Source of the DNA: Eutypa lata
Lineage: Eukaryota; Ascomycota; Sordariomycetes; Xylariales; Diatrypaceae
Assembly: GCA_022661535.1 (NCBI GenBank)
Contig: JAKULF010000009.1
Span: 2,170,001 to 2,234,000, forward strand
Direction of reading: 5' to 3'
DNA: 64,000 bases
Shown: positions 1 through 64,000 of the stretch, piece after piece
Layout: the number at the start of each line of letters is the position of its first letter
How positions within the stretch are numbered: the stretch's first letter is position 1
The notes under the pieces: generated by a model
Told to the model about the DNA's origin: nothing
Seen by the model: only the letters and a program-made list of their open reading frames with translations
Databases searched by the model: none
Made by a program: the position numbers and the translations under genes

Positions 1-2847
1 ACCACGACCCGGTGGGCCTGGAAGAGGACCCTGAGGAGGACCCTGAGGAGGCCCTTGGGGAGGGCCTCGGTACATGTTAGGCGGATAATTCGGATTGCCC
101 CGACCAGGAGGCATATTGTGTGGAGGCATTCTCTGGGGGAAGCCACCGGGTGGAGGACCACCACGTCCTGGAGGAGGCTGGTTTCCCGGGGTTGTGGGCC
201 GGGAATTGGGCTTTCGCATATCTGGGGTGCCGGTGCGTGGGGGACCTCGGGGTCCAGGAGGTGGGCCCATGTTTTGGTTCAATGGGGATCTTGAACGCTG
301 GTTTGCCAGGTTGTGTTGAGGTGGGGGCAGCCCAGGGGAGCGTGGAAAGTGACTATCCGCTAGAGCTTCACGAGGTCTGGCATTAGCAGACATTCCATCG
401 TTTTTGGCGTTGGCGTGAACAAGTACCGGTGGTGGACCACGTGGGTCACGCTGTTGAGGGGGCGGTCCAGAACGCTCCTCATTTGCAAATTCGTTCGAGT
501 AAACGTCATCGCCGACGGGGACGCCACCTGCTTTGGCCAGCTGTGCAAGCGTGGTACTGGAAAGACGACTGGTGGCACGGCGCAACTCAGGCGCATGGTA
601 AGGCCGGTTGGTAGGCTTCTGGCCTGGAGTATGAGAGAAATCCGGCGGCCGAGAGACTGGTTCAGGAGTTCCCATGTTTAAACGCAAAGCCCCAACCTCA
701 GGAATCGGTGTAGGTTCTGAGTCTGAACTGGTGCGTTCGGGCGTAGAAGCTAGGTCATTCACAAAATTCTGGGCAGGATTAGGTCCACGACCGGAAAGTG
801 GGCTCCTGGCGTAGAGATTGTCCTGGTGAGGGGGTGGTTGCGGTGGTAGGGCAGGGTCCGACGCATTCCTACTGTGACGGGAACCAGCCAGGGGAGAAGG
901 TACATGTTGGCCGGAAGGGGACTCATCTGTTGGAGGAGGGCGGCTGTTGAGAGAAAAGGAGCGGGATGTCCTAGTGGCCGGTGGTGGTGCGTCAGCAAAA
1001 CCAACTCGACCCTTCGCGGCACCGGGAGTCCCTGCTCCGAAGCTGAGTCTCTTGGAGCGGCTGTCCCTACGGCTAGGAGGGGTGCTGCTTCCGCCTTCAT
1101 CGACCGAGTTCATACGAGAGCCCGTCAACTCCTTCAATTTCTTCCTCCATTCTCGTTCACTCCAGCTCGAGCTGCCTTCTGTGAGGATGAGGCTTGAAAC
1201 ATCTAGGATTTCTAGATAGCCATAGCGCTTAGACTTAGGCATAGCGAACATTAGAGATCGTGCATCTAGCACACTTGCAACGAGCTTCCCTGGACGACCA
1301 TACAACCCGAAAGTATCCCACGTAGGAAACAAATACTTCAGCATCATGCCAAAACCACTGAGAGCCGGAGCCACTTCGGGCATTATAAACACGAATCCTT
1401 CGGTAGAGGACGGCGGATCTGCGTGTATCGTAATGTCTCCCTCGATTTTGATGAGCGTAGAGGTGTCGATGAGCGACTTGGCTTGAGGATACAAGGCATA
1501 CGCGGAGTACGAGTCGGTGATGGTGGCTATCGGCAGCATCTTCTTGTGCTTCTTCCCTTCTTTCTTCTGGTCGTAGAACTTGATGTCACCTTTCAGGATA
1601 GGCGCATGAGAGCGGTCGTACGGGGACTTCTTTTTCATCTCTTTCTGCATCTTCATGTACTCTTTCTCATCCGGGGGGGAAATAACACACCAGCAGCGCT
1701 TCCAAGGCATACCGGCACCAAATCTTACTCTGACCCACAGCTCCACGGGGACGCGGGTTCTCTCCATGATGACACCAATGTTGGGTAGCGTCTTACCCTT
1801 ACCAGCTATCAAAGCGCCGGTATAGGCCTCCTGAAGCGAAGAATACTCGAACATGGCGAGCCGAATACCAGCGGTCCATTGAATTAGGGAATGGCGGGAA
1901 TTGAAATGCAGTAGATACCGATTTCGGCCTGCGGTTGAGATACTTAAAATATTCTGAAGCGGTTGTTCCTCATTAGACCTCGTTGGCAGGGAATCAATCT
2001 AGGATCTCTAATCAGCATCATTCCACTTAAATACCATCGAAACATGGCGCTTCTCAGAGCAGGAGTAGAGCCATACCATCTTAATAGATGCATCAGTTAG
2101 GTTGATAAATTTGGGCAGGACTTCGCCATTTTCGCCAGCAGCATCCAATTCGGCGGCATCCCATAGCGACAAGACTGTGCCCACGAGCTGAGCAAAACAT
2201 TCGGTCCATGTGCGATCAGTGTTAGGTTTTCCGTCTACAAATGCGTTAGATAATCATATACCAACTTCAACAGGATATGGGAAGCCGCTATCGGCGAATA
2301 GCAACCAGCCAGCCCGGCTAAATAAAAACATACGTGTGTTTTGATCATCCAACTTCAGGAAATAACCCTCTTGGTAGAGTTTGTTGGCATGCCCATTGAG
2401 AAAGTGAAAGATGGGTTGGAGCTCGGGAATTGTATCTTCGGTGACATCCATCATGAGAGGATTATAAGTAAATACCATAGATAGTGGGCGCGAAGAATTG
2501 CGGTTTCGACCTCGGGAACGATTGCCAGTATTAGATATGGCAGGTTGTGGAGATTCAGTGTTTACAGGCGAGCTGTCATATTCACGTCGCGGCGGTGATA
2601 CTGGGAATGGAGGCGTCGAGGGAGAAGGTTCGTGGAAATTAATCGGTCGAGACCCATCTACGGGGCCGTTGGCGTCGTTAGTCGTAGTCGGGGTGCCGTT
2701 AGTGTAGATAGTACTATGCCTACTAGTGGTGCTATTATAGTCGGGAGAAGAATTCTTCGGGTTCGAAGATTTCCCGTTGACGTGGGGAGTTTTATTATCG
2801 GGCGATGGTGATAATGATAACCTAGGCGAGGCAGACCATTGCGACAT
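1..2847 (-). CDS. CAF120: Caf120/Skg3-like PH-domain protein (C-terminus beyond the window)
   Basis: The encoded protein resembles the fungal Caf120/Skg3 family, whose yeast members are linked to the CCR4-NOT complex and to bud-neck/cell-wall functions. Model: exon 1 2847-2334, intron 2333-2235, exon 2 2234-2077, intron 2076-1999 (78 nt, GTATGG donor), exon 3 from 1998 past the window edge. The joined product has about 890 residues in the window. Residues 1-120 are Ser/Pro/Asn-rich. From about residue 130 a PH-like region includes YQEGYFLKLDDQNT, TWTECFAQLVGTVLSLWDAA and, after intron 2, STAGRNRYLLHFNSRHSLIQW. The last several hundred residues are Pro/Ser/Arg-rich and end in PQGPPQGP repeats at the window edge. 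The start is the first ATG before MSQWSASP. An upstream exon cannot be excluded. Identification rests on remembered family motifs. Confidence 0.8.
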
Positions 2848-5800
2848 AAACGAGAGCACTGTGCGTCGAGAAAATGGGGATTAGTACATACAACCAACTG
2901 ACCCGCAATAACTGTGATTATCACTAGGGCCTGGTAAAAATGAGCATGGAAAAGGACAAGGTTTGTTGAACAATGCGATATTGGGAGGGGAGCTATTCAA
3001 TGCCGAAGCTTACACTCCAAAATAGGAAATTAAGCTTAGAAAACCTGACGTAGAGAAATACAAATGACAACAAGTTGTTATGGCAGATGATGACCAATGT
3101 AATGAAGGTGTATTGTACCTAAGTATGTAAGAAGAGGGGAGGGATGGCTATGACGGGACCGACAGAAGAGAAGATAGAGAGAGAACACCTATACAGCTAT
3201 AGCGAGAATAGGTATGTATGGTATGCAGAGTTATTGATCGCCAAGGCAATGTAACACTAAAACTTGACATCAAGTGACTTTGAGAGATTGGACTAGACTA
3301 ATAACAAGCAACGACACACAAAGACAAACCAACGCATTGCTAGTTGGTCATTTGTGGCGGTCTGCTGCTGCTTCGGTCTGAACAATTCGAATATGCATCC
3401 TCAGCTACATATAAAAAAAAAGTATTCAAAAAAAAAAAAGACAGGGGTACGCAAATCCGACATGCTCTATACGCTCTATACAACGTATAGGGTAATTACA
3501 TCAGAAGGGGCTTAGGTGCTATACCAAGCTAAGGTAAAGTGTTGGATGGGGCATCTCTGCGTTGATCGTATTCCCTTTGCCTTTCCAAGCGGCCGTGTTT
3601 GCCGGTTTGCTGATTCAAGCAGCTTTGAATTTGAATTTGGACTCTGGGTGTCAAAGCTTGGGGGAGACTAGGAGGGGATATGGTATCATAATGGCTGTCT
3701 CGGCGCGAAAAAGAAGTGGAAATAGCGCAGCACAGGTGAACTTTCAGGGATGTCTGTCTACGTAGTTCGTAGTTCAAATCCAACGATGCTCTGGGGAGAT
3801 CTGCGTGCGTAGATGCATGCGTAATAGCGACCCAACTCAAGAAGGAAAGGAAAAAAATAAGACAAAAAAAGCAAAAGTCAAAAATTTACTTACCTCGATT
3901 TTTCCGACCCATTTTGACCTCCAAGTCACCTCTAAACCACCTTGTAAAACACTTCTACCACCATCTACCCAGTCGTCCGAACACTGCGAGGGGTTCTTGG
4001 TACCGAACTCTAATTCCGCTGAGCGAGCGCTCCAACTTCAGCGCAACGCAAAGAGTCGTCGTCGACAAGCCGAGCAAACGGCTGGCGGGTCCCACAAGGG
4101 ACGTCTGGGCCGAGATTGCTCCCCAATTTTGCAACGTACGTAGAACGCAAACCGACTGCGCAAGTAGGTAGACAAGTATCACTGTAGGTTCCAGGTCGGT
4201 GGTTCAATTAATAGGCGAATGTCACTTTTGCTTGGCGATGAATCGGACGAAGTTAAAAAGGGCGAATTCGAAGTTTAACGAAGTAGGGAAATTCGGATGA
4301 AAGAACGATAGCGAAATAATAGAAATAGTATCAGAATCAAGCAAAGGAAAATTCCAGCAGACAACAAGATGGTTCACGCCAGAGGAGTGGGCGGAGAGGC
4401 TGGTTTTGTAGCTCTTCCGTTATATCTGAAATCCAGCCAGACAGAAACCAATACGAGAAGGTGGGACGTCAGAAAAGGGTAAAGACCACACTCGGAAACC
4501 GGGATCTACCGCTTCGTGACGCGATGTCTTCGGACCAACTTAAAAATAAAGTTGGCAGAAGCCTATTTTCACTATTGGGTGTAGCTTCGCACTTTTTGAT
4601 AGCGTCTCTTGAAAATAATATTTCACAAGTTAAGAATAAGTAATAAGGTAAGGTTATTGACAGAGAAGGCTTTAGAATTACGTAGTCAAGGAGATATTGA
4701 TGGAGCAAAAGGCTGGGGACATTTGAGCGATCCGACCCTGATCCGTAGGCACAGAATGCAGGTGTGTACAATACACACTATGTAAGCAGGTCAGGCACGG
4801 AGCCGATTTGGAATTACCTCAGCGTATCGCTTGCCCTTGGCTAGACCTCGCTGTTCGGATTGCCTATTATTATCATAGAATTCTCATCTTTTTGTAGGAG
4901 GTCCGGATGTACCGGACCACCATAATACCGGTCTTTAGTCTGGCCAAGACCTAACACACTGGAGCGCCTATCGGTCATGCCCCATGCCAGGCCTAGTAAA
5001 CAAATGCCCTTGATGCCTTTCAGAAAACGACGCAAATATTAAACATTATGGGGGCAAGTGACTATAGACATGGAATGGAACATCAACAGCTAGCCAGATT
5101 GAAGATTCTTATTATCGCGAGTCAGGCTCCTAATTGTGACTACAGGCCAGCCATCAAAGTTGTCAAGGTTATTGTAGTCGTTTCTTGGCTGATTGACACA
5201 GGCATTGATATTGAGGCTGATCTTTAGTATGAGAACAGGGCGGGTACTACGTCAGAGGTTAGGCACTATTTCAATCATCAAACTATGTCTTCTGTACGAA
5301 GTAGAACTCTCCTGTTGCAGCTATGCCTACCAAATAGATAATTATAGAAAGAGGTATTGGTATTATTTCATGACAACCTTCACACTTGCTCCATTTCTAT
5401 CCTTTAAACTTTGTCCTCGTTTACCGCGTATTATTCATACCTACCTATACGAAAAGTCTTATCTGGGCAGTCTTTCTGGGCAGACTAACTAAAAACTGCA
5501 TCCCATGCGGATCCGCGACTTGACTACATCAGTACCTAAGGCTTGCTTGGCTCTATGGTAACTAGTAACGCCTCCATTAAGGAAGTCGGAGACTAGGTAT
5601 GTACAGCTAATCGATCCACGGTATAACGATATGATGCCAGCATCATCTTGGCAGCACTACATCTTCAGCCTAAGTAGGGAATGCCAGAGGCTGTATTTGG
5701 TTCAATAAGGTAGTCAGTTTGCACACGTTTCGAGCGTCGTATGCTAAGGTGTACGATCCCCCTATAACTAGGCAAGTAAGCTTATAAAATACTCGCAGCT

Positions 5801-7938
5801 TACACCACTAAGCAGAATTTTATAACCCTTGCGGCATGTATATGCGGGCTGCCGTGAACAAGCCGCCTCGATGTAACCAGGAAGATAATTATAACTACAC
5901 GCCTACATCTTGAGCCAATCTAGCCTGGCTAGTCGGTACATAGGTATGCAATACCACCGCGTCCTCACATTTCTTTGAAAAGGGCCTCCAAAGAGCCTCA
6001 TAAACTCCGAGCTGCGGTATATAAGTATGTGTCCTTAATGTGTCCTTAGGACTACTTACGGGAAGAAAGAAAAAAGAAAGAAACAAGATATGTGAGATCA
6101 CTATGTCTGTGTGTGAACCAAGTTGATATGTCGTTTAAAAAGAAGACGCTGCGCCACTGTTACTACCGCCCCAACATCCCCAGGAATCTTCTCCGGCCGG
6201 TAACCTCCTAGCGAAATTTTACTAAGAGTGGGCTTCAAAATATAAGGGCCCAAGAATGTGATGCTGGCCACATATGTATGGTGGTTGGTGAACACGGCTT
6301 TTGCTTTTGGACCCCTATTGGTAGTATTATTGGTAGTATTTGGTAATAAGAAGTATACATGTATGCATGTGTAATGTCAAGGTTGTCTGTCATCAGCTAA
6401 GCCCCGAATCCCACGCCTTCTGAATTGCTGAGTACGTACGCAAACGCGTAAACATGCTGGAGAACTCTATTAATCTCATACATAGGTAGTACGTAGGAAA
6501 TTTCCATTCTCCATTAGTGAGTTACACTTGTATCTCCATATTTACGACGGACATTCACTATTTGCTAGTGGTTGAGAACCGCGTTTTTTTTTATTTACCA
6601 TGTTAGCACAATTCCTTAAGGCCTACGGATTTTCTCAACCCCCCCTTACGTCATGCGCTTGATAATACCGGGTGGTGGGTAGTAGCGTTGCTAGATTGCG
6701 ACGCTAGAGTTTAACTGAATACCAACTAGAGATCTTCCAGCTGTGCCAGCTTGGCATCCTCACCGACAAGGGATTCCTGATTTGTATCCAGTCGGCCAGT
6801 ACAGGCCAGGACGGTATATTTATACCCGAAGTAGTATTATTGTGCATTTGGCCGTACCTTAGTAATCCCGACGACTGCTCCCCCCCCCTTTATTTGAATC
6901 ATTTACCAGTGATAGGTCGCCTGATCTTGAATCTGTATATATGTCTCATCAAGGTGACAGTACCTCGTTCCAGTGGTGTGATGATTTGTATGGTAAACAT
7001 TCCTCGAGATCATTTGGTAGGTATGTACACTCTAATGCTTGAAATAATGTAAGCCGAAACCGTCAGAATTACTTCCTGGAAACCTTTGACAAGGGCTCGC
7101 ATAATACTTTCGAAACTGTTTATATACTTAAATATTTTACACAAAAGCACTTGTTCAAAAGTATCGTGATAGTAATCCCGGCGTTGATCACATATACTGC
7201 CTATCGGTAGCCATTCCGTACCGACTAACGTTTCGGCTAACAATTATTCAAGCATCGACGTGTAGTAGATGTTGAAATGTGTCGTACAGGATGCCAGGAT
7301 GTTGACGCGGTGCGCGGGAAGCTGAGCCTGTCGATCCTACGTTTGAAAACGTGTTGATGAGCGCTATAAATTTCAGAAATTCTCCACGTCAACTCAGTGA
7401 GACTTTTGCTACGTATATATTTGACTAATATTATAAGGACTAGAGTGTCACGAATTTTGAAATGTATATTATAGAATGCTAGATATGCTACAGCCCCGAG
7501 GTTATACACGTCTGGTCTTAGATGTAGCGTGCTTCTCGTGCTTGTCACTCATCGATTTTCCACCTAGAATAAAATTATTTGAAGTTCTCTTCCTACATGA
7601 TATAGAACTACCTACCTAAAAGTGATGTCATTCGCCCGATGTATCGCAAAGACGAAAAAAGCTTTACTACGTAGTACCTAGAGTTATAAAGTTGCATTAT
7701 CTTGCCTAGATCCGTATAGGTATAGGGTCCGAGTGCGGATAGATTTTATCAATGCCAAGCCAACAAATGTGCCTCTTAACTCAATCTAGTACTTCGTAGA
7801 TCTTCTTATCGTACTATTCTACCCATCAGCACCACAAGCTCCCAAGTCCTCTGATTTTGTATTCTGATGCCTAAGCTACCTAGGTAGTGTAGCTGTCTTC
7901 CAACAACGTTGAACTTCTCTGTGGACCACGTCGTGGGG
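2848..7938. other. Gene-free intergenic DNA
   Basis: About 5 kb between the divergent Caf120-like and PP2C genes. Short open frames occur on both strands but have no start context, splice structure or family motifs. Poly-A runs lie near 3412-3440. The part nearest each gene presumably holds promoter and 5' leader sequence. No RNA gene or mobile element was recognised. Confidence 0.5.
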
Positions 7939-9284
7939 ATGAGAGCGCCTCTTCCTCTGTTAGCATACGGATCGAACCCGCTGCGCTATCTTCGCATAGT
8001 CTCCCCACAACCGCCGAAGCGATGTCGTCTACCCGCAAACCATCAAGCCCGCCGCCATAATCATGGTGCAGCATCGCGATCACCGCCACCCTCATCCTCC
8101 TCCTCCACCTCCGGAGGCGACACACCTCCTCTAGCCGAATCCTGCCCCAAGCTGCCGTTCCGCTTCGAGACCGGCTTCGCTCTTTTCGCAAAACGAACCC
8201 CGCGACCGTTTCCCCCACCGTTCCTATCGCCGCCGTCGGGCTCGTTCTCGGACCCCCTCAGCACTCACCACCAGAGTCGCGACAAGCGCGTGTATGTCGG
8301 CGGCGAGTTGATTCGCGGGTGGACCAACGGGGACGATGCAGTATACGCGAGCGACCATTTCATATGCGCCAACGATGGGGTAGGCGCATGGTCGGCACGA
8401 CCGAGAGGCCATGCAGGGTACTACTGTCCGAATACGTGTACGGCTCTCATACAGTTACTAACGGCAAACCTAGACTATGGTCGAGACTGATATTGCATTT
8501 CTGGGTGGCTGCGATGCAGGAAGACCTCGTCAAGCCACGGCCCGAAGGCCAAGCGTACCATCCAGACCCTGTGCAATACTTACAAGAGGCGTACGAGCGC
8601 ACAATCGAAGCTACAGCCGAAGGCAATGATTGCCTGGGGACAACAACAGCAACGGGCGCACAGCTTTTCTACAAAGGTGACTCCAGTGGCTCGACACCTA
8701 CTGCGACGCCTCTCTTATACGTGACCAATCTCGGCGATTCGCAGGTCATAGTGGTCCGGGCCAAGGGACACAAATTGGTTTACAAATCTACAGAGCAATG
8801 GCACTGGTTCGACTGCCCGAGACAGCTTGGGACGAATAGCCCGGATACGCCGACCGAGAACGCCGTCGTGGATACGGTCGAGCTCCAAGAAGGCGACGTC
8901 GTGCTGGCCATGTCTGACGGCGTCATTGACAATCTATGGGCACACGAAATAGTGGAGAATGTATCTAAGAGCATCGAGCGCTGGGAGGCAGGCGAAGGCG
9001 GGCCAGTTGGGGGAGACCGCGCTCACGGCACAAACGGAGGGATGACCTTCGTTGCGGAAGAGCTGGTGAAGGCTGCCAAGCAGATCGCTCTTGACCCCTT
9101 TGCTGAGAGCCCCTTCATGGAGCGCGCTATCGACGAGGGGCTGGCCAGTGAAGGAGGTAAGTGACGTTTGATTGCCCTGCCAACTCAGTAGCTACCTAAC
9201 TTTACATACTGAAACACTCTATAACTAGGCAAACTCGACGATATCAGCGTTGTTGCCGGCTTATGCCGGCGCAACGCAAGTTGA
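7939..9284 (+). CDS. PP2C-family protein phosphatase, Ptc7/azr1-like
   Basis: A metal-dependent Ser/Thr phosphatase of the PP2C (PPM) fold, closest to the Ptc7/azr1 branch, which in yeast is mitochondrial. Model: exons 7939-8417, 8474-9156, 9229-9284 (introns 56 and 72 nt), 405 residues. The start is the first ATG in frame. The first ~45 residues are Arg-rich with almost no acidic residues and look like a mitochondrial presequence; a Ser/Pro linker follows. PP2C motifs in order: GDDAVYAS and FICANDGVGAWS (metal-binding Asp/Gly), CLGTTTATGAQL, LYVTNLGDSQVIVVR, DVVLAMSDGVIDNLW, and in the last exon DDISVVAG. All expected acidic metal ligands are present. A small disordered insert lies around GEGGPVGGDRAHG. 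The last exon encodes only 18 residues but carries the final DD motif, which supports the second intron. Confidence 0.88.
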
Positions 9285-9766
9285 ATTTACCCCGGAATCG
9301 TCAGACATGCACCTTCTTAGCTAAGTCTATTTTTGGTGCTATATAGGCACAAGAGGGTTCTCATAATGCGTTGTTTAATGCTTTGCAATTATCATAGGAG
9401 ACCATAGGGTGTTAAGTAGCGACAGGTAGATGGTTACATTGCATGGCGTTTTGGAGCTTGAAGATGCTATGGCGCTACATACGCGTTACAGGGATTATCA
9501 AGCGGCGTAGGCATATGTAGTGGGGCCCTGCACTACGATAAGCTTATCAAATCTCAATTGTTTAATTTTTTGTACATAGAAGCAAGCAACATTTGATTCA
9601 GATATTCTACTCTGGGTTGTTTTTCTCGACACTCAATAAGACACCGTTTTTAAAGTGACAACTCGGATCCCACCATCATATCCTTCTCAATCTCTATAGA
9701 GCGAATACTTTCGGAAGAAACACCCGCGATCGTTTCCGAAACCCGAGGAAACTCGGCGTCGCAACG
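9285..9766. other. Intergenic spacer before UTP23
   Basis: About 480 bp between two tandem plus-strand genes. It should contain the 3' UTR of the phosphatase gene and the promoter of the Utp23 gene. No specific element was recognised. Confidence 0.5.
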
Positions 9767-10876
9767 ATGCCTCGAGCCAAGAGATCCAAGCAGTACCGCA
9801 AGCTCATGAACCAGTTTGCCATAGGTTTCAACTTTCACGTCCCTTACCAAGTTCTCGTCGATGCAGACTTCCTGGCAGAGTCGATGAGGTGTAAGATGGA
9901 GATTATACGCCGGTTAGAAGACACACTACACGGCCAGGTCAAGCCTTGTAAGACTTCCTTCTACAGACTGCATCCTGCTTGCTACCTAAGCAGATCCTAA
10001 CAAGAGATTCATAGTAATAACACAATGCTCAATGCGACACGTGAGTAATTACTTCTTGGCAACTCTACATTTCACCCGATCTCCTCACGACGTATAATGA
10101 AGCATTTGCTCAAAGCAGACCTTGTCATTTTTGCTAACAATACATGTCACCACGCCCAGCTCTACGCCCGCAACTCCGAGCCCGGGGTCCCACAAGCCAT
10201 CGAGCTAGCGAAGACGCATTTCGAGCGCCGGCGGTGCGGCCACCACCCGGACCAGTACCCGGAGCCCCTCAGCGCGCACGAGTGCATTCACTCGGTAGTC
10301 GACCCCAAGCAGAGCGGCGTCAACAAGCACCGCTACGTGTGCGCCGTCAACGACGACGGCGTGCGCGCGTCGCTGCGGCGCATCCCCGGCGTGCCCCTGA
10401 TCTTCATCCGGCGCTCGGTCGTGCTCATGGAGCCCATGGCCACGGCCACAGCCAAGGCGCGGTCGGCCGAGGAGCGCAGGAAGTTCAGAGCCGAGATCAG
10501 GATGCCGGGCGGGAAGCGGAAGCGCGACGAGGACGATGATGATTCCGGGGATGATAAAGGTGCGGTAAAGGGAGGAGCAGAGGGTGACGGCACGGCCGCG
10601 GCAGCGAAGCCAGAGAAGAAGAAAAAGAAGAAGAGCGGTCCGAAGGGCCCGAATCCCCTGGCGGTCAAGAAGAAGAAGAAGCCAACTCAGCCCGAGAGCA
10701 GACCGAAGACGGAGGAGGGGGCGGAGGGGATAGCTACGGCCGGGGGTGATGATGCTACATCAGAACAAGCCAAGAAAAAACGGAAGCGGAAGCATAAGAG
10801 CAGCGCTGTGGACGGGGAGAATACTGCATCTACTGAGGGTGGAACGAGGACTCCCATCACGAATTCCGAAGAATAG
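9767..10876 (+). CDS. UTP23: rRNA-processing protein Utp23
   Basis: Utp23 is a nucleolar small-subunit processome protein with a degenerate PIN domain and a zinc finger, needed for early 18S pre-rRNA processing and snR30 release. Model: exon 1 9767-9947, intron 9948-10014, micro-exon 10015-10040 (26 nt), intron 10041-10159, exon 3 10160-10876; 307 residues. The product opens MPRAKRSKQYRKLMNQ. PIN landmarks: PYQVLVDADFLAESM, LITQCSMRHLYARN (rebuilt across both introns), a Cys/His segment RRRCGHHPDQYPEPLSAHEC consistent with the Utp23 zinc finger, then NKHRYVCAV and GVPLIFIRRSVVLMEP. Residues from about 165 are Lys/Glu-rich with KKKKKK tracts, as usual for nucleolar proteins. Both introns carry CTAAC-type branch sites. 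The micro-exon is required to restore the conserved ITQCSMRHLY block. Confidence 0.93.
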
Positions 10877-12173
10877 GGGGATATCACCGTTACTCTCGTC
10901 TTGGTAGATAAAATGTGGAAGCCGCCACTCCTACGTTATATGTTGCGAAGGAGCTGGTTAGGGGACCCTATCTATTCTCTATATTTCTAGTGTTTAAAGG
11001 CGCAAATGATACCACCATCATGTATATAATCCGAACCTCAGTTGTACAGGCTTACATTTTCCCGGTTGTTCTCGAGACAAGGCCATGCATTTCTCTATCT
11101 CTAGATCCACTTACTCGGTATATCAGTAATTCAAGCAAAGTCAATATTGACATAGCAATTTACTATGCCAGTAGAAAGTAATATCAGTATAGCGTTCGTA
11201 TGTACATACCTAGTCATTATTCGTAGAGACGGCTGACCGGCACTGCTAGTCGAACCAAGGCTGTCCTGTCACGGCACCACGGCTAAGCAGTCACGCCAGT
11301 AGGTACGCAAGCCGTGGGTCAAATAATGTGATGATGGTATACAGGCCTATCCAACTGCACTGACCGCTTAGAGCTCTAGTTAGCTGGTAGTTATATCCGT
11401 CGTGCATACCTTCGTGCAGCTAGCTAGCTGGCGTTATGACTTCAATTGAGCTGATGAGATAATGCATGTAGCAATGCCTTGTATTGTGTCTACATACCCC
11501 TCCTAAAAGTCGTTAATGCCTGACCACCTGTAGTGACCACTAACCTGGCTAGTCTAGGCCCTCGTGTCCACAAAAAGGACCGCTGACATTGCGCCATAGA
11601 GGGTACGTAACTCCCGGCTTGTTGAAAGAGGCGGTGCCCATATTGAAGGAAGACTTGGTGGAAATAATTATCGTATCAGTTTTTTGTTTGTCGTATCAAA
11701 TGGTTTGAAAGGCTTTGTTGGGTATGTAGCTAGTTTACTCTCCCTCTATATCGTTCCTGAGTAAATCATTATTTTCTCTGCACATACGAGGATTCATAAG
11801 AAGGAGAGTGCATTATCAGGTTTATGTTGTACTCTACTCTTACTTCGTAGTGCTACCTTGAAGACCCGAGAGATATGTACATAGCGGACAAGCTAAACCT
11901 GGTTGAACAAGGAGACCCCTGAAAAAATACACTAACGTTATCGCATTTCTTTTGAGCTGTGGGGAAAAGTCGAGACTTTTGTTGGAGCCATTGGAGTCTC
12001 GGACGGACATCGCCAAACATACTGCATAGCAGGGCTTATTACCTATCACCTGGAATGCCCGAAACCGATGAACCACAGCTACCACTCTAGATACGAAACC
12101 ACAGAAACAGTCGAACAACATAAATATTAATACCGTTTACGGTATCGATGAAAAACGGAAGAGCAAAATCCAA
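10877..12173. other. Intergenic DNA
   Basis: About 1.3 kb between two plus-strand genes, AT-leaning, with no convincing coding frame or RNA gene. The distal part is presumably the promoter and leader of the DUF726 gene. Confidence 0.5.
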
Positions 12174-15100
12174 ATGACGGCGGGGGACGTGCAAGAATAC
12201 GACGACTTCGGTCTTCCCATTCGTAAATATGTTAGCCCTGGGCCAACACTCTCCCAACACGACGGGAAAGATGGCTCGGTCAACGGCGTCGGAGGTACCA
12301 CAGGTACGACACAAGAGACGGTAGCAGATAAATCAGATAAAGTGGTAGAATCTGGTTCAAAGACACCAGAAAGAGAAGATAATCAAGAAAAGAATGACGG
12401 AGGATTGAAGGTTCCAAACCAACAACAAAACAAATCGAATCAGACCTCAGCCGAAAATAGTGACGATGACGAGTTTCAAGATGCCCCCTCCACTCCTGTT
12501 CCGGGGCGTGTTATCGAAGTTACGACACAAGAAACAGATGAGCTTAAAACACCCGTACCACCCCAGTTAGAAAACAAGAGAAAGGACGAGCCAAGCTTGT
12601 CGGCGACAGAACCAACAATTGGCCCAGTCTCGAGCGAACCCATGGTGTTAGGCGATGTTCCAAAGCGTAAAAACACACTAGACATAGCAACACAAGCGAT
12701 CTCAGGCCCTTCGATCAAGGAGCTAGAAGCTAGCAAACAAGCTGAACAAGCGAAGAACGCCCCTCCTGTCCAACATAGTCGGGATACAAGCATAGCAAGT
12801 TCAACAAACCATAACATGTCCGAGTTTTCACACCAACAACTCACGGCCCCGAAAGAAGAAGAGAAGAATGACGATGAAGACTGGCAGACCATGCCGGCTT
12901 ACGCACCATACGATATATATGATGATGACGACAGGTTGGTGGCTAAGGAACACGACGTGGAAGAAGATGAGAAGTATGGCTACGCCGGGCTGGGAGGTGC
13001 CGGAAAGGGTTATACCAAGGTACTGGACGATGACGACGCTGAGTCGGAAACCAGCATGGATGACAATACGCGATATCTTTTTAATAATGTCAAATCTACG
13101 GCTCTGACGGAAACGGATGAGGAGCAGAGAGACGCTGTTTCCCAACTACAGGCAACCAAAGATCTCTTAACGGAAGGCCAGAGGATAGCATATGTAGGAG
13201 TTACACGTCTCGAGCTTTTCGAAATGGTTAAGGCTGCGGAGTCTATCGAGTGCCCTAAGAAGATCAAGAAAGACATCCAGATGGCAGCCGAAGCAATGAA
13301 GATGTGGTCGCAGAAGATCATGGTTCGCCTCTACGCGCACATGGAGATCAACCAGGCTGAACAGGTCATGATCGAACAGCTAGCCGAGCATGGTGTCATG
13401 CCACAGGACCTCACGCCGGTACTCATGCATAATGCAAGGGTGAAGAACCCCATGGCGGAGAAATCGCCCTCCACCCCCACCTCGAGTTTATTAAGTCCAC
13501 GACAATCTATCTCTAGCAGCATCCCAGAGGAGGCAGCCTCGCCGGCACCCCCTCCATACGAGAGTCATGACGGCGAGGATATGCCAGAAGTCAAGACACC
13601 ATCGCAACTACCACAAACGGCCAAGATTGATATAGATTTGCGGTGGACGGTGCTCTGCGATCTGTTTCTCGTCCTGATCGCAGATTCCATATACGATGCA
13701 CGGTCACGAGCCTTACTAGAAGGCGTAGGCAAAAACCTCGAGATTCCCTGGATAGATATATGTAGGTTCGAGAAGCGCGTCACCGACGCCTTAGAAATGC
13801 AGCAGCAGGCGGAGAAGGAGAACTGGAATGAGGACGAGCATCTCGAAAATCGACGCAAGATGGCTCTCAAGCGACGATACGTCATGATGGGCCTAGCGAC
13901 GGTGGGAGGTGGTCTGGTTATCGGACTTTCTGCTGGTCTCATGGCACCCCTCATTGGTGCTGGTCTTGCTACTGGCTTCACGGCCATCGGAGTGGGTGGC
14001 ACGAGCTCTTTCCTCGCCGGGGCAGGAGGAGCTGCCATCATTACCTCAGGCGCTGCGGCATCTGGCAGTATCATGGGCGGCAGAGCAGCCAATCGAAGAA
14101 CAGGTGCGGTGAAGACATTCGAGTACCGACCGCTGCACAATAATAAACGAGTGAACCTGGTTGTGACGATCTCTGGCTGGCTATCTAGCAAGCATGATGA
14201 TATTCGTTTGCCCTTCAGCACAATCGACCCGATCATGGGGGATATCTACTCGATTTTATGGGAGCCGGAGATGCTGACGAGCATGGGAGACACTATCAAT
14301 ATCCTGGCTACCGAGGTAAGCGATTATCTACGCCCACGCAGTTCATTGCCCAAGTAAGCATCAGTACTAAAGGTGATTAATAGGCTGTCACACAAAGTCT
14401 CCAACAGGTATTAGGTGCCACCGTGCTTATGAGTCTGATGGCCGCCCTCCAGCTGCCCATCGTGCTTTCCAAACTTTCTTACCTGGTTGACAATCCGTGG
14501 GCTGTCTCATTAGATCGAGCATGGTCTGCTGGTCTCATCCTAGCAGATTCCTTAATTGATCGAAACTTAGGCACTCGACCTATCACCCTCGTCGGGTACT
14601 CTCTCGGCGCACGAGTGATCTTCTCCTGCCTGCTAGAACTAGCTCGAAAGGGTGCCTACGGGCTCGTACAGAACGTGTACATGTTCGGCTCCCCTGTTGT
14701 GGTCAAGCGAGAAGAGTTCCTCCGGTGTCGGACCATCGTCGCGGGGCGGTGGGTGAACGGCTACAACAAGACCGACTGGATCCTCGGGTACCTCTTCCGC
14801 CTGACGAACGGCGGCATCCGGCGGGTAGCCGGCCTAGCCACCGTAGACGACGTCCCCGGCCTGGAGAACATGGACTGTACGGAGTTCGTCATCGGCCACA
14901 TGGAGTACCGGACGTCGATGCCCAGGCTGCTCCGGGAGTGCGGGTGGGTGGTCGAGAGCGACGAGTTCGTCGAGATCGAGGACCCGGACCCAGAAAACCA
15001 CCAAGAACGCCAGAGGGAGATCATCAACGAGATCGAGGAGGCGCGCCGCGAGCTCGAGAAAGAAGAGAATGCCAAGAAGAGCGGAGGCGGCGGCGGCAGC

Positions 15101-15757
15101 GGCAAATGGGGTATCTTTGGCCGCAAGAAGAAGGCTGCCCGCGCCGAATGGGAGGTCTACGAAGATAAAGACAAGGATAAGGATCGGGACGGCAAAGATG
15201 ACCACCGGGGTCCCGCGGGTGGCGATCCGTCGCGCACCGAGGACAGGCACGGCAATAACCACGGCGTCCTGTTCGACGTCGACGCCATCCGCGCCGAGCT
15301 CGCCAGGGAGGAGCAGGAGCAGCAGCTAAGGCCCAAGGAGCTGCAGTCGACGTTGCCTCCGATGGTCCTCCAGAGCCCGCCGCGAGACTCTATCCGCGAA
15401 ACTAGAAGCGCGGACGGGACGCTCGAGCGTGGTGGTGGTGGTAGCAATAGTAATAATGCCTGGGGCGGATATGACTCCCCCGACAACGACGAAGTCCACA
15501 TGACGTTCGACACAGCGTTCCACGACCCCGTGTCTTCGTCACCGGATTATAGACCACCGCCACCAGCAAAAGATAATAACAATAACAACAACAACCACGC
15601 GCATTATGCGAGGGAACCCTCCTCGAGCATATCGTCCGGCAGGCCCGAGATCAGGACCGCGAACACGGTCCCCAACGTTGCGCTTGCGGATCCCTGGGCC
15701 GAGCTCGATGACGAGGATTTCGGGAAGGAGAAGGAGATCGAGATGACATTTGCGTGA
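12174..15757 (+). CDS. DUF726 (TMCO4-like) membrane alpha/beta-hydrolase
   Basis: A DUF726/TMCO4-family protein: fungal proteins with a membrane-embedded Gly/Ala segment and an alpha/beta-hydrolase-like domain of unknown substrate. Model: exon 1 12174-14315, intron 14316-14383 (68 nt), exon 2 14384-15757; 1171 residues. Residues 1-300 are disordered and acidic. A helical region follows, then the family block RWTVLCDLFLVLIADSIYDA. Hydrophobic glycine-rich membrane segments lie around residues 565-640 (GLATVGGGLVIGLSAGLMAP and following). After the intron comes TLVGYSLGARVIF, a GxSxG nucleophile elbow with Ser near residue 787, then MFGSPV. The C-terminal ~250 residues are low-complexity, with a helical Glu/Arg stretch, a Gly run and an Asn run. 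The tail is longer than the conserved core needs. Enzymatic activity is inferred only from the elbow. Confidence 0.9.
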
Positions 15758-16850
15758 TCAATTGGTTCATTGATTGATTGACGATGATAAGAAATAATGA
15801 TGTTGTTATCGCTGTTGCTGTTATAGGTGAGCCGGAAGCGAGAAGTCGGAAGGCAGAAAAGATGCCTGGACGCTACTATCAGATTGCCCCTCCCTACGTC
15901 GCCACCCCGGTTGTTTTTGTACGCTTGCTCAACACACACGCACGCACACACGCGCATTCGAATTCCGATTCGACTTGGAACGGATCAGTTAACCTAGATT
16001 GGTCGGTATAGATATTGGCGCTCACTTTTATTTTTGCCCCTTCCCCCTTTTTAAAAAGGGGGGTTTTCTTATCTCTAAATGGTGCTTTACGTGTCCAGAT
16101 ATTATTGCTATTCCGGGAAATCTTATCGTCATTGTTTCGCGGGTGGAACTCGTATGTATATATAATATTTTTTACTACTTACACGGACGAAAGGAAGAAA
16201 GAAAGAGCACGTACACTCATCATACACTTGCTGAGGAAAGCGGTGGTGTGGGGTGAGTTGGTGGGCATAGGGTGGTCGGTCGGTCACTCGGTCGGTTGTC
16301 TTTGGAGGGGAGCGAAGCTGTAATGCTGTGTGTGTGTGTCTTATCAGCAGAACGTGATGAGGATGGGTCGGTGGCTGGGCGGATGGAATGTAGGCAGGAA
16401 AGGGGACCACGGGGAACGCTTGAGGAGAAGATAAGGCCAATGGGATGGGTTGGGTTGATGATGGATGTGATGTATATCGCGAATTTCTGTGCATAGAATA
16501 GCACATAGCACCGCTGATGGTCAGTTAATCTGACTAAGTAGGCTACCTATATAAACTGATTACCTACCTACATGTCTCATCCAGACGGCCTGAGTGCAAA
16601 ATATAATTTTGCAGTGATGCAGAGAAAATATCCTATGACTCCACGACTCGATAGATGCCTTCCTAGCTATCTAGCTGTCTCTCTACTTTCCTACTTGCTT
16701 GCCTCTAATTAGCTTGGGTAGGAAGGGAGATACTACCTAGCCGGTATTACTTGTGTGATAACCACCAGGCCTCGTTGACCTACATGATACTACATGGATG
16801 TATGTATGTATATACTCGGCAGTTAGTAAGGCATTATGTTAGCCAGCCAA

Positions 16851-16901
16851 CCAACCAGCCAGCCAGCCAGCCAGCTAGGCTACCTACCTACCTACCTAAG
16901 C
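16851..16901. repeat. CCAG / CTAC microsatellite
   Basis: Consecutive CCAG-type tetramers (with CCAA variants) run directly into four CTAC units. A plain simple-sequence repeat with no associated gene. Confidence 0.8.
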
Positions 16902-16952
16902 CAGTCAGCCATAAGTGATAATAAGACAACACCTTTCCAACAATTAGAAGCC

Positions 16953-17130
16953 AGGTTAGTGTAGTGGTAACACGTCAAAAGAACAATTGAAGACCACGGG
17001 TTCGATCCCCTGTGGCTGCACCAATGTGCACCACAAAACATCCGGGTGCCTCTTCACACCCTGTGAGAATAATTCCACCTCCACAGAACGGCACAAGAAG
17101 ACCCAGGTTCGATTCCTGGACCAGGCAATA
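16953..17130 (+). other. tRNA-like relic with one A box and two B boxes
   Basis: A perfect pol III A-box match (TAGTGTAGTGG) and a D-arm (GTGT/ACAC stem) are followed by two B-box matches, GGTTCGATCCC near 17000 and GGTTCGATTCC near 17105. The second TpsiC arm has a perfect 5-bp stem (CCAGG/CCTGG). The 5' GCCAGGT pairs at 6 of 7 positions with ACCAGGC after the second arm. No standard anticodon arm forms: the nearest hairpin has a 4-bp stem, an 8-nt loop and no U33. This looks like a rearranged or decayed tRNA-derived sequence rather than a working tRNA. Confidence 0.35.
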
Positions 17131-20100
17131 TATTTTTTTGGTTTCTTTTTCCAAAGCACTAACTACTACGGGCGGGCGTATTGACCATTATAGCTACACG
17201 TGTCGTTAGTTATATCGTTATGTGCCCAGGTTCTTCTAACTACCTCTGTTTCGTCTCGTGTAATAGGGAAGGAAGAGGGAAAGAAGGGAGTTGATGTTGT
17301 CGTGTGTGTGTGTGTGGTTATCATGGTCGTGCCCCCTACTCCATCTCTAGATATGTAAACTCCGGTAGCCATTTTTGCTCACATTAGAATAAATGAAAAC
17401 AGTTTAGTGCAAGCTCTGTCCGGACGATATGTTATATATACCATCGACACGCTCTCCTTGCTCTGGTGCTCTTCTACTTAGCCAGTGTTTTTCTGTCAGT
17501 GGCGTGTCGTTAGCGAGCGAGCGAGTCAAGAAGAACGCCGTGCGGGGAAGGGGGAGGAGGGGCAGGGTGTCTTACCCGTTGATGTCGGTAGGTAGGTAGG
17601 AAACTAAACACGAGATATGTAAGCACGTGCGCGGTATGCCATGAAGCTAAAAGGAAAACTAGAAAGGGGTGAGGGCGGTTGGAAGCGTCAAAGAGAAAAG
17701 GGGTGCTGGATATACAGAGAGAGTGTGCCGTGGCGATGCTCTTTCATGGATACTTTCTAGTTTGCAGTGCCCTGTTGGTGTTCATTTTTTTACCATTTGG
17801 GAGATAGTGAATGCTTGTTCGGGGATATTGATGCTTTTGGGATCAAAGAACCATTAAGATCACCCTAACTCAAAGCTCCCGCCAGGCAGGTATGTAGGGC
17901 GTTAAGACATACGAGCAGGGAGATATGTTAGGAACCATTCCCGCCGTGGCTCGGTAGCGTTGGCTTCCAGCTATCATTCTATGTATGGAAAAATGGACGG
18001 ATGTATATATAGACCTATCCCCCTTACTAGCTCAAGTGGGTACGTGATAAGAAGAGATGGCCTCAGCCATGCGTATAATGAGTTCGACCTGAGGAAGTTT
18101 ATATTCACGTTGTTGATAGTGTAAGCATCGGTGGCATTTTGGGGAAAGGTAGCTAGAGGCACCGTTGTTGAAACATGGCATTATAGGCGACATCAGCCTT
18201 AGGCTACGTATTATGACATTGAAGCATCCAAGCTGTTCTTCCTTAAAAAAGTGGGATGGATATAACATTCCTGCTATCTAGGGTTAAGGGCATAGCTCTG
18301 CTATATGCCATAAATATCGACCGAGCGCATCAAATACCGGCTTTAGCGTTACGGCATTGAATTCTTAGCCCTTCCAGCCCGCTCCTAACGTTCATAGGCA
18401 GGCAAGCGACCTTGTCTTAGCTCGGTCTATCCGCGGTACGCATTATATATATATGTGTATATATATTGTGAGTCGCCTAAGCCCGGGCGCCTCTCCGCTT
18501 CGCACGCTGCGCCTGCGGCCCGATTGTCCGTTCGGACGCTTACTACGTACGGAAGGCAAGTAAGCAGGGAAGGTGGACTGGGTTTTAGAAACATCATACA
18601 TACATAACTACGGTGATCTCTCTTGTTGTCGCAGTGGGGAAAAGCGAGGAGTGGAGGAGAAGACTGCTACTACTGTGTATTCGGGCTCTAATTATCTGCC
18701 TCACTCCGAAGACTTGCATGATGGGGCTGCTCGGTATCACCGGTAGGCGGTAGCGCTACGGGGCCAACGGGGTTTACTAACCCCCTCATCATAAAGATAG
18801 CACATTGTAGGATCTAGTTAGCAAAGAGATGGAAAAGGGAGTTCCCGGACTCTCTCTCTGTGTCTGTGTCTCCCTCTCCACTCGAACTACAGTACAGAAA
18901 CAAACTTGTATGGTTTGGGGAGGACCATCGATGATTGGGCTGGGGATGAGGTGTGTTTTCAGTTGTGGATATTTTTTTAATATTTCTATTTAAGGCTGAG
19001 ATGGGTCCCTTCAGCTTAGCTTCATCGAATCGCTGTAGCGCGGGAGGTGTGATGATACTACTCCATCTAGGCTATTCGGTCCCGGGATGATTAGGAGGAG
19101 AAGAAGAAGCACATTGAAGTAGTCCAGCTGATAGTTAATTATAAGTCGAGCAATATAGATATATGTATGTAGTAAATACATAGATAGATGGCCTTGGCGA
19201 CTCCTTCCGATACCCCGGAATTCCGCTTGGAGACCGCTCTATGTACACGAAACGCCTCTTGTTTCTCCGGATCCTGGATCATGTGGCTGCCGTTTAGAGT
19301 AGACGCCACATGCAGTGAATGTTTGTTTCATACACAAAGCTATGATATCGTCAAATTGAAAGCCAAATTGAAAGCGAACCGCAAGTGTTGACCTACGCAT
19401 TCCGTCGTTCGTCTTTTGATATAGCCCTCACTGCCAAATACGGTATGAACTACGATCGCATCCCGCGGTACGAATTTCGTCGTATAGTCAGATACTACAC
19501 CACACTACACAAATCGAGACAGGGTTACATAATTACAAGGAATTCACTATAGACTAGCAGTCGCTGCTATTACCGCTGGTTCTATGCAGATATTTGTCAT
19601 CAAGCAATACAACCTACATATCTAGACAACCAAGATCGCCCTACGAGAGGAAGATACCGAACAACCATCATCATATAGTCCGAGAAAGAAGGGGCGCGAT
19701 TCGTGGATTCGTGAGAATGGATTATGTTTTAACTGGGGAAAGAGAGAGTAGTAGTTAAAAAAGGGTCAGATGCAGATAGCGTGTTACTATTTATTACCAC
19801 ACACTAAAAGCAGTCCTAGGGCTGAAGATAGTTAGCGTGGACGAGGATTATAGGGGGGGGCACACTGCGAGGGGGGCAGGGGGCAGAGGAGAGGGGAGCA
19901 CTCGTTGCGGAGCCGCTAGTAATCATAAGGCGTGAGGGATGTCACATGTGGGTTCATGAGCTTCGCTGTGGAGCACCGAGGAAGACCAAAAGAGACGGTA
20001 AGGATCAGCCGCAGTGTTCTAAAATTCACATCTTTACTATATTCGTCCTAGCTATGACAATTTCAGCCCCATCTTACTTTTTTTTTTTTTTGACTGGTCC

Positions 20101-21776
20101 CCCAGTTCCTCTTTTCTTCATTCTCTTTCGCTCACGGTCAAGAAAACATAGATTGTTTCGTATAGTTAGAGCTAACTACTACTTCGTACATACGTATAGA
20201 AGTAGTAGTGATTCTGCGGGACTATTTATAAATATGGCCTTTACACGTTGGTTAGCATGTGGCATACGCTTATCCGTGGGGGTTCGTGGTGGTGGTGGTG
20301 ATGATGGTTCTTCAAGAATCATTTTCCTCATAAAGGAACATTTTTTTTTATTAATTATTAATGTGATGCATGCACGGAAGAAAACGGTCGAGCAACAACG
20401 TCAGTGGCTGCAGAAGAGGCGCCCCCAACCACAGAGTCTGCGTCTCGAATAACTAACACGGGTGAAAACCCTCAAGCATGCTGGGACGTCGGCCGCTAAG
20501 TATCTCAGTATCCCAGCATCCCAGCAAATATCGTTGAAGGATCGTGGACCGTTTTCCTACTGGCAGCCTAAGGTACAATAACTAACTACCCTGCCAGCCT
20601 GCCTGCATACATACATAATAGTTAGGAATAGGTGATGAAGTGGGACACCTGTAAGACTTTATTTAATAGGGATCCTCTTCATGCGCCGACCGTTGCTGCT
20701 GACTGAGAACCCTTGCGCTACTTATTACAATCCGTACATAATCACCATATTGAGTATCTATGTAGGCATCGTGTATCCGGCAGTCGTCATCCTGCGATGT
20801 CACCCTATCTCCCCTACTAAGACGCGCCATAATCAGACTAAAGTTTCATCCATACCATCGACTACTATGTAGAAGACATCCAAAAGTTTGAGTAGGCCTT
20901 AGTCATAGACGTTGCAGGTGTGCGTTGCTTTGGAAGAGACGAAGCTGTGTATGCACATACATAGGAATTGTAATAATTTAGGATAACAATCCCTTCGATT
21001 AGCTAGCTCGAGGTATAACACGTATAGTATAGTGGGCTATTTGCATTATACATATGCAATGCAGACACAGTCAAGCCGACACACCCCATGGAACCAACTG
21101 CAAGCCTTCGATAGGGCAGAAACGACCGTGAGCGAAAGGTATTCGCGGCTTTTTCCAGGGTACCCTACCGTGCGAGTCGGCCTCTTGGCGACGATCTCAC
21201 GGCTAGGGATTGGGTAGCGATGGCACCATCCAATCCTTCCCCATTGGCTAGAGGCGCAGCTCGTTGGCCGTGGCTCGCTGGCACCTCGCACTTATTGAAC
21301 CGCTTTGTTCAGTAACGGGCTCAGCTGCGCTGACAGGTCTCTATTGGTAGGGATTCGGTTTAGTTTAGTGAGTGTTTGTAGGAAATTCCTCATCGAACCA
21401 GACCACGGCCCCCCTGCTTCCTCTCTCGCGATTCCTTTTCCTCTTTTGTTTCCTACTACCTCCTCCTCCTCCTTCTCGCGAACCTGTTCTTGCTGTTCTT
21501 GCTCTCGTTTTGCTTCTTTGGCTGTTTCGTTTGCTTCCGAAATCCTGGTGATTCCGCGATAGAAATATTCTTGTCGTTTTTTTCCCGCCGGCTCCGTCGC
21601 TCGGTGCGGCACAAAAACAAACTCCTCGATATTGAAATTTTTTTTACATTCGCACTTATGGTACCTCAAGGCTGGACATGAATTGACGGGCTGCGGGAAG
21701 AAAAAAAAGAAAAAAGAATCGATGTCATTAAATTAAGGCCACAAAAACCGACGGGATATAAAATCGAATAGCCACG

Positions 21777-23231
21777 ATGCGGCTCAATGCATCGAAATTT
21801 GGGCTCTTCGCTAGCTTGCTAGGGGCGGTCGCTGGACAAGAGACAACGACAGAATATGCAGCGGGTGGGAACCCGGATACATCCGTCTCTTCGGGTTCCT
21901 ACATAACCTTCGAAACCCTTGCTCAGCAAAACATCTTCAGACCACAGGAAGGAGATGCGCAGATTAAATGGGTCGCGAATGTTGACAGTCGCTTGGAGGT
22001 GAAGGAGGTGAGGTTGCACAAGCAATACAAGACCGGCGACAATGACACCGTCATCGGTAGTGGCGAGGTGGAAGCCCTGGCAGACACCAGCACGACGAAC
22101 GGCAAGAGGGTGTACATACTGGGCAATGGGGGGGTCTCAACACGCCAAACGCCGGAGACCATGCTGCCACCTCTCGATCTTGAAGGTATAGTTCACATGC
22201 CTACCTACGATACCGGACACCGGAGAGCACTCGTGGGAAGGCGGAGAAAGGATGGCTAACGGTTCCAACCAGTAATCCACCTAACAATGAACGAATTCAG
22301 CACTAACCTCACGATTGCATCCGAGCCGACCTCGTATAACCAGGTTTGGAACGACAAGATCCTCTACCTGGAGGTTGTGTCCGAAAACAAGACGAGCACA
22401 GCCCGCAGCTACAGCCCGGGCTTCATCGTCCTCGGCGCCGAAGCAAGCGCGACCGTCGAGGACGCGGCCCGGGACATACTCGACAACTGGTCCGCACAGC
22501 CATCCGACACCATCGAGGGCGCAGCTGCTACGACGACAGCAGCAGACCCCACCAGCACCAGCACGCCAACGTCGACCTCGCAGACGAGCGCCGATGCGGA
22601 TGCGTCCCTGGCTGAGAACGGAGGAGGTGGCGGTGGTGGATTGAGCCCCGGCGCCATCGCCGGCATCGCCGTGGGCGTAGCCGTGGGCGCCCTAGCCATC
22701 GCCGGAGTCCTGGCGTGGTTCTTCTGCTTCCGGCGACGCCGGCGGTCGGCCGCGGCGTCGTCGGCGGGTTTCTCGCGCGCCCACGAGGGGCCGTACGGGG
22801 CCGGGTCGGGCGCCGCTGTCATGATGACGGAGAAGGAAGCGGCGGGGCTAGCCGAGTCGCGGGACCGGCCGAGCCTCACGCAGGACCGCGGTATCAACGG
22901 TGGTGCGGCTGCGGGAACGTCGAGGGCCTACGCTCCCTACAGCGACGACAACGAGCACCACATCCCGGGCATGGCGGTCACGACGACGGGCACGGATAGC
23001 CAGGCCTCGCTGCCGCTGCAGCCGCCGCATTACCAGCATAGCCGCAACCGGTCGGCGGCGACGGCGTCCCCGTCGCCTATCGAGTCCCGCTATGCTCATC
23101 TGATCGAGGAGGGCATGACGGAGGATGAGATCCGGAGGCTCGAGGAGGAGGAGCGCCAGCTCGACGCCGCTATCGAGGAGGCGGGGAGCGGTAGCAACAA
23201 TAACAACGGCGGCAGCGGTGGCAAGCGGTAG
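21777..23231 (+). CDS. Single-pass membrane protein with glycosylated ectodomain, unknown function
   Basis: Model: exon 1 21777-22185, intron 22186-22272 (87 nt), exon 2 22273-23231; 455 residues. Not a family I can name. An N-terminal signal peptide (MRLNASKFGLFASLLGAVAG) is followed by an ectodomain with N-glycosylation sequons (NDT, NLT, NKT), a Ser/Thr-rich stalk (PTSTSTPTSTSQTSA), a Gly run, one transmembrane helix at about residues 262-287 (GAIAGIAVGVAVGALAIAGV and beyond) and a stop-transfer cluster RRRRR. The cytoplasmic tail is Ala/Ser-rich and ends in a Glu-rich helix and an Asn/Gly run. The layout matches fungal surface-sensor or adhesin-like proteins (Wsc/Mid2-like topology), but no cysteine-rich WSC domain is present. 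The intron restores VIHLTMNEF between two clearly coding segments. Confidence 0.82.
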
Positions 23232-25538
23232 GCGAGTCCGCCCAGACAATGAGTCATGATGGGAAGAATGCCGAGAAGCACGGAAGAAATTTTTTGTTGT
23301 TCGATATCCCGCGGCGTTGTTTCTAAGGATTATTAACTAGTGCGATTTTTATCCGAGTAACCTTCAACTGATATGTTTGTCCATGTGGGATGAAGAGGAG
23401 GCTATGTGTGGGTGTGTGGGGATGTGGGATCTGAGTACTATACCTGTTGCCGGTGTGGTATGCTAGTAAAAATATAAATACGTATATATGTACATTCGCT
23501 TTTCACGGGACTTGAGCGAACATACCGCAATATAGTGATGGGACAAGAGGGACGGAATGGTGGGAAGGCTATCGGGTATGATATGTAATGTATGGGCTGA
23601 AGAAATGGACAAGGCAGGCCGCTGGGCTCTGTATATATATAGGTATATACCTTGATGATGCCTTCGAGGAAAGGTCAGGATGAATGCAAAGGTCTCAATA
23701 TTATTTTTACAGGTCTCTTGTCCCATCGAGGTCTGCTCTCGATCCGGGCTGTTGGTTTGTCTTGCTTTCTTATAGAGGTAATAGGCGCCCTGATATGTTT
23801 TTCGGCTTGTCGTCGGCTACTAGTGCATCCGTTTCGGCAAGCCTCATCACGCCGCGGTTACATCCGATGGCGTACAGATATATGCATGTCTATGGTTCTC
23901 GCCAATCAGGATATAATGCCAACAAGCCACGAGTTCGTTAACCGCCCAGATATAAATCTGCCTTGTAGGCGTTCTTCAAGCCATAGTGCTCCAATACAAC
24001 GTCCAATTCATTGACAAGTTTTAGTCTCTAGAAATCTATTACCCCTATCCTGAGTTTTTCGCGTCCATGCTGTTGTTCTATTACCCCGAAAACACTGAAG
24101 CCACAAAACATTTCAGAGCTCGCGAAACAGATCGAAACGGGTTCCTCTCACTAAAGCCGATAGTGGGCTAGTATGAGCGTATTGATTATCCAGGAGATAT
24201 TGTATAGCTTATACCCGGTCAATCAAGCCACTCCCGATGTTGTAGCTATCCAGACAGACAGCAACTTGTAGCCCAATATCCTATCTTTATTTGGATCCAG
24301 CACAGGAATATTCACCATCACCCCGAACGGATCGACGTGATGGTCTCGGATATACCTAATTGGTCTCTTCCGCATGTATTCCATAAGAAGTATTAGTTAG
24401 CCAACTTTATATCGACGCTATTTTCTCGCTATATGATTATCTCAGGCACTATAAGGACTACAAGTTAGTTAAGAAAATAACGTATATACGTCCTCAAGGA
24501 AATCCATATTAGCTAAGAATTGGATCCGTGGCAGTCTTTATACTTGAGCCTTCGCTAGTAAAGATATTTATATTTATGCGCATATTACTTGCTTACTATT
24601 ACCCCTTAACCCCCCCCCCCCAAAATGCTTATGATGCCGTGCCATAGTAATTGCACCAGGCAAATGTTTCCTATTAGAAAGTCATGGTCCCTACCCCTAT
24701 CTTAGTATTAACCAAAAACTATACTCAAAACCGGCCTTACAGTATGCCATTTTGTTACAAGCAACTGGCTATAATGTAAATATAACGGTGGGCGTAAAGA
24801 AAGGTTTGCCTCCTAGGAAAATGGATTTTGTATTTATGGGTGAGTAGTTCACTTTGCAACAAGTTTGAATAGTTGTGTCAGATTTCGGTTCAGTTATTAT
24901 GAATTTTTCATAAATTCAAATATATATATATATATATATAATATAAAATATAAAATAAATACTTTATAATAAAAAAAATAAAAAACCCCAATATAATAAA
25001 TAACCTTTCATTTTACTTCAATCGTACCTCTTTACGTAAAAACGAAGGCATACATACACGAGAACTACGCCGGCTTGAACGTTCAAGGCAAGTGCTAGAT
25101 AGCTTTCTTTCGCAAGACCATTCTTTTTTTGAGCCCACAACAGCCTCTTACTTATACTAGTATTTGCCATACAAGGCATTATAAAGTCTATGGAGCAACG
25201 GCCTGTAGCTCGTAGCTAGGTAGGTGGTTATTCATCCATAAATCGACCGATACCATTAACCCGCAAGGCCCGAACTCCACCCAGCAGCCGGGGAGAAATG
25301 GTTTCGTATCTCCATGGGAAAGCGATGACGATCGGTGGAACCCAACCTAATATCTAGTATTTCACTACCAGAATCGACCGCCCGCACACTGAACCGAGAC
25401 CGGACGATGAACCATCTCAGCAACCAGGGCCGTGATGTAGCTAGGTAAATACTAGCCACCTGCCTGTCTAGGTACATATTCTAGAATGCAGGCATTTCCT
25501 TTATGTCTGTTAATCTCGTCTACTTCGTAACCAACCAC
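23232..25538. other. AT-rich intergenic DNA between convergent genes
   Basis: About 2.3 kb separating the membrane-protein and Bre2 genes, which point toward each other. From about 24000 to 25050 the sequence is notably AT-rich and fragmented, as expected of an old, mutated repeat. No reading frame or element could be named. Confidence 0.5.
24919..24962. repeat. (AT)n microsatellite and AT-rich tract
   Basis: About eleven uninterrupted AT dinucleotides followed by ATAAA-type repeats inside the AT-rich spacer. Confidence 0.8.
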
Positions 25539-27445
25539 TCAATCGTCCTGCACAATCTCCTTGATCTCCTCGCGCGAAACGGGCGCTATGCCGAAGCCTC
25601 CTAGGGTCTCCGCAGCCTTAGCGTCGCGGCCGCCTGTGCGATCGATGACGCGCGCTCCGTCCTGCATCCAGAAGTCGACCTCATCAATGATGTCAGCCAC
25701 AACGTCCTCGACGATCTGCTCGTCATAGCGCTCCGCCACGGCCCGGAGCCGGTCATTTCGCTGCTGCTGCGCGCTCTCTTCCTTCTTCGCCGGATCTGCG
25801 ACCCCGATCATGTCGATGTCACCGTCGACTTCATCGTCTGCGGGTTTCGGTTCTGCTATTGCTGCGGCTTCCGTAGTTGCGGTGTTGGTGGTGCCATTAG
25901 TGTTATCAGAAGAAGAGGTAGTAGTAGTAGTGAAGTCAGGCGGTGGATACCAGAAATCCGGCCCGAAGTTGACCTCGGCTGCACCGCCGCGGAACACGCT
26001 GAGCGCCGGGTAGTACCCGAGCATGCCGTCGTCCATGCCCTCGCGGGCGCCGACCTGGACCTGGGGTCTCGAGGCAGGCGGGAGGAAGGCGAGGAGATTC
26101 GAGAAGGGGGTACCCATGAGGACGCCGTTCTTATAGATGCGGATGCACGAGTTGGGCAGGGTGCGCATGGAGGGAATGGGGTGGTTCGGGTTGGGGGGAT
26201 CGGCTGCGGCGCCACTGTTATTACCTCCTGCGGATCCGGACGGGTTCATGAGGTCCTCGAGCTCCTTGGTCGTGTGGTAGTCGATCTTCTCGAAGTAGAT
26301 GTGCGCCTTGAAGCGAATCGGGATGCGGTCGCGGACGATGTTAGCGGCTTCGGCTTCTGCTGGTTCCTCTCCGTTGTTGTCATCTAGCAGGTCGACAGCC
26401 GGGTTGTAGTGCCCCGAGACTACCTTCCGGTGGAGGTGCTCTGACGGCAGCTGGATCTCGAGCCCGATCACGTCGCCCTCCTTGATGTCCTCGCCTGCTG
26501 GGAAGAAGTCCTTTGGTCGTGACATGTGTACCTTCTGTCCCTCCACGTCTCGTATGCCGTAGCTGTAAGCGTCGAAGCCGACAGGCGCGTCGAGCGAAGC
26601 TTCTCTTCTCGCGAATCCCATGCGCACGTGTCCATGCGACTCGATCTTTCCGTCGCCCGCGCTCTTCACAGTGCCCTTCGTGATTTTGCACTCCCAATAC
26701 CACCGCCCTTGACGCACAGCGATGTTCGCTCTTGCCATCCTAAATCCCTTATCTGTTGTGATATGCCGCCCTGACTGATCCAAGTACATATGTGCGGCGG
26801 CATCTTCGAAGCTGATATGAGGGCCGTACGGTGGCGGTTCGGTCTGGCGGTAGTAGAATGAGGAAGGGAAGGCGGGGTCGGCTATGCAATGTAAATAGTG
26901 AAAGCTCTTCTTGTTATAAACGCTATGAGGAAGTCAGTTTTGCAGGGCGACGGCTCAATTCCATACGCGACTCACTGCTCTGAAGTCTCGTAGAATTGTA
27001 TCGTAGAACCGTCAAGACCTGAAACGTCGTGATGATGGGTGAATATGGGACCCCGGGCGGGCTCGAAGTCGGAGGGTTTCGGGGGCGCAAGTTTGTATCT
27101 CAATGGCGAGGACTCGCTGGGCGGGACGTCCTTAATATCCTTATGGATCTTGGGGTCGGGTGTAGCTCTGGCGCTGTTGTCTCCTCCATTGACGCCAGCT
27201 TTCGACTCGCGCTTCTTAAGAGACTCCTTCTTGGCTCTCGATGGTTTATCGCGCGCCATAGCTGCTATATCGTCATGCGACTGGGTTTTAGATAGTTTCA
27301 CTTCAGGATTAGGGTTGAGTGGTGAGGAAACTGGGGGCGCGTGGTCATCTTCGAGAGATCGCTTTTGTGGAAGAGCAGGAATTGGCAGGACAGGCACTGG
27401 GACTGGAGTGACTTTGCGCTCAGGTACTTCAACATCGGGAGCCAT
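25539..27445 (-). CDS. BRE2: COMPASS (Set1C) subunit Bre2 / Ash2L-like SPRY protein
   Basis: Bre2 (animal Ash2L) is a core subunit of the Set1 histone H3K4 methyltransferase complex; its SPRY domain contacts Rbbp5/Swd1 and Sdc1. Model: exon 1 27445-26976, intron 26975-26923 (53 nt), exon 2 26922-25539; 617 residues. Residues 1-120 are disordered. Across the intron the family block VYNKKSFHYLHCIADPAFPS is followed by SSFYYRQTEPPPYGPHISFE. The SPRY domain includes DQSGRHITTDKGFRMARANI, VRQGRWYWECKI, HVRMGFARREASLDAPVGFD, YSYGIRDVEGQKVH, then after a ~120-residue insert CIRIYKNGVLMGTPFSNL and YYPALSVFRGGAAEVNFGPD. The C-terminal helix has EDVVADIIDEVDFWMQDG. The split SPRY with an insert is usual in fungal Bre2. 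The start is the ATG of MAPDVEVPERKVTP. Confidence 0.92.
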
Positions 27446-28420
27446 TTTGACAGAGTGGAATTTTAATAAAAATGGAAGAACACAAGAACAAAGAAGTCAA
27501 TCCGCTTTAATTATTATAAATTGGCGTTATGGAGACGAGGAATTATCCTGCACAAAGGAACTTTGAACATTTGAATATTCGATTAAGTTAAACTTGAGTT
27601 GAGGCTCTGCATTTTCAACATTGTAGCGACCTAACTACTAGTTAGCATTGGCCCCCGCTCTTGCCTTAGGTACCTAGGTAGATAGGCAACTTACAAGTAG
27701 CTCTTGCACTACAAGGGCTGCACCACACGCTAAGTTAGCTATTGTCGTCCGTCACTTATAGTGAGATATCTGGATATGCAACACAATGTCTACTAGTAAC
27801 ATGAAAGAAATAGTAGATTATTATTATAAAGCCTAACGAAGAGTCATAAAGTTAGTTAACTATAACTACCCCTTTCCATCCTTTTCTATAAGGCATGTTG
27901 TATATAATATCAGCATATAAAATAATAATAAAACTAAAGTTTACATTCAAGCTGGGTCGGAAGGATTAGGCATTATAGCGTTCATATATGCTATTCAGCC
28001 CATCACAACTGGTCTGGAGCAAGCATATTAGACCTAGAAATACAGTATCACCCGCAATCATGTGTAGGTGTAAGTTTACTTGCTAAAATGGCAAGTGGCT
28101 TCCGACCGAAGGTTTAAAGAGCTTTATTAACTAAAGTTTAGAAGGTATAATACCTTCTTTGTTATGATTAACCTATAAACACTACTTACAAAACTATTAG
28201 AAGTATCTAAAATGTGAAACAATGGTTATAAACCAACTAATGTAAGACATATATAATAATTAAGCTTACAAGGTAAATTATATAGCTATAACGTAATTTT
28301 ATATTTCATTAGTTACTTAATTGGTTGGGATACCTTTTTCTGCGGAAAAATTCCATAACCAGAAATTTTTTTTTTACATAAACTTATTTTTTGATTTTTT
28401 TTTTCTGTAACCATGCATTC

Positions 28421-29172
28421 GCATGCTTTTGCTTTTCAGTTCTTATTCTTGCCAATGCCTAAAAGGGAGGAAGCAATGAGGAAATCGACATAGATTCCTC
28501 GTAGATTAGTTACACTATTAACGTGTGATATCCCTTTCGGTTGCCTTGATCCGGCATTTATCTTTTAGAAGCCCAACGACGTAGCGAGATATCGCTGAAT
28601 GATTTCGTAATATGGCTCTTCAATATAGTCGATCTACAATGTAGAAATCCTGTTAGGTTCCACAACTTCCTCTTATCACAAGCGTGCTGTTGACACTATT
28701 AATACTTCGCCCACATGCATATTCAGTATTCAGACGTGCCAAAACACCATGCAGTGATGTATATAGCCGCTTTGCCGCCGCGTCAATGCCAATTTCTAGA
28801 TAGTAGCACATATACGTATTGCTTGATACAGCTATTACCATGCATTGTTCCATAAAGACGTTTAACAGCTGCTTTGTACGCTTTCTGCTAGTAGTAGTTA
28901 CCGCCGTTGCCTACTTGTTCATCTTTTCCCATTACCTTTGAAGTTACCTATTTATACTACAAGATGGTAGTAGCAAGGAGTTGACGGATGGTAACAGCTT
29001 AACCTGGTGGGTCATTGCGCAAGCAGTAATTTTCTGAAGTGTGTAGTACTCATTGGAGGACATACGGCCGCCGACACATGTACCTACAACGATGCAGGGG
29101 TGCTCCGATTGGCCTTAAGTGCTTCTCCCATCAAGCCAAAGACTCACCAAGCTTCCCCTATAAGGTTAAGTA
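28421..29172 (+). mobile_element. Repeat copy L (transposon relic), related to 62437-62815
   Basis: Two blocks (about 28421-28515 and 28988-29172) align with 62437-62535 and 62626-62815 in the same orientation. Examples: CTTTTGCTTTTCAGTTCTTA here against CTTTTGCTTTTTAGATTTTA there, and CAAGCCAAAGACTCACCAAG against TAAGCCAAAGATTCGTCAAG. Most differences are C/T or G/A transitions, and this copy is the GC-richer one. The first block could have encoded a peptide beginning MPKREEAMRK, interrupted by stops. The ~470 bp between the blocks here is absent or replaced in the other copy. The element class is not recognised. Confidence 0.6.
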
Positions 29173-30655
29173 CCTTCGACGGTTTATTCATCATCAACGG
29201 CACGATCCCCGCGTCCATCGCGGGTTTGTCCGAGTCCTTGTTATGTGGAACGGAGTTGTACTCGGGTAGGTATACGCTGATGATACTACGTTGGAAATCA
29301 TAAGCAGATGCGTTGATGCGTCATTATATGCGCCGGCAAGGGACCTGGGGGTGTACGTTAACTTGTTGAGGGTGTTTAGCATCGCAATCGTGGCGAGCAT
29401 GTCCAGTGAGACGGAGAAGTTCTCGACAGCGACATGTTCATGAAGCTGGCTAACGAATGCATAAAGAAGGTGATGGAACAAGTGCAGTGCTGATTGACTC
29501 GATGTTGGGGAAGCTAACTCTAGCACTAGAGCGCCGCCAAGACATTGATCATGGGCAATTCAGATGGTAATTGTATTCTCTAGAAGCTGGTAGTAGCAAC
29601 TTGTAATAAAGAAGTTTATAGTATAATTAATGTCTTAGACTCTTAGTTAACATAGAAGCTTGTAGTAATAGAAGTATATAATGCCTTAGACATCCATTAT
29701 ACCGTAAAACAACGTAGAAAGTTCTGGTATTATCGGAAAGATTCGAGGAAGGTCCGGAAATATAAAGAAAAAAAGAAATTTCTAGAAAAAAATGAAAAAA
29801 ATGAAAAATCAACTTGTTTTTCGTTATTGCGCGATTTTTTTGAAGTTGTTAAATTTTATTTGTTTTCATGGTTTTCTGGAATTTTCTACGGATTTTTTTG
29901 CCGTATCGAGCTTATGCTCGAATCTTCGCGCTAATTCCAGAACCTTCTACGCTATAATGGGTGCCTAGACCAGATGTCTTAGGCAACTTTAAACTATGTA
30001 CATATATACCTAGTTGCCTATTAAGTAATTATAAATTTCTAGATTTCACCAGCTTACTTTTTCTTTGTTCTTTAATCTATCATTGTATTTGCTTTGTATT
30101 AATGTCTACAACATACTCTATCTTCTAGTCCGTAGCATTTACCACAAGCTTTTACGTAGCATAGCTTTCTTTATGTAAGTCTCAGGTATTATAAAAATGC
30201 TATACAGTGCTATTTATGTACATGTATACATACATGTATGTATCTACACTTTATTTCCCCTTTTCCTTAATAGGTACTTAGTCAGATGGTAATAGCAATT
30301 TAATGTATTCCTTACACATAAATATTATAATGTTGTGTATACAATCCCTTGGAGAGTATGTCTAAGTATTATAGCCTTTAAGAAAATTCTTATACTAAGC
30401 TTAGTATCGTCAACATTCAAGGGTTATATTTTGGACTTAGGAAGCTTGGATCAGGAAATCCTTAGTTAATACACCAATACACCAAAACGCCCCAGGGCGG
30501 TTCCCACCTAGCAGATACCTTACAGTGGATTATGCAGGGCCCTAAACACCTTAGGCCAGTTGCAAAAACATTTTTGTTGTTAAAAATTTAACTATTTATT
30601 GTCTTGATTACATGCGCAGTTCATTGTCTTTCTGCAGACAAGCCACCTCTGCCAT

Positions 30656-30833
30656 TTACTGATCTGTCAAGCTCGTCGAATACCCTCCCAATATTATCCC
30701 GGGGGGAGGGGATTTCTTCTGGCCTGCGATCATTCTATGAGCCAGCTCTGGTGCGTCTGGTTTCGAGAACATCGCTGCCGGTCCTGGGTTCAGCCTCGAC
30801 CATGCATGGCAGGACTCGGTAACTTTGTTCGAA
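30656..30833 (-). pseudogene. Isolated coding fragment, probable gene remnant
   Basis: On the minus strand a frame ending in TAA at 30656 reads like real protein (GPAAMFSKPDAPELAHRMIA, then GIILGGYSTSLTDQ) and is preceded by a possible acceptor. No upstream exon could be found and the neighbouring DNA is not coding-like. It may be the 3' end of a decayed gene. No family was recognised. Confidence 0.3.
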
Positions 30834-32683
30834 ACCCGACATCATACACACAATGCAACTCACTGCATAATAACATTAGCCAAAGGTAAACCGCAGAACA
30901 GCCACCACCTACATCCCATCAACAACATCTCACTACGTGGCATATCGGTAAATCAATTAAGTCTATGTCGACTTCCTGGAAGCCTCGGGAGAGAAGAAAG
31001 CTCTCGCACTCACGCCTTCCAGCCAAGATCACGCTACTCGTTCCTTATACCCGAATCTACAGGACTAGATAGCTTAACAATTTATTGCACCAACCTCAAT
31101 CACCAATCAATGGAGCAATGGGCGAGTCGTAATATCAACATCCATACAACGCCCTGAGGATGTTGCCCACTGCCTATTCCTTCGCTTTCTCCAGCCCAAG
31201 TCACGCATACTCTACTACGACCACATTGCACTACATACTTTTAACAACGCTATCCGGTGCCAAAATGAACCATGAACCACAAGGTGCTTATTCCAACAGC
31301 TTTACCAACTCCCGATCAAGATGACGGAGATAATCTTTGAGCAGATTCCAAAATACTCGGGAGTCGCGCAGGACATCAAACAAGGCAACTACTGAGCTAT
31401 CAAGCTTGCTGTTCCACTACCATTCAAAAGATACCGTCCATATATGGTTGGTCAGAAAGCTTTGAAAATTTTGTTTAAGAGAAAAACAATGGGACATAGG
31501 AAAGGGGTGGGGGATGGTTTAGCAGGTTGGATGGGGTGCAACGAAAACATGTGCAACTCGAGTCTTGAAGACTATCAAGTCATAACATAACACGTTCGCT
31601 TTAGGGATCGCCTAATGCAGTCTGACGATTGGGGATGGGTGGGTTGTTAGGGACATCTAGGCTGGCCACCTAGATGTCTATATATCATCCTGCCTGGGAT
31701 ATCCACGCCTATTAGTACCAAGTGTTTGAAGAATTACCTTTGTAGTTGTAGGAGTTTACGTTATAATAAGATGGTGCGGAGATGACAAATGGGATCTGCA
31801 TTAGTGGTGATGATTATTATAGTGATACCAGGCGTAGAAGTGTTTGGTGAAGTAGGCCCCAGGGCAACCTCCTCGGCTCGCCCCTTTCCCACGTCTTCGA
31901 ATGCCTCGGAACGAGTTGACCGGCTCGTAGGTGGGCTTGTGTGTTGTGACCTACAATGTGAAGCGGGGATGTTTAAGTGAATGACTTCCAGTAGTTGGAA
32001 GGGGCATGGGAAGTATAGGGGAGTGCGGTCTGAAGTGCCCCTAGAGGTAGCGCCATTGAGTAGCGACGGCGGTGGGGTTTGATCACGCGAGGCTATTGTT
32101 TCTTTTGTGGCTTAAAATCCCAACGTAGAATAGAGTCTTGTTGTGCTGCTCATGATTAAATGATTGAATGATTGTTTCTACTTTGTCTATTTTAATCCGA
32201 AACCCTCAAGGCCGGTGATCGCTATTTATAGATGTGGCCATGGAGTCCTCTTGACGCTGACAATGTCCCAGGGTGGGTAGGTAGGGACCCAAACTGCCCC
32301 CAGTGTAGAACTTGCCGCAAGAAGGGGCATTGTTGCTGGAGGGGAAATCCACAAGAGACGAACTCCCAGCACAGTACTTGTGATATGAGACGCGTGGGAA
32401 TAGGGTGGAGCTGGCACAAGAGTAGAGGGTTCATAATGGATCGTCGTCGCTGAAAGGGGGAACAAGGATGATCCGCCTCCACTCCTTTCTCTCTTCTCCT
32501 TCTTTTCCTTCCTTTGAGCGTACACGATACTGTACACGATACTGTAGAGATACCTCCTGTCATGTTCATCGTGATCGCTGTCTCTCCCGGCGATGAGTGA
32601 ACAAGCAGACGTATATCACGATAATAGGCTAGAAAAATAACGGGGTCTTTCTACTGGGGTGAAGCTATTGATTCGACAGCTCA

Positions 32684-33558
32684 GTGCCTTCAAAGTCTCT
32701 CGTGCTTAGTCCTCTCAGAGGTAAGTATTGTTTAAAGATACTTATAGGTCTTGCTGTTTCCCTAACGTTTCTTTTGCCAGAAGTAATATCTCATGTCACG
32801 ATATTATACCGTCCCTTATATACCGTTGTGTTTATTATGTCCCATCTCTCCGGGTTCTGGATATAGGAGATTGTCCCATATAATTCTATCTCAGAGGCAG
32901 TTGAATTTCCCCAACCCATCCGGCAAGCAAATGGCATGTCAAGCCCGAGCCACCGCACTTCGCTGTTGAGCAAGCTGGTAAGCTTTACCTGGGAACCAAT
33001 AGCGAGTAGTGTCCAAGGATTTCTTTCTATTCATTTGATAATATATTGTTCTGCGCGATATCAATCGGACTAATCCTCACAATACCGTTTATTGAACACG
33101 TTTTTTCAACCCGCTTCAAACACCTCTTGACATTTCTAATGGACGGTATGATTACTTTTGAGAATTATGTTGTATCCTTAGATATAAAGGGAACCATGTT
33201 ACATTATGTTTTAGAGCAAGCCGCGTCCTTGGGTAGATGTACCTTTACCGATGGGTATTCATCCCATATTTGGCAATCCAAGAGATATTATAACTACACA
33301 CTTGACTGTGAGTCCAGTGTCATACCAATACGCCGAGTACACGAGGGGAAGTCCAACAGCAATGAGGCCTGTGCAGGAAACAGTACACAACCTGGCAAGT
33401 ATATCGAAGTTGATGAACCTCCCGCTGCTGCGAGGGATTTTCCCATTGACCAATTGGGTGTTTTGGGTACATCCCAGAAGAGTAATATGATGGGTACAAA
33501 TACACAGTGCAGAAGAGTTCGTTCTTGGTTAGACCATAACTTGCCTGTTGTGTTCTAA
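32684..33558 (+). pseudogene. Possible decayed plus-strand gene
   Basis: Splice-like signals are present: a GTAAGT donor at 32711 with a CTAAC branch and TTGCCAG acceptor. A clean coding stretch follows (EIVPYNSISEAVEFPQPIRQ and SSPSHRTSLLSKL, about 32870-32980), with an in-frame TAG just before it. A further open stretch runs from about 33049 to 33558. No model joins these without breaks and no family was recognised. Confidence 0.22.
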
Positions 33559-34242
33559 ATCATACTATAGTTTGATTAAAACGTCTACAGCGCTTGCTAC
33601 TATGAAGACAGAACACACAGTGGTAACCAAAGTCCGTAGTCAACAACGAACTCGCCGAGGCGACCGACCTGACACTAGAGCTTGTATCTAAATGCTCAAC
33701 CAGCGTCCCCCTTACAGCCTAGCCTCTGCACATGGTATGAAGGTAGTAACAAGTCGGGACATAATCGTCAAGGAGGTCTAGGCAGCCTAGAGAGTGGATA
33801 TCGTAGCAGCTAGATGCGTAGCCGTTAAACCATGGAAACAGCTAGATAGGTCAGGTTCCAATAGCAATAAGCACCGGCATCTCCACCGCCTAAAATGTCT
33901 AACTGAATGTTTCATATTCTTCCATGCTTCTGGCACAGACCGAGCAGACCGCAGGCGGATGAGACCAGCAAGAGACAGCGGGCTTTGTTGTCAAAAAACT
34001 ACAACTACACCATAGTGTTAAATCGTATCTTGGTGTCCGACATTCTGTTTCTAATGCTGCCTAACCTCAGAGTACTTTCAATGTTTTAAATGAGACGGGT
34101 GTTGCAATTCGGACAAGATCGTTAATGCTACATTTCTGCCCTAGCTCACACACACTCACACACTTGCTCAACCACACACTTACACACCACACACTCACGT
34201 TCGACAAGATCATACTTCTATCCCCATCCTAAGCACGCTGCC

Positions 34243-35541
34243 ATGGGCATCTTCGATGATCCCCAGCGGGTGCTGGAAAAGACCGCGGCAAAGTTGAAGC
34301 TGCAGTACTCTCTCGCCCACCATCCGCTCGATTCCTCTACCAGGTTCCGCGTGGATTACCTGCGGGTGCTTATCCTGATGGAGCAAGAAGCCTTCCCGTT
34401 ACACCTACGCCAGAACAGGAAATGCTTTGACTTCCTCGCCGATCTCGCAGGCGAGAAGAAAGACGAGATGATGGACACGGTGAGATCTACATTCGGCATC
34501 GAACCCTCCGGCAAGAAGGTCGACATTTGGAAGGCAGCGCTTCAGGCCCTAGAGGATGGCGACGGCTTACCCGCGGCTGACGGGACAACGACAAGCTCGC
34601 ACGACCTGAACAAGAACGGGGTCCGACAACACGCTGCACCCGCTGGTCGTGTGGCGTCTCCGTCCCCGGCGTCGCGCCGGTCGGCTTCAATCTCGAGCGT
34701 ATCACCTGCTCAAGCAGCCCGGACTGGCCAGCCTCCCGGATCATTCGCCACTACTGCTACAAATGCACCGGTTCCAGGCCTCTACAACCCACACCGGGCA
34801 AGTGGATCTGCCGGCGCCCACCACTGGCCTCCTTCGCAGGGCTTCTACCCTGGCACTGACAAGACGGCCACGCACGGACCGAACCCTGGTCCCAAGCCCT
34901 GGCATCAACCTCCTCCGATCACGCGACCGGGACAAGCCCCTATCTTCAACGGTCTCGGATCGAGCATGCATGGGTTCGGCAACCCAACCGGCGGGCAGGA
35001 CCCCAAGCCGAAACCGAGCTCGGCGGGTGGTTTCCAGCCCGGAAACTCGGGACACCTCCTCCGAAGCTCCCACAAGGACCCACTCCAAGGGAAAGGCACT
35101 TGGACAAGGCAGCCCGCGGTGTCTGACCCGTACGAATTCGCGAGCAGCCAAGGCAGCTCAACGCCGACCGAGAAAGATGAAGTCAGACCTTTCACCACGA
35201 ACCAATTTCGCTCGTTCTTCAAACTGGACAGCCAGGAGTCCTCGGCCTCTGGCAACCAAGAGGGGCGGGGCCGGTTCGCGCGAGGAGGCAAGATCCTTAC
35301 GGACGAGGTGGCCGCAGAGATGGGCCGCTTGTTCGTCTTGACCCTGGCGAACCATCCCGAACACTTCCCAGAGATGGGTCAGACGAGCCCAGCATGGGCC
35401 GACCTTCAGAGCCAAGCCAGAGACACCGTCCAGCAGATCGAGGTCCTAAACGACCAAGAACAGGAGATCCACATCGAAGTCAAGAGATTGCAGACTGAGT
35501 TGGCGCGCCTCACCTTCGAGGCCCTGGACTACCACCACTGA
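34243..35541 (+). CDS. Accessory protein with N-terminal helical module and long disordered tail
   Basis: A single open frame of 432 residues starting at ATG in good context after a CA-rich leader. I do not recognise a named family. Residues 1-105 are predicted helical, with RVLEKTAAKLKLQYSLAHHP, YLRVLILMEQEAFPLHLRQN and CFDFLADLAGEKKDEMMDTV, then DIWKAALQALEDG. This segment resembles by eye the helical module of the genes at 37649, 42276, 48949 and 57703 (pattern L-x-L-x-E, F/W-x3-L-x-D, G-K, and a final A-x3-L helix). Residues 110-310 are Pro/Ser/Gly-rich and probably disordered. Residues 315-432 form a second ordered part (FTTNQFRSFFKLDSQE, ILTDEVAAEMGRLFVLTLAN) ending in a coiled coil (EVLNDQEQEIHIEVKRLQTE). 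First gene of the accessory cluster. Confidence 0.7.
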   Translation: MGIFDDPQRVLEKTAAKLKLQYSLAHHPLDSSTRFRVDYLRVLILMEQEAFPLHLRQNRKCFDFLADLAGEKKDEMMDTVRSTFGIEPSGKKVDIWKAALQALEDGDGLPAADGTTTSSHDLNKNGVRQHAAPAGRVASPSPASRRSASISSVSPAQAARTGQPPGSFATTATNAPVPGLYNPHRASGSAGAHHWPPSQGFYPGTDKTATHGPNPGPKPWHQPPPITRPGQAPIFNGLGSSMHGFGNPTGGQDPKPKPSSAGGFQPGNSGHLLRSSHKDPLQGKGTWTRQPAVSDPYEFASSQGSSTPTEKDEVRPFTTNQFRSFFKLDSQESSASGNQEGRGRFARGGKILTDEVAAEMGRLFVLTLANHPEHFPEMGQTSPAWADLQSQARDTVQQIEVLNDQEQEIHIEVKRLQTELARLTFEALDYHH

Positions 35542-37648
35542 TTGGTTCATCTGGCCCTCTGTTCTCATCCGGGATGCAGCGTCCCAGCGTGCTCTGGTTG
35601 AAGATGGCAGGGAAAGGCTACGGTTTGAGATGCTCTTCTGCGGGATAGGAGATGCCCTGAAGACCGACGGGGTTATGGAAAGGAGCATGGAGAATGTGGG
35701 ATGGCTATGTAAACCTACCTACTACATAGTAGATGGGGCTTGCTGAGTTGGGTGGTTAATTTGCCTAGATACTTTGAATAAGAACCAGCCTTCCACTTTA
35801 CGTAGCCGTTTTCTTTCTATTGTTGGTCCTACCCATGTGGTTTGAGTGGGACTCGAACACAGATGGGCTTGGTTCTTGTCGAACGTCTTTACGAATGTAA
35901 TATTACGTACCTTAACCATTAGATGAATCATCACGTTGCCGGCTGGCACTTGAGCAGGTGCCTAAGCATGTCCCAAGCAATCATCAAAGTTGTCCTAATC
36001 GTCAAGCAGGCCGCCCTCAAGGAGCATGGCCGTTAGAATACAGCTGACAAGACCTTTGGCTGATTCATTAAATTCTACGCCGTTATGCAACCTCCCTAAT
36101 TCCCATGGCATTGCCTGTTCGTTGAAGGTACCTGCCTAAGTATGCATCCTGGTCAGGCTAGCTTAAGGGGTAGATGAATCTATACAGCGATGATTTCAAG
36201 TTTTGCATACGTCGATTCCACGAAAACAACATGCATCTACACGGCAACACGCACGAGTTGGGTAATTGGCAGAGAAACCTAGAGGCTTGGCAGAGGGGTA
36301 CGCGCCATACAAACCCTGTTGACGCGCATATCGACCTCTTCGTACCCAGCATGCCATTAAGCGATTATCTAACTGGTATGAAGCAATGCGTTCAGGGAAG
36401 GTCTCTGCGTTTGAAAGCTGTATGCATCAAGAGGCCCAAGTAGAAACTGTACTGCAAATGATGACCCTACCCGTTGGTCCATGCATTGAATAGTTGGTTC
36501 ATTTACCAACGCGTACATATGTAGACTGGGTGGCATATGCACGAAGTGCATGGCATTCTGCAACATCTAAATCGGCCAGCCGGCACCACCTGCCGCCTGG
36601 TGTACCGACGAAGCCTACAGGAACAGCCGTGACATTCTTTCTAGTTCCGCATATCGCCTTAGATTCAACAGCATCTAGCACGACCTGCCTAGGTAGATGT
36701 TCCATAGAAATGCTGTCTTGGTGTCTATGCCGTGCCTAGTAATAATGCGAACGGTAAGACCCCTTCCACAACTGAGACCTAGTGTTCCACGTCAACCGTA
36801 TGCTAGGTAGCTAAGTTCCCAACAGAGCACAGGGCGGTGTCTTCATGCACCACCAGGAATTCCCATTTCAAAGGTCTCATCCATATCACAGGCAGCCACC
36901 TACTGTGCAGGGCTCAGATGGCAGCCTGCAGAGGCAGTGGTGAGCGGGGAGGGTGTACAGTAGAGCCCCCACAGCTGCTCTGTGTGCCAGGCCAGGTGAG
37001 TCTAGCACATTGAGAATATCGGTTGGACGCTGTCTTAGGGGTAGCCTGCTCGATACTTCTTGATGCTACTGACTCCTACCGCTTCTGCCGTTTACCGGAC
37101 GCACCTACGGCTTACTGCTGTAAAGCGGTGATAAGACCAACATCGCATACTCAGCGGATGTCTGCCGCGTTGGGTTGGAGCAAGAAGATACCAAACGTAG
37201 GCACCACCTTTGCCGCTTGGCCTTGGAACGTTCCCGTACTGTATCAGGACCTCTGTTGGAGCAGCTTGAAAGGGCGGTCTAAGGAAGTACGTCAGGCACA
37301 TTCTAGCAACGTTCGCTTCCCCTTGGCTCTTCTTCAAGCCTTGTCTGAAAGGACAGGCAGACAAGATGAGGAGGTTTGTCTCCTTGCTACTGTACAGGCA
37401 TGTGGTGCAGCCCCAGATGCATGTACGTCTTTGATGAGGTATCGGATTACTAAGATGTTAAGAACATAGGCAGGCGAATGCGGAGAACAAACAATGACTT
37501 TTGGTATATAAATCCAAGATATCCCAGATGAGCACCTGGTATTCCACATACAGAGTCCTTCTGCAGGAAACACATCAACTTGTACCAAAATTTGACCCAT
37601 ACCTCTCCTCATTATCCACACCAAGCAAAACCCAACAACAGCGTCACC
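35542..37648. other. Intergenic DNA within the accessory cluster
   Basis: Two kilobases between two plus-strand accessory genes. Open frames up to ~147 codons exist (for example 37023-37469) but start without ATG and lack domain or splice support. A tRNA-like patch on the minus strand near 35842-35930 was examined and not accepted. Confidence 0.45.
37505..37512 (+). promoter_or_regulatory. Probable TATA box for the gene at 37649
   Basis: TATATAAA lies 137 bp upstream of the start codon and is followed by a CA-rich leader, a typical fungal promoter layout. Confidence 0.45.
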
Positions 37649-39010
37649 ATGAGTGACAAATCGATGGAGCCGACCACCAACATGGCCCAGGAGCCAGCTG
37701 CTCATGACGAGGTCGTAGAGACCATTGAACAGGACGAGGTCGGAAATACCATTGAACAGGACGCCATGATCGGTAAGTAGTTCGACCCCTCATCCTCTGT
37801 TAGCCCTGCTCCCCCCCCCCTATTGTTGCTGATAGCGCCGGCACTTTCAACTGACCTTGCGCAAAGCTGGAGGATCGGGCGCCACTACGACCACACCTCA
37901 AGCGGAGGAAAAAGAGGCATCTACTGTCCCGGCTAAAGGTCTGCCGACCCCCGCCTTGGTGGGATCTGGTGCCGAGACCGGCTTCCGACTCGTCCCAGAG
38001 GGTTTCCACCTCGTCCCAGAGGGCTACCGCCTCGTCCCCGACGAGGGCCCAGTACTCGGCAAGCGGAAGCTTACTAGTGATGCGGGCAATCCCTCCACGA
38101 AGTTTCAATACGTTTCGGATGACAGCGGAAAGATCGTGGGCAAAAAGCCAGGCACCCTCAGAGCGGCCACGGCGAGCACTGTTGGCTACGGCCCGGGCCC
38201 CGCCCCCAAGCTGACATCGACTCCCACCCCGAAGCTGTCGAAGGCCGCGAGGAAGAAAATTGAGGCTGAAAGCCTGAAAACCCTTGCTAAGGTACTTCCC
38301 ACCTCCCCCCATTTCTATCAAGACTAGGACATGCTGGCTAATTACTTCTCGCAGGATATCACGGACGAAACCGTCGAAAAGGCGGCGGATATCCTTGCGG
38401 CTAATTCTAAGTACTTGAACCAGCTCGCCCTCAGGGCCGGACGCACCGAAAAGGACCTCAAGAATCCCACAAGCGCCAAGGAGAAGCAGCTGGCTAGAGC
38501 TCTTGCTCTAGAGAAGTTGGGTCTGAACCTGGACCAAGTCAAAGAAAACCACGAAGACTTTTTCAAATGCCTCTTCGACTGTACCAACGGGAAGGGAGGC
38601 TCCACGGTGCAAGTCCTTGTCATGCAGTATGACATGGATCCCCAAGAGTATCCCGAGAGCAGTAGGCGCCAGCGGGTCATCGCGGCGATCCTAAGAGTAA
38701 GTAGAGCAACTAATCCCTTGATATCGCGATTGCTACTAATCATTAGAAATAGAAATTTCTTGGTACTGACGAGTACCAACCCGAAACCGACGAAGGCTCG
38801 GAAAGTGACGAAATCGTCACTGGGAGACGCAAGGAAGCGGTGCCTACCCGGGGAGACAGCACGGATGGTTCAACTCCTGCTGCCGCGGGCTCGGCCACTG
38901 GAGCCGAGGCGTCGGCTTCCTCCCCTCAAGGCACCGCTGAAGGACCTTACTTCATCGACGATGTTGAGGACTCAGTCGATGACTTCGACAGTCTTTCTCT
39001 CCACGACTAG
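37649..39010 (+). CDS. Accessory protein with exon-encoded helical module and LVPEG repeats
   Basis: Four exons: 37649-37772, 37867-38291, 38355-38696, 38753-39010 (introns 94, 63 and 56 nt with consensus donors and branch sites); 382 residues. Not a named family. Residues 1-80 are acidic and disordered. Residues ~80-103 carry three copies of an 8-residue repeat (FRLVPEG, FHLVPEG, YRLVPDE). Exon 3, bounded by phase-0 introns, encodes a compact helical module (residues 184-297): DITDETVEKAADILAANSKY, ARALALEKLGLNLDQVKENH, DFFKCLFDCTNGK, RRQRVIAAILR. This matches exon 2 of the minus-strand gene at 48949 (ITETHIIKAA, RRLMLHELKVDDDLLRSLHR, ILVDDCATGK, LLIVRGILR). The last exon is acidic and Ser/Glu/Asp-rich (SVDDFDSLSLHD end). 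A 94-bp tandem duplication follows the stop. Confidence 0.75.
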
Positions 39011-39109
39011 TAGATCCTTGCTGGCCCCGCCATGTCGTAGTCCTGAGTCTGACAACGATACGCGTCCACAGGACTGCCCACTGCCCCAGCCGCCCACCAC
39101 TGTCCCATA

Positions 39110-39301
39110 ATGTCAATAACCCCCTAACTACTCAGAGGCAATATCCCAGATTGTTCACATTTGCCAGAGTCGGTCATCACTATCCGGAATACCCCATCAC
39201 ATCATGTCAATAACCCCGTCACTACTCACAGGCAATATCCTAGATTGTTCACCATTTGCCAGAGTCATAGTCATCACGCCCCGGAATACCCCCGTCACAT
39301 C
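39110..39301 (+). repeat. Two-copy ~95-bp tandem duplication
   Basis: Copies at 39110-39203 and 39204-39301 share ATGTCAATAACCCC..., AGGCAATATC..., GATTGTTCAC and CATTTGCCAGAGTC in the same order, with a few substitutions and short indels. It begins about 100 bp past the stop codon of the gene at 37649, probably in its 3' UTR. Confidence 0.9.
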
Positions 39302-39566
39302 ACCACACTTTTCCTAAACACAGGCACTAGGATAGACTTAATAAAAATCTTTGCCGTATTCGTCGATAGTATTATATCGTCCTTGTGTGGAATCTCTGAA
39401 TTAGTAGATCGTAATACGTTGAGATTGGCAGGTCTTTAGCGATGTTAACCGCTACAATTAAGTCCGAGATCAAAAACATAAACAAGTTTGCGGCGTTAAG
39501 AACTGATATATAGGTGCTGCCATTACCTAGATGTCACCACAAATAGACCAGGTCATGTTAAGTGAT

Positions 39567-39600
<34 letters not shown>

Positions 39601-40932
39601 TGTTGTTGTAATACTTGGAAGCTTCAAAGCTCGGTTTCAATGTACCCTGCGTATTATGTATATAGCTCCCAGTATGTTCCTGTCCGGGTGGAAATCAACT
39701 CAAGGCAATGAACGACATAGACAATATCAATTAATTTGGGTTAATCCATGGATGCCTTCATGTTAGCGCATTTGCATTAATATGTATATACGTTACCAAC
39801 TTAAGTATTAGAAATGGAAATCGTATTCACAGTTCTACCAACCTTAGAGCAACAATTCCAATACTTTTGTGGAGAAGCTATTATTAGCGCCAGACAACCA
39901 TCGTGAGTTTATCTTTTGGTGTTTTGACTGATCCATCTTCCATCTCGGTTCCGTCCGGGATCGAGGTGATATGTTAGGTGGTTATGAACCCATGCACTAA
40001 GGTTCTGACCAATCAGAGCTTATAATACAGCCGAACCACCAACGTAATGGTAATAGTCACATCAGGTATATCAATACAGTCTCAACATTAATTGGTGAAA
40101 GCAGGGCATGATTGTGTCGAGTTGATTCGCCCTAAGGCCTGCACACCCATACTACCCCCCAGGTTTCCCACCCGATTACATTCTCACAACGTTGCTCTGA
40201 TGATGATTTCATCCCAGCCATCTCACCCAAACCGCTTCAACCCATCTTACTTCGGACCAGCCCGGGCAACTCTAACTTGAAGTCGTGTTTCTCGTTTATA
40301 GATGCCCTGCGACATGGATGGGCCTGACTTGATGTTAAGCAACCTGATCCCTAACTTATTGGCGACAGGTTGCAGAAAAGTGGCTTGATCGACTTAATAC
40401 ATAATTAGCACGGGCCAAGAACTAATAATGGAACAGCCTGAGAATCATTAGACAGTTGCATCTTAACTAAATAAGCCAAAACAATCAAAGAACGAGTTAT
40501 GCATCCTATCGACATCAGGGGTATATAAAGGTTATGGCGATTACTGGGTCGAATAATATCCATGCGTTTAGAATGATGGCTGTGCTATCTAGTGGGAGTT
40601 TAATAGATGCTGTCAGATATAAAGCATAATAAAGAAATATTATTAATGGGTTATCTTTTATTGCAGTAGCGTATTTAACAGATGCTCAACTATATTAGTT
40701 GAGTGTAGGCTGCATTGGACTTACTTCGCCGTGCAACTTGTGACCCCGTCAGCAGTTATAATGCACACTCGAAGGAAGCTCGAGCTGCTTACATGGACCG
40801 CCCAGTTAACATGAGGTTTCCCCGGTATCAAGACAACAAAACTCGCACCCCCGCCTAGCTCCCGTCAGCCGCTGGCCTTACCGCTCGAGCTGCACCCTGG
40901 CACGAGCGCTCCTCACGACAGGAGGGCTATCG
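39302..40932. other. Intergenic DNA
   Basis: About 1.6 kb between convergent accessory genes. It contains an (AGT)n tract and a short sequence near 39900-39932 resembling one near 44830-44862. An isolated TATATAAA near 40522 has no supported gene downstream. Confidence 0.45.
39568..39600 (+). repeat. (AGT)11 microsatellite
   Basis: Eleven uninterrupted AGT units followed by three TTG units. Confidence 0.9.
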
Positions 40933-41772
40933 TCAAGTTCCCCTGCCGCCTTGCTCGGGGAAGACCGACTCCTTGTACATGGCGATTTGGTGCTCCATCT
41001 CCTTGCTGAAATCGCGTACGCCCGACTCTAGAAAGGCCCGGAATGACTCGTGTTGCCGCTCAGCTACGGAAAGCGCGTTCCGGCGCAGATTTAGGTCCTG
41101 AGCGCGGCCGACGCGCTCTAGCTCCTCCCTCTGCTCTTCCAGGGCTCGGCGTTGTATTTCGAGCTGGCGTGCGGCTTCCTTCTCTTGGGCGTCGAGCCTC
41201 TTCTCCCGGTCGCTGAGCTCCTCATCCTTCTCCGCGACGCGCTGTTGGAATTGCTGCATGGCGGTCTCGAACTCCTGCTCGAAGGCGGCTCCCGATCTCT
41301 TACAGTCGGCTACTTCCACGCGAAGCGCTGCCACAACCCCCAGCGTCTGTTCCAGGGCTTGCTGACTCTCCCGGTACTTAGCTTCCCAGTTGAACTGCCC
41401 CCCCTGGACAGGCGGGTCGCGCCTGCTCTCGACGTTCTGGAGGCACTCGCGGTGGCTTTGGATCGATGCCGCCAGCTCCTGGAGCTCTGTGCGCTTGGAC
41501 TCTATGTCGGCGTCCAGGACCCCCGTGTCGTTGAGGCTCCGCGCCTCTGCGTACTTGCGCTCGCATCTCTGGAGACGGTGCACCATGGCTCTGGCCTCCG
41601 CCTCGGTGATCAAGTGCATCCCGCGCGCCTCAGTGTACTTCTCCGCCCAGCCGTCCAGGTCGCGGACCAACCCGGGGGACGTTTTGACGCCCTTCTTCTT
41701 CTTGCACGGGTCTGGCTGGCCGGCAGGAGCTGGTGGGGAGCCCTGGTACGCTCGCTTGTTTGCTTGGCGCAT
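40933..41772 (-). CDS. Coiled-coil accessory protein
   Basis: One exon, 279 residues, starting MRQANKRAYQGSP. A short basic N-terminus (CKKKKGVKTSP) could act as a nuclear signal. Most of the rest is heptad-like and rich in Glu, Gln, Arg and Ala: AEARAMVHRLQRCERKYAEA, ESKRTELQELAASIQSHREC, QQRVAEKDEELSDREKRLDA, ARQLEIQRRALEEQREELER. These indicate one or two long parallel coiled coils and probable oligomerisation. No enzymatic motif and no named family. It is transcribed divergently from the gene at 42276 across ~500 bp, so the two are probably co-regulated. Confidence 0.75.
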   Translation of the reverse strand: MRQANKRAYQGSPPAPAGQPDPCKKKKGVKTSPGLVRDLDGWAEKYTEARGMHLITEAEARAMVHRLQRCERKYAEARSLNDTGVLDADIESKRTELQELAASIQSHRECLQNVESRRDPPVQGGQFNWEAKYRESQQALEQTLGVVAALRVEVADCKRSGAAFEQEFETAMQQFQQRVAEKDEELSDREKRLDAQEKEAARQLEIQRRALEEQREELERVGRAQDLNLRRNALSVAERQHESFRAFLESGVRDFSKEMEHQIAMYKESVFPEQGGRGT

Positions 41773-42275
41773 GATGTCTGGCCGGGACGCGGTCGATACG
41801 TGTAGGGTAGCTGGGGAACGGTGACAGAGTATGGGGACAGAAAGCTGCTAACGCGAGTGTAGTTGGTGGATGAGCGATGAAGCAAAGGACGGAGGTCAGC
41901 GCCCCTGCGGTTCTTGAAAGCTCCTCGCGCTGTCTGGCATCCATATCGACCACCCCTAGGACGCGAATCGGTCGTTTGTCTGGAGGTGAGACACACAGGC
42001 GCTAAGGCCCTGCGGGACAGTCGTGCCTGAGAACAGGTGCATCGCGCGTCCCTGCTCGACCAATGGAAGGTCGGCGTGAACCCGTTTCAGAACGCGCTAG
42101 AAGATTCCGAGCCTGCTAAGACTTCCTACCAGACGCTGCTGCAGCCTGCTTTTCTAAGCGGCATTTGCGGGAGGTTGAACAAACAAGATCTTCACCACTA
42201 CTGCGTACTCTTCGTCCGACACCTCCCGCTCATCACCGTCCACCAAGCACCCCTACCACGTTCACCGCCGACAAG
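41773..42275. promoter_or_regulatory. Divergent promoter region
   Basis: About 500 bp between the starts of two head-to-head genes. Open frames run through it but without start codons in context. No clear TATA box was seen on either strand. Confidence 0.4.
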
Positions 42276-43871
42276 ATGGTACTAAGACCAGCACGAAACT
42301 TGAGCGCCTTTACGGCGTGGCCGAGCTGCAGACAGATCAGAGAACTAGCTGAGGAGCGGAAGATTTCGGACAAGGAAGACAACAAGGAGCTGCCCGAGAC
42401 CGCCCTGCTCGCCAGAGTCATGCTCTGGGAGATGGCTGTCCCCGTGGGCGAGTGGAAAGCGTTGCTCGTAGATGTCGAGCCGCTGGTGCCCCTGGGCATA
42501 ACGGCCCTCACGAGAACCTGCAGGGAGTTGGGGATAGGATACAACTCCCGCCACTGCATGGTCGAGAAGGCAATCAAGTATTTCGAGGAGAAGATCGAAG
42601 AGGGCCGTCGTCAAGACGAGCAGAAGTCCCTGATGTCTCCATCGTCCGAGGAGGCGACCAGGGAGGCCGAGCAGGCTGGCGGCTTGCCCGGAGGTGCCGA
42701 GGAGAATATGGATGCTGGTAAGGACTGTCGTGAGACCCGAGGCAGAACCACAGCTCACAGCGGCGGCCCAGATGACGATGCCGACTCGAGAGCATCTACG
42801 ACTACCACCGAGCTCCCCAAAAACGATGCCGAGCCAAGCCTTACGACCGCTCATGAAGAGCTAGAGGCAACCGACGAGAAGCCCGCGACGGCTATGACAG
42901 ACCATGTTGAGCCAGACCACGTGGTCGCCGAGAAACCTGAGACGACCAAGGCCGTGGCAGGTCATATCACCACCGACGAGAAGCCAAAGGCAGCCGAGTC
43001 CACAACAGATCACGTCGATCACCATCCGATTGCTGATATAGATGCAGAGGTGACCGAGACTGCGATGGGCCATGCTGGGGCAGACCGTATGCTCGTCGGC
43101 GAAAAGCCAGGAGCACCTGAGCCTATGACGGATCGTATTGAAGACGAAGATACGATGACCGATGCGAACCCAGCGGCAATCGAACCCATGACAGATCATG
43201 CGGCCGCCGCCGAGAGCACAGAGGTATCCGAACCCGCAGCTGATCTCGAACATGATCCGATCATCGAGGAAGATCCGGAGATGGCCGTGACCGTGGTAGA
43301 CCACGAGGGAGACCACATTCTCACCGATGAGACATCGGACGCGGCGGGGCCTATGGCGGGCTATGTCGAACACGCTTCGGCCGTCGATGAGGATCCGAAG
43401 ACGACCGAGTCTGTTGCAGGCTACACTGAGCATGACCTGCCCACGGATGAGAAGCTAGAGGTGGCTGAGCTCGACCACCTTGGGCTAGACCGTATGATCT
43501 TCGAAGATTCGCAGCTGATCGAACAACCTGCAGCATCTACAAGTTCGACACCGAGCAGCCCGGTGCCAGGTGCGGAGCCGGACCCGGCCAGGATGGAAGT
43601 GCAGGGAATGGTGCTGGACGACCCTGGCCAGTGCCCCTCAGAGCAGACGGATGCCGGTGGTTCGAGCCAAGACGAGTTCATGTTCGGCGGAGACCAGCCG
43701 GGCCCCGCCCCGCAGGCTTGCTCGACGCCGCCGCTCCAGGAAACCGAGGAAGCAGCGGAGGGCCCGTCGCCCGCGACGAAGAGGCGGGTGGCTTGGGCCG
43801 TGAGTGCCATCCTGCGAGGGTTGGCCAGCAGGGGCCCACCTAAGCCGCCTGCGGAGGGGGCGACAGACTAG
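42276..43871 (+). CDS. Accessory protein with helical module and degenerate ~20-residue acidic repeats
   Basis: One exon, 531 residues from ATG at 42276 (the frame extends upstream only through non-ATG codons). Residues ~20-115 resemble the helical module shared in this cluster: SCRQIRELAEERKISDKEDN, ALLARVMLWEMAVPVGEWKA, ALTRTCRELGIGYNSRH, MVEKAIKYFEEKIEEGRR. Residues about 198-395 are about ten degenerate repeats of ~20 residues following the pattern DEKP-x(3)-E-x-MTDHVE-x-D (for example EKPGAPEPMTDRIEDEDTM, ANPAAIEPMTDH, EDPKTTESVAGYTEHDLPTD). The C-terminus is acidic and Pro-rich, then basic and helical (ATKRRVAWAVSAILRGLAS). Probably largely disordered between the two ends. Not a named family. 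Confidence 0.72.
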   Translation: MVLRPARNLSAFTAWPSCRQIRELAEERKISDKEDNKELPETALLARVMLWEMAVPVGEWKALLVDVEPLVPLGITALTRTCRELGIGYNSRHCMVEKAIKYFEEKIEEGRRQDEQKSLMSPSSEEATREAEQAGGLPGGAEENMDAGKDCRETRGRTTAHSGGPDDDADSRASTTTTELPKNDAEPSLTTAHEELEATDEKPATAMTDHVEPDHVVAEKPETTKAVAGHITTDEKPKAAESTTDHVDHHPIADIDAEVTETAMGHAGADRMLVGEKPGAPEPMTDRIEDEDTMTDANPAAIEPMTDHAAAAESTEVSEPAADLEHDPIIEEDPEMAVTVVDHEGDHILTDETSDAAGPMAGYVEHASAVDEDPKTTESVAGYTEHDLPTDEKLEVAELDHLGLDRMIFEDSQLIEQPAASTSSTPSSPVPGAEPDPARMEVQGMVLDDPGQCPSEQTDAGGSSQDEFMFGGDQPGPAPQACSTPPLQETEEAAEGPSPATKRRVAWAVSAILRGLASRGPPKPPAEGATD

Positions 43872-46530
43872 GAGGTTGTCTGTGGCGGAGGCCAGAGCGT
43901 GGGAAGCTGGATTGCGATGGATTACACGGTGATCAGGTCACACGGCTACGGAATCTAATGTATGCGTGACGAAATGTAAGGGATTGTTGCGCGGTTATCC
44001 TAAACAAACATGTAACTAGACAGCTTCTTCATGCGTTGCCCGAAGTGATGAGAGGTGGTATGTTCTCGAGGACGTGATTGGGCACACGCGAGGTCGATGC
44101 AAACATGTCGTCAAGTAGTTCACGGTATCTGTCGTCGAGTCCTGTAGTAACTACCGACAGCTCAAACCCGCAGTTCGGTTGCTGTGAGGCTAACGTGCAC
44201 CATACGTCTCAGTGATCTGATGGTAGTTCTTCCTCCTAGAAGCCGAGAGCTTTTCTAGACTTCCAGTCCTCTTGCTGCTGCTATTCGCACTTGAATCTTA
44301 GCAGCTCCGACTACTAGTGTTAGGATCGAGCACATCCGTAAATGAAAAGGGCAACAACCAGAACAATGAAGAAATTGTCCCTGCCCAATTGAATTGAAGT
44401 CATTTCGTGACGAGCTTGGCCAATAATATCAATCGGTCTAAATATAGTACCCCTTCAGGTACTCGATAAATGGACAAGGAGAATCGCCAGCCAATACCGC
44501 CGGGATACTAACCACCAGAGCAAAGGACCTTAGTTCGATTGATCGATGGGGGAAAGCCCTCGACTAAACAACGGTCTCGAGTAGACTGGCCAATGATTCG
44601 CTGCCGAGTGCAGCCACAACCAGGGTTCAAAACAACTCGATTCAGTCAACAATTACTCCGTATTGGTTGATTTACGTCAATTCACCAACACCCCTATCCT
44701 AGTGGATTCAAGGGTTGGGATTGACATATTGAAGGCCATAGTCTCGAAGAGGTTGATATAAGGGACATACTTTTGCTCATATATGTGTCCAACTATTCAC
44801 CTGCCTGCTATTACTCATTACTCCGCAATTATCGCGAGTTTGATTTTGGTGTTTTAGCCTACCCACCCATCAGACTTAGTAGCTCAGGGATCACGATAGC
44901 TTCAGCTATCCGATGAGACGGTAGAGAGGCTGTCCACGACCTATCGCGTGGCCAAAGGGTAGAGGCGTGCAGATATCAATTCCGCCGCGGCGTCGCAATT
45001 CTGTTACATCACTGACTTCATCATATGATACCACTGCAATACGTAGTTATGAAGGGATACAATCGTGATATTCCGTTAGAGTAATATACAGGAGCAACGA
45101 TATGATGAGCTCACCGAAGCTCAAGTAGACTGCGATTGTTTATTAATGTGTGAAGTAGGTGGCATACAATTGATGGCCTCTACTAAGCTGTCAAGCAACG
45201 CAACCACTGGAATCCCGTATACACGAATCGGTATATACCGGCCTTTACAATGAATACACTTGGGATTTTTATGCATTGCGCAACCTGTAACGCAATCCAT
45301 TGCATTTTTCTTCATTGCACGTCGCAGTAACTAGTAACCCCACTGTTAGTATTTACTATATATTTGTATAATATCATTAACATGCAGCTGATATACACCG
45401 CCACACTAGGGGTCCTAGGGGTTGAAAATTATAAAGGGGTCGGAGATGAGATAAGTATAAGCCACGTGAGTATGGGCCAAGTAATAGAATATACGCGTCG
45501 GGTAAGGATTATACGCATCGAATAAGTAGCGTACGCGTTTTGTAACACCAATGCAACGCCACTGTTTAGCAGCAGTCGCGCAGCGGCAACCCGCTAAATC
45601 CAAGGCGCTCGTTGCAATGGATTGTGTTGCTTGGCAGCCTGGCCTCTACTTGATAGTATGCTTATAAGGAGAGAAATACGAAAGTTAACCGGCCTTAACC
45701 CGCAACTCAAACCTGGTGATGCCGGCTAACCAATAGCACAGGACATATCCAACCCAGCCGACTCGGCGCCGTGGAGGCAAATCGATACTGCAGCCCTCAA
45801 TTTGCTGAAAACTGAAGAAAAAGATCACAGCTTCCTCGGCGGACAGAATGCGTAAACACTCGAAACTCGCGTCTTCCTCGACGGATAAGTAGTAGCGCGA
45901 ATAACTTTAGGCTAGGAGAGCCACCCGGAAGTTATAGATGTGATGAAAATAGTGACGCTGACTGTACGACGGCGACAGATCCCTGGTAGCGGTAATTTGA
46001 TGACCTATATAATGGTGATTGCTCGGTGACCTGGTAACTGATCACTATTGCTCGATGTCGGCCGACAACTTGCCGAGTGGAGCGGGCGATTGGACGGCCG
46101 ATATCCATAGTTAAAGATCGAAATTAACGGCTGGCGGCCTGATGGTTGTTTGACGACCGGGTGGGTGACTGGTGGCTTGACGAGGCTTGATCAATGACGC
46201 CAACCGCGACTTGTTCAACTAGACAATCAATAGTCAAAATGAACGATTTGTAGGCCGTGGCGGTTAAGACAGTTGCCTTGATTGCGTTGCTACCTAGGGC
46301 CAATCTCCTTTGCTCCATTATACTATGGAAGAACAAGGTATGGTTGTGGCAGCTATGGTCAAGTTCAAAGAGGACGTCGAGAATCACCTCCTAACGAAAT
46401 ACATTACCCGACAAGTGTTCGAATAGGGGTATCGTAAGCGGCGTGGGTCAATCACTGAGGATCTAGCAAAGCTCATACTAAATTGGTAGACCCTCAAGGT
46501 CATTTGCAGTCCATATTCATGAGAGGTCAT

Positions 46531-46947
46531 ATCACCCGAGGGTTTGACTCCACCTAGTCCACTAAATCGTCCCACATACACCTATCGCTCCAGCCACATA
46601 GCTAAAGTTATTACTTAAAGCTACCTATGGGCTGCTACCTACAGCTACCTATGGGCTGCTACCTACAGCTATAAGGGGCTGCTACCTACAGCTATAAGGG
46701 GCTGCTACCTACAGCTATAAAGGGCTGCTACTTACAACTATGAGGAACTATTACCTATAATTATAAAGAAAAAGTTGTTATTTACAATTATAAAAGGTTA
46801 CTATTTAACGGCATATATATTACAATAAAAAATTGGTAAATTAAGTATTTAGCGAAAGCATAAGTCCTTAAGATGTATAGCGCGCCACAAGGCCTACGCC
46901 TTACACCAGGCTTTAATGGGCTAGGTGGAGTCATACCCTCGGGTGAT
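46531..46947. mobile_element. Small inverted-repeat element (MITE-like)
   Basis: The ~30-bp left arm at 46531-46560 begins ATCACCCGAGGG and ends CACCTAGTCC. It is the reverse complement of the right arm at 46919-46947 with one mismatch and one indel. The ~360 bp between the arms holds a decaying minisatellite and no coding capacity. A small non-autonomous transposon or an inverted duplication fits; target-site duplications were not identified. Confidence 0.45.
46619..46808. repeat. 23-24 bp minisatellite decaying toward AT
   Basis: About eight consecutive units. The first two (AGCTACCTATGGGCTGCTAC) are identical, the next three are AGCTATAAGGGGCTGCTACC-like, and the last units have become AATTATAAA-like. 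Units become progressively AT-richer left to right through C-to-T and G-to-A changes plus small indels. Confidence 0.8.
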
Positions 46948-47170
46948 CTTACGTCTCCATATTCATCGGGTTCTGGTGCTGTCAACCCTAAACCCAGTCA
47001 AGGCCCCCAGTAGCCCTATCCTATCCGACGCACAAGCGAAATAGCCTATCTGTATCTCCGTTCTCGCTGTGCCTCCACAAATACTCTCCACTAAATGAGG
47101 CCACAGCAAGACATGTCATATGTCCAAACCCTCTCCCTCGTCATTATTCCAATGGCTCTCGCGCCCCGCT

Positions 47171-48949
47171 TCAGGCGCTATCGTCCGTGTCATTGTCATC
47201 GTCCGTGGAGTCTTCCTCCTCCTCGCTATCCTCCTCCACCTCGCTATCCTCCTCCTCCTCGCTATCTTCCTCTTCGGTATATTCGCTGACGTGACTGTCT
47301 TCGTCGTCTTCACCATCGTTGTCATCTGAACTATCGGTGCCGTCTTCACTGCTGTCGCCATCTTGGCCGTGCTCACCGGCCTGGCCCGTAGCTTGAGCCT
47401 CCTCGGTAGCAGGACTGCCTCCCCGCCGCATTGTGGAAGGTCTCTCCTCAGGGAGAGGTTCAGAGTCGGCTTTTCGTTTTAGTTGCTTTCGTGGCTCGGG
47501 ATCCCGCGTGTTAGTTCCCATGAGCGATGAGATGGCTCTACCCCCTACGAGATATCCGTCTTCGTTTCTAGTTCCAGCACTCCCTGCTCCAGTAGGGGCC
47601 AGAGCAGATCCAGCCATCACGAGGCGTGTGTCCTGTGTTGCATTTCTCGCAGATGGTACAGGGCGTGCATTCTGGGCTTCAATTCCCATAGATGGTAGAG
47701 GGTGTGCTGTAGTTCCTGGAGAAGGTAGAGGGGATGTATTCTGGACTGCAAGTCTAGTGCCCTGACCAGTCGTGTTCACCATCTGTTGTCCGCTGTGGAC
47801 ATTGAATGCGGACTATGAATGGAGGTTAGGGACGTCTTCACTATGAACTGGGGGTCGACTTACACGGAGAATTCCCCGAACGATCAGTAGTCGGTCTTCA
47901 CTAAGTTCTGGTAATCCGTCCTGCTGAATTGGAGGGCGCGAGCCGCGCAGTAGCCGGCCCGGAAATTTACCAGTAGCACAGTCGTCTACTAGAATCCAGA
48001 TGTCTCGGTGTAGGCTGCGCAAGAGGTCGTCATCTACCTTCAGCTCATGAAGCATTAACCGCCGGCTGATCTCTCGAGCCGGTGCGTTGGATTCGTGAAG
48101 TACATGATTTTGTCTTGCGAGCTCCTTGGCCTTTGCGCGTGAGCCCCTGAACGCGGACGCCGCTTTGATAATGTGGGTTTCCGTGATGTGCTGTTGTGCG
48201 ATATTCGTTATTACGTGCTACGGTCAAGGGGGCTATATTTCAGAACAGTTACTTACCTGGAAGATGTGTCCAGTATTATCACTAGTAGCAGTGGGTTGCA
48301 GTCCAGGATTACTAGCTCGCAAGGCATAACCGCCAGGGGTTCCTTGGTTCTTCTGTTGCGATGCAGTTCCACCGGTGCGAGTGGGCTTTCGGGTATCGTT
48401 GACAGGAAGGGGGGCTTCCCGTCGTTGTTCAGGCTTGGGGGCTCGCATGATATTGCCGTCCATGGTTCCTTGAGACTTTTGTTGCGATCTGGGCTGTGGG
48501 GTATCATCGACAGGAAGGTCATCTCCTATTTTTTGTTGATTTTTAGATTTAGGGGCTCGCATGATATAGCCGTCAATGGTTCCTTGATGTTTTTGTTGCG
48601 ATCTGGGCTGTTGGGTGTCGTTGACAGAAAGGGGTTTTCCCGGTTCCTGTCCAGGTTCAGAGGATCGTAGGACATAGCTGTCGACGGTTCCTTGATTCTT
48701 TTGTTGCGGTTTAGTTTTGCGGGTAGTAGTAGGTGTGCTGGTGTCGTGGGTAGGAAGGGGCTTTCCGGATTGTGGTTGAAAATCAGGCTTAGGAGCTCGC
48801 ATGGTATAACCGTCAGCGATTCCTTGATTCTGCTGTTCCAACGCAGGTGTAGAGTTGCCATCATCGTTGGTGGTAACACGTAAAGGATCCTTGGGCATAC
48901 TAGGGGATCTGCTGTCGCGATCTTCTTTAGGGTGAGAGAGGGGTGACAT
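47171..48949 (-). CDS. Accessory protein: five PIP-box-like repeats, exon-encoded helical module, acidic tail
   Basis: Three exons: 48949-48257, 48190-47864, 47782-47171 (introns 66 and 81 nt, all phase 0); 543 residues. Residues ~38-231 hold five copies of a ~37-residue repeat whose core is QGT-x-DGY-x-MRAPKP (NQGTVDSYVLRSSEP, HQGTIDGYIMRAPKS, SQGTMDGNIMRAPKP, NQGTPGGYALRASNP, NQGIADGYTMRAPKP). The core resembles a PCNA-binding PIP box (QxxhxxY) but lacks the second aromatic residue. Exon 2 encodes the helical module: HITETHIIKAASAFRGSRAK, RRLMLHELKVDDDLLRSLHR, ILVDDCATGKFPGRLLRG, LLIVRGILR. Exon 3 is Ser/Thr-rich with a basic stretch (RKQLKRKAD), then ~60 residues mostly Asp, Glu and Ser. 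The third acceptor sits exactly at ATGGTGAAC, so a separate start for that exon is a possible alternative. Function unknown. Confidence 0.68.
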
Positions 48950-48964
48950 TGTTGGGTAGGGTAA

Positions 48965-49217
48965 GTGTGTGTGTGTGTGTGTGTGTTGAGTAGGTGTGTG
49001 ACGGTGTGTTGAATAGAGTGTGTTGATGAGTGTATGTCGGTGTGTTGAGTTAAGTGCGTGTTGATCAGTGTATGCTGGTGTGTTAAGTAGAGTAAGTGTG
49101 TGATGGTGTATTGAGTAGAGTAAGTGTATGATGGTGTGCTGAGTAAAGTGTGTATTGGTATGTTGAGTAGAGTAAGTGTGTGATGGTATGTTGAGTAAAG
49201 TGTGTGTTGATGTGTTG
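48965..49217 (-). repeat. GT-rich minisatellite upstream of the gene at 48949
   Basis: A (GT)n run followed by about eight imperfect ~29-bp units of the type GTGTGTTGAGTAGAGTAAGT. On the coding strand this gives a CA-rich leader immediately before the start codon. The gene at 34243 also has a CA-rich leader. Confidence 0.8.
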
Positions 49218-51269
49218 ATCAAGATAATTAAAGTATTTTACAATTCTGTCTTGAAAAGCAATATATAAATACAGATAGATAGATAGATAGATGCCTAATC
49301 CGACCGATTTATCAGAAAGAAAACATTTACTAAGGCGAGATTTTAAGTTGACCTTAAAAGATGGAAACAACTGGCCTTGAGGAAAGGGGCAAGCTCTTTA
49401 AAGGGATTCCTTATACCTCAATCTGCATAGAATGACACTACTAATTCATCTTTATTCCAGTATTTATTTGAAATATACTTAAGTATAACTGATAGTTCAA
49501 AAAACACGCCTTAATAATCGCCTTAGCAGCCATGTAGGATTACACATAAAGGGATCCTTTTAGCCTTAGCAAGCACTATAATGAGTAGCACGATTTGTAG
49601 ATAGCTAAAGAACATGGGGCATCAAGGGCCGCTTTTCAAACCAGGAATTAATTCTTACATTAACAAGACCTCTGGGATGGCGGCGGGGGTATACGTGCTG
49701 CAAGAGGTTTACGATAAGTAGTTACAGCATCATGTTCTTGGTGGACAAAACGCCATGGTGATATGTGGCTAGAATGGATCGGTCACAGAAGTGGCGGTAT
49801 TGTTTATCTAAGGAGATCTTGGATCCTTATATTTCAATAGTAAAGGGACAAGCTTGATCTGATTTTAATACGCTCTCAGCCCTTAGGCATCCGCCTCAAT
49901 AGTATTAGGGGAGCCTTAATTGGCGTGAATAGCCTTGAACCTAAGGACATATAGTTGAAGGAATTTTGGTGAGCCTCACCGGACACCTCTCACCTGAGAG
50001 TAGGTTTGGATAGTAGCTTCGTTGATAAGCATTGTCTTGTTGCCTGTATAAGATACATGAAAGCTTTACAGCGCTTACATTGAGTGAATAATTTCGCTGA
50101 TACCTTAGGACACCTACGTATTTCCTACTCATCATTTCCACCGGACTTTGCAGCTTTCGCGCCAACACGCAGCGCAGTTGTTAAGACAGATAATAGGTAA
50201 TCAAGATAATGAAAACCGCACAATAGTAATCTAACCATCTATTGATATTTTGTATGCCGCCACATATTCACCTAAATGTACTCACTTGAGTGTATGCAAT
50301 GACCTAAAGTATGACATTTAAATCTATGGCACTTGGGTGAGTACTTGGTGTGCCCTCACCAAAACGTCACTCTTTTAGCACACATTCTCAACGGTATGGC
50401 TATACAGAAGTATTAATAGGGGATATGAGGACAAGGATTGTTCGATGCTAAGCCCCCTTAAACTGTTATTAATACAGAATAAACCTGAGTGGTTGGTATA
50501 AACGAAGATATATTCAGGTTCATAATTAATAGGAATATTGACTTACATGGATGCACTTGCTGCCAAGTAACGAGGGGCATGTGTTAAATCATACATCTCT
50601 TGATTTTCCAGCCCAACAAGTTGTGATCAATGATTTGCTTAGAGGTCTTAAATCCGACCTGGATGATCCGGTGTTTAACATGCTGTTGATTAATTAATGG
50701 ATAGTTTGGCTGCTAAAAAGAAAAAAGTCATTAGTGAGGACGATGCATCGACTCCGATCATATAGAATAGTTGCTTCTTAATAAAATACAGCCGGGTTTG
50801 AATACTAGCTTCCTACTGTATGGCTCGTGCTAGCCTGCGTCATCTAGACATCGAACCTCTCCCCCCTGAAAGCAAGAAAAGAAGAAAAGAAAAGATGTTA
50901 ACACTTTTGTTAACTATCCAGTCTGCTGTGCTCAAGGTCATTTGCGAAATCACCTTGACACAACTTGTCAACGTTAAGCGATAATTACTTGATGTGCCGA
51001 CCTAACGACCTAAGCTAAATCTACAAGAGCTGTCTAGAAATCCGAGTTAGACGATCTCGGCCGAAACGAAGGTAACAACTCCCCAAATAAACCACCTAGA
51101 ACATCTAGCATCAACAAACGAAATGAAGGGGTGGCCAGCCAGAGCATTGTTGCATCCAGTGAATACCCGAGAATCAGATAATTTACCCCTCCCCTTGGAT
51201 TTTCAGGGTCTCGGCAACCATCTGAATACAATGGTCGGAAGTATCGCCCTCAAGAAAATCTTCCATATC
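49218..51269. other. Intergenic DNA
   Basis: Two kilobases with no supported gene, AT-leaning, with only short frames. A (GATA)-like tract occurs at about 49275-49290. Confidence 0.5.
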
Positions 51270-53030
51270 TCAAGAATCTCTCTTCTTCTTGATCTTCTTC
51301 ACCTTCTTCTTCTTCCGCTGATCAAGGCCAGCATCTGAACCCTTTCTCTTCCCGCTAGAGGAACCGATGTAAGCTGGAGCAGGCCCGCTTGCTCGGCCCG
51401 CGTCTGAACTGTCGTCGCCTTTAAAGCCCCATCCCTCGCCCTCCTCGCCCTCCTCGCCTCCTTCAGAGTCCTCCCATTCGAGATCCTCGCCTCCCTCGAG
51501 GACCTCGCCCTCAAAGTAGTCACTCGCGTAGTCCTCGCTCTCGTCGTCTTCGTCTGTCATGGGTAAGGGGACGGCACTGGACTGCACGGCAAGCTGTACA
51601 CGTTGCATCAAGGTCGTAGGATGGCTGTCACAGCGGACTTCGAAGCGGATTGGGTTGGGGTTAGCGGGCTTGCTGCAGCCTACAATGGTGCACATCAATT
51701 CACCATTGGGAGAATAGGTGTTTCGACCAACCCATGCCACGAGTTTTGCCGTGATCGCCCCACATAGGGCGCAATTCCCCCCTACGACTACATTACACAG
51801 ATTGTCTTTTTTCCTTGAGAACCACAGCCCGCAGCTGCACGTGGATAGGTTCATGACTGCGTTGAAGGGGCACTGTATCAGGCCGTGTTTCCATTTTATA
51901 CCAGGGCATGGCCGACCGTCTCTGGGATGGACAAGGGCGTCCGGGAAACGGTCGAAACGCGTTTTGTTCAGCTCGAGATGGAGGTGGTGGTATAGCTGCT
52001 TCCACGCCTCCTCCCGCGTCGATGGCTGGACTTCGGGCTTGTGGTCCTGCTTTCGATTAGTCTTGGTCAGTTGTGTTAGGCACGACACCTGGCTTACCTC
52101 GAGTTTGGTTCGCAGCTTGCGTGAGAGATCGCAGCCGTACGTACGAACCGACTCGGACTTCTTGTCGCGATCCATGGTTGGGGATGCGAGGAGCCGAGCT
52201 ACGATAATTTCGAAGGCGTCTGGAGCACGCCACAGCAGGTTCTCCGGCACACGCTCACAGGCATGTATGTCTTCTCTCGGAAGGCTCGTAACTCGCGGCA
52301 CCCTCTTGGTACCCGAGACGGTCCACCCCATCGACGTCGCGAACTGTGTGTATGTCATGTTGTAGATGTTAGGCAACTTGTGGTCCATACCGAGGTGGAC
52401 CGGACCTATGTTCAAGCCACAGTTCTCCATGTGGAGCGTTAGCGCTACCTTCGTGCGGAACCACCCGCAGCCCTCCTTCTCGCATTTAAACCCCTGATGT
52501 CCGTCCGAGTAAGGGTTCTCGTCGCACGTAGGGTTGCATTCGTTCATATGGATCGCAAGGATGTGAGCCTGGAACCCATCCTCTCCGCATTTGGGGCATG
52601 TGAAATAGCCGTCCTCGTCGGGTTCAAACTTGTCGAATCCAATCACGTAGTGTGCGTTGCGCGGATCGCTGTTCTTAGGGCAAATCTTCCCGTGGCCCAG
52701 GCGCTGGCCCTTGTGAAGCGCTCTGGGGAAATAAAGACCGCACTTATGCTTGCAATACCATTTCTTGCCCGGGTGGTTCTTCGGTTTTGCCTCTTCTCCT
52801 GGGCACACCTCTGCTGCGTGCTTGGGGCGACGTTCTAGGCACCTGGGACATTTGCGGGTTCCACGGAAAGTCGCTAGGTTGTACCTGTCGATCCACTTCC
52901 GATCTTGTCGCTGCCGATAGATGCCGTAGCGGATTTGAAGGGCCTCGCCGTTCGGAGGTTCGGGCTCGGGGTCTTCGCCCTGCGGGCGCTCGGGAGTTAC
53001 GACCGGCTTTAGCTGAGCCGGCGACGACAT
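51270..53030 (-). CDS. Zinc-finger accessory protein (module A, no exonuclease domain)
   Basis: Open frame of 586 codons from ATG at 53030; a 51-nt in-frame segment (52097-52047, GTAAGC...GCAG with a branch site) looks like an intron, giving 569 residues. Residues 55-205 contain four Cys/His clusters: CPRCLERRPKHAAEVC, YCKHKCGLYFPRALHKGQRL, FTCPKCGEDGFQAHILAIHM, and FKCEKEGCGWFRTKVALTLH with a following Cys. After PNIYNMTYTQFATSMGW comes a second Cys module near residues 355-470 (CPGIKWKHGLIQCPFNAVMN, VGGNCALCGAI, MCTIVGCSKPANP, CDSH). The tail is acidic and then strongly basic (KKKKVKKIKKK), a probable nuclear signal. The product aligns along most of its length with residues 55-430 of the protein at 60163, but lacks that protein's C-terminal exonuclease-like domain. 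Divergent from the gene at 53496. Nucleic-acid binding is inferred. Confidence 0.8.
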   Translation of the reverse strand: MSSPAQLKPVVTPERPQGEDPEPEPPNGEALQIRYGIYRQRQDRKWIDRYNLATFRGTRKCPRCLERRPKHAAEVCPGEEAKPKNHPGKKWYCKHKCGLYFPRALHKGQRLGHGKICPKNSDPRNAHYVIGFDKFEPDEDGYFTCPKCGEDGFQAHILAIHMNECNPTCDENPYSDGHQGFKCEKEGCGWFRTKVALTLHMENCGLNIGPVHLGMDHKLPNIYNMTYTQFATSMGWTVSGTKRVPRVTSLPREDIHACERVPENLLWRAPDAFEIIVARLLASPTMDRDKKSESVRTYGCDLSRKLRTKLEVSQVSCLTQLTKTNRKQDHKPEVQPSTREEAWKQLYHHLHLELNKTRFDRFPDALVHPRDGRPCPGIKWKHGLIQCPFNAVMNLSTCSCGLWFSRKKDNLCNVVVGGNCALCGAITAKLVAWVGRNTYSPNGELMCTIVGCSKPANPNPIRFEVRCDSHPTTLMQRVQLAVQSSAVPLPMTDEDDESEDYASDYFEGEVLEGGEDLEWEDSEGGEEGEEGEGWGFKGDDSSDAGRASGPAPAYIGSSSGKRKGSDAGLDQRKKKKVKKIKKKRDS

Positions 53031-53495
53031 GTTTGGAGTTTGGTATGATGAGCAGGGTTGGGGAGATGGATGTGCATCCCTAAGTCGACCATTTGAGGTT
53101 GGAGCTGGGGGTTAAATAGGGAGTCCCTTTTGTCTGACCGTGCTGGAAGCTCAGGGAGGCATTGGATGAGAGACGATACAAGGGCGTCTAGGCTTTTCCT
53201 TGCCTTCCCAAGGCTGGAAAAGGGCGCATAGATTGAACAAGGCGCACCTCAGGCAGGTAGTCACAAAGGGCAGCTAGTGATGAACGAGGCCTCTCATATC
53301 TCTCAGACTTGCCTTTCACGAAGCCGAACCAAAGGCTGCGCAAAGCGCGCCTAGGGAGAAGGGGCAAGGGGTGAGGCAGCTTGTTGCCCCCCTATATATT
53401 GCCCAGCGCAGAACCATATCTGCCGCACGATCTGTGCACCATCTAACCCCATCATACCCTAAACTCCTCAATACAGCTCCTAGCATTATCCGACG
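53031..53495. promoter_or_regulatory. Divergent promoter between the first A/B gene pair
   Basis: 465 bp between start codons. TATATATT at 53393-53400 is about 100 bp upstream of the plus-strand ATG. A TATTTAA on the minus strand near 53112-53118 is about 80 bp upstream of the minus-strand ATG. Shared regulation of the pair is likely. Confidence 0.45.
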
Positions 53496-55677
53496 ATGGG
53501 TGCTGACAAGTGGGCGGTAAGCAACGTGTTAACCTCTGGGTCGGAGCGCTCGTATGACTAACAGCTGGCAGTGTAGCGTATGCGGGCCGGAGGGCAAGAC
53601 AACACGGTGTCGGCTTTACACCTTCCGACGGGCTCAGAACGAGCATCTCATATCCCTAGAAGATCTCAGCGTAGACATCTCGACACCCTTCACCATGTTC
53701 GACAGCGACGGCTTGCCTCACCTGATCACTATTGACCCTGCTGATGGCGTCTTGCGACATCACAAGACCTTCGATTGGGTATCGAGGAGGTTTGGCGACA
53801 CTCACCATTCGTGGGCGGAGTACGACCTGGCTAAGGGGCTCCGCTGCCGGTTAGAGGAGAACATACACCTCGTCGCCCGTATACTGAGCGATTTCCACTA
53901 CCCCGCAGTCCCCGAATCAGACCAAGAAGCAGGAGAACTCATCGAGGACTTCAGCGCTTTTCAGGTATTCTCCCTCGATGGGCAGAAGAAGACGTACACT
54001 GTGCCTAGGTGGGCCTCCGCGAAGCTAGTCGGCTTCCGCCAGTCACAGAAATACCCATCTCTCAGGGAGCGCATGCGTGAAAGCTTGCAGAGATTACTGA
54101 CCTCGATCTTCGGCGACCCTCGAGAAGTCTTCCCCAAAACACACGAGTTTACCCCAGAAGAGAGCGATGCTTTGGCCCACCTGTACGGGGCAAACCACCG
54201 TGGCGCCAGCCGGCGCCACCCCTCCTTTGGTGCGTTCCTGTGCAGCCTCGGTAAGCTACACCGCCAAGATCCCCAATTCGCCGGTACGACAGATGGTGCG
54301 GTCATCGAGTTCTTCGTCCCCCTCATATCTCAAAAGTCGACGGCCGTGTCTACCACCTTGAAGTCTCTAGACTTGTTGAACAGCACCCAGCAGCGGCGCG
54401 AGGAAGTGCTGCGCAGACCCTTTGCCGCCATCTTGTCTGACCTCCAGGGAGAGGAAGATCCCCCCTTTATCCCAGCGCAGCTTCTCCTCGCCCATCTGTA
54501 CTGTCTCGTCATCCACAAGCGAGTTATCTTCAGTGGTCGCCAGGCGGCCAGGACCGCCGCGGCCGACGACGCAACCAATGGGCAGGGGTCCGCGGCAGAC
54601 CAAGCCGCGGCTAGCGACGAGCGGGCTGGCCAAGGTGCTGCTGACGATCCTGACCCTGACGATTCGGCGGTGCCGGCCGTTGATGCCGCGCCGCGACTGG
54701 AAACCGACGAAGCCTTCCTTGAATCCTGGACCGCGGGCCTCAGTGCTCCGGACGCGTTCGAGAACTGGAAAGAGAAAGTCGCCGCTCCTCGTCGTGGATC
54801 AGCCAAAACACGGAAGCCAGCCGATCCTGCCCGGCCCCTGATAGACTCACACCCACGAGCGAGGATGAGGGAGCGCATATTTGCGCCAGCGCTGCAGAAT
54901 CTGCTCCACCGGCACCGGCGATCAGGACAGGTGCCCCTGCAACATCCAGGGTGGCTCCAAGTACAGCAAGCTCTGTCGGGCGCTCACCCTTCCGGTCCGA
55001 TTCTCTTCTGTGATGTTGAATCCGAGCCTTTTAGGGATGAAGAAGGACGGTACAAGCATTTGCTTTACGAGATTTGCGTCCAGCAATGGTGCGGCACGAG
55101 AGGCACCGCCGTCCAAGGAGGCGGGCCGGCGATAACGAGGAAGACGCCCGACCCCACGCGCAATGATGTCTGCGGCCGGCTAGGCCTCGAGGTCAATCCC
55201 TCGACTGCCATACGCACGAGCGCGCTTTTGACAACAATAGATCACGACAAATCTCTTGATGAGCTGGCAGAGATGCATGTTCGGCGCTTGCAAAAGCCGA
55301 CGTGGAAGCTGAACCGCATGTACGGGTGGCCTACCGACGGCAGGACGCGCGGAACAAAACCAGGAGATATGAGGCAGACACTCCTGAACCTCAAAGTCGG
55401 ATCGGCACCATTCATCGCATACAGTATTTACAGCAAGCATGATGCAACAGTGATCAACCAGTTACCTGGTTGTAAAACGCTAATCACGGAATCGCTTTCA
55501 CCGTTCCAGCTGCTCTTAGCGCTCGGCTGGACAGAGCCGCTTTCGTTGGCTGGCCTGTTCTGGGCCCTCTTCTCGGAAGAGGAACGAGGATCCATCAACA
55601 AACTCTTCCACAGAGCGGAAGCCGATACGGACGCACTCGCGCTCGTAACGTTCGAGTTGCTCAGCTACTTCGAGTAA
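53496..55677 (+). CDS. Module B protein fused to a DEDDh exonuclease-like domain
   Basis: Model: exon 1 53496-53516 (MGADKWA), intron 53517-53571 (55 nt, CTAAC branch), exon 2 53572-55677; 708 residues. A start at 53554 is possible, but that ATG lies inside a good intron. The protein opens with CSVCGPEGKTTRCRLYTFR (Cys 8, 11, 20), the same motif and intron position as the protein at 58636-59853. Residues 30-330 are a helical region of unknown fold, followed by an Ala/Asp-rich linker. The C-terminal ~225 residues look like a DnaQ/RNase T-type DEDDh 3'-5' exonuclease: ILFCDVESEP (Asp 488, Glu 490), AYSIYSKHDATVI (Asp 631) and FHRAEADTDAL (His 687, Asp 692). This domain aligns with the C-terminus of the protein at 60163. 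Activity and substrate are not known; divergent from the zinc-finger gene at 53030. Confidence 0.8.
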
Positions 55678-57376
55678 TCTGTGTCCTCGAAGGCCCGGCT
55701 GACGACCGCGCCCGCTCTCGCCTCGAGCACACGACCATGATTAGTCATTTTATCAAACTTTGCTCGGGAGCTGGACTTTTGCTAGGATTCGCGGCAGCGC
55801 CCTTAGGCAAGCCTATTCGCGTAGTGGGAAATGCTGATAGCAAGCTTACCCGTTTAGGCTTTACTTGAGGCAGAGGAAGGGGTGTACGAACTAGTTAATC
55901 AAGCCATCTCTTTTCTACCTACATCCTCAATTAGTTTCTTTCTTCCTCTATTTCTATATTGCCTCTCAAGACTGATTCGTTCCCGCCTGACACATCCTCC
56001 AAGACCTTAACGGAGGGGAAGGGGTGGCAGGGCAGTAGTGTTTGCGTGTAGTTCGTACCAACGATATTAACCAATTTGCTTTGCAAGGCTACTAGTATGT
56101 CTAGTATGTATCGAAAACCTAATCGTCTCATCCAAGAGAAAATATTTGCGCGGTGATTTTGCACCATACCTCCCACCGCCCGGACAGTTGCCACCACCTA
56201 GCTGTCACTGCGGCCTGGTTGCTGCAGCCAACTTAAAGTGCGAATGGCTTCAAATATGGGTAGTAGCTACGTGTACAGGCAGGTGAGTGTGTGGATAGGT
56301 AGGGAGGTGGCTGTAGCACCAACTGCTAGCTCTAGCTCATGGTTCACAATAAGTTCAGGGATAGGGGGTCATTCAGGACTCGTAGCGCAATATGCATACT
56401 AAATCTGCCTTATAGTATTCCCGCAATGCACCCACCATAAGGAAGGACATGTTAGTGATGTTCTATTAAACAATACATAAAAGCGATGAGATGATAAGCC
56501 AATTGAGATGAGCTGTAGGTACATATCTAGTGACTTGTATAGGGGTGCCTCTTGTGCATGGTGGGTGGGAATTGACAGGTAGACAGGTGCTGGGCAGCTG
56601 CATACTTACGACTGCAGGGGTCGTTCATTGCGCAAATAGTATTCTCTAATGATTAACAACGAATAGCGAAATGGCGTCGGCCTACAAGAATCTACGCAAA
56701 ACAATTTTCCGCGGTACTACCAAGTGCTCAAGTTACCTAAAAAGGTAAGTAATTCTTGTTGTGCATGAATAACAGGGCTGGACCACTTTGGATATCAGTG
56801 TAACCGTTGACCAATGTTCAAGTTAAACTGACACCATTTCCGTTCGTCGGATAGCTTTCTGACGCATAGTTATCCGGATGTAATGCATGTCATCACTGAC
56901 GGTACTGTCATACCCCCTGCGAACGGGCGAACCAACCCAACCTAGTTAGGTCTAAGCCGGTTTGTTAAATCCAAATCGTATTCATAGAATATGCGAGGAG
57001 AGTCAAAGGCGACATCTATTGATATCGGAATATCACGAGTTCTGGTGGAAACACCTCTAGACACTACGGGGATGACATTCTTCAACTGGGCGCCTTGGGA
57101 GTCTACCGATATTACGTGACCACATCACGAAGCAGCAAGTGACCAACTAGTTGCGGACTCTTGAGGTTATGCGGCGGCGTGGCTGCACATCCCCCTCAGG
57201 TGTTGTGCTGGCGCCTACGCATCGGTTTCACCGCCTTCACATGCATGGACGTCATGACGATGGACAGACCGCGCGCAGCTGCATATACTTATGTCTGCAG
57301 GCCTCCTCTCCATGCCCGGTCTTTACCCCAAGCTTTGCAAACGCCAGGCACATTGCTACGCTCTCCTCCTAGTCCC
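55678..57376. other. Intergenic DNA
   Basis: About 1.7 kb with no supported gene. A sequence at about 56618-56650 (TTCATTGCGCAAATAGTATT) weakly resembles part of the repeat found at 29005 and 62655, perhaps a third remnant. Confidence 0.45.
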
Positions 57377-57577
57377 ATGTTTCCACCCTTCTCTCAGCGG
57401 CATTTGGAGCAGGCACATGCGGCTTTCGACAGGAGGTGGGTTCTAACGATGATGAAGAAGGAGGTTCCGGCCTGGGAAGCAAGCGATGCGCAGTCCTTTG
57501 AACAAGCCATGATTCGCACGGCGTCGAACATACCTACTAGGCCGGCATCGACAAACGGGACTGTCAGTTTTAAGTAG
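57377..57577 (+). CDS. Small open reading frame, unknown
   Basis: 66 residues from ATG to TAG, with protein-like composition: RHLEQAHAAFDRRWVLTMMK, EVPAWEASDAQSFEQAMIRT. Too short to assign. It ends 125 bp before the gene at 57703 and could be a separate small gene, a remnant, or an upstream exon of that gene. Confidence 0.35.
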   Translation: MFPPFSQRHLEQAHAAFDRRWVLTMMKKEVPAWEASDAQSFEQAMIRTASNIPTRPASTNGTVSFK

Positions 57578-57702
57578 GCTTCAAATTCTAGAGCTACCTT
57601 TCCCGGAACACTTCGTATAGCATTTCCCCTTGGCAACAAGCACATCCGTCGTCTTCCACCATCACAGCTTCCATCATCAACATATCATCACCAACTACCA
57701 CC

Positions 57703-58192
57703 ATGAGATCTACTACGGCCACTGCATCTTCTGAAATCGCCATCACGGAGGGCTTGGACATCCCTCTAATCTCCGACCCTCCCCGCTCTGCGATCCATCT
57801 CGTCCAGACTCGGGTTTTGGCCTTGGACTCTTGGCTGCGCCTAGCCCATTTCCCGGAGGACGTCGTCAGCCAGCTGTCTGACGCGGCCAAGCAGGCCATT
57901 GCCGTGTTCCTGGGATACGGCGTCGACTGGCGTCAGCACGAGGATACATTCCATGACATCTTCTACCTATGTCAAGGCCGATACGAGAAGATCGTCGCGG
58001 ATGACATGACCGGCTTGGGAAGGGATAAGGGGAAGTGGGAATACGTGGAGGCTGTCATGAATGTACGTACGACGGGTCGATACCTACATGCTTACAATCC
58101 GTTTGCGCTTGCTAATTCTTGCGGCACAGCAAAAGTTCCCGGCCGCCCCCGACACGACAAATGGCGAATCTCCCCGCCTCGGCGAGCCCTGA
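57703..58192 (+). CDS. Short accessory protein with the shared helical module
   Basis: Model: exon 1 57703-58062, intron 58063-58129 (67 nt), exon 2 58130-58192; 140 residues. The ATG follows a CA/CT-rich leader. Exon 1 resembles the helical module of the gene at 37649: AAKQAIAVFLGYGVDWRQHE, DTFHDIFYLCQGRYEKIVAD, KWEYVEAVMN, against the HEDFFKCLFDC and VIAAILR blocks of that protein. The intron falls immediately after the final helix, as in the genes at 37649 and 48949, and the next residues are similar (QKFPAAPD against KFLGTDE). The frame then stops at 58190. Coding-like sequence continues in another frame, so this gene may be truncated by a frameshift or have an unresolved exon. Function unknown. 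Confidence 0.55.
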
Positions 58193-58466
58193 TAGCAACC
58201 TCAACGACGGGGCGAGGGCGGCAACTGATCGCTCCTTCGGACGGACGTACTTGGACGCGGAGGAAGGGTGGCGCTGGGATAATGCTGGGGTCTTGTGGAT
58301 AGAAGGTCACGCCGTTCAGTGCACGGAAGTGTCGGGATGGGTGTCACATCTTACGTCGTGGGCTAGCCAGTACTGCCGCGGGTCTATTGGGGTTCGTGCC
58401 AGGCATGTGTATCGTCTACGAGAATCTACTTGGATCTATGTAATCTTCATTCGTTCAATGTCTTGA
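58193..58466 (+). pseudogene. Out-of-frame continuation of the gene at 57703, or separate small gene
   Basis: In a different frame from the preceding exon, coding-like sequence runs to TGA at 58464-58466: SNLNDGARAATDRSFGRTYL, DAEEGWRWDNAGVLWIEGHA. An ATG at 58161 (MANLPASAS) could start it independently. No donor/acceptor pair with the right phase joins it to the exon ending at 58062, except one skipping to about 58263. Confidence 0.35.
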
Positions 58467-58635
58467 GACTTGTACTAATATCATTCGACTATCCTCCACA
58501 CTACCAACTTGGACTTGTCGCAGGTCCTTTGTTCCGAGTCCTTGATTAGATGCCACACCTTATACATGATTTATGCTGACGATGAGCATGGTCTTGTCCA
58601 GGGATGATGCGATGCTGCCTTGGCGATGTCGTCGT

Positions 58636-59853
58636 TCACTGCTGCGATTGCTGGAAGCGCTGGCTTATCTCTTGGATACGGCCGCGGATGACCGCATCCT
58701 GGACGATCCTCCTGCGGAAGCCAACGAGCGAGACGTCTAAAAATGTGTCACAGTACGACCGCCATACCCTGTGGAAGTATCCCGCGAGGCTCAGGCCTTC
58801 ACGAGCAGCAGCCGACTGATTCGTACGGGATAAGAAGAGCCTCCTCATCCACTGCTGCCGCGAGGCGCGGCTGAAATGGGAGCTGCGGCGGCCCGACCAC
58901 TGCAGTTCCTTGAAGGCGTCGCTGATAGATGGGTAGTTCCCTGACGATACAATGCTGAGGAGGAAGTCGGGGAAGTTGGGTCCACATATGTTTGGTCGCA
59001 ATGGGGCGTCGTATATTCTTGGCACCACGCGTTCTTGGATCTCGAGGAGGTGCTTCTCAAGGGACAGGCTGACGTCGTGGTGGGCTCCGTAGGTTCGAAC
59101 GACATCCTCGATCGTCTCTCTGTCCGATTCGGTGATCTGAAATCCCCTCCCCCCTAGCCTTACGTTAGCCGCCTACAGGTTAGCCACTACTCGCGGCTAC
59201 CTACCGAACACCGTACAGAATCCTCCCATCACCTGCCGAATCGCGTTCGTGCGCCACGCGCCCACACGCTCCCCCGGAGCAGCGCCGAGGCCGAAGTCGA
59301 GCTCGTGCCAGAAACCGGCTGAGTCTCGTAGCCTCAGCACTTTGCTATCCTCACCCGCGCCGCCAAAGCCTGCGACGTATCGGAAATTATCACCGAGGAG
59401 ATGGAAATTGTCGGCCCATCGGAATTGTAGTCGGTGCCCGCCTTCTGGGATAGCCACCTGGTTCTGGGCTTTCGGTCGCGGGCCCATAAGACGCAGCAGG
59501 AACTTGGCTCGCCAGGTCTGCAGGAACTTGTCTCCTTTGAGCGGCGCCTCCAGAGACTGGATGGTATGCTCCACACCGCGGGTGTCGCGCAGGGTCAGCC
59601 GCAGCGAATCGACGCGCCCGCACCGGGGTTGGAGCTCTTCGTTGTCTTCCCAGCGAAACGTCGTGAGGCAGACGGTATGGTCTCGGCCGGCGGTGCCGCA
59701 CGTCTGGCACTAGAGGGGGATCAGCTGCTGTAGCCCCCTGCTATGCTGAGCACCTACCTGGACTAGCACGGGAGAGACAAGCTTGCCGCCGTCGCCCCTG
59801 AGCAGTCCCCGCGGGGCGGCGTCGCGTGCGAGCGCGGTGTCGGAGCTGGCCAT
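58636..59853 (-). CDS. Module B protein without exonuclease domain
   Basis: Model: exon 1 59853-59758, intron 59757-59710 (48 nt), exon 2 59709-59205, intron 59204-59154 (51 nt, GCTAAC branch), exon 3 59153-58636; 372 residues. An in-frame ATG 9 bp upstream is an alternative start. Right after intron 1 comes CQTCGTAGRDHTVCLTTFR (Cys 33, 36, 46), matching the opening of the protein at 53496 (CxxCG, Cys, then TFR), with the intron at the same place. Later similarity is weaker but collinear: VDSLRLTLRDTRGVEHTI against VDISTPFTMFDSDGLPHLI, and FPDFLLSIVSSG against IEFFVPLISQKS. The C-terminal region is basic and Arg-rich. It lacks the exonuclease-like domain of its relative; in this pair that domain sits on the divergent neighbour at 60163. 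Function unknown. Confidence 0.72.
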
Positions 59854-60162
59854 GGGGCGCATGAATACCAAGATTGCATTCGAATGAGTAGTATGCGTGG
59901 TATGAGTAGTATGAGTGCTGTCGAGTTGTTGCACTTCACTCTGAAGAGATTCCCCTCCTGCTCCAGGCCGCAGGTAAAACCACGTCTCATCCTCGACTGA
60001 GCTGGAACCACTTGGAAGCCGGAGAGAAACTCTGGGAACTCCCCGGATGAGACATATTCACGACCTCCCCGACGTCGCTGGAAGCTCTGCGCCTGTCACA
60101 CTCCCTCCCCTGAGCCTCTCCCCAACTAAGATCACCAACCGTCCTATCTTTTCTGCGCTGGT
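59854..60162. promoter_or_regulatory. Divergent promoter between the second A/B gene pair
   Basis: About 310 bp between start codons. It includes GTATGAGTA-type short repeats (59885-59918) in the minus-strand leader. No clear TATA box was found. Confidence 0.4.
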
Positions 60163-62151
60163 ATGCTCATCGACAACGCCCTCGCACCCCCGTCACCGCG
60201 AATCATCATGGCATCGGCGCCCGACAACCTTGTATCCCACCTTCCCTTTGGTACCCACTTCCACACCATCCATTCAATCCCGGTGGTGTCTAGTCACAGG
60301 ATTGCTGTCTACAACTCCGAAGGAATCCGTCGCTGTTACAAGTGCCTCTGTCTAGTCCTGAGGGCCGTGTCGCATCAGAGGACGTGCCAAGGACCCCGGA
60401 AGGACAAGCTCTGCCGGTTTTCCTGCCTGGTAGGATGCGGTCGAGCATTCTCCACGGCCGCATACGCGGGCTCCCACTCGTCGGCGTGCGATGGGGTGCG
60501 CATCCCGACGGACAGGTATGGCACGTACAAGTGCCCGAAGTGCGAGGTCGCCGGTTTCGCCGAGAAGGCTATTCGGAAGCACATCGCGAAATGCAGCGGG
60601 CAGAAGGCCGATACGCTCAAGTCGTACAGAGGAGACAGCCCGGTACGCATATGCCAGGATTGTGGAAGCAGCTTTTTGGATACTGGTCTGCACAAGCACA
60701 CCTGCCACGTCTTCGGCGATCCGGTCTGGCTGGGCCGCCAAGATGAGCCCCCCAACCTCGCCATGACCTACGTTCGCTGGTGCCGCCAACACGATCTTAC
60801 CCTAGGCGGGGTGCCCGGCAGGATGCCCGAGGTGATTCCCGACGAGACTGTCTCGGAGGCGTGCTACGTGTCGCCACACGGACACCAATCTACCCTCGAC
60901 AGCAGCACAAACGACGACACGGACGATGACTCGGCCGACTCGGAGTGCGATAGCGACTTGGGGAGCGACAGCAGCGAAAGGGAGGAGCTTGAGGGGCATG
61001 GGGAAGACGGCAAGGACGGTGATGAGTGTGATGTGAGTGGCGGTGGTGAGGGTGATGGCGAAGAAGGCAAGAGCTATGATCAAGCTCTCCTAGAAGCCCA
61101 CCAGATGCGCATGAGGTTGAAGCTGCGGGGTGCAGAGGTCACATTTGACAAATTCGATGATACAGTCTGCGACGGGATCACGTGGAGGCATGGGTACTTC
61201 CCGTGCCCGTATGACACGCTCTTGACAGCAGAGACAGCTTACTTCCGGCTCTCTATCTGGTACAAAGGGAAACCACAAGTTCAGATCATGCCGTACTGCT
61301 TTAGGTGCGCGTACCTCAGGAGGAGGATCAGCCGCTGGGTGAGGGAATCCAAGTACACTGTCGGAGGAGTTCACCTTTGCCGGAAAACGGGCTGTCGCGC
61401 ACCGGTAGCGGCGATCTGGCACTGCAGGTATCACGCCGACCAGACAGCGCGGCGGGGCATCAGGAACCAGCGCCGCTTGGGCACTCCCAAAGTCGCCCCG
61501 CCTAGGGTCATCGCCGAGCTTACCTGCCGCAACCCTGCTATGAAGAAGCTGGTCTGCCCGCGTTGGACGATGGTGAGACGAGCCGTCCACGGAGACGCCA
61601 CCGCCTCCCTGCCGCCGGTTTTCTTCGTGGACACGGAATCCGTATATGATACCCATAGCGGTGGCTTCCTAGTCTGCGAGATTGCGGTCCGCTCCGCGGC
61701 GAACCGAGTGCTGTTGTGTACGCTCGTCGATCACGGCTTGACCTACTCGGATCTTCGGTCGCGCGTCAAGCCCAATATGTATGCCAAACTTCTTGGGTTG
61801 TACGGCTTCGACGATCGTACAAGCTGCACGCATGGTATGACGCCGGACCGGGTTGCGGCGAGGCTGGTGGAAATCGGGATGTCGTCCTCGGCTTTGATGG
61901 TAGAGTGGTCCCTCAACGGGTTCGACCTGAGGGCCATGCGCCACACTTTTGACGCCGCCGTTCTCCCCTCGACGGCTCTGCTTGGCCACCGGCTATGGAG
62001 GGATATAGGCCTTCCGGGGAGTGTCGCGCTACTACCGCTATTCGCGTCGGCATTCAAGAACTCGCTCCTGAACCGAACTCACCACCGAGCTGACGTCGAC
62101 ACTGAGAAGCTTTTCCTCATGGTCGAGAAGTCGTTGAAGTGCTTCTCCTAG
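60163..62151 (+). CDS. Zinc-finger (module A) protein fused to a DEDDh exonuclease-like domain
   Basis: One exon, 662 residues; an ATG at 60208 (MASAPDNL) has better context and may be the true start. Zinc clusters: RRCYKCLCLVLRAVSHQRTC, CRFSCLVGCGRAFSTAAYAG with a following His and Cys, YKCPKCEVAGFAEKAIRKHI, ICQDCGSSFLDTGLHKHTC. PPNLAMTYVRWCRQHDLTLG corresponds to PNIYNMTYTQFATSMGW of the protein at 51270. An acidic linker (240-305) leads to a second Cys module (CDGITWRHGYFPCPYDTLLT, YCFRCAY, LCRKTGCRAP, CRYH) that also aligns with that protein. Residues ~485-662 resemble a DEDDh 3'-5' exonuclease: VFFVDTES (Asp 490, Glu 492), EWSLNGFDLRAM (Asp 588) and HHRADVDTEKL (His 641, Asp 646). This region aligns with the C-terminus of the protein at 53496. 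The domain order suggests nucleic-acid recognition plus trimming; activity is inferred. Confidence 0.82.
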   Translation: MLIDNALAPPSPRIIMASAPDNLVSHLPFGTHFHTIHSIPVVSSHRIAVYNSEGIRRCYKCLCLVLRAVSHQRTCQGPRKDKLCRFSCLVGCGRAFSTAAYAGSHSSACDGVRIPTDRYGTYKCPKCEVAGFAEKAIRKHIAKCSGQKADTLKSYRGDSPVRICQDCGSSFLDTGLHKHTCHVFGDPVWLGRQDEPPNLAMTYVRWCRQHDLTLGGVPGRMPEVIPDETVSEACYVSPHGHQSTLDSSTNDDTDDDSADSECDSDLGSDSSEREELEGHGEDGKDGDECDVSGGGEGDGEEGKSYDQALLEAHQMRMRLKLRGAEVTFDKFDDTVCDGITWRHGYFPCPYDTLLTAETAYFRLSIWYKGKPQVQIMPYCFRCAYLRRRISRWVRESKYTVGGVHLCRKTGCRAPVAAIWHCRYHADQTARRGIRNQRRLGTPKVAPPRVIAELTCRNPAMKKLVCPRWTMVRRAVHGDATASLPPVFFVDTESVYDTHSGGFLVCEIAVRSAANRVLLCTLVDHGLTYSDLRSRVKPNMYAKLLGLYGFDDRTSCTHGMTPDRVAARLVEIGMSSSALMVEWSLNGFDLRAMRHTFDAAVLPSTALLGHRLWRDIGLPGSVALLPLFASAFKNSLLNRTHHRADVDTEKLFLMVEKSLKCFS

Positions 62152-62436
62152 TGTTGTAGTAAGGCACCTCTGTTCGGGGCCTCGGTCCATGCTAGGAGAT
62201 GGAGGTGATCGGTCTCGAGCCTTGCTCGCCATTCTCTATTCCCTTGCTTCGAGGAACGTACCTGATCCCGCTCGACAAGCCACAGGACCAGTATGTACAT
62301 ATTCACTGAGCTCGCGCAGAGAGGCTCGTAGATTAGTACTGGAGGTCCGAGAACAAATCTAATTAATGTCTTGCTGTTTACTTTGCTTTCGTTGGCGGCA
62401 CCGATATTTAGCTTAATATTATGCAAATGTATACTT

Positions 62437-62815
62437 ATGCATTTGTATACTTTTGCTTTTTAGATTTTATTCTTATTAATGTTTAAAAAAAGAAAAAGTA
62501 ATAAAAAAGCCGATATAAATTCTTCGTGAATTAATAATATTATTAATATATAAATAATAATATTTATTATTATTATTTATTTATTTTCGTTATTTTTAAA
62601 ATTATTTAAATAATAATAAAAAGTTAACGAATAGTAATAACTTAACCTAGTAAGTCGTTGCGCAAATAATAATTCTTTAAAATGTGTAGTACTTATTAGA
62701 AGGCATGCGGCCGCCGGCATATGTACTTACAACGATATAGGGATGCTTCGATTAGCCCCAAGTGCTTCTTTTATTAAGCCAAAGATTCGTCAAGTTTTCC
62801 CTATAAGGTCAAGTA
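62437..62815 (+). mobile_element. Repeat copy R (transposon relic), related to 28421-29172
   Basis: Collinear and same-orientation relative of the copy at 28.4-29.2 kb, far richer in A and T. Blocks 62437-62535 and 62626-62815 match, mostly through transitions (for example GTATACTTTTGCTTTTTAG here for GCATGCTTTTGCTTTTCAG). Similarity ends abruptly after AAGTACCT at 62815, as it does at 29172, which may mark a true element end. Confidence 0.6.
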
Positions 62816-63113
62816 CCTATGTAGGTAGGAGGCTGGCAGCTCTGATTAGTCTAAACAAAGTTGTTTGCACCAATGCGAAGTGGCTACTGGTCATTGATCG
62901 GTTCATCTTGGGTGGTGGGAGTTTGATGGATAACATTCGGTGTGCGCCGTTGCTCGGCTGGGCTGGCTGGCCTGTGGGGTGATGCAATCATCGCGATCAC
63001 AGCAAAGACTAGAGAGGGGTTTCCCGACCAAACAAATCCCCAACACAGGCCCCGTGGCAAACAGGACCTGTGTGTTTCTTGTTCCCAGCCGAGATTGATT
63101 TTCTTCTCCTCTG

Positions 63114-63196
63114 TCCTTCTCACCTTCTTACTTCTCTCCTTCTCACCTTCTTACTTCTCTCCTTCTCACCTTCTTACTTTCTTTCCTTCTCACCTT
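63114..63196 (+). repeat. 23-bp pyrimidine minisatellite
   Basis: About 3.6 tandem units of CCTTCTCACCTTCTTACTTC (plus TCT), directly upstream of a TATA-like sequence. Confidence 0.85.
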
Positions 63197-63224
63197 CAGT
63201 ATCCAATGGCACATTACCCTTGAT

Positions 63225-63234
63225 TATATATATA
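63225..63234 (+). promoter_or_regulatory. TATA-like sequence
   Basis: TATATATATA about 65 bp upstream of the ATG at 63298, followed by a CT/CA-rich stretch typical of fungal leaders. Confidence 0.35.
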
Positions 63235-63297
63235 CCTTACTCAATCATCAAGACAAACCTTTCCTTCTCTATTATAATCCTTCCCAATTGCAATAAG

Positions 63298-63483
63298 ATG
63301 TTTGAGTATCTCCGTCCAGCGTCGGGAATCACCATCTTCCAGCACTTTCTGGACCAGTATAACATCACTGCTGGGGATTATATATATTCACAACCAATCT
63401 TAAGAAGAGTCTTTCCTATGTCTGAACCGCGGAAGAGAGCCGTAGGTTTCACAACACCACGCTGGGCAGATACCCCAGCGTAA
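63298..63483 (+). CDS. Small open frame overlapping a tandem duplication, unknown
   Basis: 61 residues (MFEYLRPASGITIFQHFLDQ ... RWADTPA) preceded by a promoter-like TATA and pyrimidine leader. Two-thirds of it lies in the first copy of a 153-bp tandem duplication. The second copy has shifted frame. Competing coding evidence exists on the opposite strand of the duplication. Not recognised. Confidence 0.3.
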   Translation: MFEYLRPASGITIFQHFLDQYNITAGDYIYSQPILRRVFPMSEPRKRAVGFTTPRWADTPA

Positions 63484-63636
63484 GCCATCTTCCAGCACTT
63501 TTTGGACCAGTACAACACTGCTGGGGGCTATATATATTCGCAACCAATATTAAAAAGAGTCTTTTCCTATGTCAGAGCTACGGAGGAGAGCCGCAGGTTT
63601 CACAACACCACGCTGGGCAGATACCCCAGCGTAAGC
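63332..63636. repeat. 153-bp tandem duplication
   Basis: Copies start at 63332 and 63485 (both CCATCTTCCAGCACTTT...) and end with GCAGATACCCCAGCGTAAG. They differ by scattered substitutions and a few short indels that change the reading frame. Confidence 0.93.
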
Positions 63637-63860
63637 CATCCCAAGATTGACGCCGAGCCTGCTGAAGCCTTCCATCGTGGATCTGAACGCGCAAGCCAGC
63701 AGATGCCGCCTTCTTCCGCGAGCTAGCGGGTCCGTGGCGATAAGCGAACCTACCTTGCTGAAGTGCTTTCTCGGTCCTTTTTGCCGACGGTGCGGGCATA
63801 AATGACCATGTATTCGTTTACGTACCCGTTGGTATGCTCGTCGGCCAACGTGAAAACCTT
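63550..63860 (-). CDS. Possible 3' exons of a minus-strand gene running in from the right
   Basis: Exon 63860-63754 follows an acceptor-like TACTAATCGTAACGCGGTAG and reads KVFTLADEHTNGYVNEYMVI then YARTVGKKDREST. A 71-nt intron (GTAGGT...TTCAG) leads to exon 63682-63550 (STMEGFSRLGVNLGMAYAGV and GVVKPAALLRSSDIGKDSF). Upstream exons are unclear and lie near or beyond the window edge. It overlaps the second copy of the tandem duplication. No family recognised. Confidence 0.3.
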
Positions 63861-64000
63861 CTACCGCGTTACGATTAGTAATGGTTAATACGTTCCCTTG
63901 AGGATTCCCGGACCAACCCAGGCTACGTAGCAATCATACTTGCGAGCTCTATTACCCGCATTTCGCCAATACGAGTAAGGGAATGTTTGGATGGACGTGA

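Follow-up and report, generated by a model that had tools for sequence, protein, structure and literature searches.

What brings together two divergent gene pairs that are assembled from the same modules, with an exonuclease domain on opposite partners? The pairs lie in a 64,000-nucleotide stretch of Eutypa lata DNA (GCA_022661535.1, contig JAKULF010000009.1, positions 2,170,001-2,234,000 of the forward strand), which is called the window below. An earlier note had described both pairs and the reciprocal placement of the domain; its gene coordinates were borne out except for one start, and the DEDDh domain is indeed carried by B1 in the first pair and by A2 in the second. A1 (51270..53030, minus strand), modelled from its ORF and its homology to A2, is a zinc-finger protein without the exonuclease domain; it is 569 aa long after removal of a 51-nt intron (52047-52097), across which the reading frame is open too. 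Its partner B1 (53496..55677, plus strand; 708 aa, single 55-nt intron at 53517-53571) is a CxxCG protein with a C-terminal DEDDh domain. In the second pair, B2 (58636..59853, minus strand; 372 aa) is a CxxCG protein without the domain, encoded by three exons (59853-59758, 59709-59205 and 59153-58636) whose splice sites were picked by us from the sequence, and A2 (60208..62151, plus strand; 647 aa) is a zinc-finger protein with a C-terminal DEDDh domain. The A2 start at 60208 appears more likely than the one at 60163 given previously, because relatives reaching the N-terminus align from there. An ORF between the two pairs (57592..58302, plus strand), which had no family match, is possibly a small fifth gene.

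The modules had been paired by eye, and profile comparison supported this for two of the three. The A1 family matched the N-terminal part of A2 with an HHalign probability of 99.1 (E 9.5e-19, 346 columns), and a genome search with A2 recovered A1 directly (E 2.2e-6). The exonuclease domains of B1 and A2 matched each other with a probability of 96.8 (E 3e-10, 142 columns), while nine control comparisons of unlike modules all gave E 0.04 or worse. The possibility that the two pairs are unrelated was thus ruled out by HHalign for A and for the exonuclease. The relationship of B1 to B2 stands in part. Their similarity is N-terminal only and weaker than had been claimed (HHalign probability 23, E 9e-4, 50 columns); the Smith-Waterman score of 62 was reached by 0 of 500 shuffles (mean 34.4, sd 5.2). 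This weak similarity is helped by a common intron position: in both genes, a phase-0 intron immediately precedes the codon of the leading Cys in CxxCG. P0014, a B1 relative whose predicted protein begins downstream of the CxxCG segment, gave no signal against B2 (109 of 500 shuffles attained its score).

The putative exonuclease domains occupy 54997..55674 in B1 (plus strand; D at 55012, E at 55018, and H-x4-D near the C-terminus) and 61603..62148 in A2 (plus strand), the latter delimited by invariant residues and fold. Residues D475, E477, D573, H626 and D631 of A2 were invariant across the family alignment (12/12 rows, including that of the window), and D487, E489, D630, H686 and D691 of B1 (numbered on window:53554-55677) were kept in P0013 and P0014, and in 3/3 rows overall. 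Judged by the DxE, D and H-x4-D residues, both domains belong to the DEDDh exonuclease superfamily. A DnaQ-like fold is predicted, with the fold evidence coming from the A2 model; for B1, no usable structure was obtained (mean pLDDT 30.6). Top-ranked Foldseek neighbours of the modelled A2 domain include the RNA-trimming enzymes REXO2, RNase AS and ISG20L2. With the same model as query, a phage DNA polymerase was the sole viral structure to reach E <= 0.001, and a scan of viral contigs for A2 yielded 75 pattern matches, none of which was confirmed. No solved DEDDh enzyme was among the matches of sequence-profile searches against the PDB (E 0.15 or worse for the A2 family, 0.5 or worse for the B1 family). 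The A2 C-terminal domain has the same catalytic residue set and fold as RNase AS, REXO2, RNase T, DnaQ and ISG20L2; unlike these enzymes, the A2 and B1 domains are fused to zinc-finger or B parts of no known family.

Both pairs are contained in a larger unit than 51270..62151, bounded by inverted repeats and 35,519 bp long. Within the window it occupies 29831..64000; from there it runs on for a further 1,349 bases, to L017:1349 (window equivalent 65349). It ends exactly at two inverted repeats of a type that we call Y, one at 29831..29969 (plus strand, 139 bases) and the other beyond the window, 1,211-1,349 bases after its last position (L017:1211-1349, minus strand); in a genome search, the repeat matched these two places only, at 100% and 99% identity over 139 bases. 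One bp beyond the right end lies a tRNA-Arg(CCT) gene (L017:1351-1452, complement), which was found by ARAGORN with introns allowed and missed without them. Flush against the left repeat is a relic (28406..29830, plus strand), the right end (770 bp + 657 bp of it) of a unit with a second type of repeat, X. The relic matches C8:2229319-2228486 (transversions 5/764) and 2226215-2225567 (2/649) on contig C8, contains the X repeat at 29694-29830, is free of RIP mutation, and stands in tandem with the 35.5-kb unit. No copy of the tRNA 3' end was seen at the left junction, and the idea of such a duplication was dropped.

A collinear second copy of the unit was present on contig C8, in flanks unrelated to the site on our contig (C9). 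Purine/pyrimidine matching was needed to reveal it, because ordinary blastn between the C9 and C8 regions gave only AT-rich noise in the rows inspected. The copy is bounded by X-type inverted repeats, which are homologous to Y (score 151.5; the shuffles averaged 99.5, and the best of 300 scored 126.5) but different in sequence. Without two 7.2-kb inserts it measures about 35.7 kb, compared with 35.5 kb for the C9 unit, and when 124 kb of C9 was compared with 110 kb of C8, matching segments fell within the units, with two exceptions: the relic and one short subrepeat. The C8 copy is RIP-mutated: 6180/7565 (81.7%) of C positions read T and 6203/7504 (82.7%) of G positions read A, against 27/6725 and 32/6707 for the reverse changes and 183/28,501 (0.64%) for transversions. 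We conclude that the 35.5-kb unit is likely a giant inverted-repeat mobile element of an undescribed type. Of the roles that the earlier note suggested, among them RNA silencing and genome defence, service to a selfish element is the one that gains direct support, from the inverted-repeat ends, the second copy with unrelated flanks, and the RIP of that copy.

It is quite improbable, in our estimate, that the unit is instead a stretch that was duplicated from one chromosome to another, or introgressed, and lies between inverted repeats by chance. Such an origin would fit the number of copies found, two units and one relic only, and the junctions, where no clear target-site duplication was seen (the C8 flanks have at most TA in common, the C9 flanks nothing). 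Recombination of a segment might also produce the gradient in transversions, which are at 0.3-0.4% in the middle of the unit and climb to 4.6-11% on approaching the repeats. Over the last 0.8 kb of the right end, the two units do not align. However, both copies end in homologous inverted repeats of different sequence, and the relic is a further tandem insertion at the tRNA end.

Protein databases were searched with A2, B1 and A1. Named relatives of A2 occur in Xylaria (X. flabelliformis, X. intraflava), Annulohypoxylon (A. maeteangense), Daldinia (Daldinia sp. EC12) and Colletotrichum (C. costaricense) at 39-53% identity, while the matches listed for A1 and B1 comprise near-identical proteins plus one relative at 68% and one at 70%, with no named host species. 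In Xylaria flabelliformis, a misannotated protein (an antisense gene model) indicates B2 and A2 head-to-head. The claim that the divergent pair is conserved outside close relatives is therefore supported for B2-A2, in this species, and was not supported for A1-B1. Between the two copies, 23 of 58 transversions in A2 and B2 were synonymous, compared with 19.2% expected (P 0.00025), from which B2 and A2 are judged to be under purifying selection; A1 and B1 gave no such sign (1/11 versus 17.6% expected). A2-B2 could be host genes, the Xylaria B2 neighbour being the sole A2 setting seen in other species. More specifically, A2-B2 may be an ordinary host-conserved pair of Sordariomycetes, serving for instance RNA processing, that rides as a passenger and was duplicated into A1-B1. 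The relatives in four genera, the Xylaria gene order and the purifying selection would fit a host gene equally. We nevertheless regard it as unlikely: among the matches listed, whose counts are lower bounds, the family occurs in this genome in the two units only, and therefore no host copy remains, and A1 and B1 lack a named host species among theirs.

What else does the unit encode? A scan of 24 of its ORFs or proteins, a subset of the total, turned up no recognisable transposase, recombinase or polymerase. A1, B1, B2 and A2 had no Pfam match above cut-off, and NCBIfam was without a match for five sequences (A1, B1, A2 and two further ORFs); among 12 A2-family members, two matched DUF7128 (best E 6.2e-4) and one DUF6671 (E 0.085). 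The best-known giant fungal elements today are defined by a single recombinase family. Starships, which are not known to have long inverted repeats such as those of our unit, resemble it as giant gene-rich units at varying sites in filamentous ascomycetes (Pezizomycotina). Their defining gene is a DUF3435 tyrosine-recombinase captain, the first gene at the 5' edge (according to the excerpted text of PMC12506042). Here, DUF3435 was not detected in the 24 ORFs or proteins scanned, and the first 4.2 kb of the unit has no ORF >182 aa; a genome-wide DUF3435 search was also without match, a result of little weight given that 14 control genomes were equally silent. The Starship accessory genes (NLR, patatin-like, ferric reductase, DUF3723) were likewise absent from the 24 ORFs.

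Mutator-like elements (MULEs) also exist as non-autonomous elements without a DDE transposase. Long terminal inverted repeats, zinc-finger proteins and gene capture are MULE features, and some ascomycete MULEs carry a second, antisense ORF (excerpts of PMC6446971). The unit has such repeats (139 bp at 99%). No DDE transposase was recognised in the scanned ORFs, and neither copy is flanked by the 8-11 bp target duplication of MULEs, even allowing for RIP of the C8 left flank. Polintons/Mavericks are large many-gene DNA elements between inverted repeats (excerpts of PMC6431247), but the 24 scanned ORFs include no recognisable protein-primed PolB, retroviral-type integrase or further gene of viral type. 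Terminons, giant rotifer elements, carry an accessory DEDD-type 3' exonuclease (same excerpts); theirs is of the DEDDy type and the element is a telomeric retroelement with a reverse transcriptase, whereas our unit has DEDDh domains and inverted repeats, and none of its scanned ORFs was recognised as a reverse transcriptase. No description of the A/B/exonuclease architecture was found in the literature searched, a scope that left out preprints and most subscription papers.

The A, B and exonuclease proteins would be candidates for the mobility machinery of the unit. In a possible scheme, the unit would move as a mobile element, the A zinc fingers would bind its ends or its RNA, the B proteins would be partners of A, and the DEDDh domain, attached to B in one pair and to A in the other, would act at the meeting point of A and B, trimming the element's nucleic acid at its 3' ends. 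To our knowledge, no DEDDh exonuclease is a transposase; strand transfer might be performed by B or by a further domain unrecognised here, no strand-transfer domain having been identified in A or B. We give even chances to the reading that the unit is a giant mobile element and the four proteins its own nucleic-acid-binding and end-trimming machinery. More tentatively, the unit may represent a new superfamily of giant inverted-repeat DNA elements of Sordariomycetes that makes tandem insertions at the 3' end of a tRNA by means of proteins unlike known transposases, the exonuclease common to the A/B pairs trimming element ends for integration. The main rival, which we consider somewhat doubtful, is that the module is anti-silencing cargo, the zinc-finger protein binding host small RNAs or transcripts and the DEDDh domain degrading them so that the element escapes RNA silencing, while another protein moves the element. 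The RNA-trimming enzymes among the Foldseek neighbours of A2 are consistent with this, as is the host's attack on the element, at least by RIP.

A 35.5-kb unit with inverted repeats at its ends, no recombinase recognised so far, a tRNA-adjacent site, a RIP-erased sister, and a zinc-finger/exonuclease pair that is conserved would indicate that filamentous fungi have another way of moving large blocks of genes. Its four defined proteins are places to seek an unfamiliar chemistry of mobility or a device against silencing. The unit also contains orphan ORFs at 40933..41847 (minus strand, 304 aa), 42120..43871 (plus strand, 583 aa) and 34126..35541 (plus strand, 471 aa), part of the last recurring in the C8 copy only. 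As that copy illustrates, heavily RIP-mutated copies are recoverable by purine/pyrimidine matching.

Two divergent gene pairs built of the same modules, as an earlier note had proposed, were found among the ORFs and gene models of the window. In pair 1, the zinc-finger gene A1 (569 aa) stands head-to-head with B1 (708 aa), which encodes a CxxCG protein with a DEDDh exonuclease domain; in pair 2, the CxxCG gene B2 (372 aa) stands head-to-head with A2 (647 aa), a zinc-finger gene that carries the exonuclease domain instead. The homologies claimed for A1 and A2 (HHalign E 9.5e-19) and for the exonuclease domains of B1 and A2 (E 3e-10) were upheld, nine control comparisons of unlike modules giving E values of 0.04 or worse. 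The homology claimed for B1 and B2 fared less well. The alignment score was reached by none of 500 shuffles, but the HHalign probability was 23 (E 9e-4, 50 columns), and when P0014, a B1 relative whose model begins after the CxxCG segment, was compared with B2, 109 of 500 shuffles reached the score. The sequences are thus only suggestive of B1-B2 homology, which gains weight from a phase-0 intron located immediately 5' of the first Cys of CxxCG in both genes.

The contig of the window, C9, belongs to an assembly of 54.5 Mb in 29 contigs, where each of the four proteins matched at least one further place, on contig C8 (the weakest B1 match was on C14, E 0.285). The C8 homologues keep the gene order in reversed orientation and abound in TAA stops; GC content of the C8 block is ~10%, and in purine/pyrimidine letters C8 and C9 share long, almost identical runs. 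Over 28,501 aligned positions, summed over eight alignment blocks with a mutual overlap of ~100 bp, 6180 of 7565 C and 6203 of 7504 G of C9 were T and A, respectively, in C8, while reverse changes were rare (T to C, 27/6725; A to G, 32/6707) and transversions numbered 183. The aligner was lenient toward RIP-type changes (C to T, G to A); the exact purine/pyrimidine matches are independent of that leniency. In block 51263-55900, C was most often changed before A (285/295) and least often before G (208/362). We call the C8 mutation RIP on the strength of its one-directional changes and of what is generally known about fungi.

The C9 unit (35,519 bp, 29831 to window equivalent 65349) is flanked by 139-bp inverted repeats, Y, which matched at these two places only in a genome search. 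The C8 unit (C8:2225567-2275723) is bounded by inverted repeats X, which differ in sequence from Y, with matches of 92% and 79% at its ends, after RIP; X is nevertheless homologous to Y (score 151.5; shuffles averaged 99.5 with sd 6.7). The C8 unit is longer because it holds two copies of a 7.2-kb LTR-retrotransposon-like insert with direct terminal repeats of ~215 bp (C8:2264084-2271331 and C8:2246095-2253349, in L021-L025), and measures ~35.7 kb without them. GC of the inserts is 0.167 versus 0.097, the less AT-rich one perhaps being younger. In a comparison of 124 kb of C9 and 110 kb of C8, the segments listed as matching fell inside the unit edges, with two exceptions: a relic of an X right end (28406-29830), which directly abuts the left repeat Y, and a short subrepeat around 64657, which matches the C8 left flank. 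A short repeat unit adjoining the C8 left end (C8:2224972-2225566) also occurs within the C9 right end (L017:622-720, just past the window). Flanks were compared for shared bases, revealing TA at most for C8 and none for C9. An intron-bearing tRNA-Arg(CCT) gene, the sole match to that gene in a genome search, lies 1 bp from the end of the Y right repeat; ARAGORN with introns called another tRNA-Arg(CCT)-like gene at 12590-12726, overlapping a long ORF.

Across 28406-65349, similarity between the units drops from the centre toward either end. Transversions amount to 0.3-0.4% at 34.3-55.9 kb, 1-2% at 32.5-34.3 kb and 56-64.4 kb, and 4.6-11% closer to the repeats, and the final 0.8 kb at the right end gave no alignment between the units. 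Because of this climb and the unalignable end, we read the two units not as a simple parent and copy but as sisters that resemble each other more at the centre, as if related elements with different termini had exchanged centres. A mobile element accounts for edges made of inverted repeats, for a sister at an unlinked site, for the relic in tandem, and for RIP.

Selection was assessed from transversions between the units, ignoring transitions and masking eight bases beside gaps. In A2 and B2, 23 of 58 transversions were synonymous, versus 19.2% expected (P 0.00025; 23/60 without masking), and A2-B2 was therefore probably constrained during divergence of the units. A1 and B1, with 1 of 11 synonymous versus 17.6% expected (1/12 without masking), gave no sign of constraint in a test of little power.

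The A2 family comprised 12 proteins from 5576 candidates, including one from the window's own species. Five carried species names: Xylaria flabelliformis (53%), X. intraflava (48%), Annulohypoxylon maeteangense (51%), Daldinia sp. (51%), and Colletotrichum costaricense (39%), the nearest being Xylariales. Two A1 proteins were obtained from 2645 candidates (97% and 68%), and at least two B1 proteins among the 7990 candidates listed (99% and 70%). Residues 1-366 of P0002, the X. flabelliformis A2 relative, match the window strand opposite B2 with 55.8 bits (46.2 bits composition-corrected; at most 30.8 bits for 30 shuffled queries), and that strand has stops in each of three frames. Since the N-terminal part of P0002 matches a stop-ridden strand, X. 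flabelliformis most likely has a B2-like gene head-to-head with A2, annotated antisense. Conservation of the divergent pairs in other genomes, which the earlier note had suggested searching for, thus most likely extends to B2-A2 in this species, but no evidence of the A1-B1 pair was seen outside close relatives.

Region 28001-66500 holds 168 ORFs of at least 70 aa, many overlapping. A Pfam search of 24 ORFs/proteins of the unit gave nothing above cut-off, and none of the 24 was recognised as a transposase, recombinase, polymerase, or capsid, though intron-split genes could escape. Several long ORFs at 34126-49237 had no Pfam match above cut-off; one of them, used as a query against the genome, recurred in the C8 copy alone. 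Our best guess is that the A/B/exonuclease module would be the probable mobile element's own machinery, because A2-B2 is the constrained, conserved part among those testable and no other candidate was seen. Less probably, the module may instead be cargo with an anti-silencing role, the main rival reading. The swap of the exonuclease domain between partners suggests that it would act where A and B meet. No description of such an element or module was found in the parts of the literature searched. The C9 unit itself may have been touched by RIP, because an AT-rich patch at 62450-62650 resembles, by eye, a RIP-mutated form of the un-RIPed relic at 28406-28970; C8 matches both.
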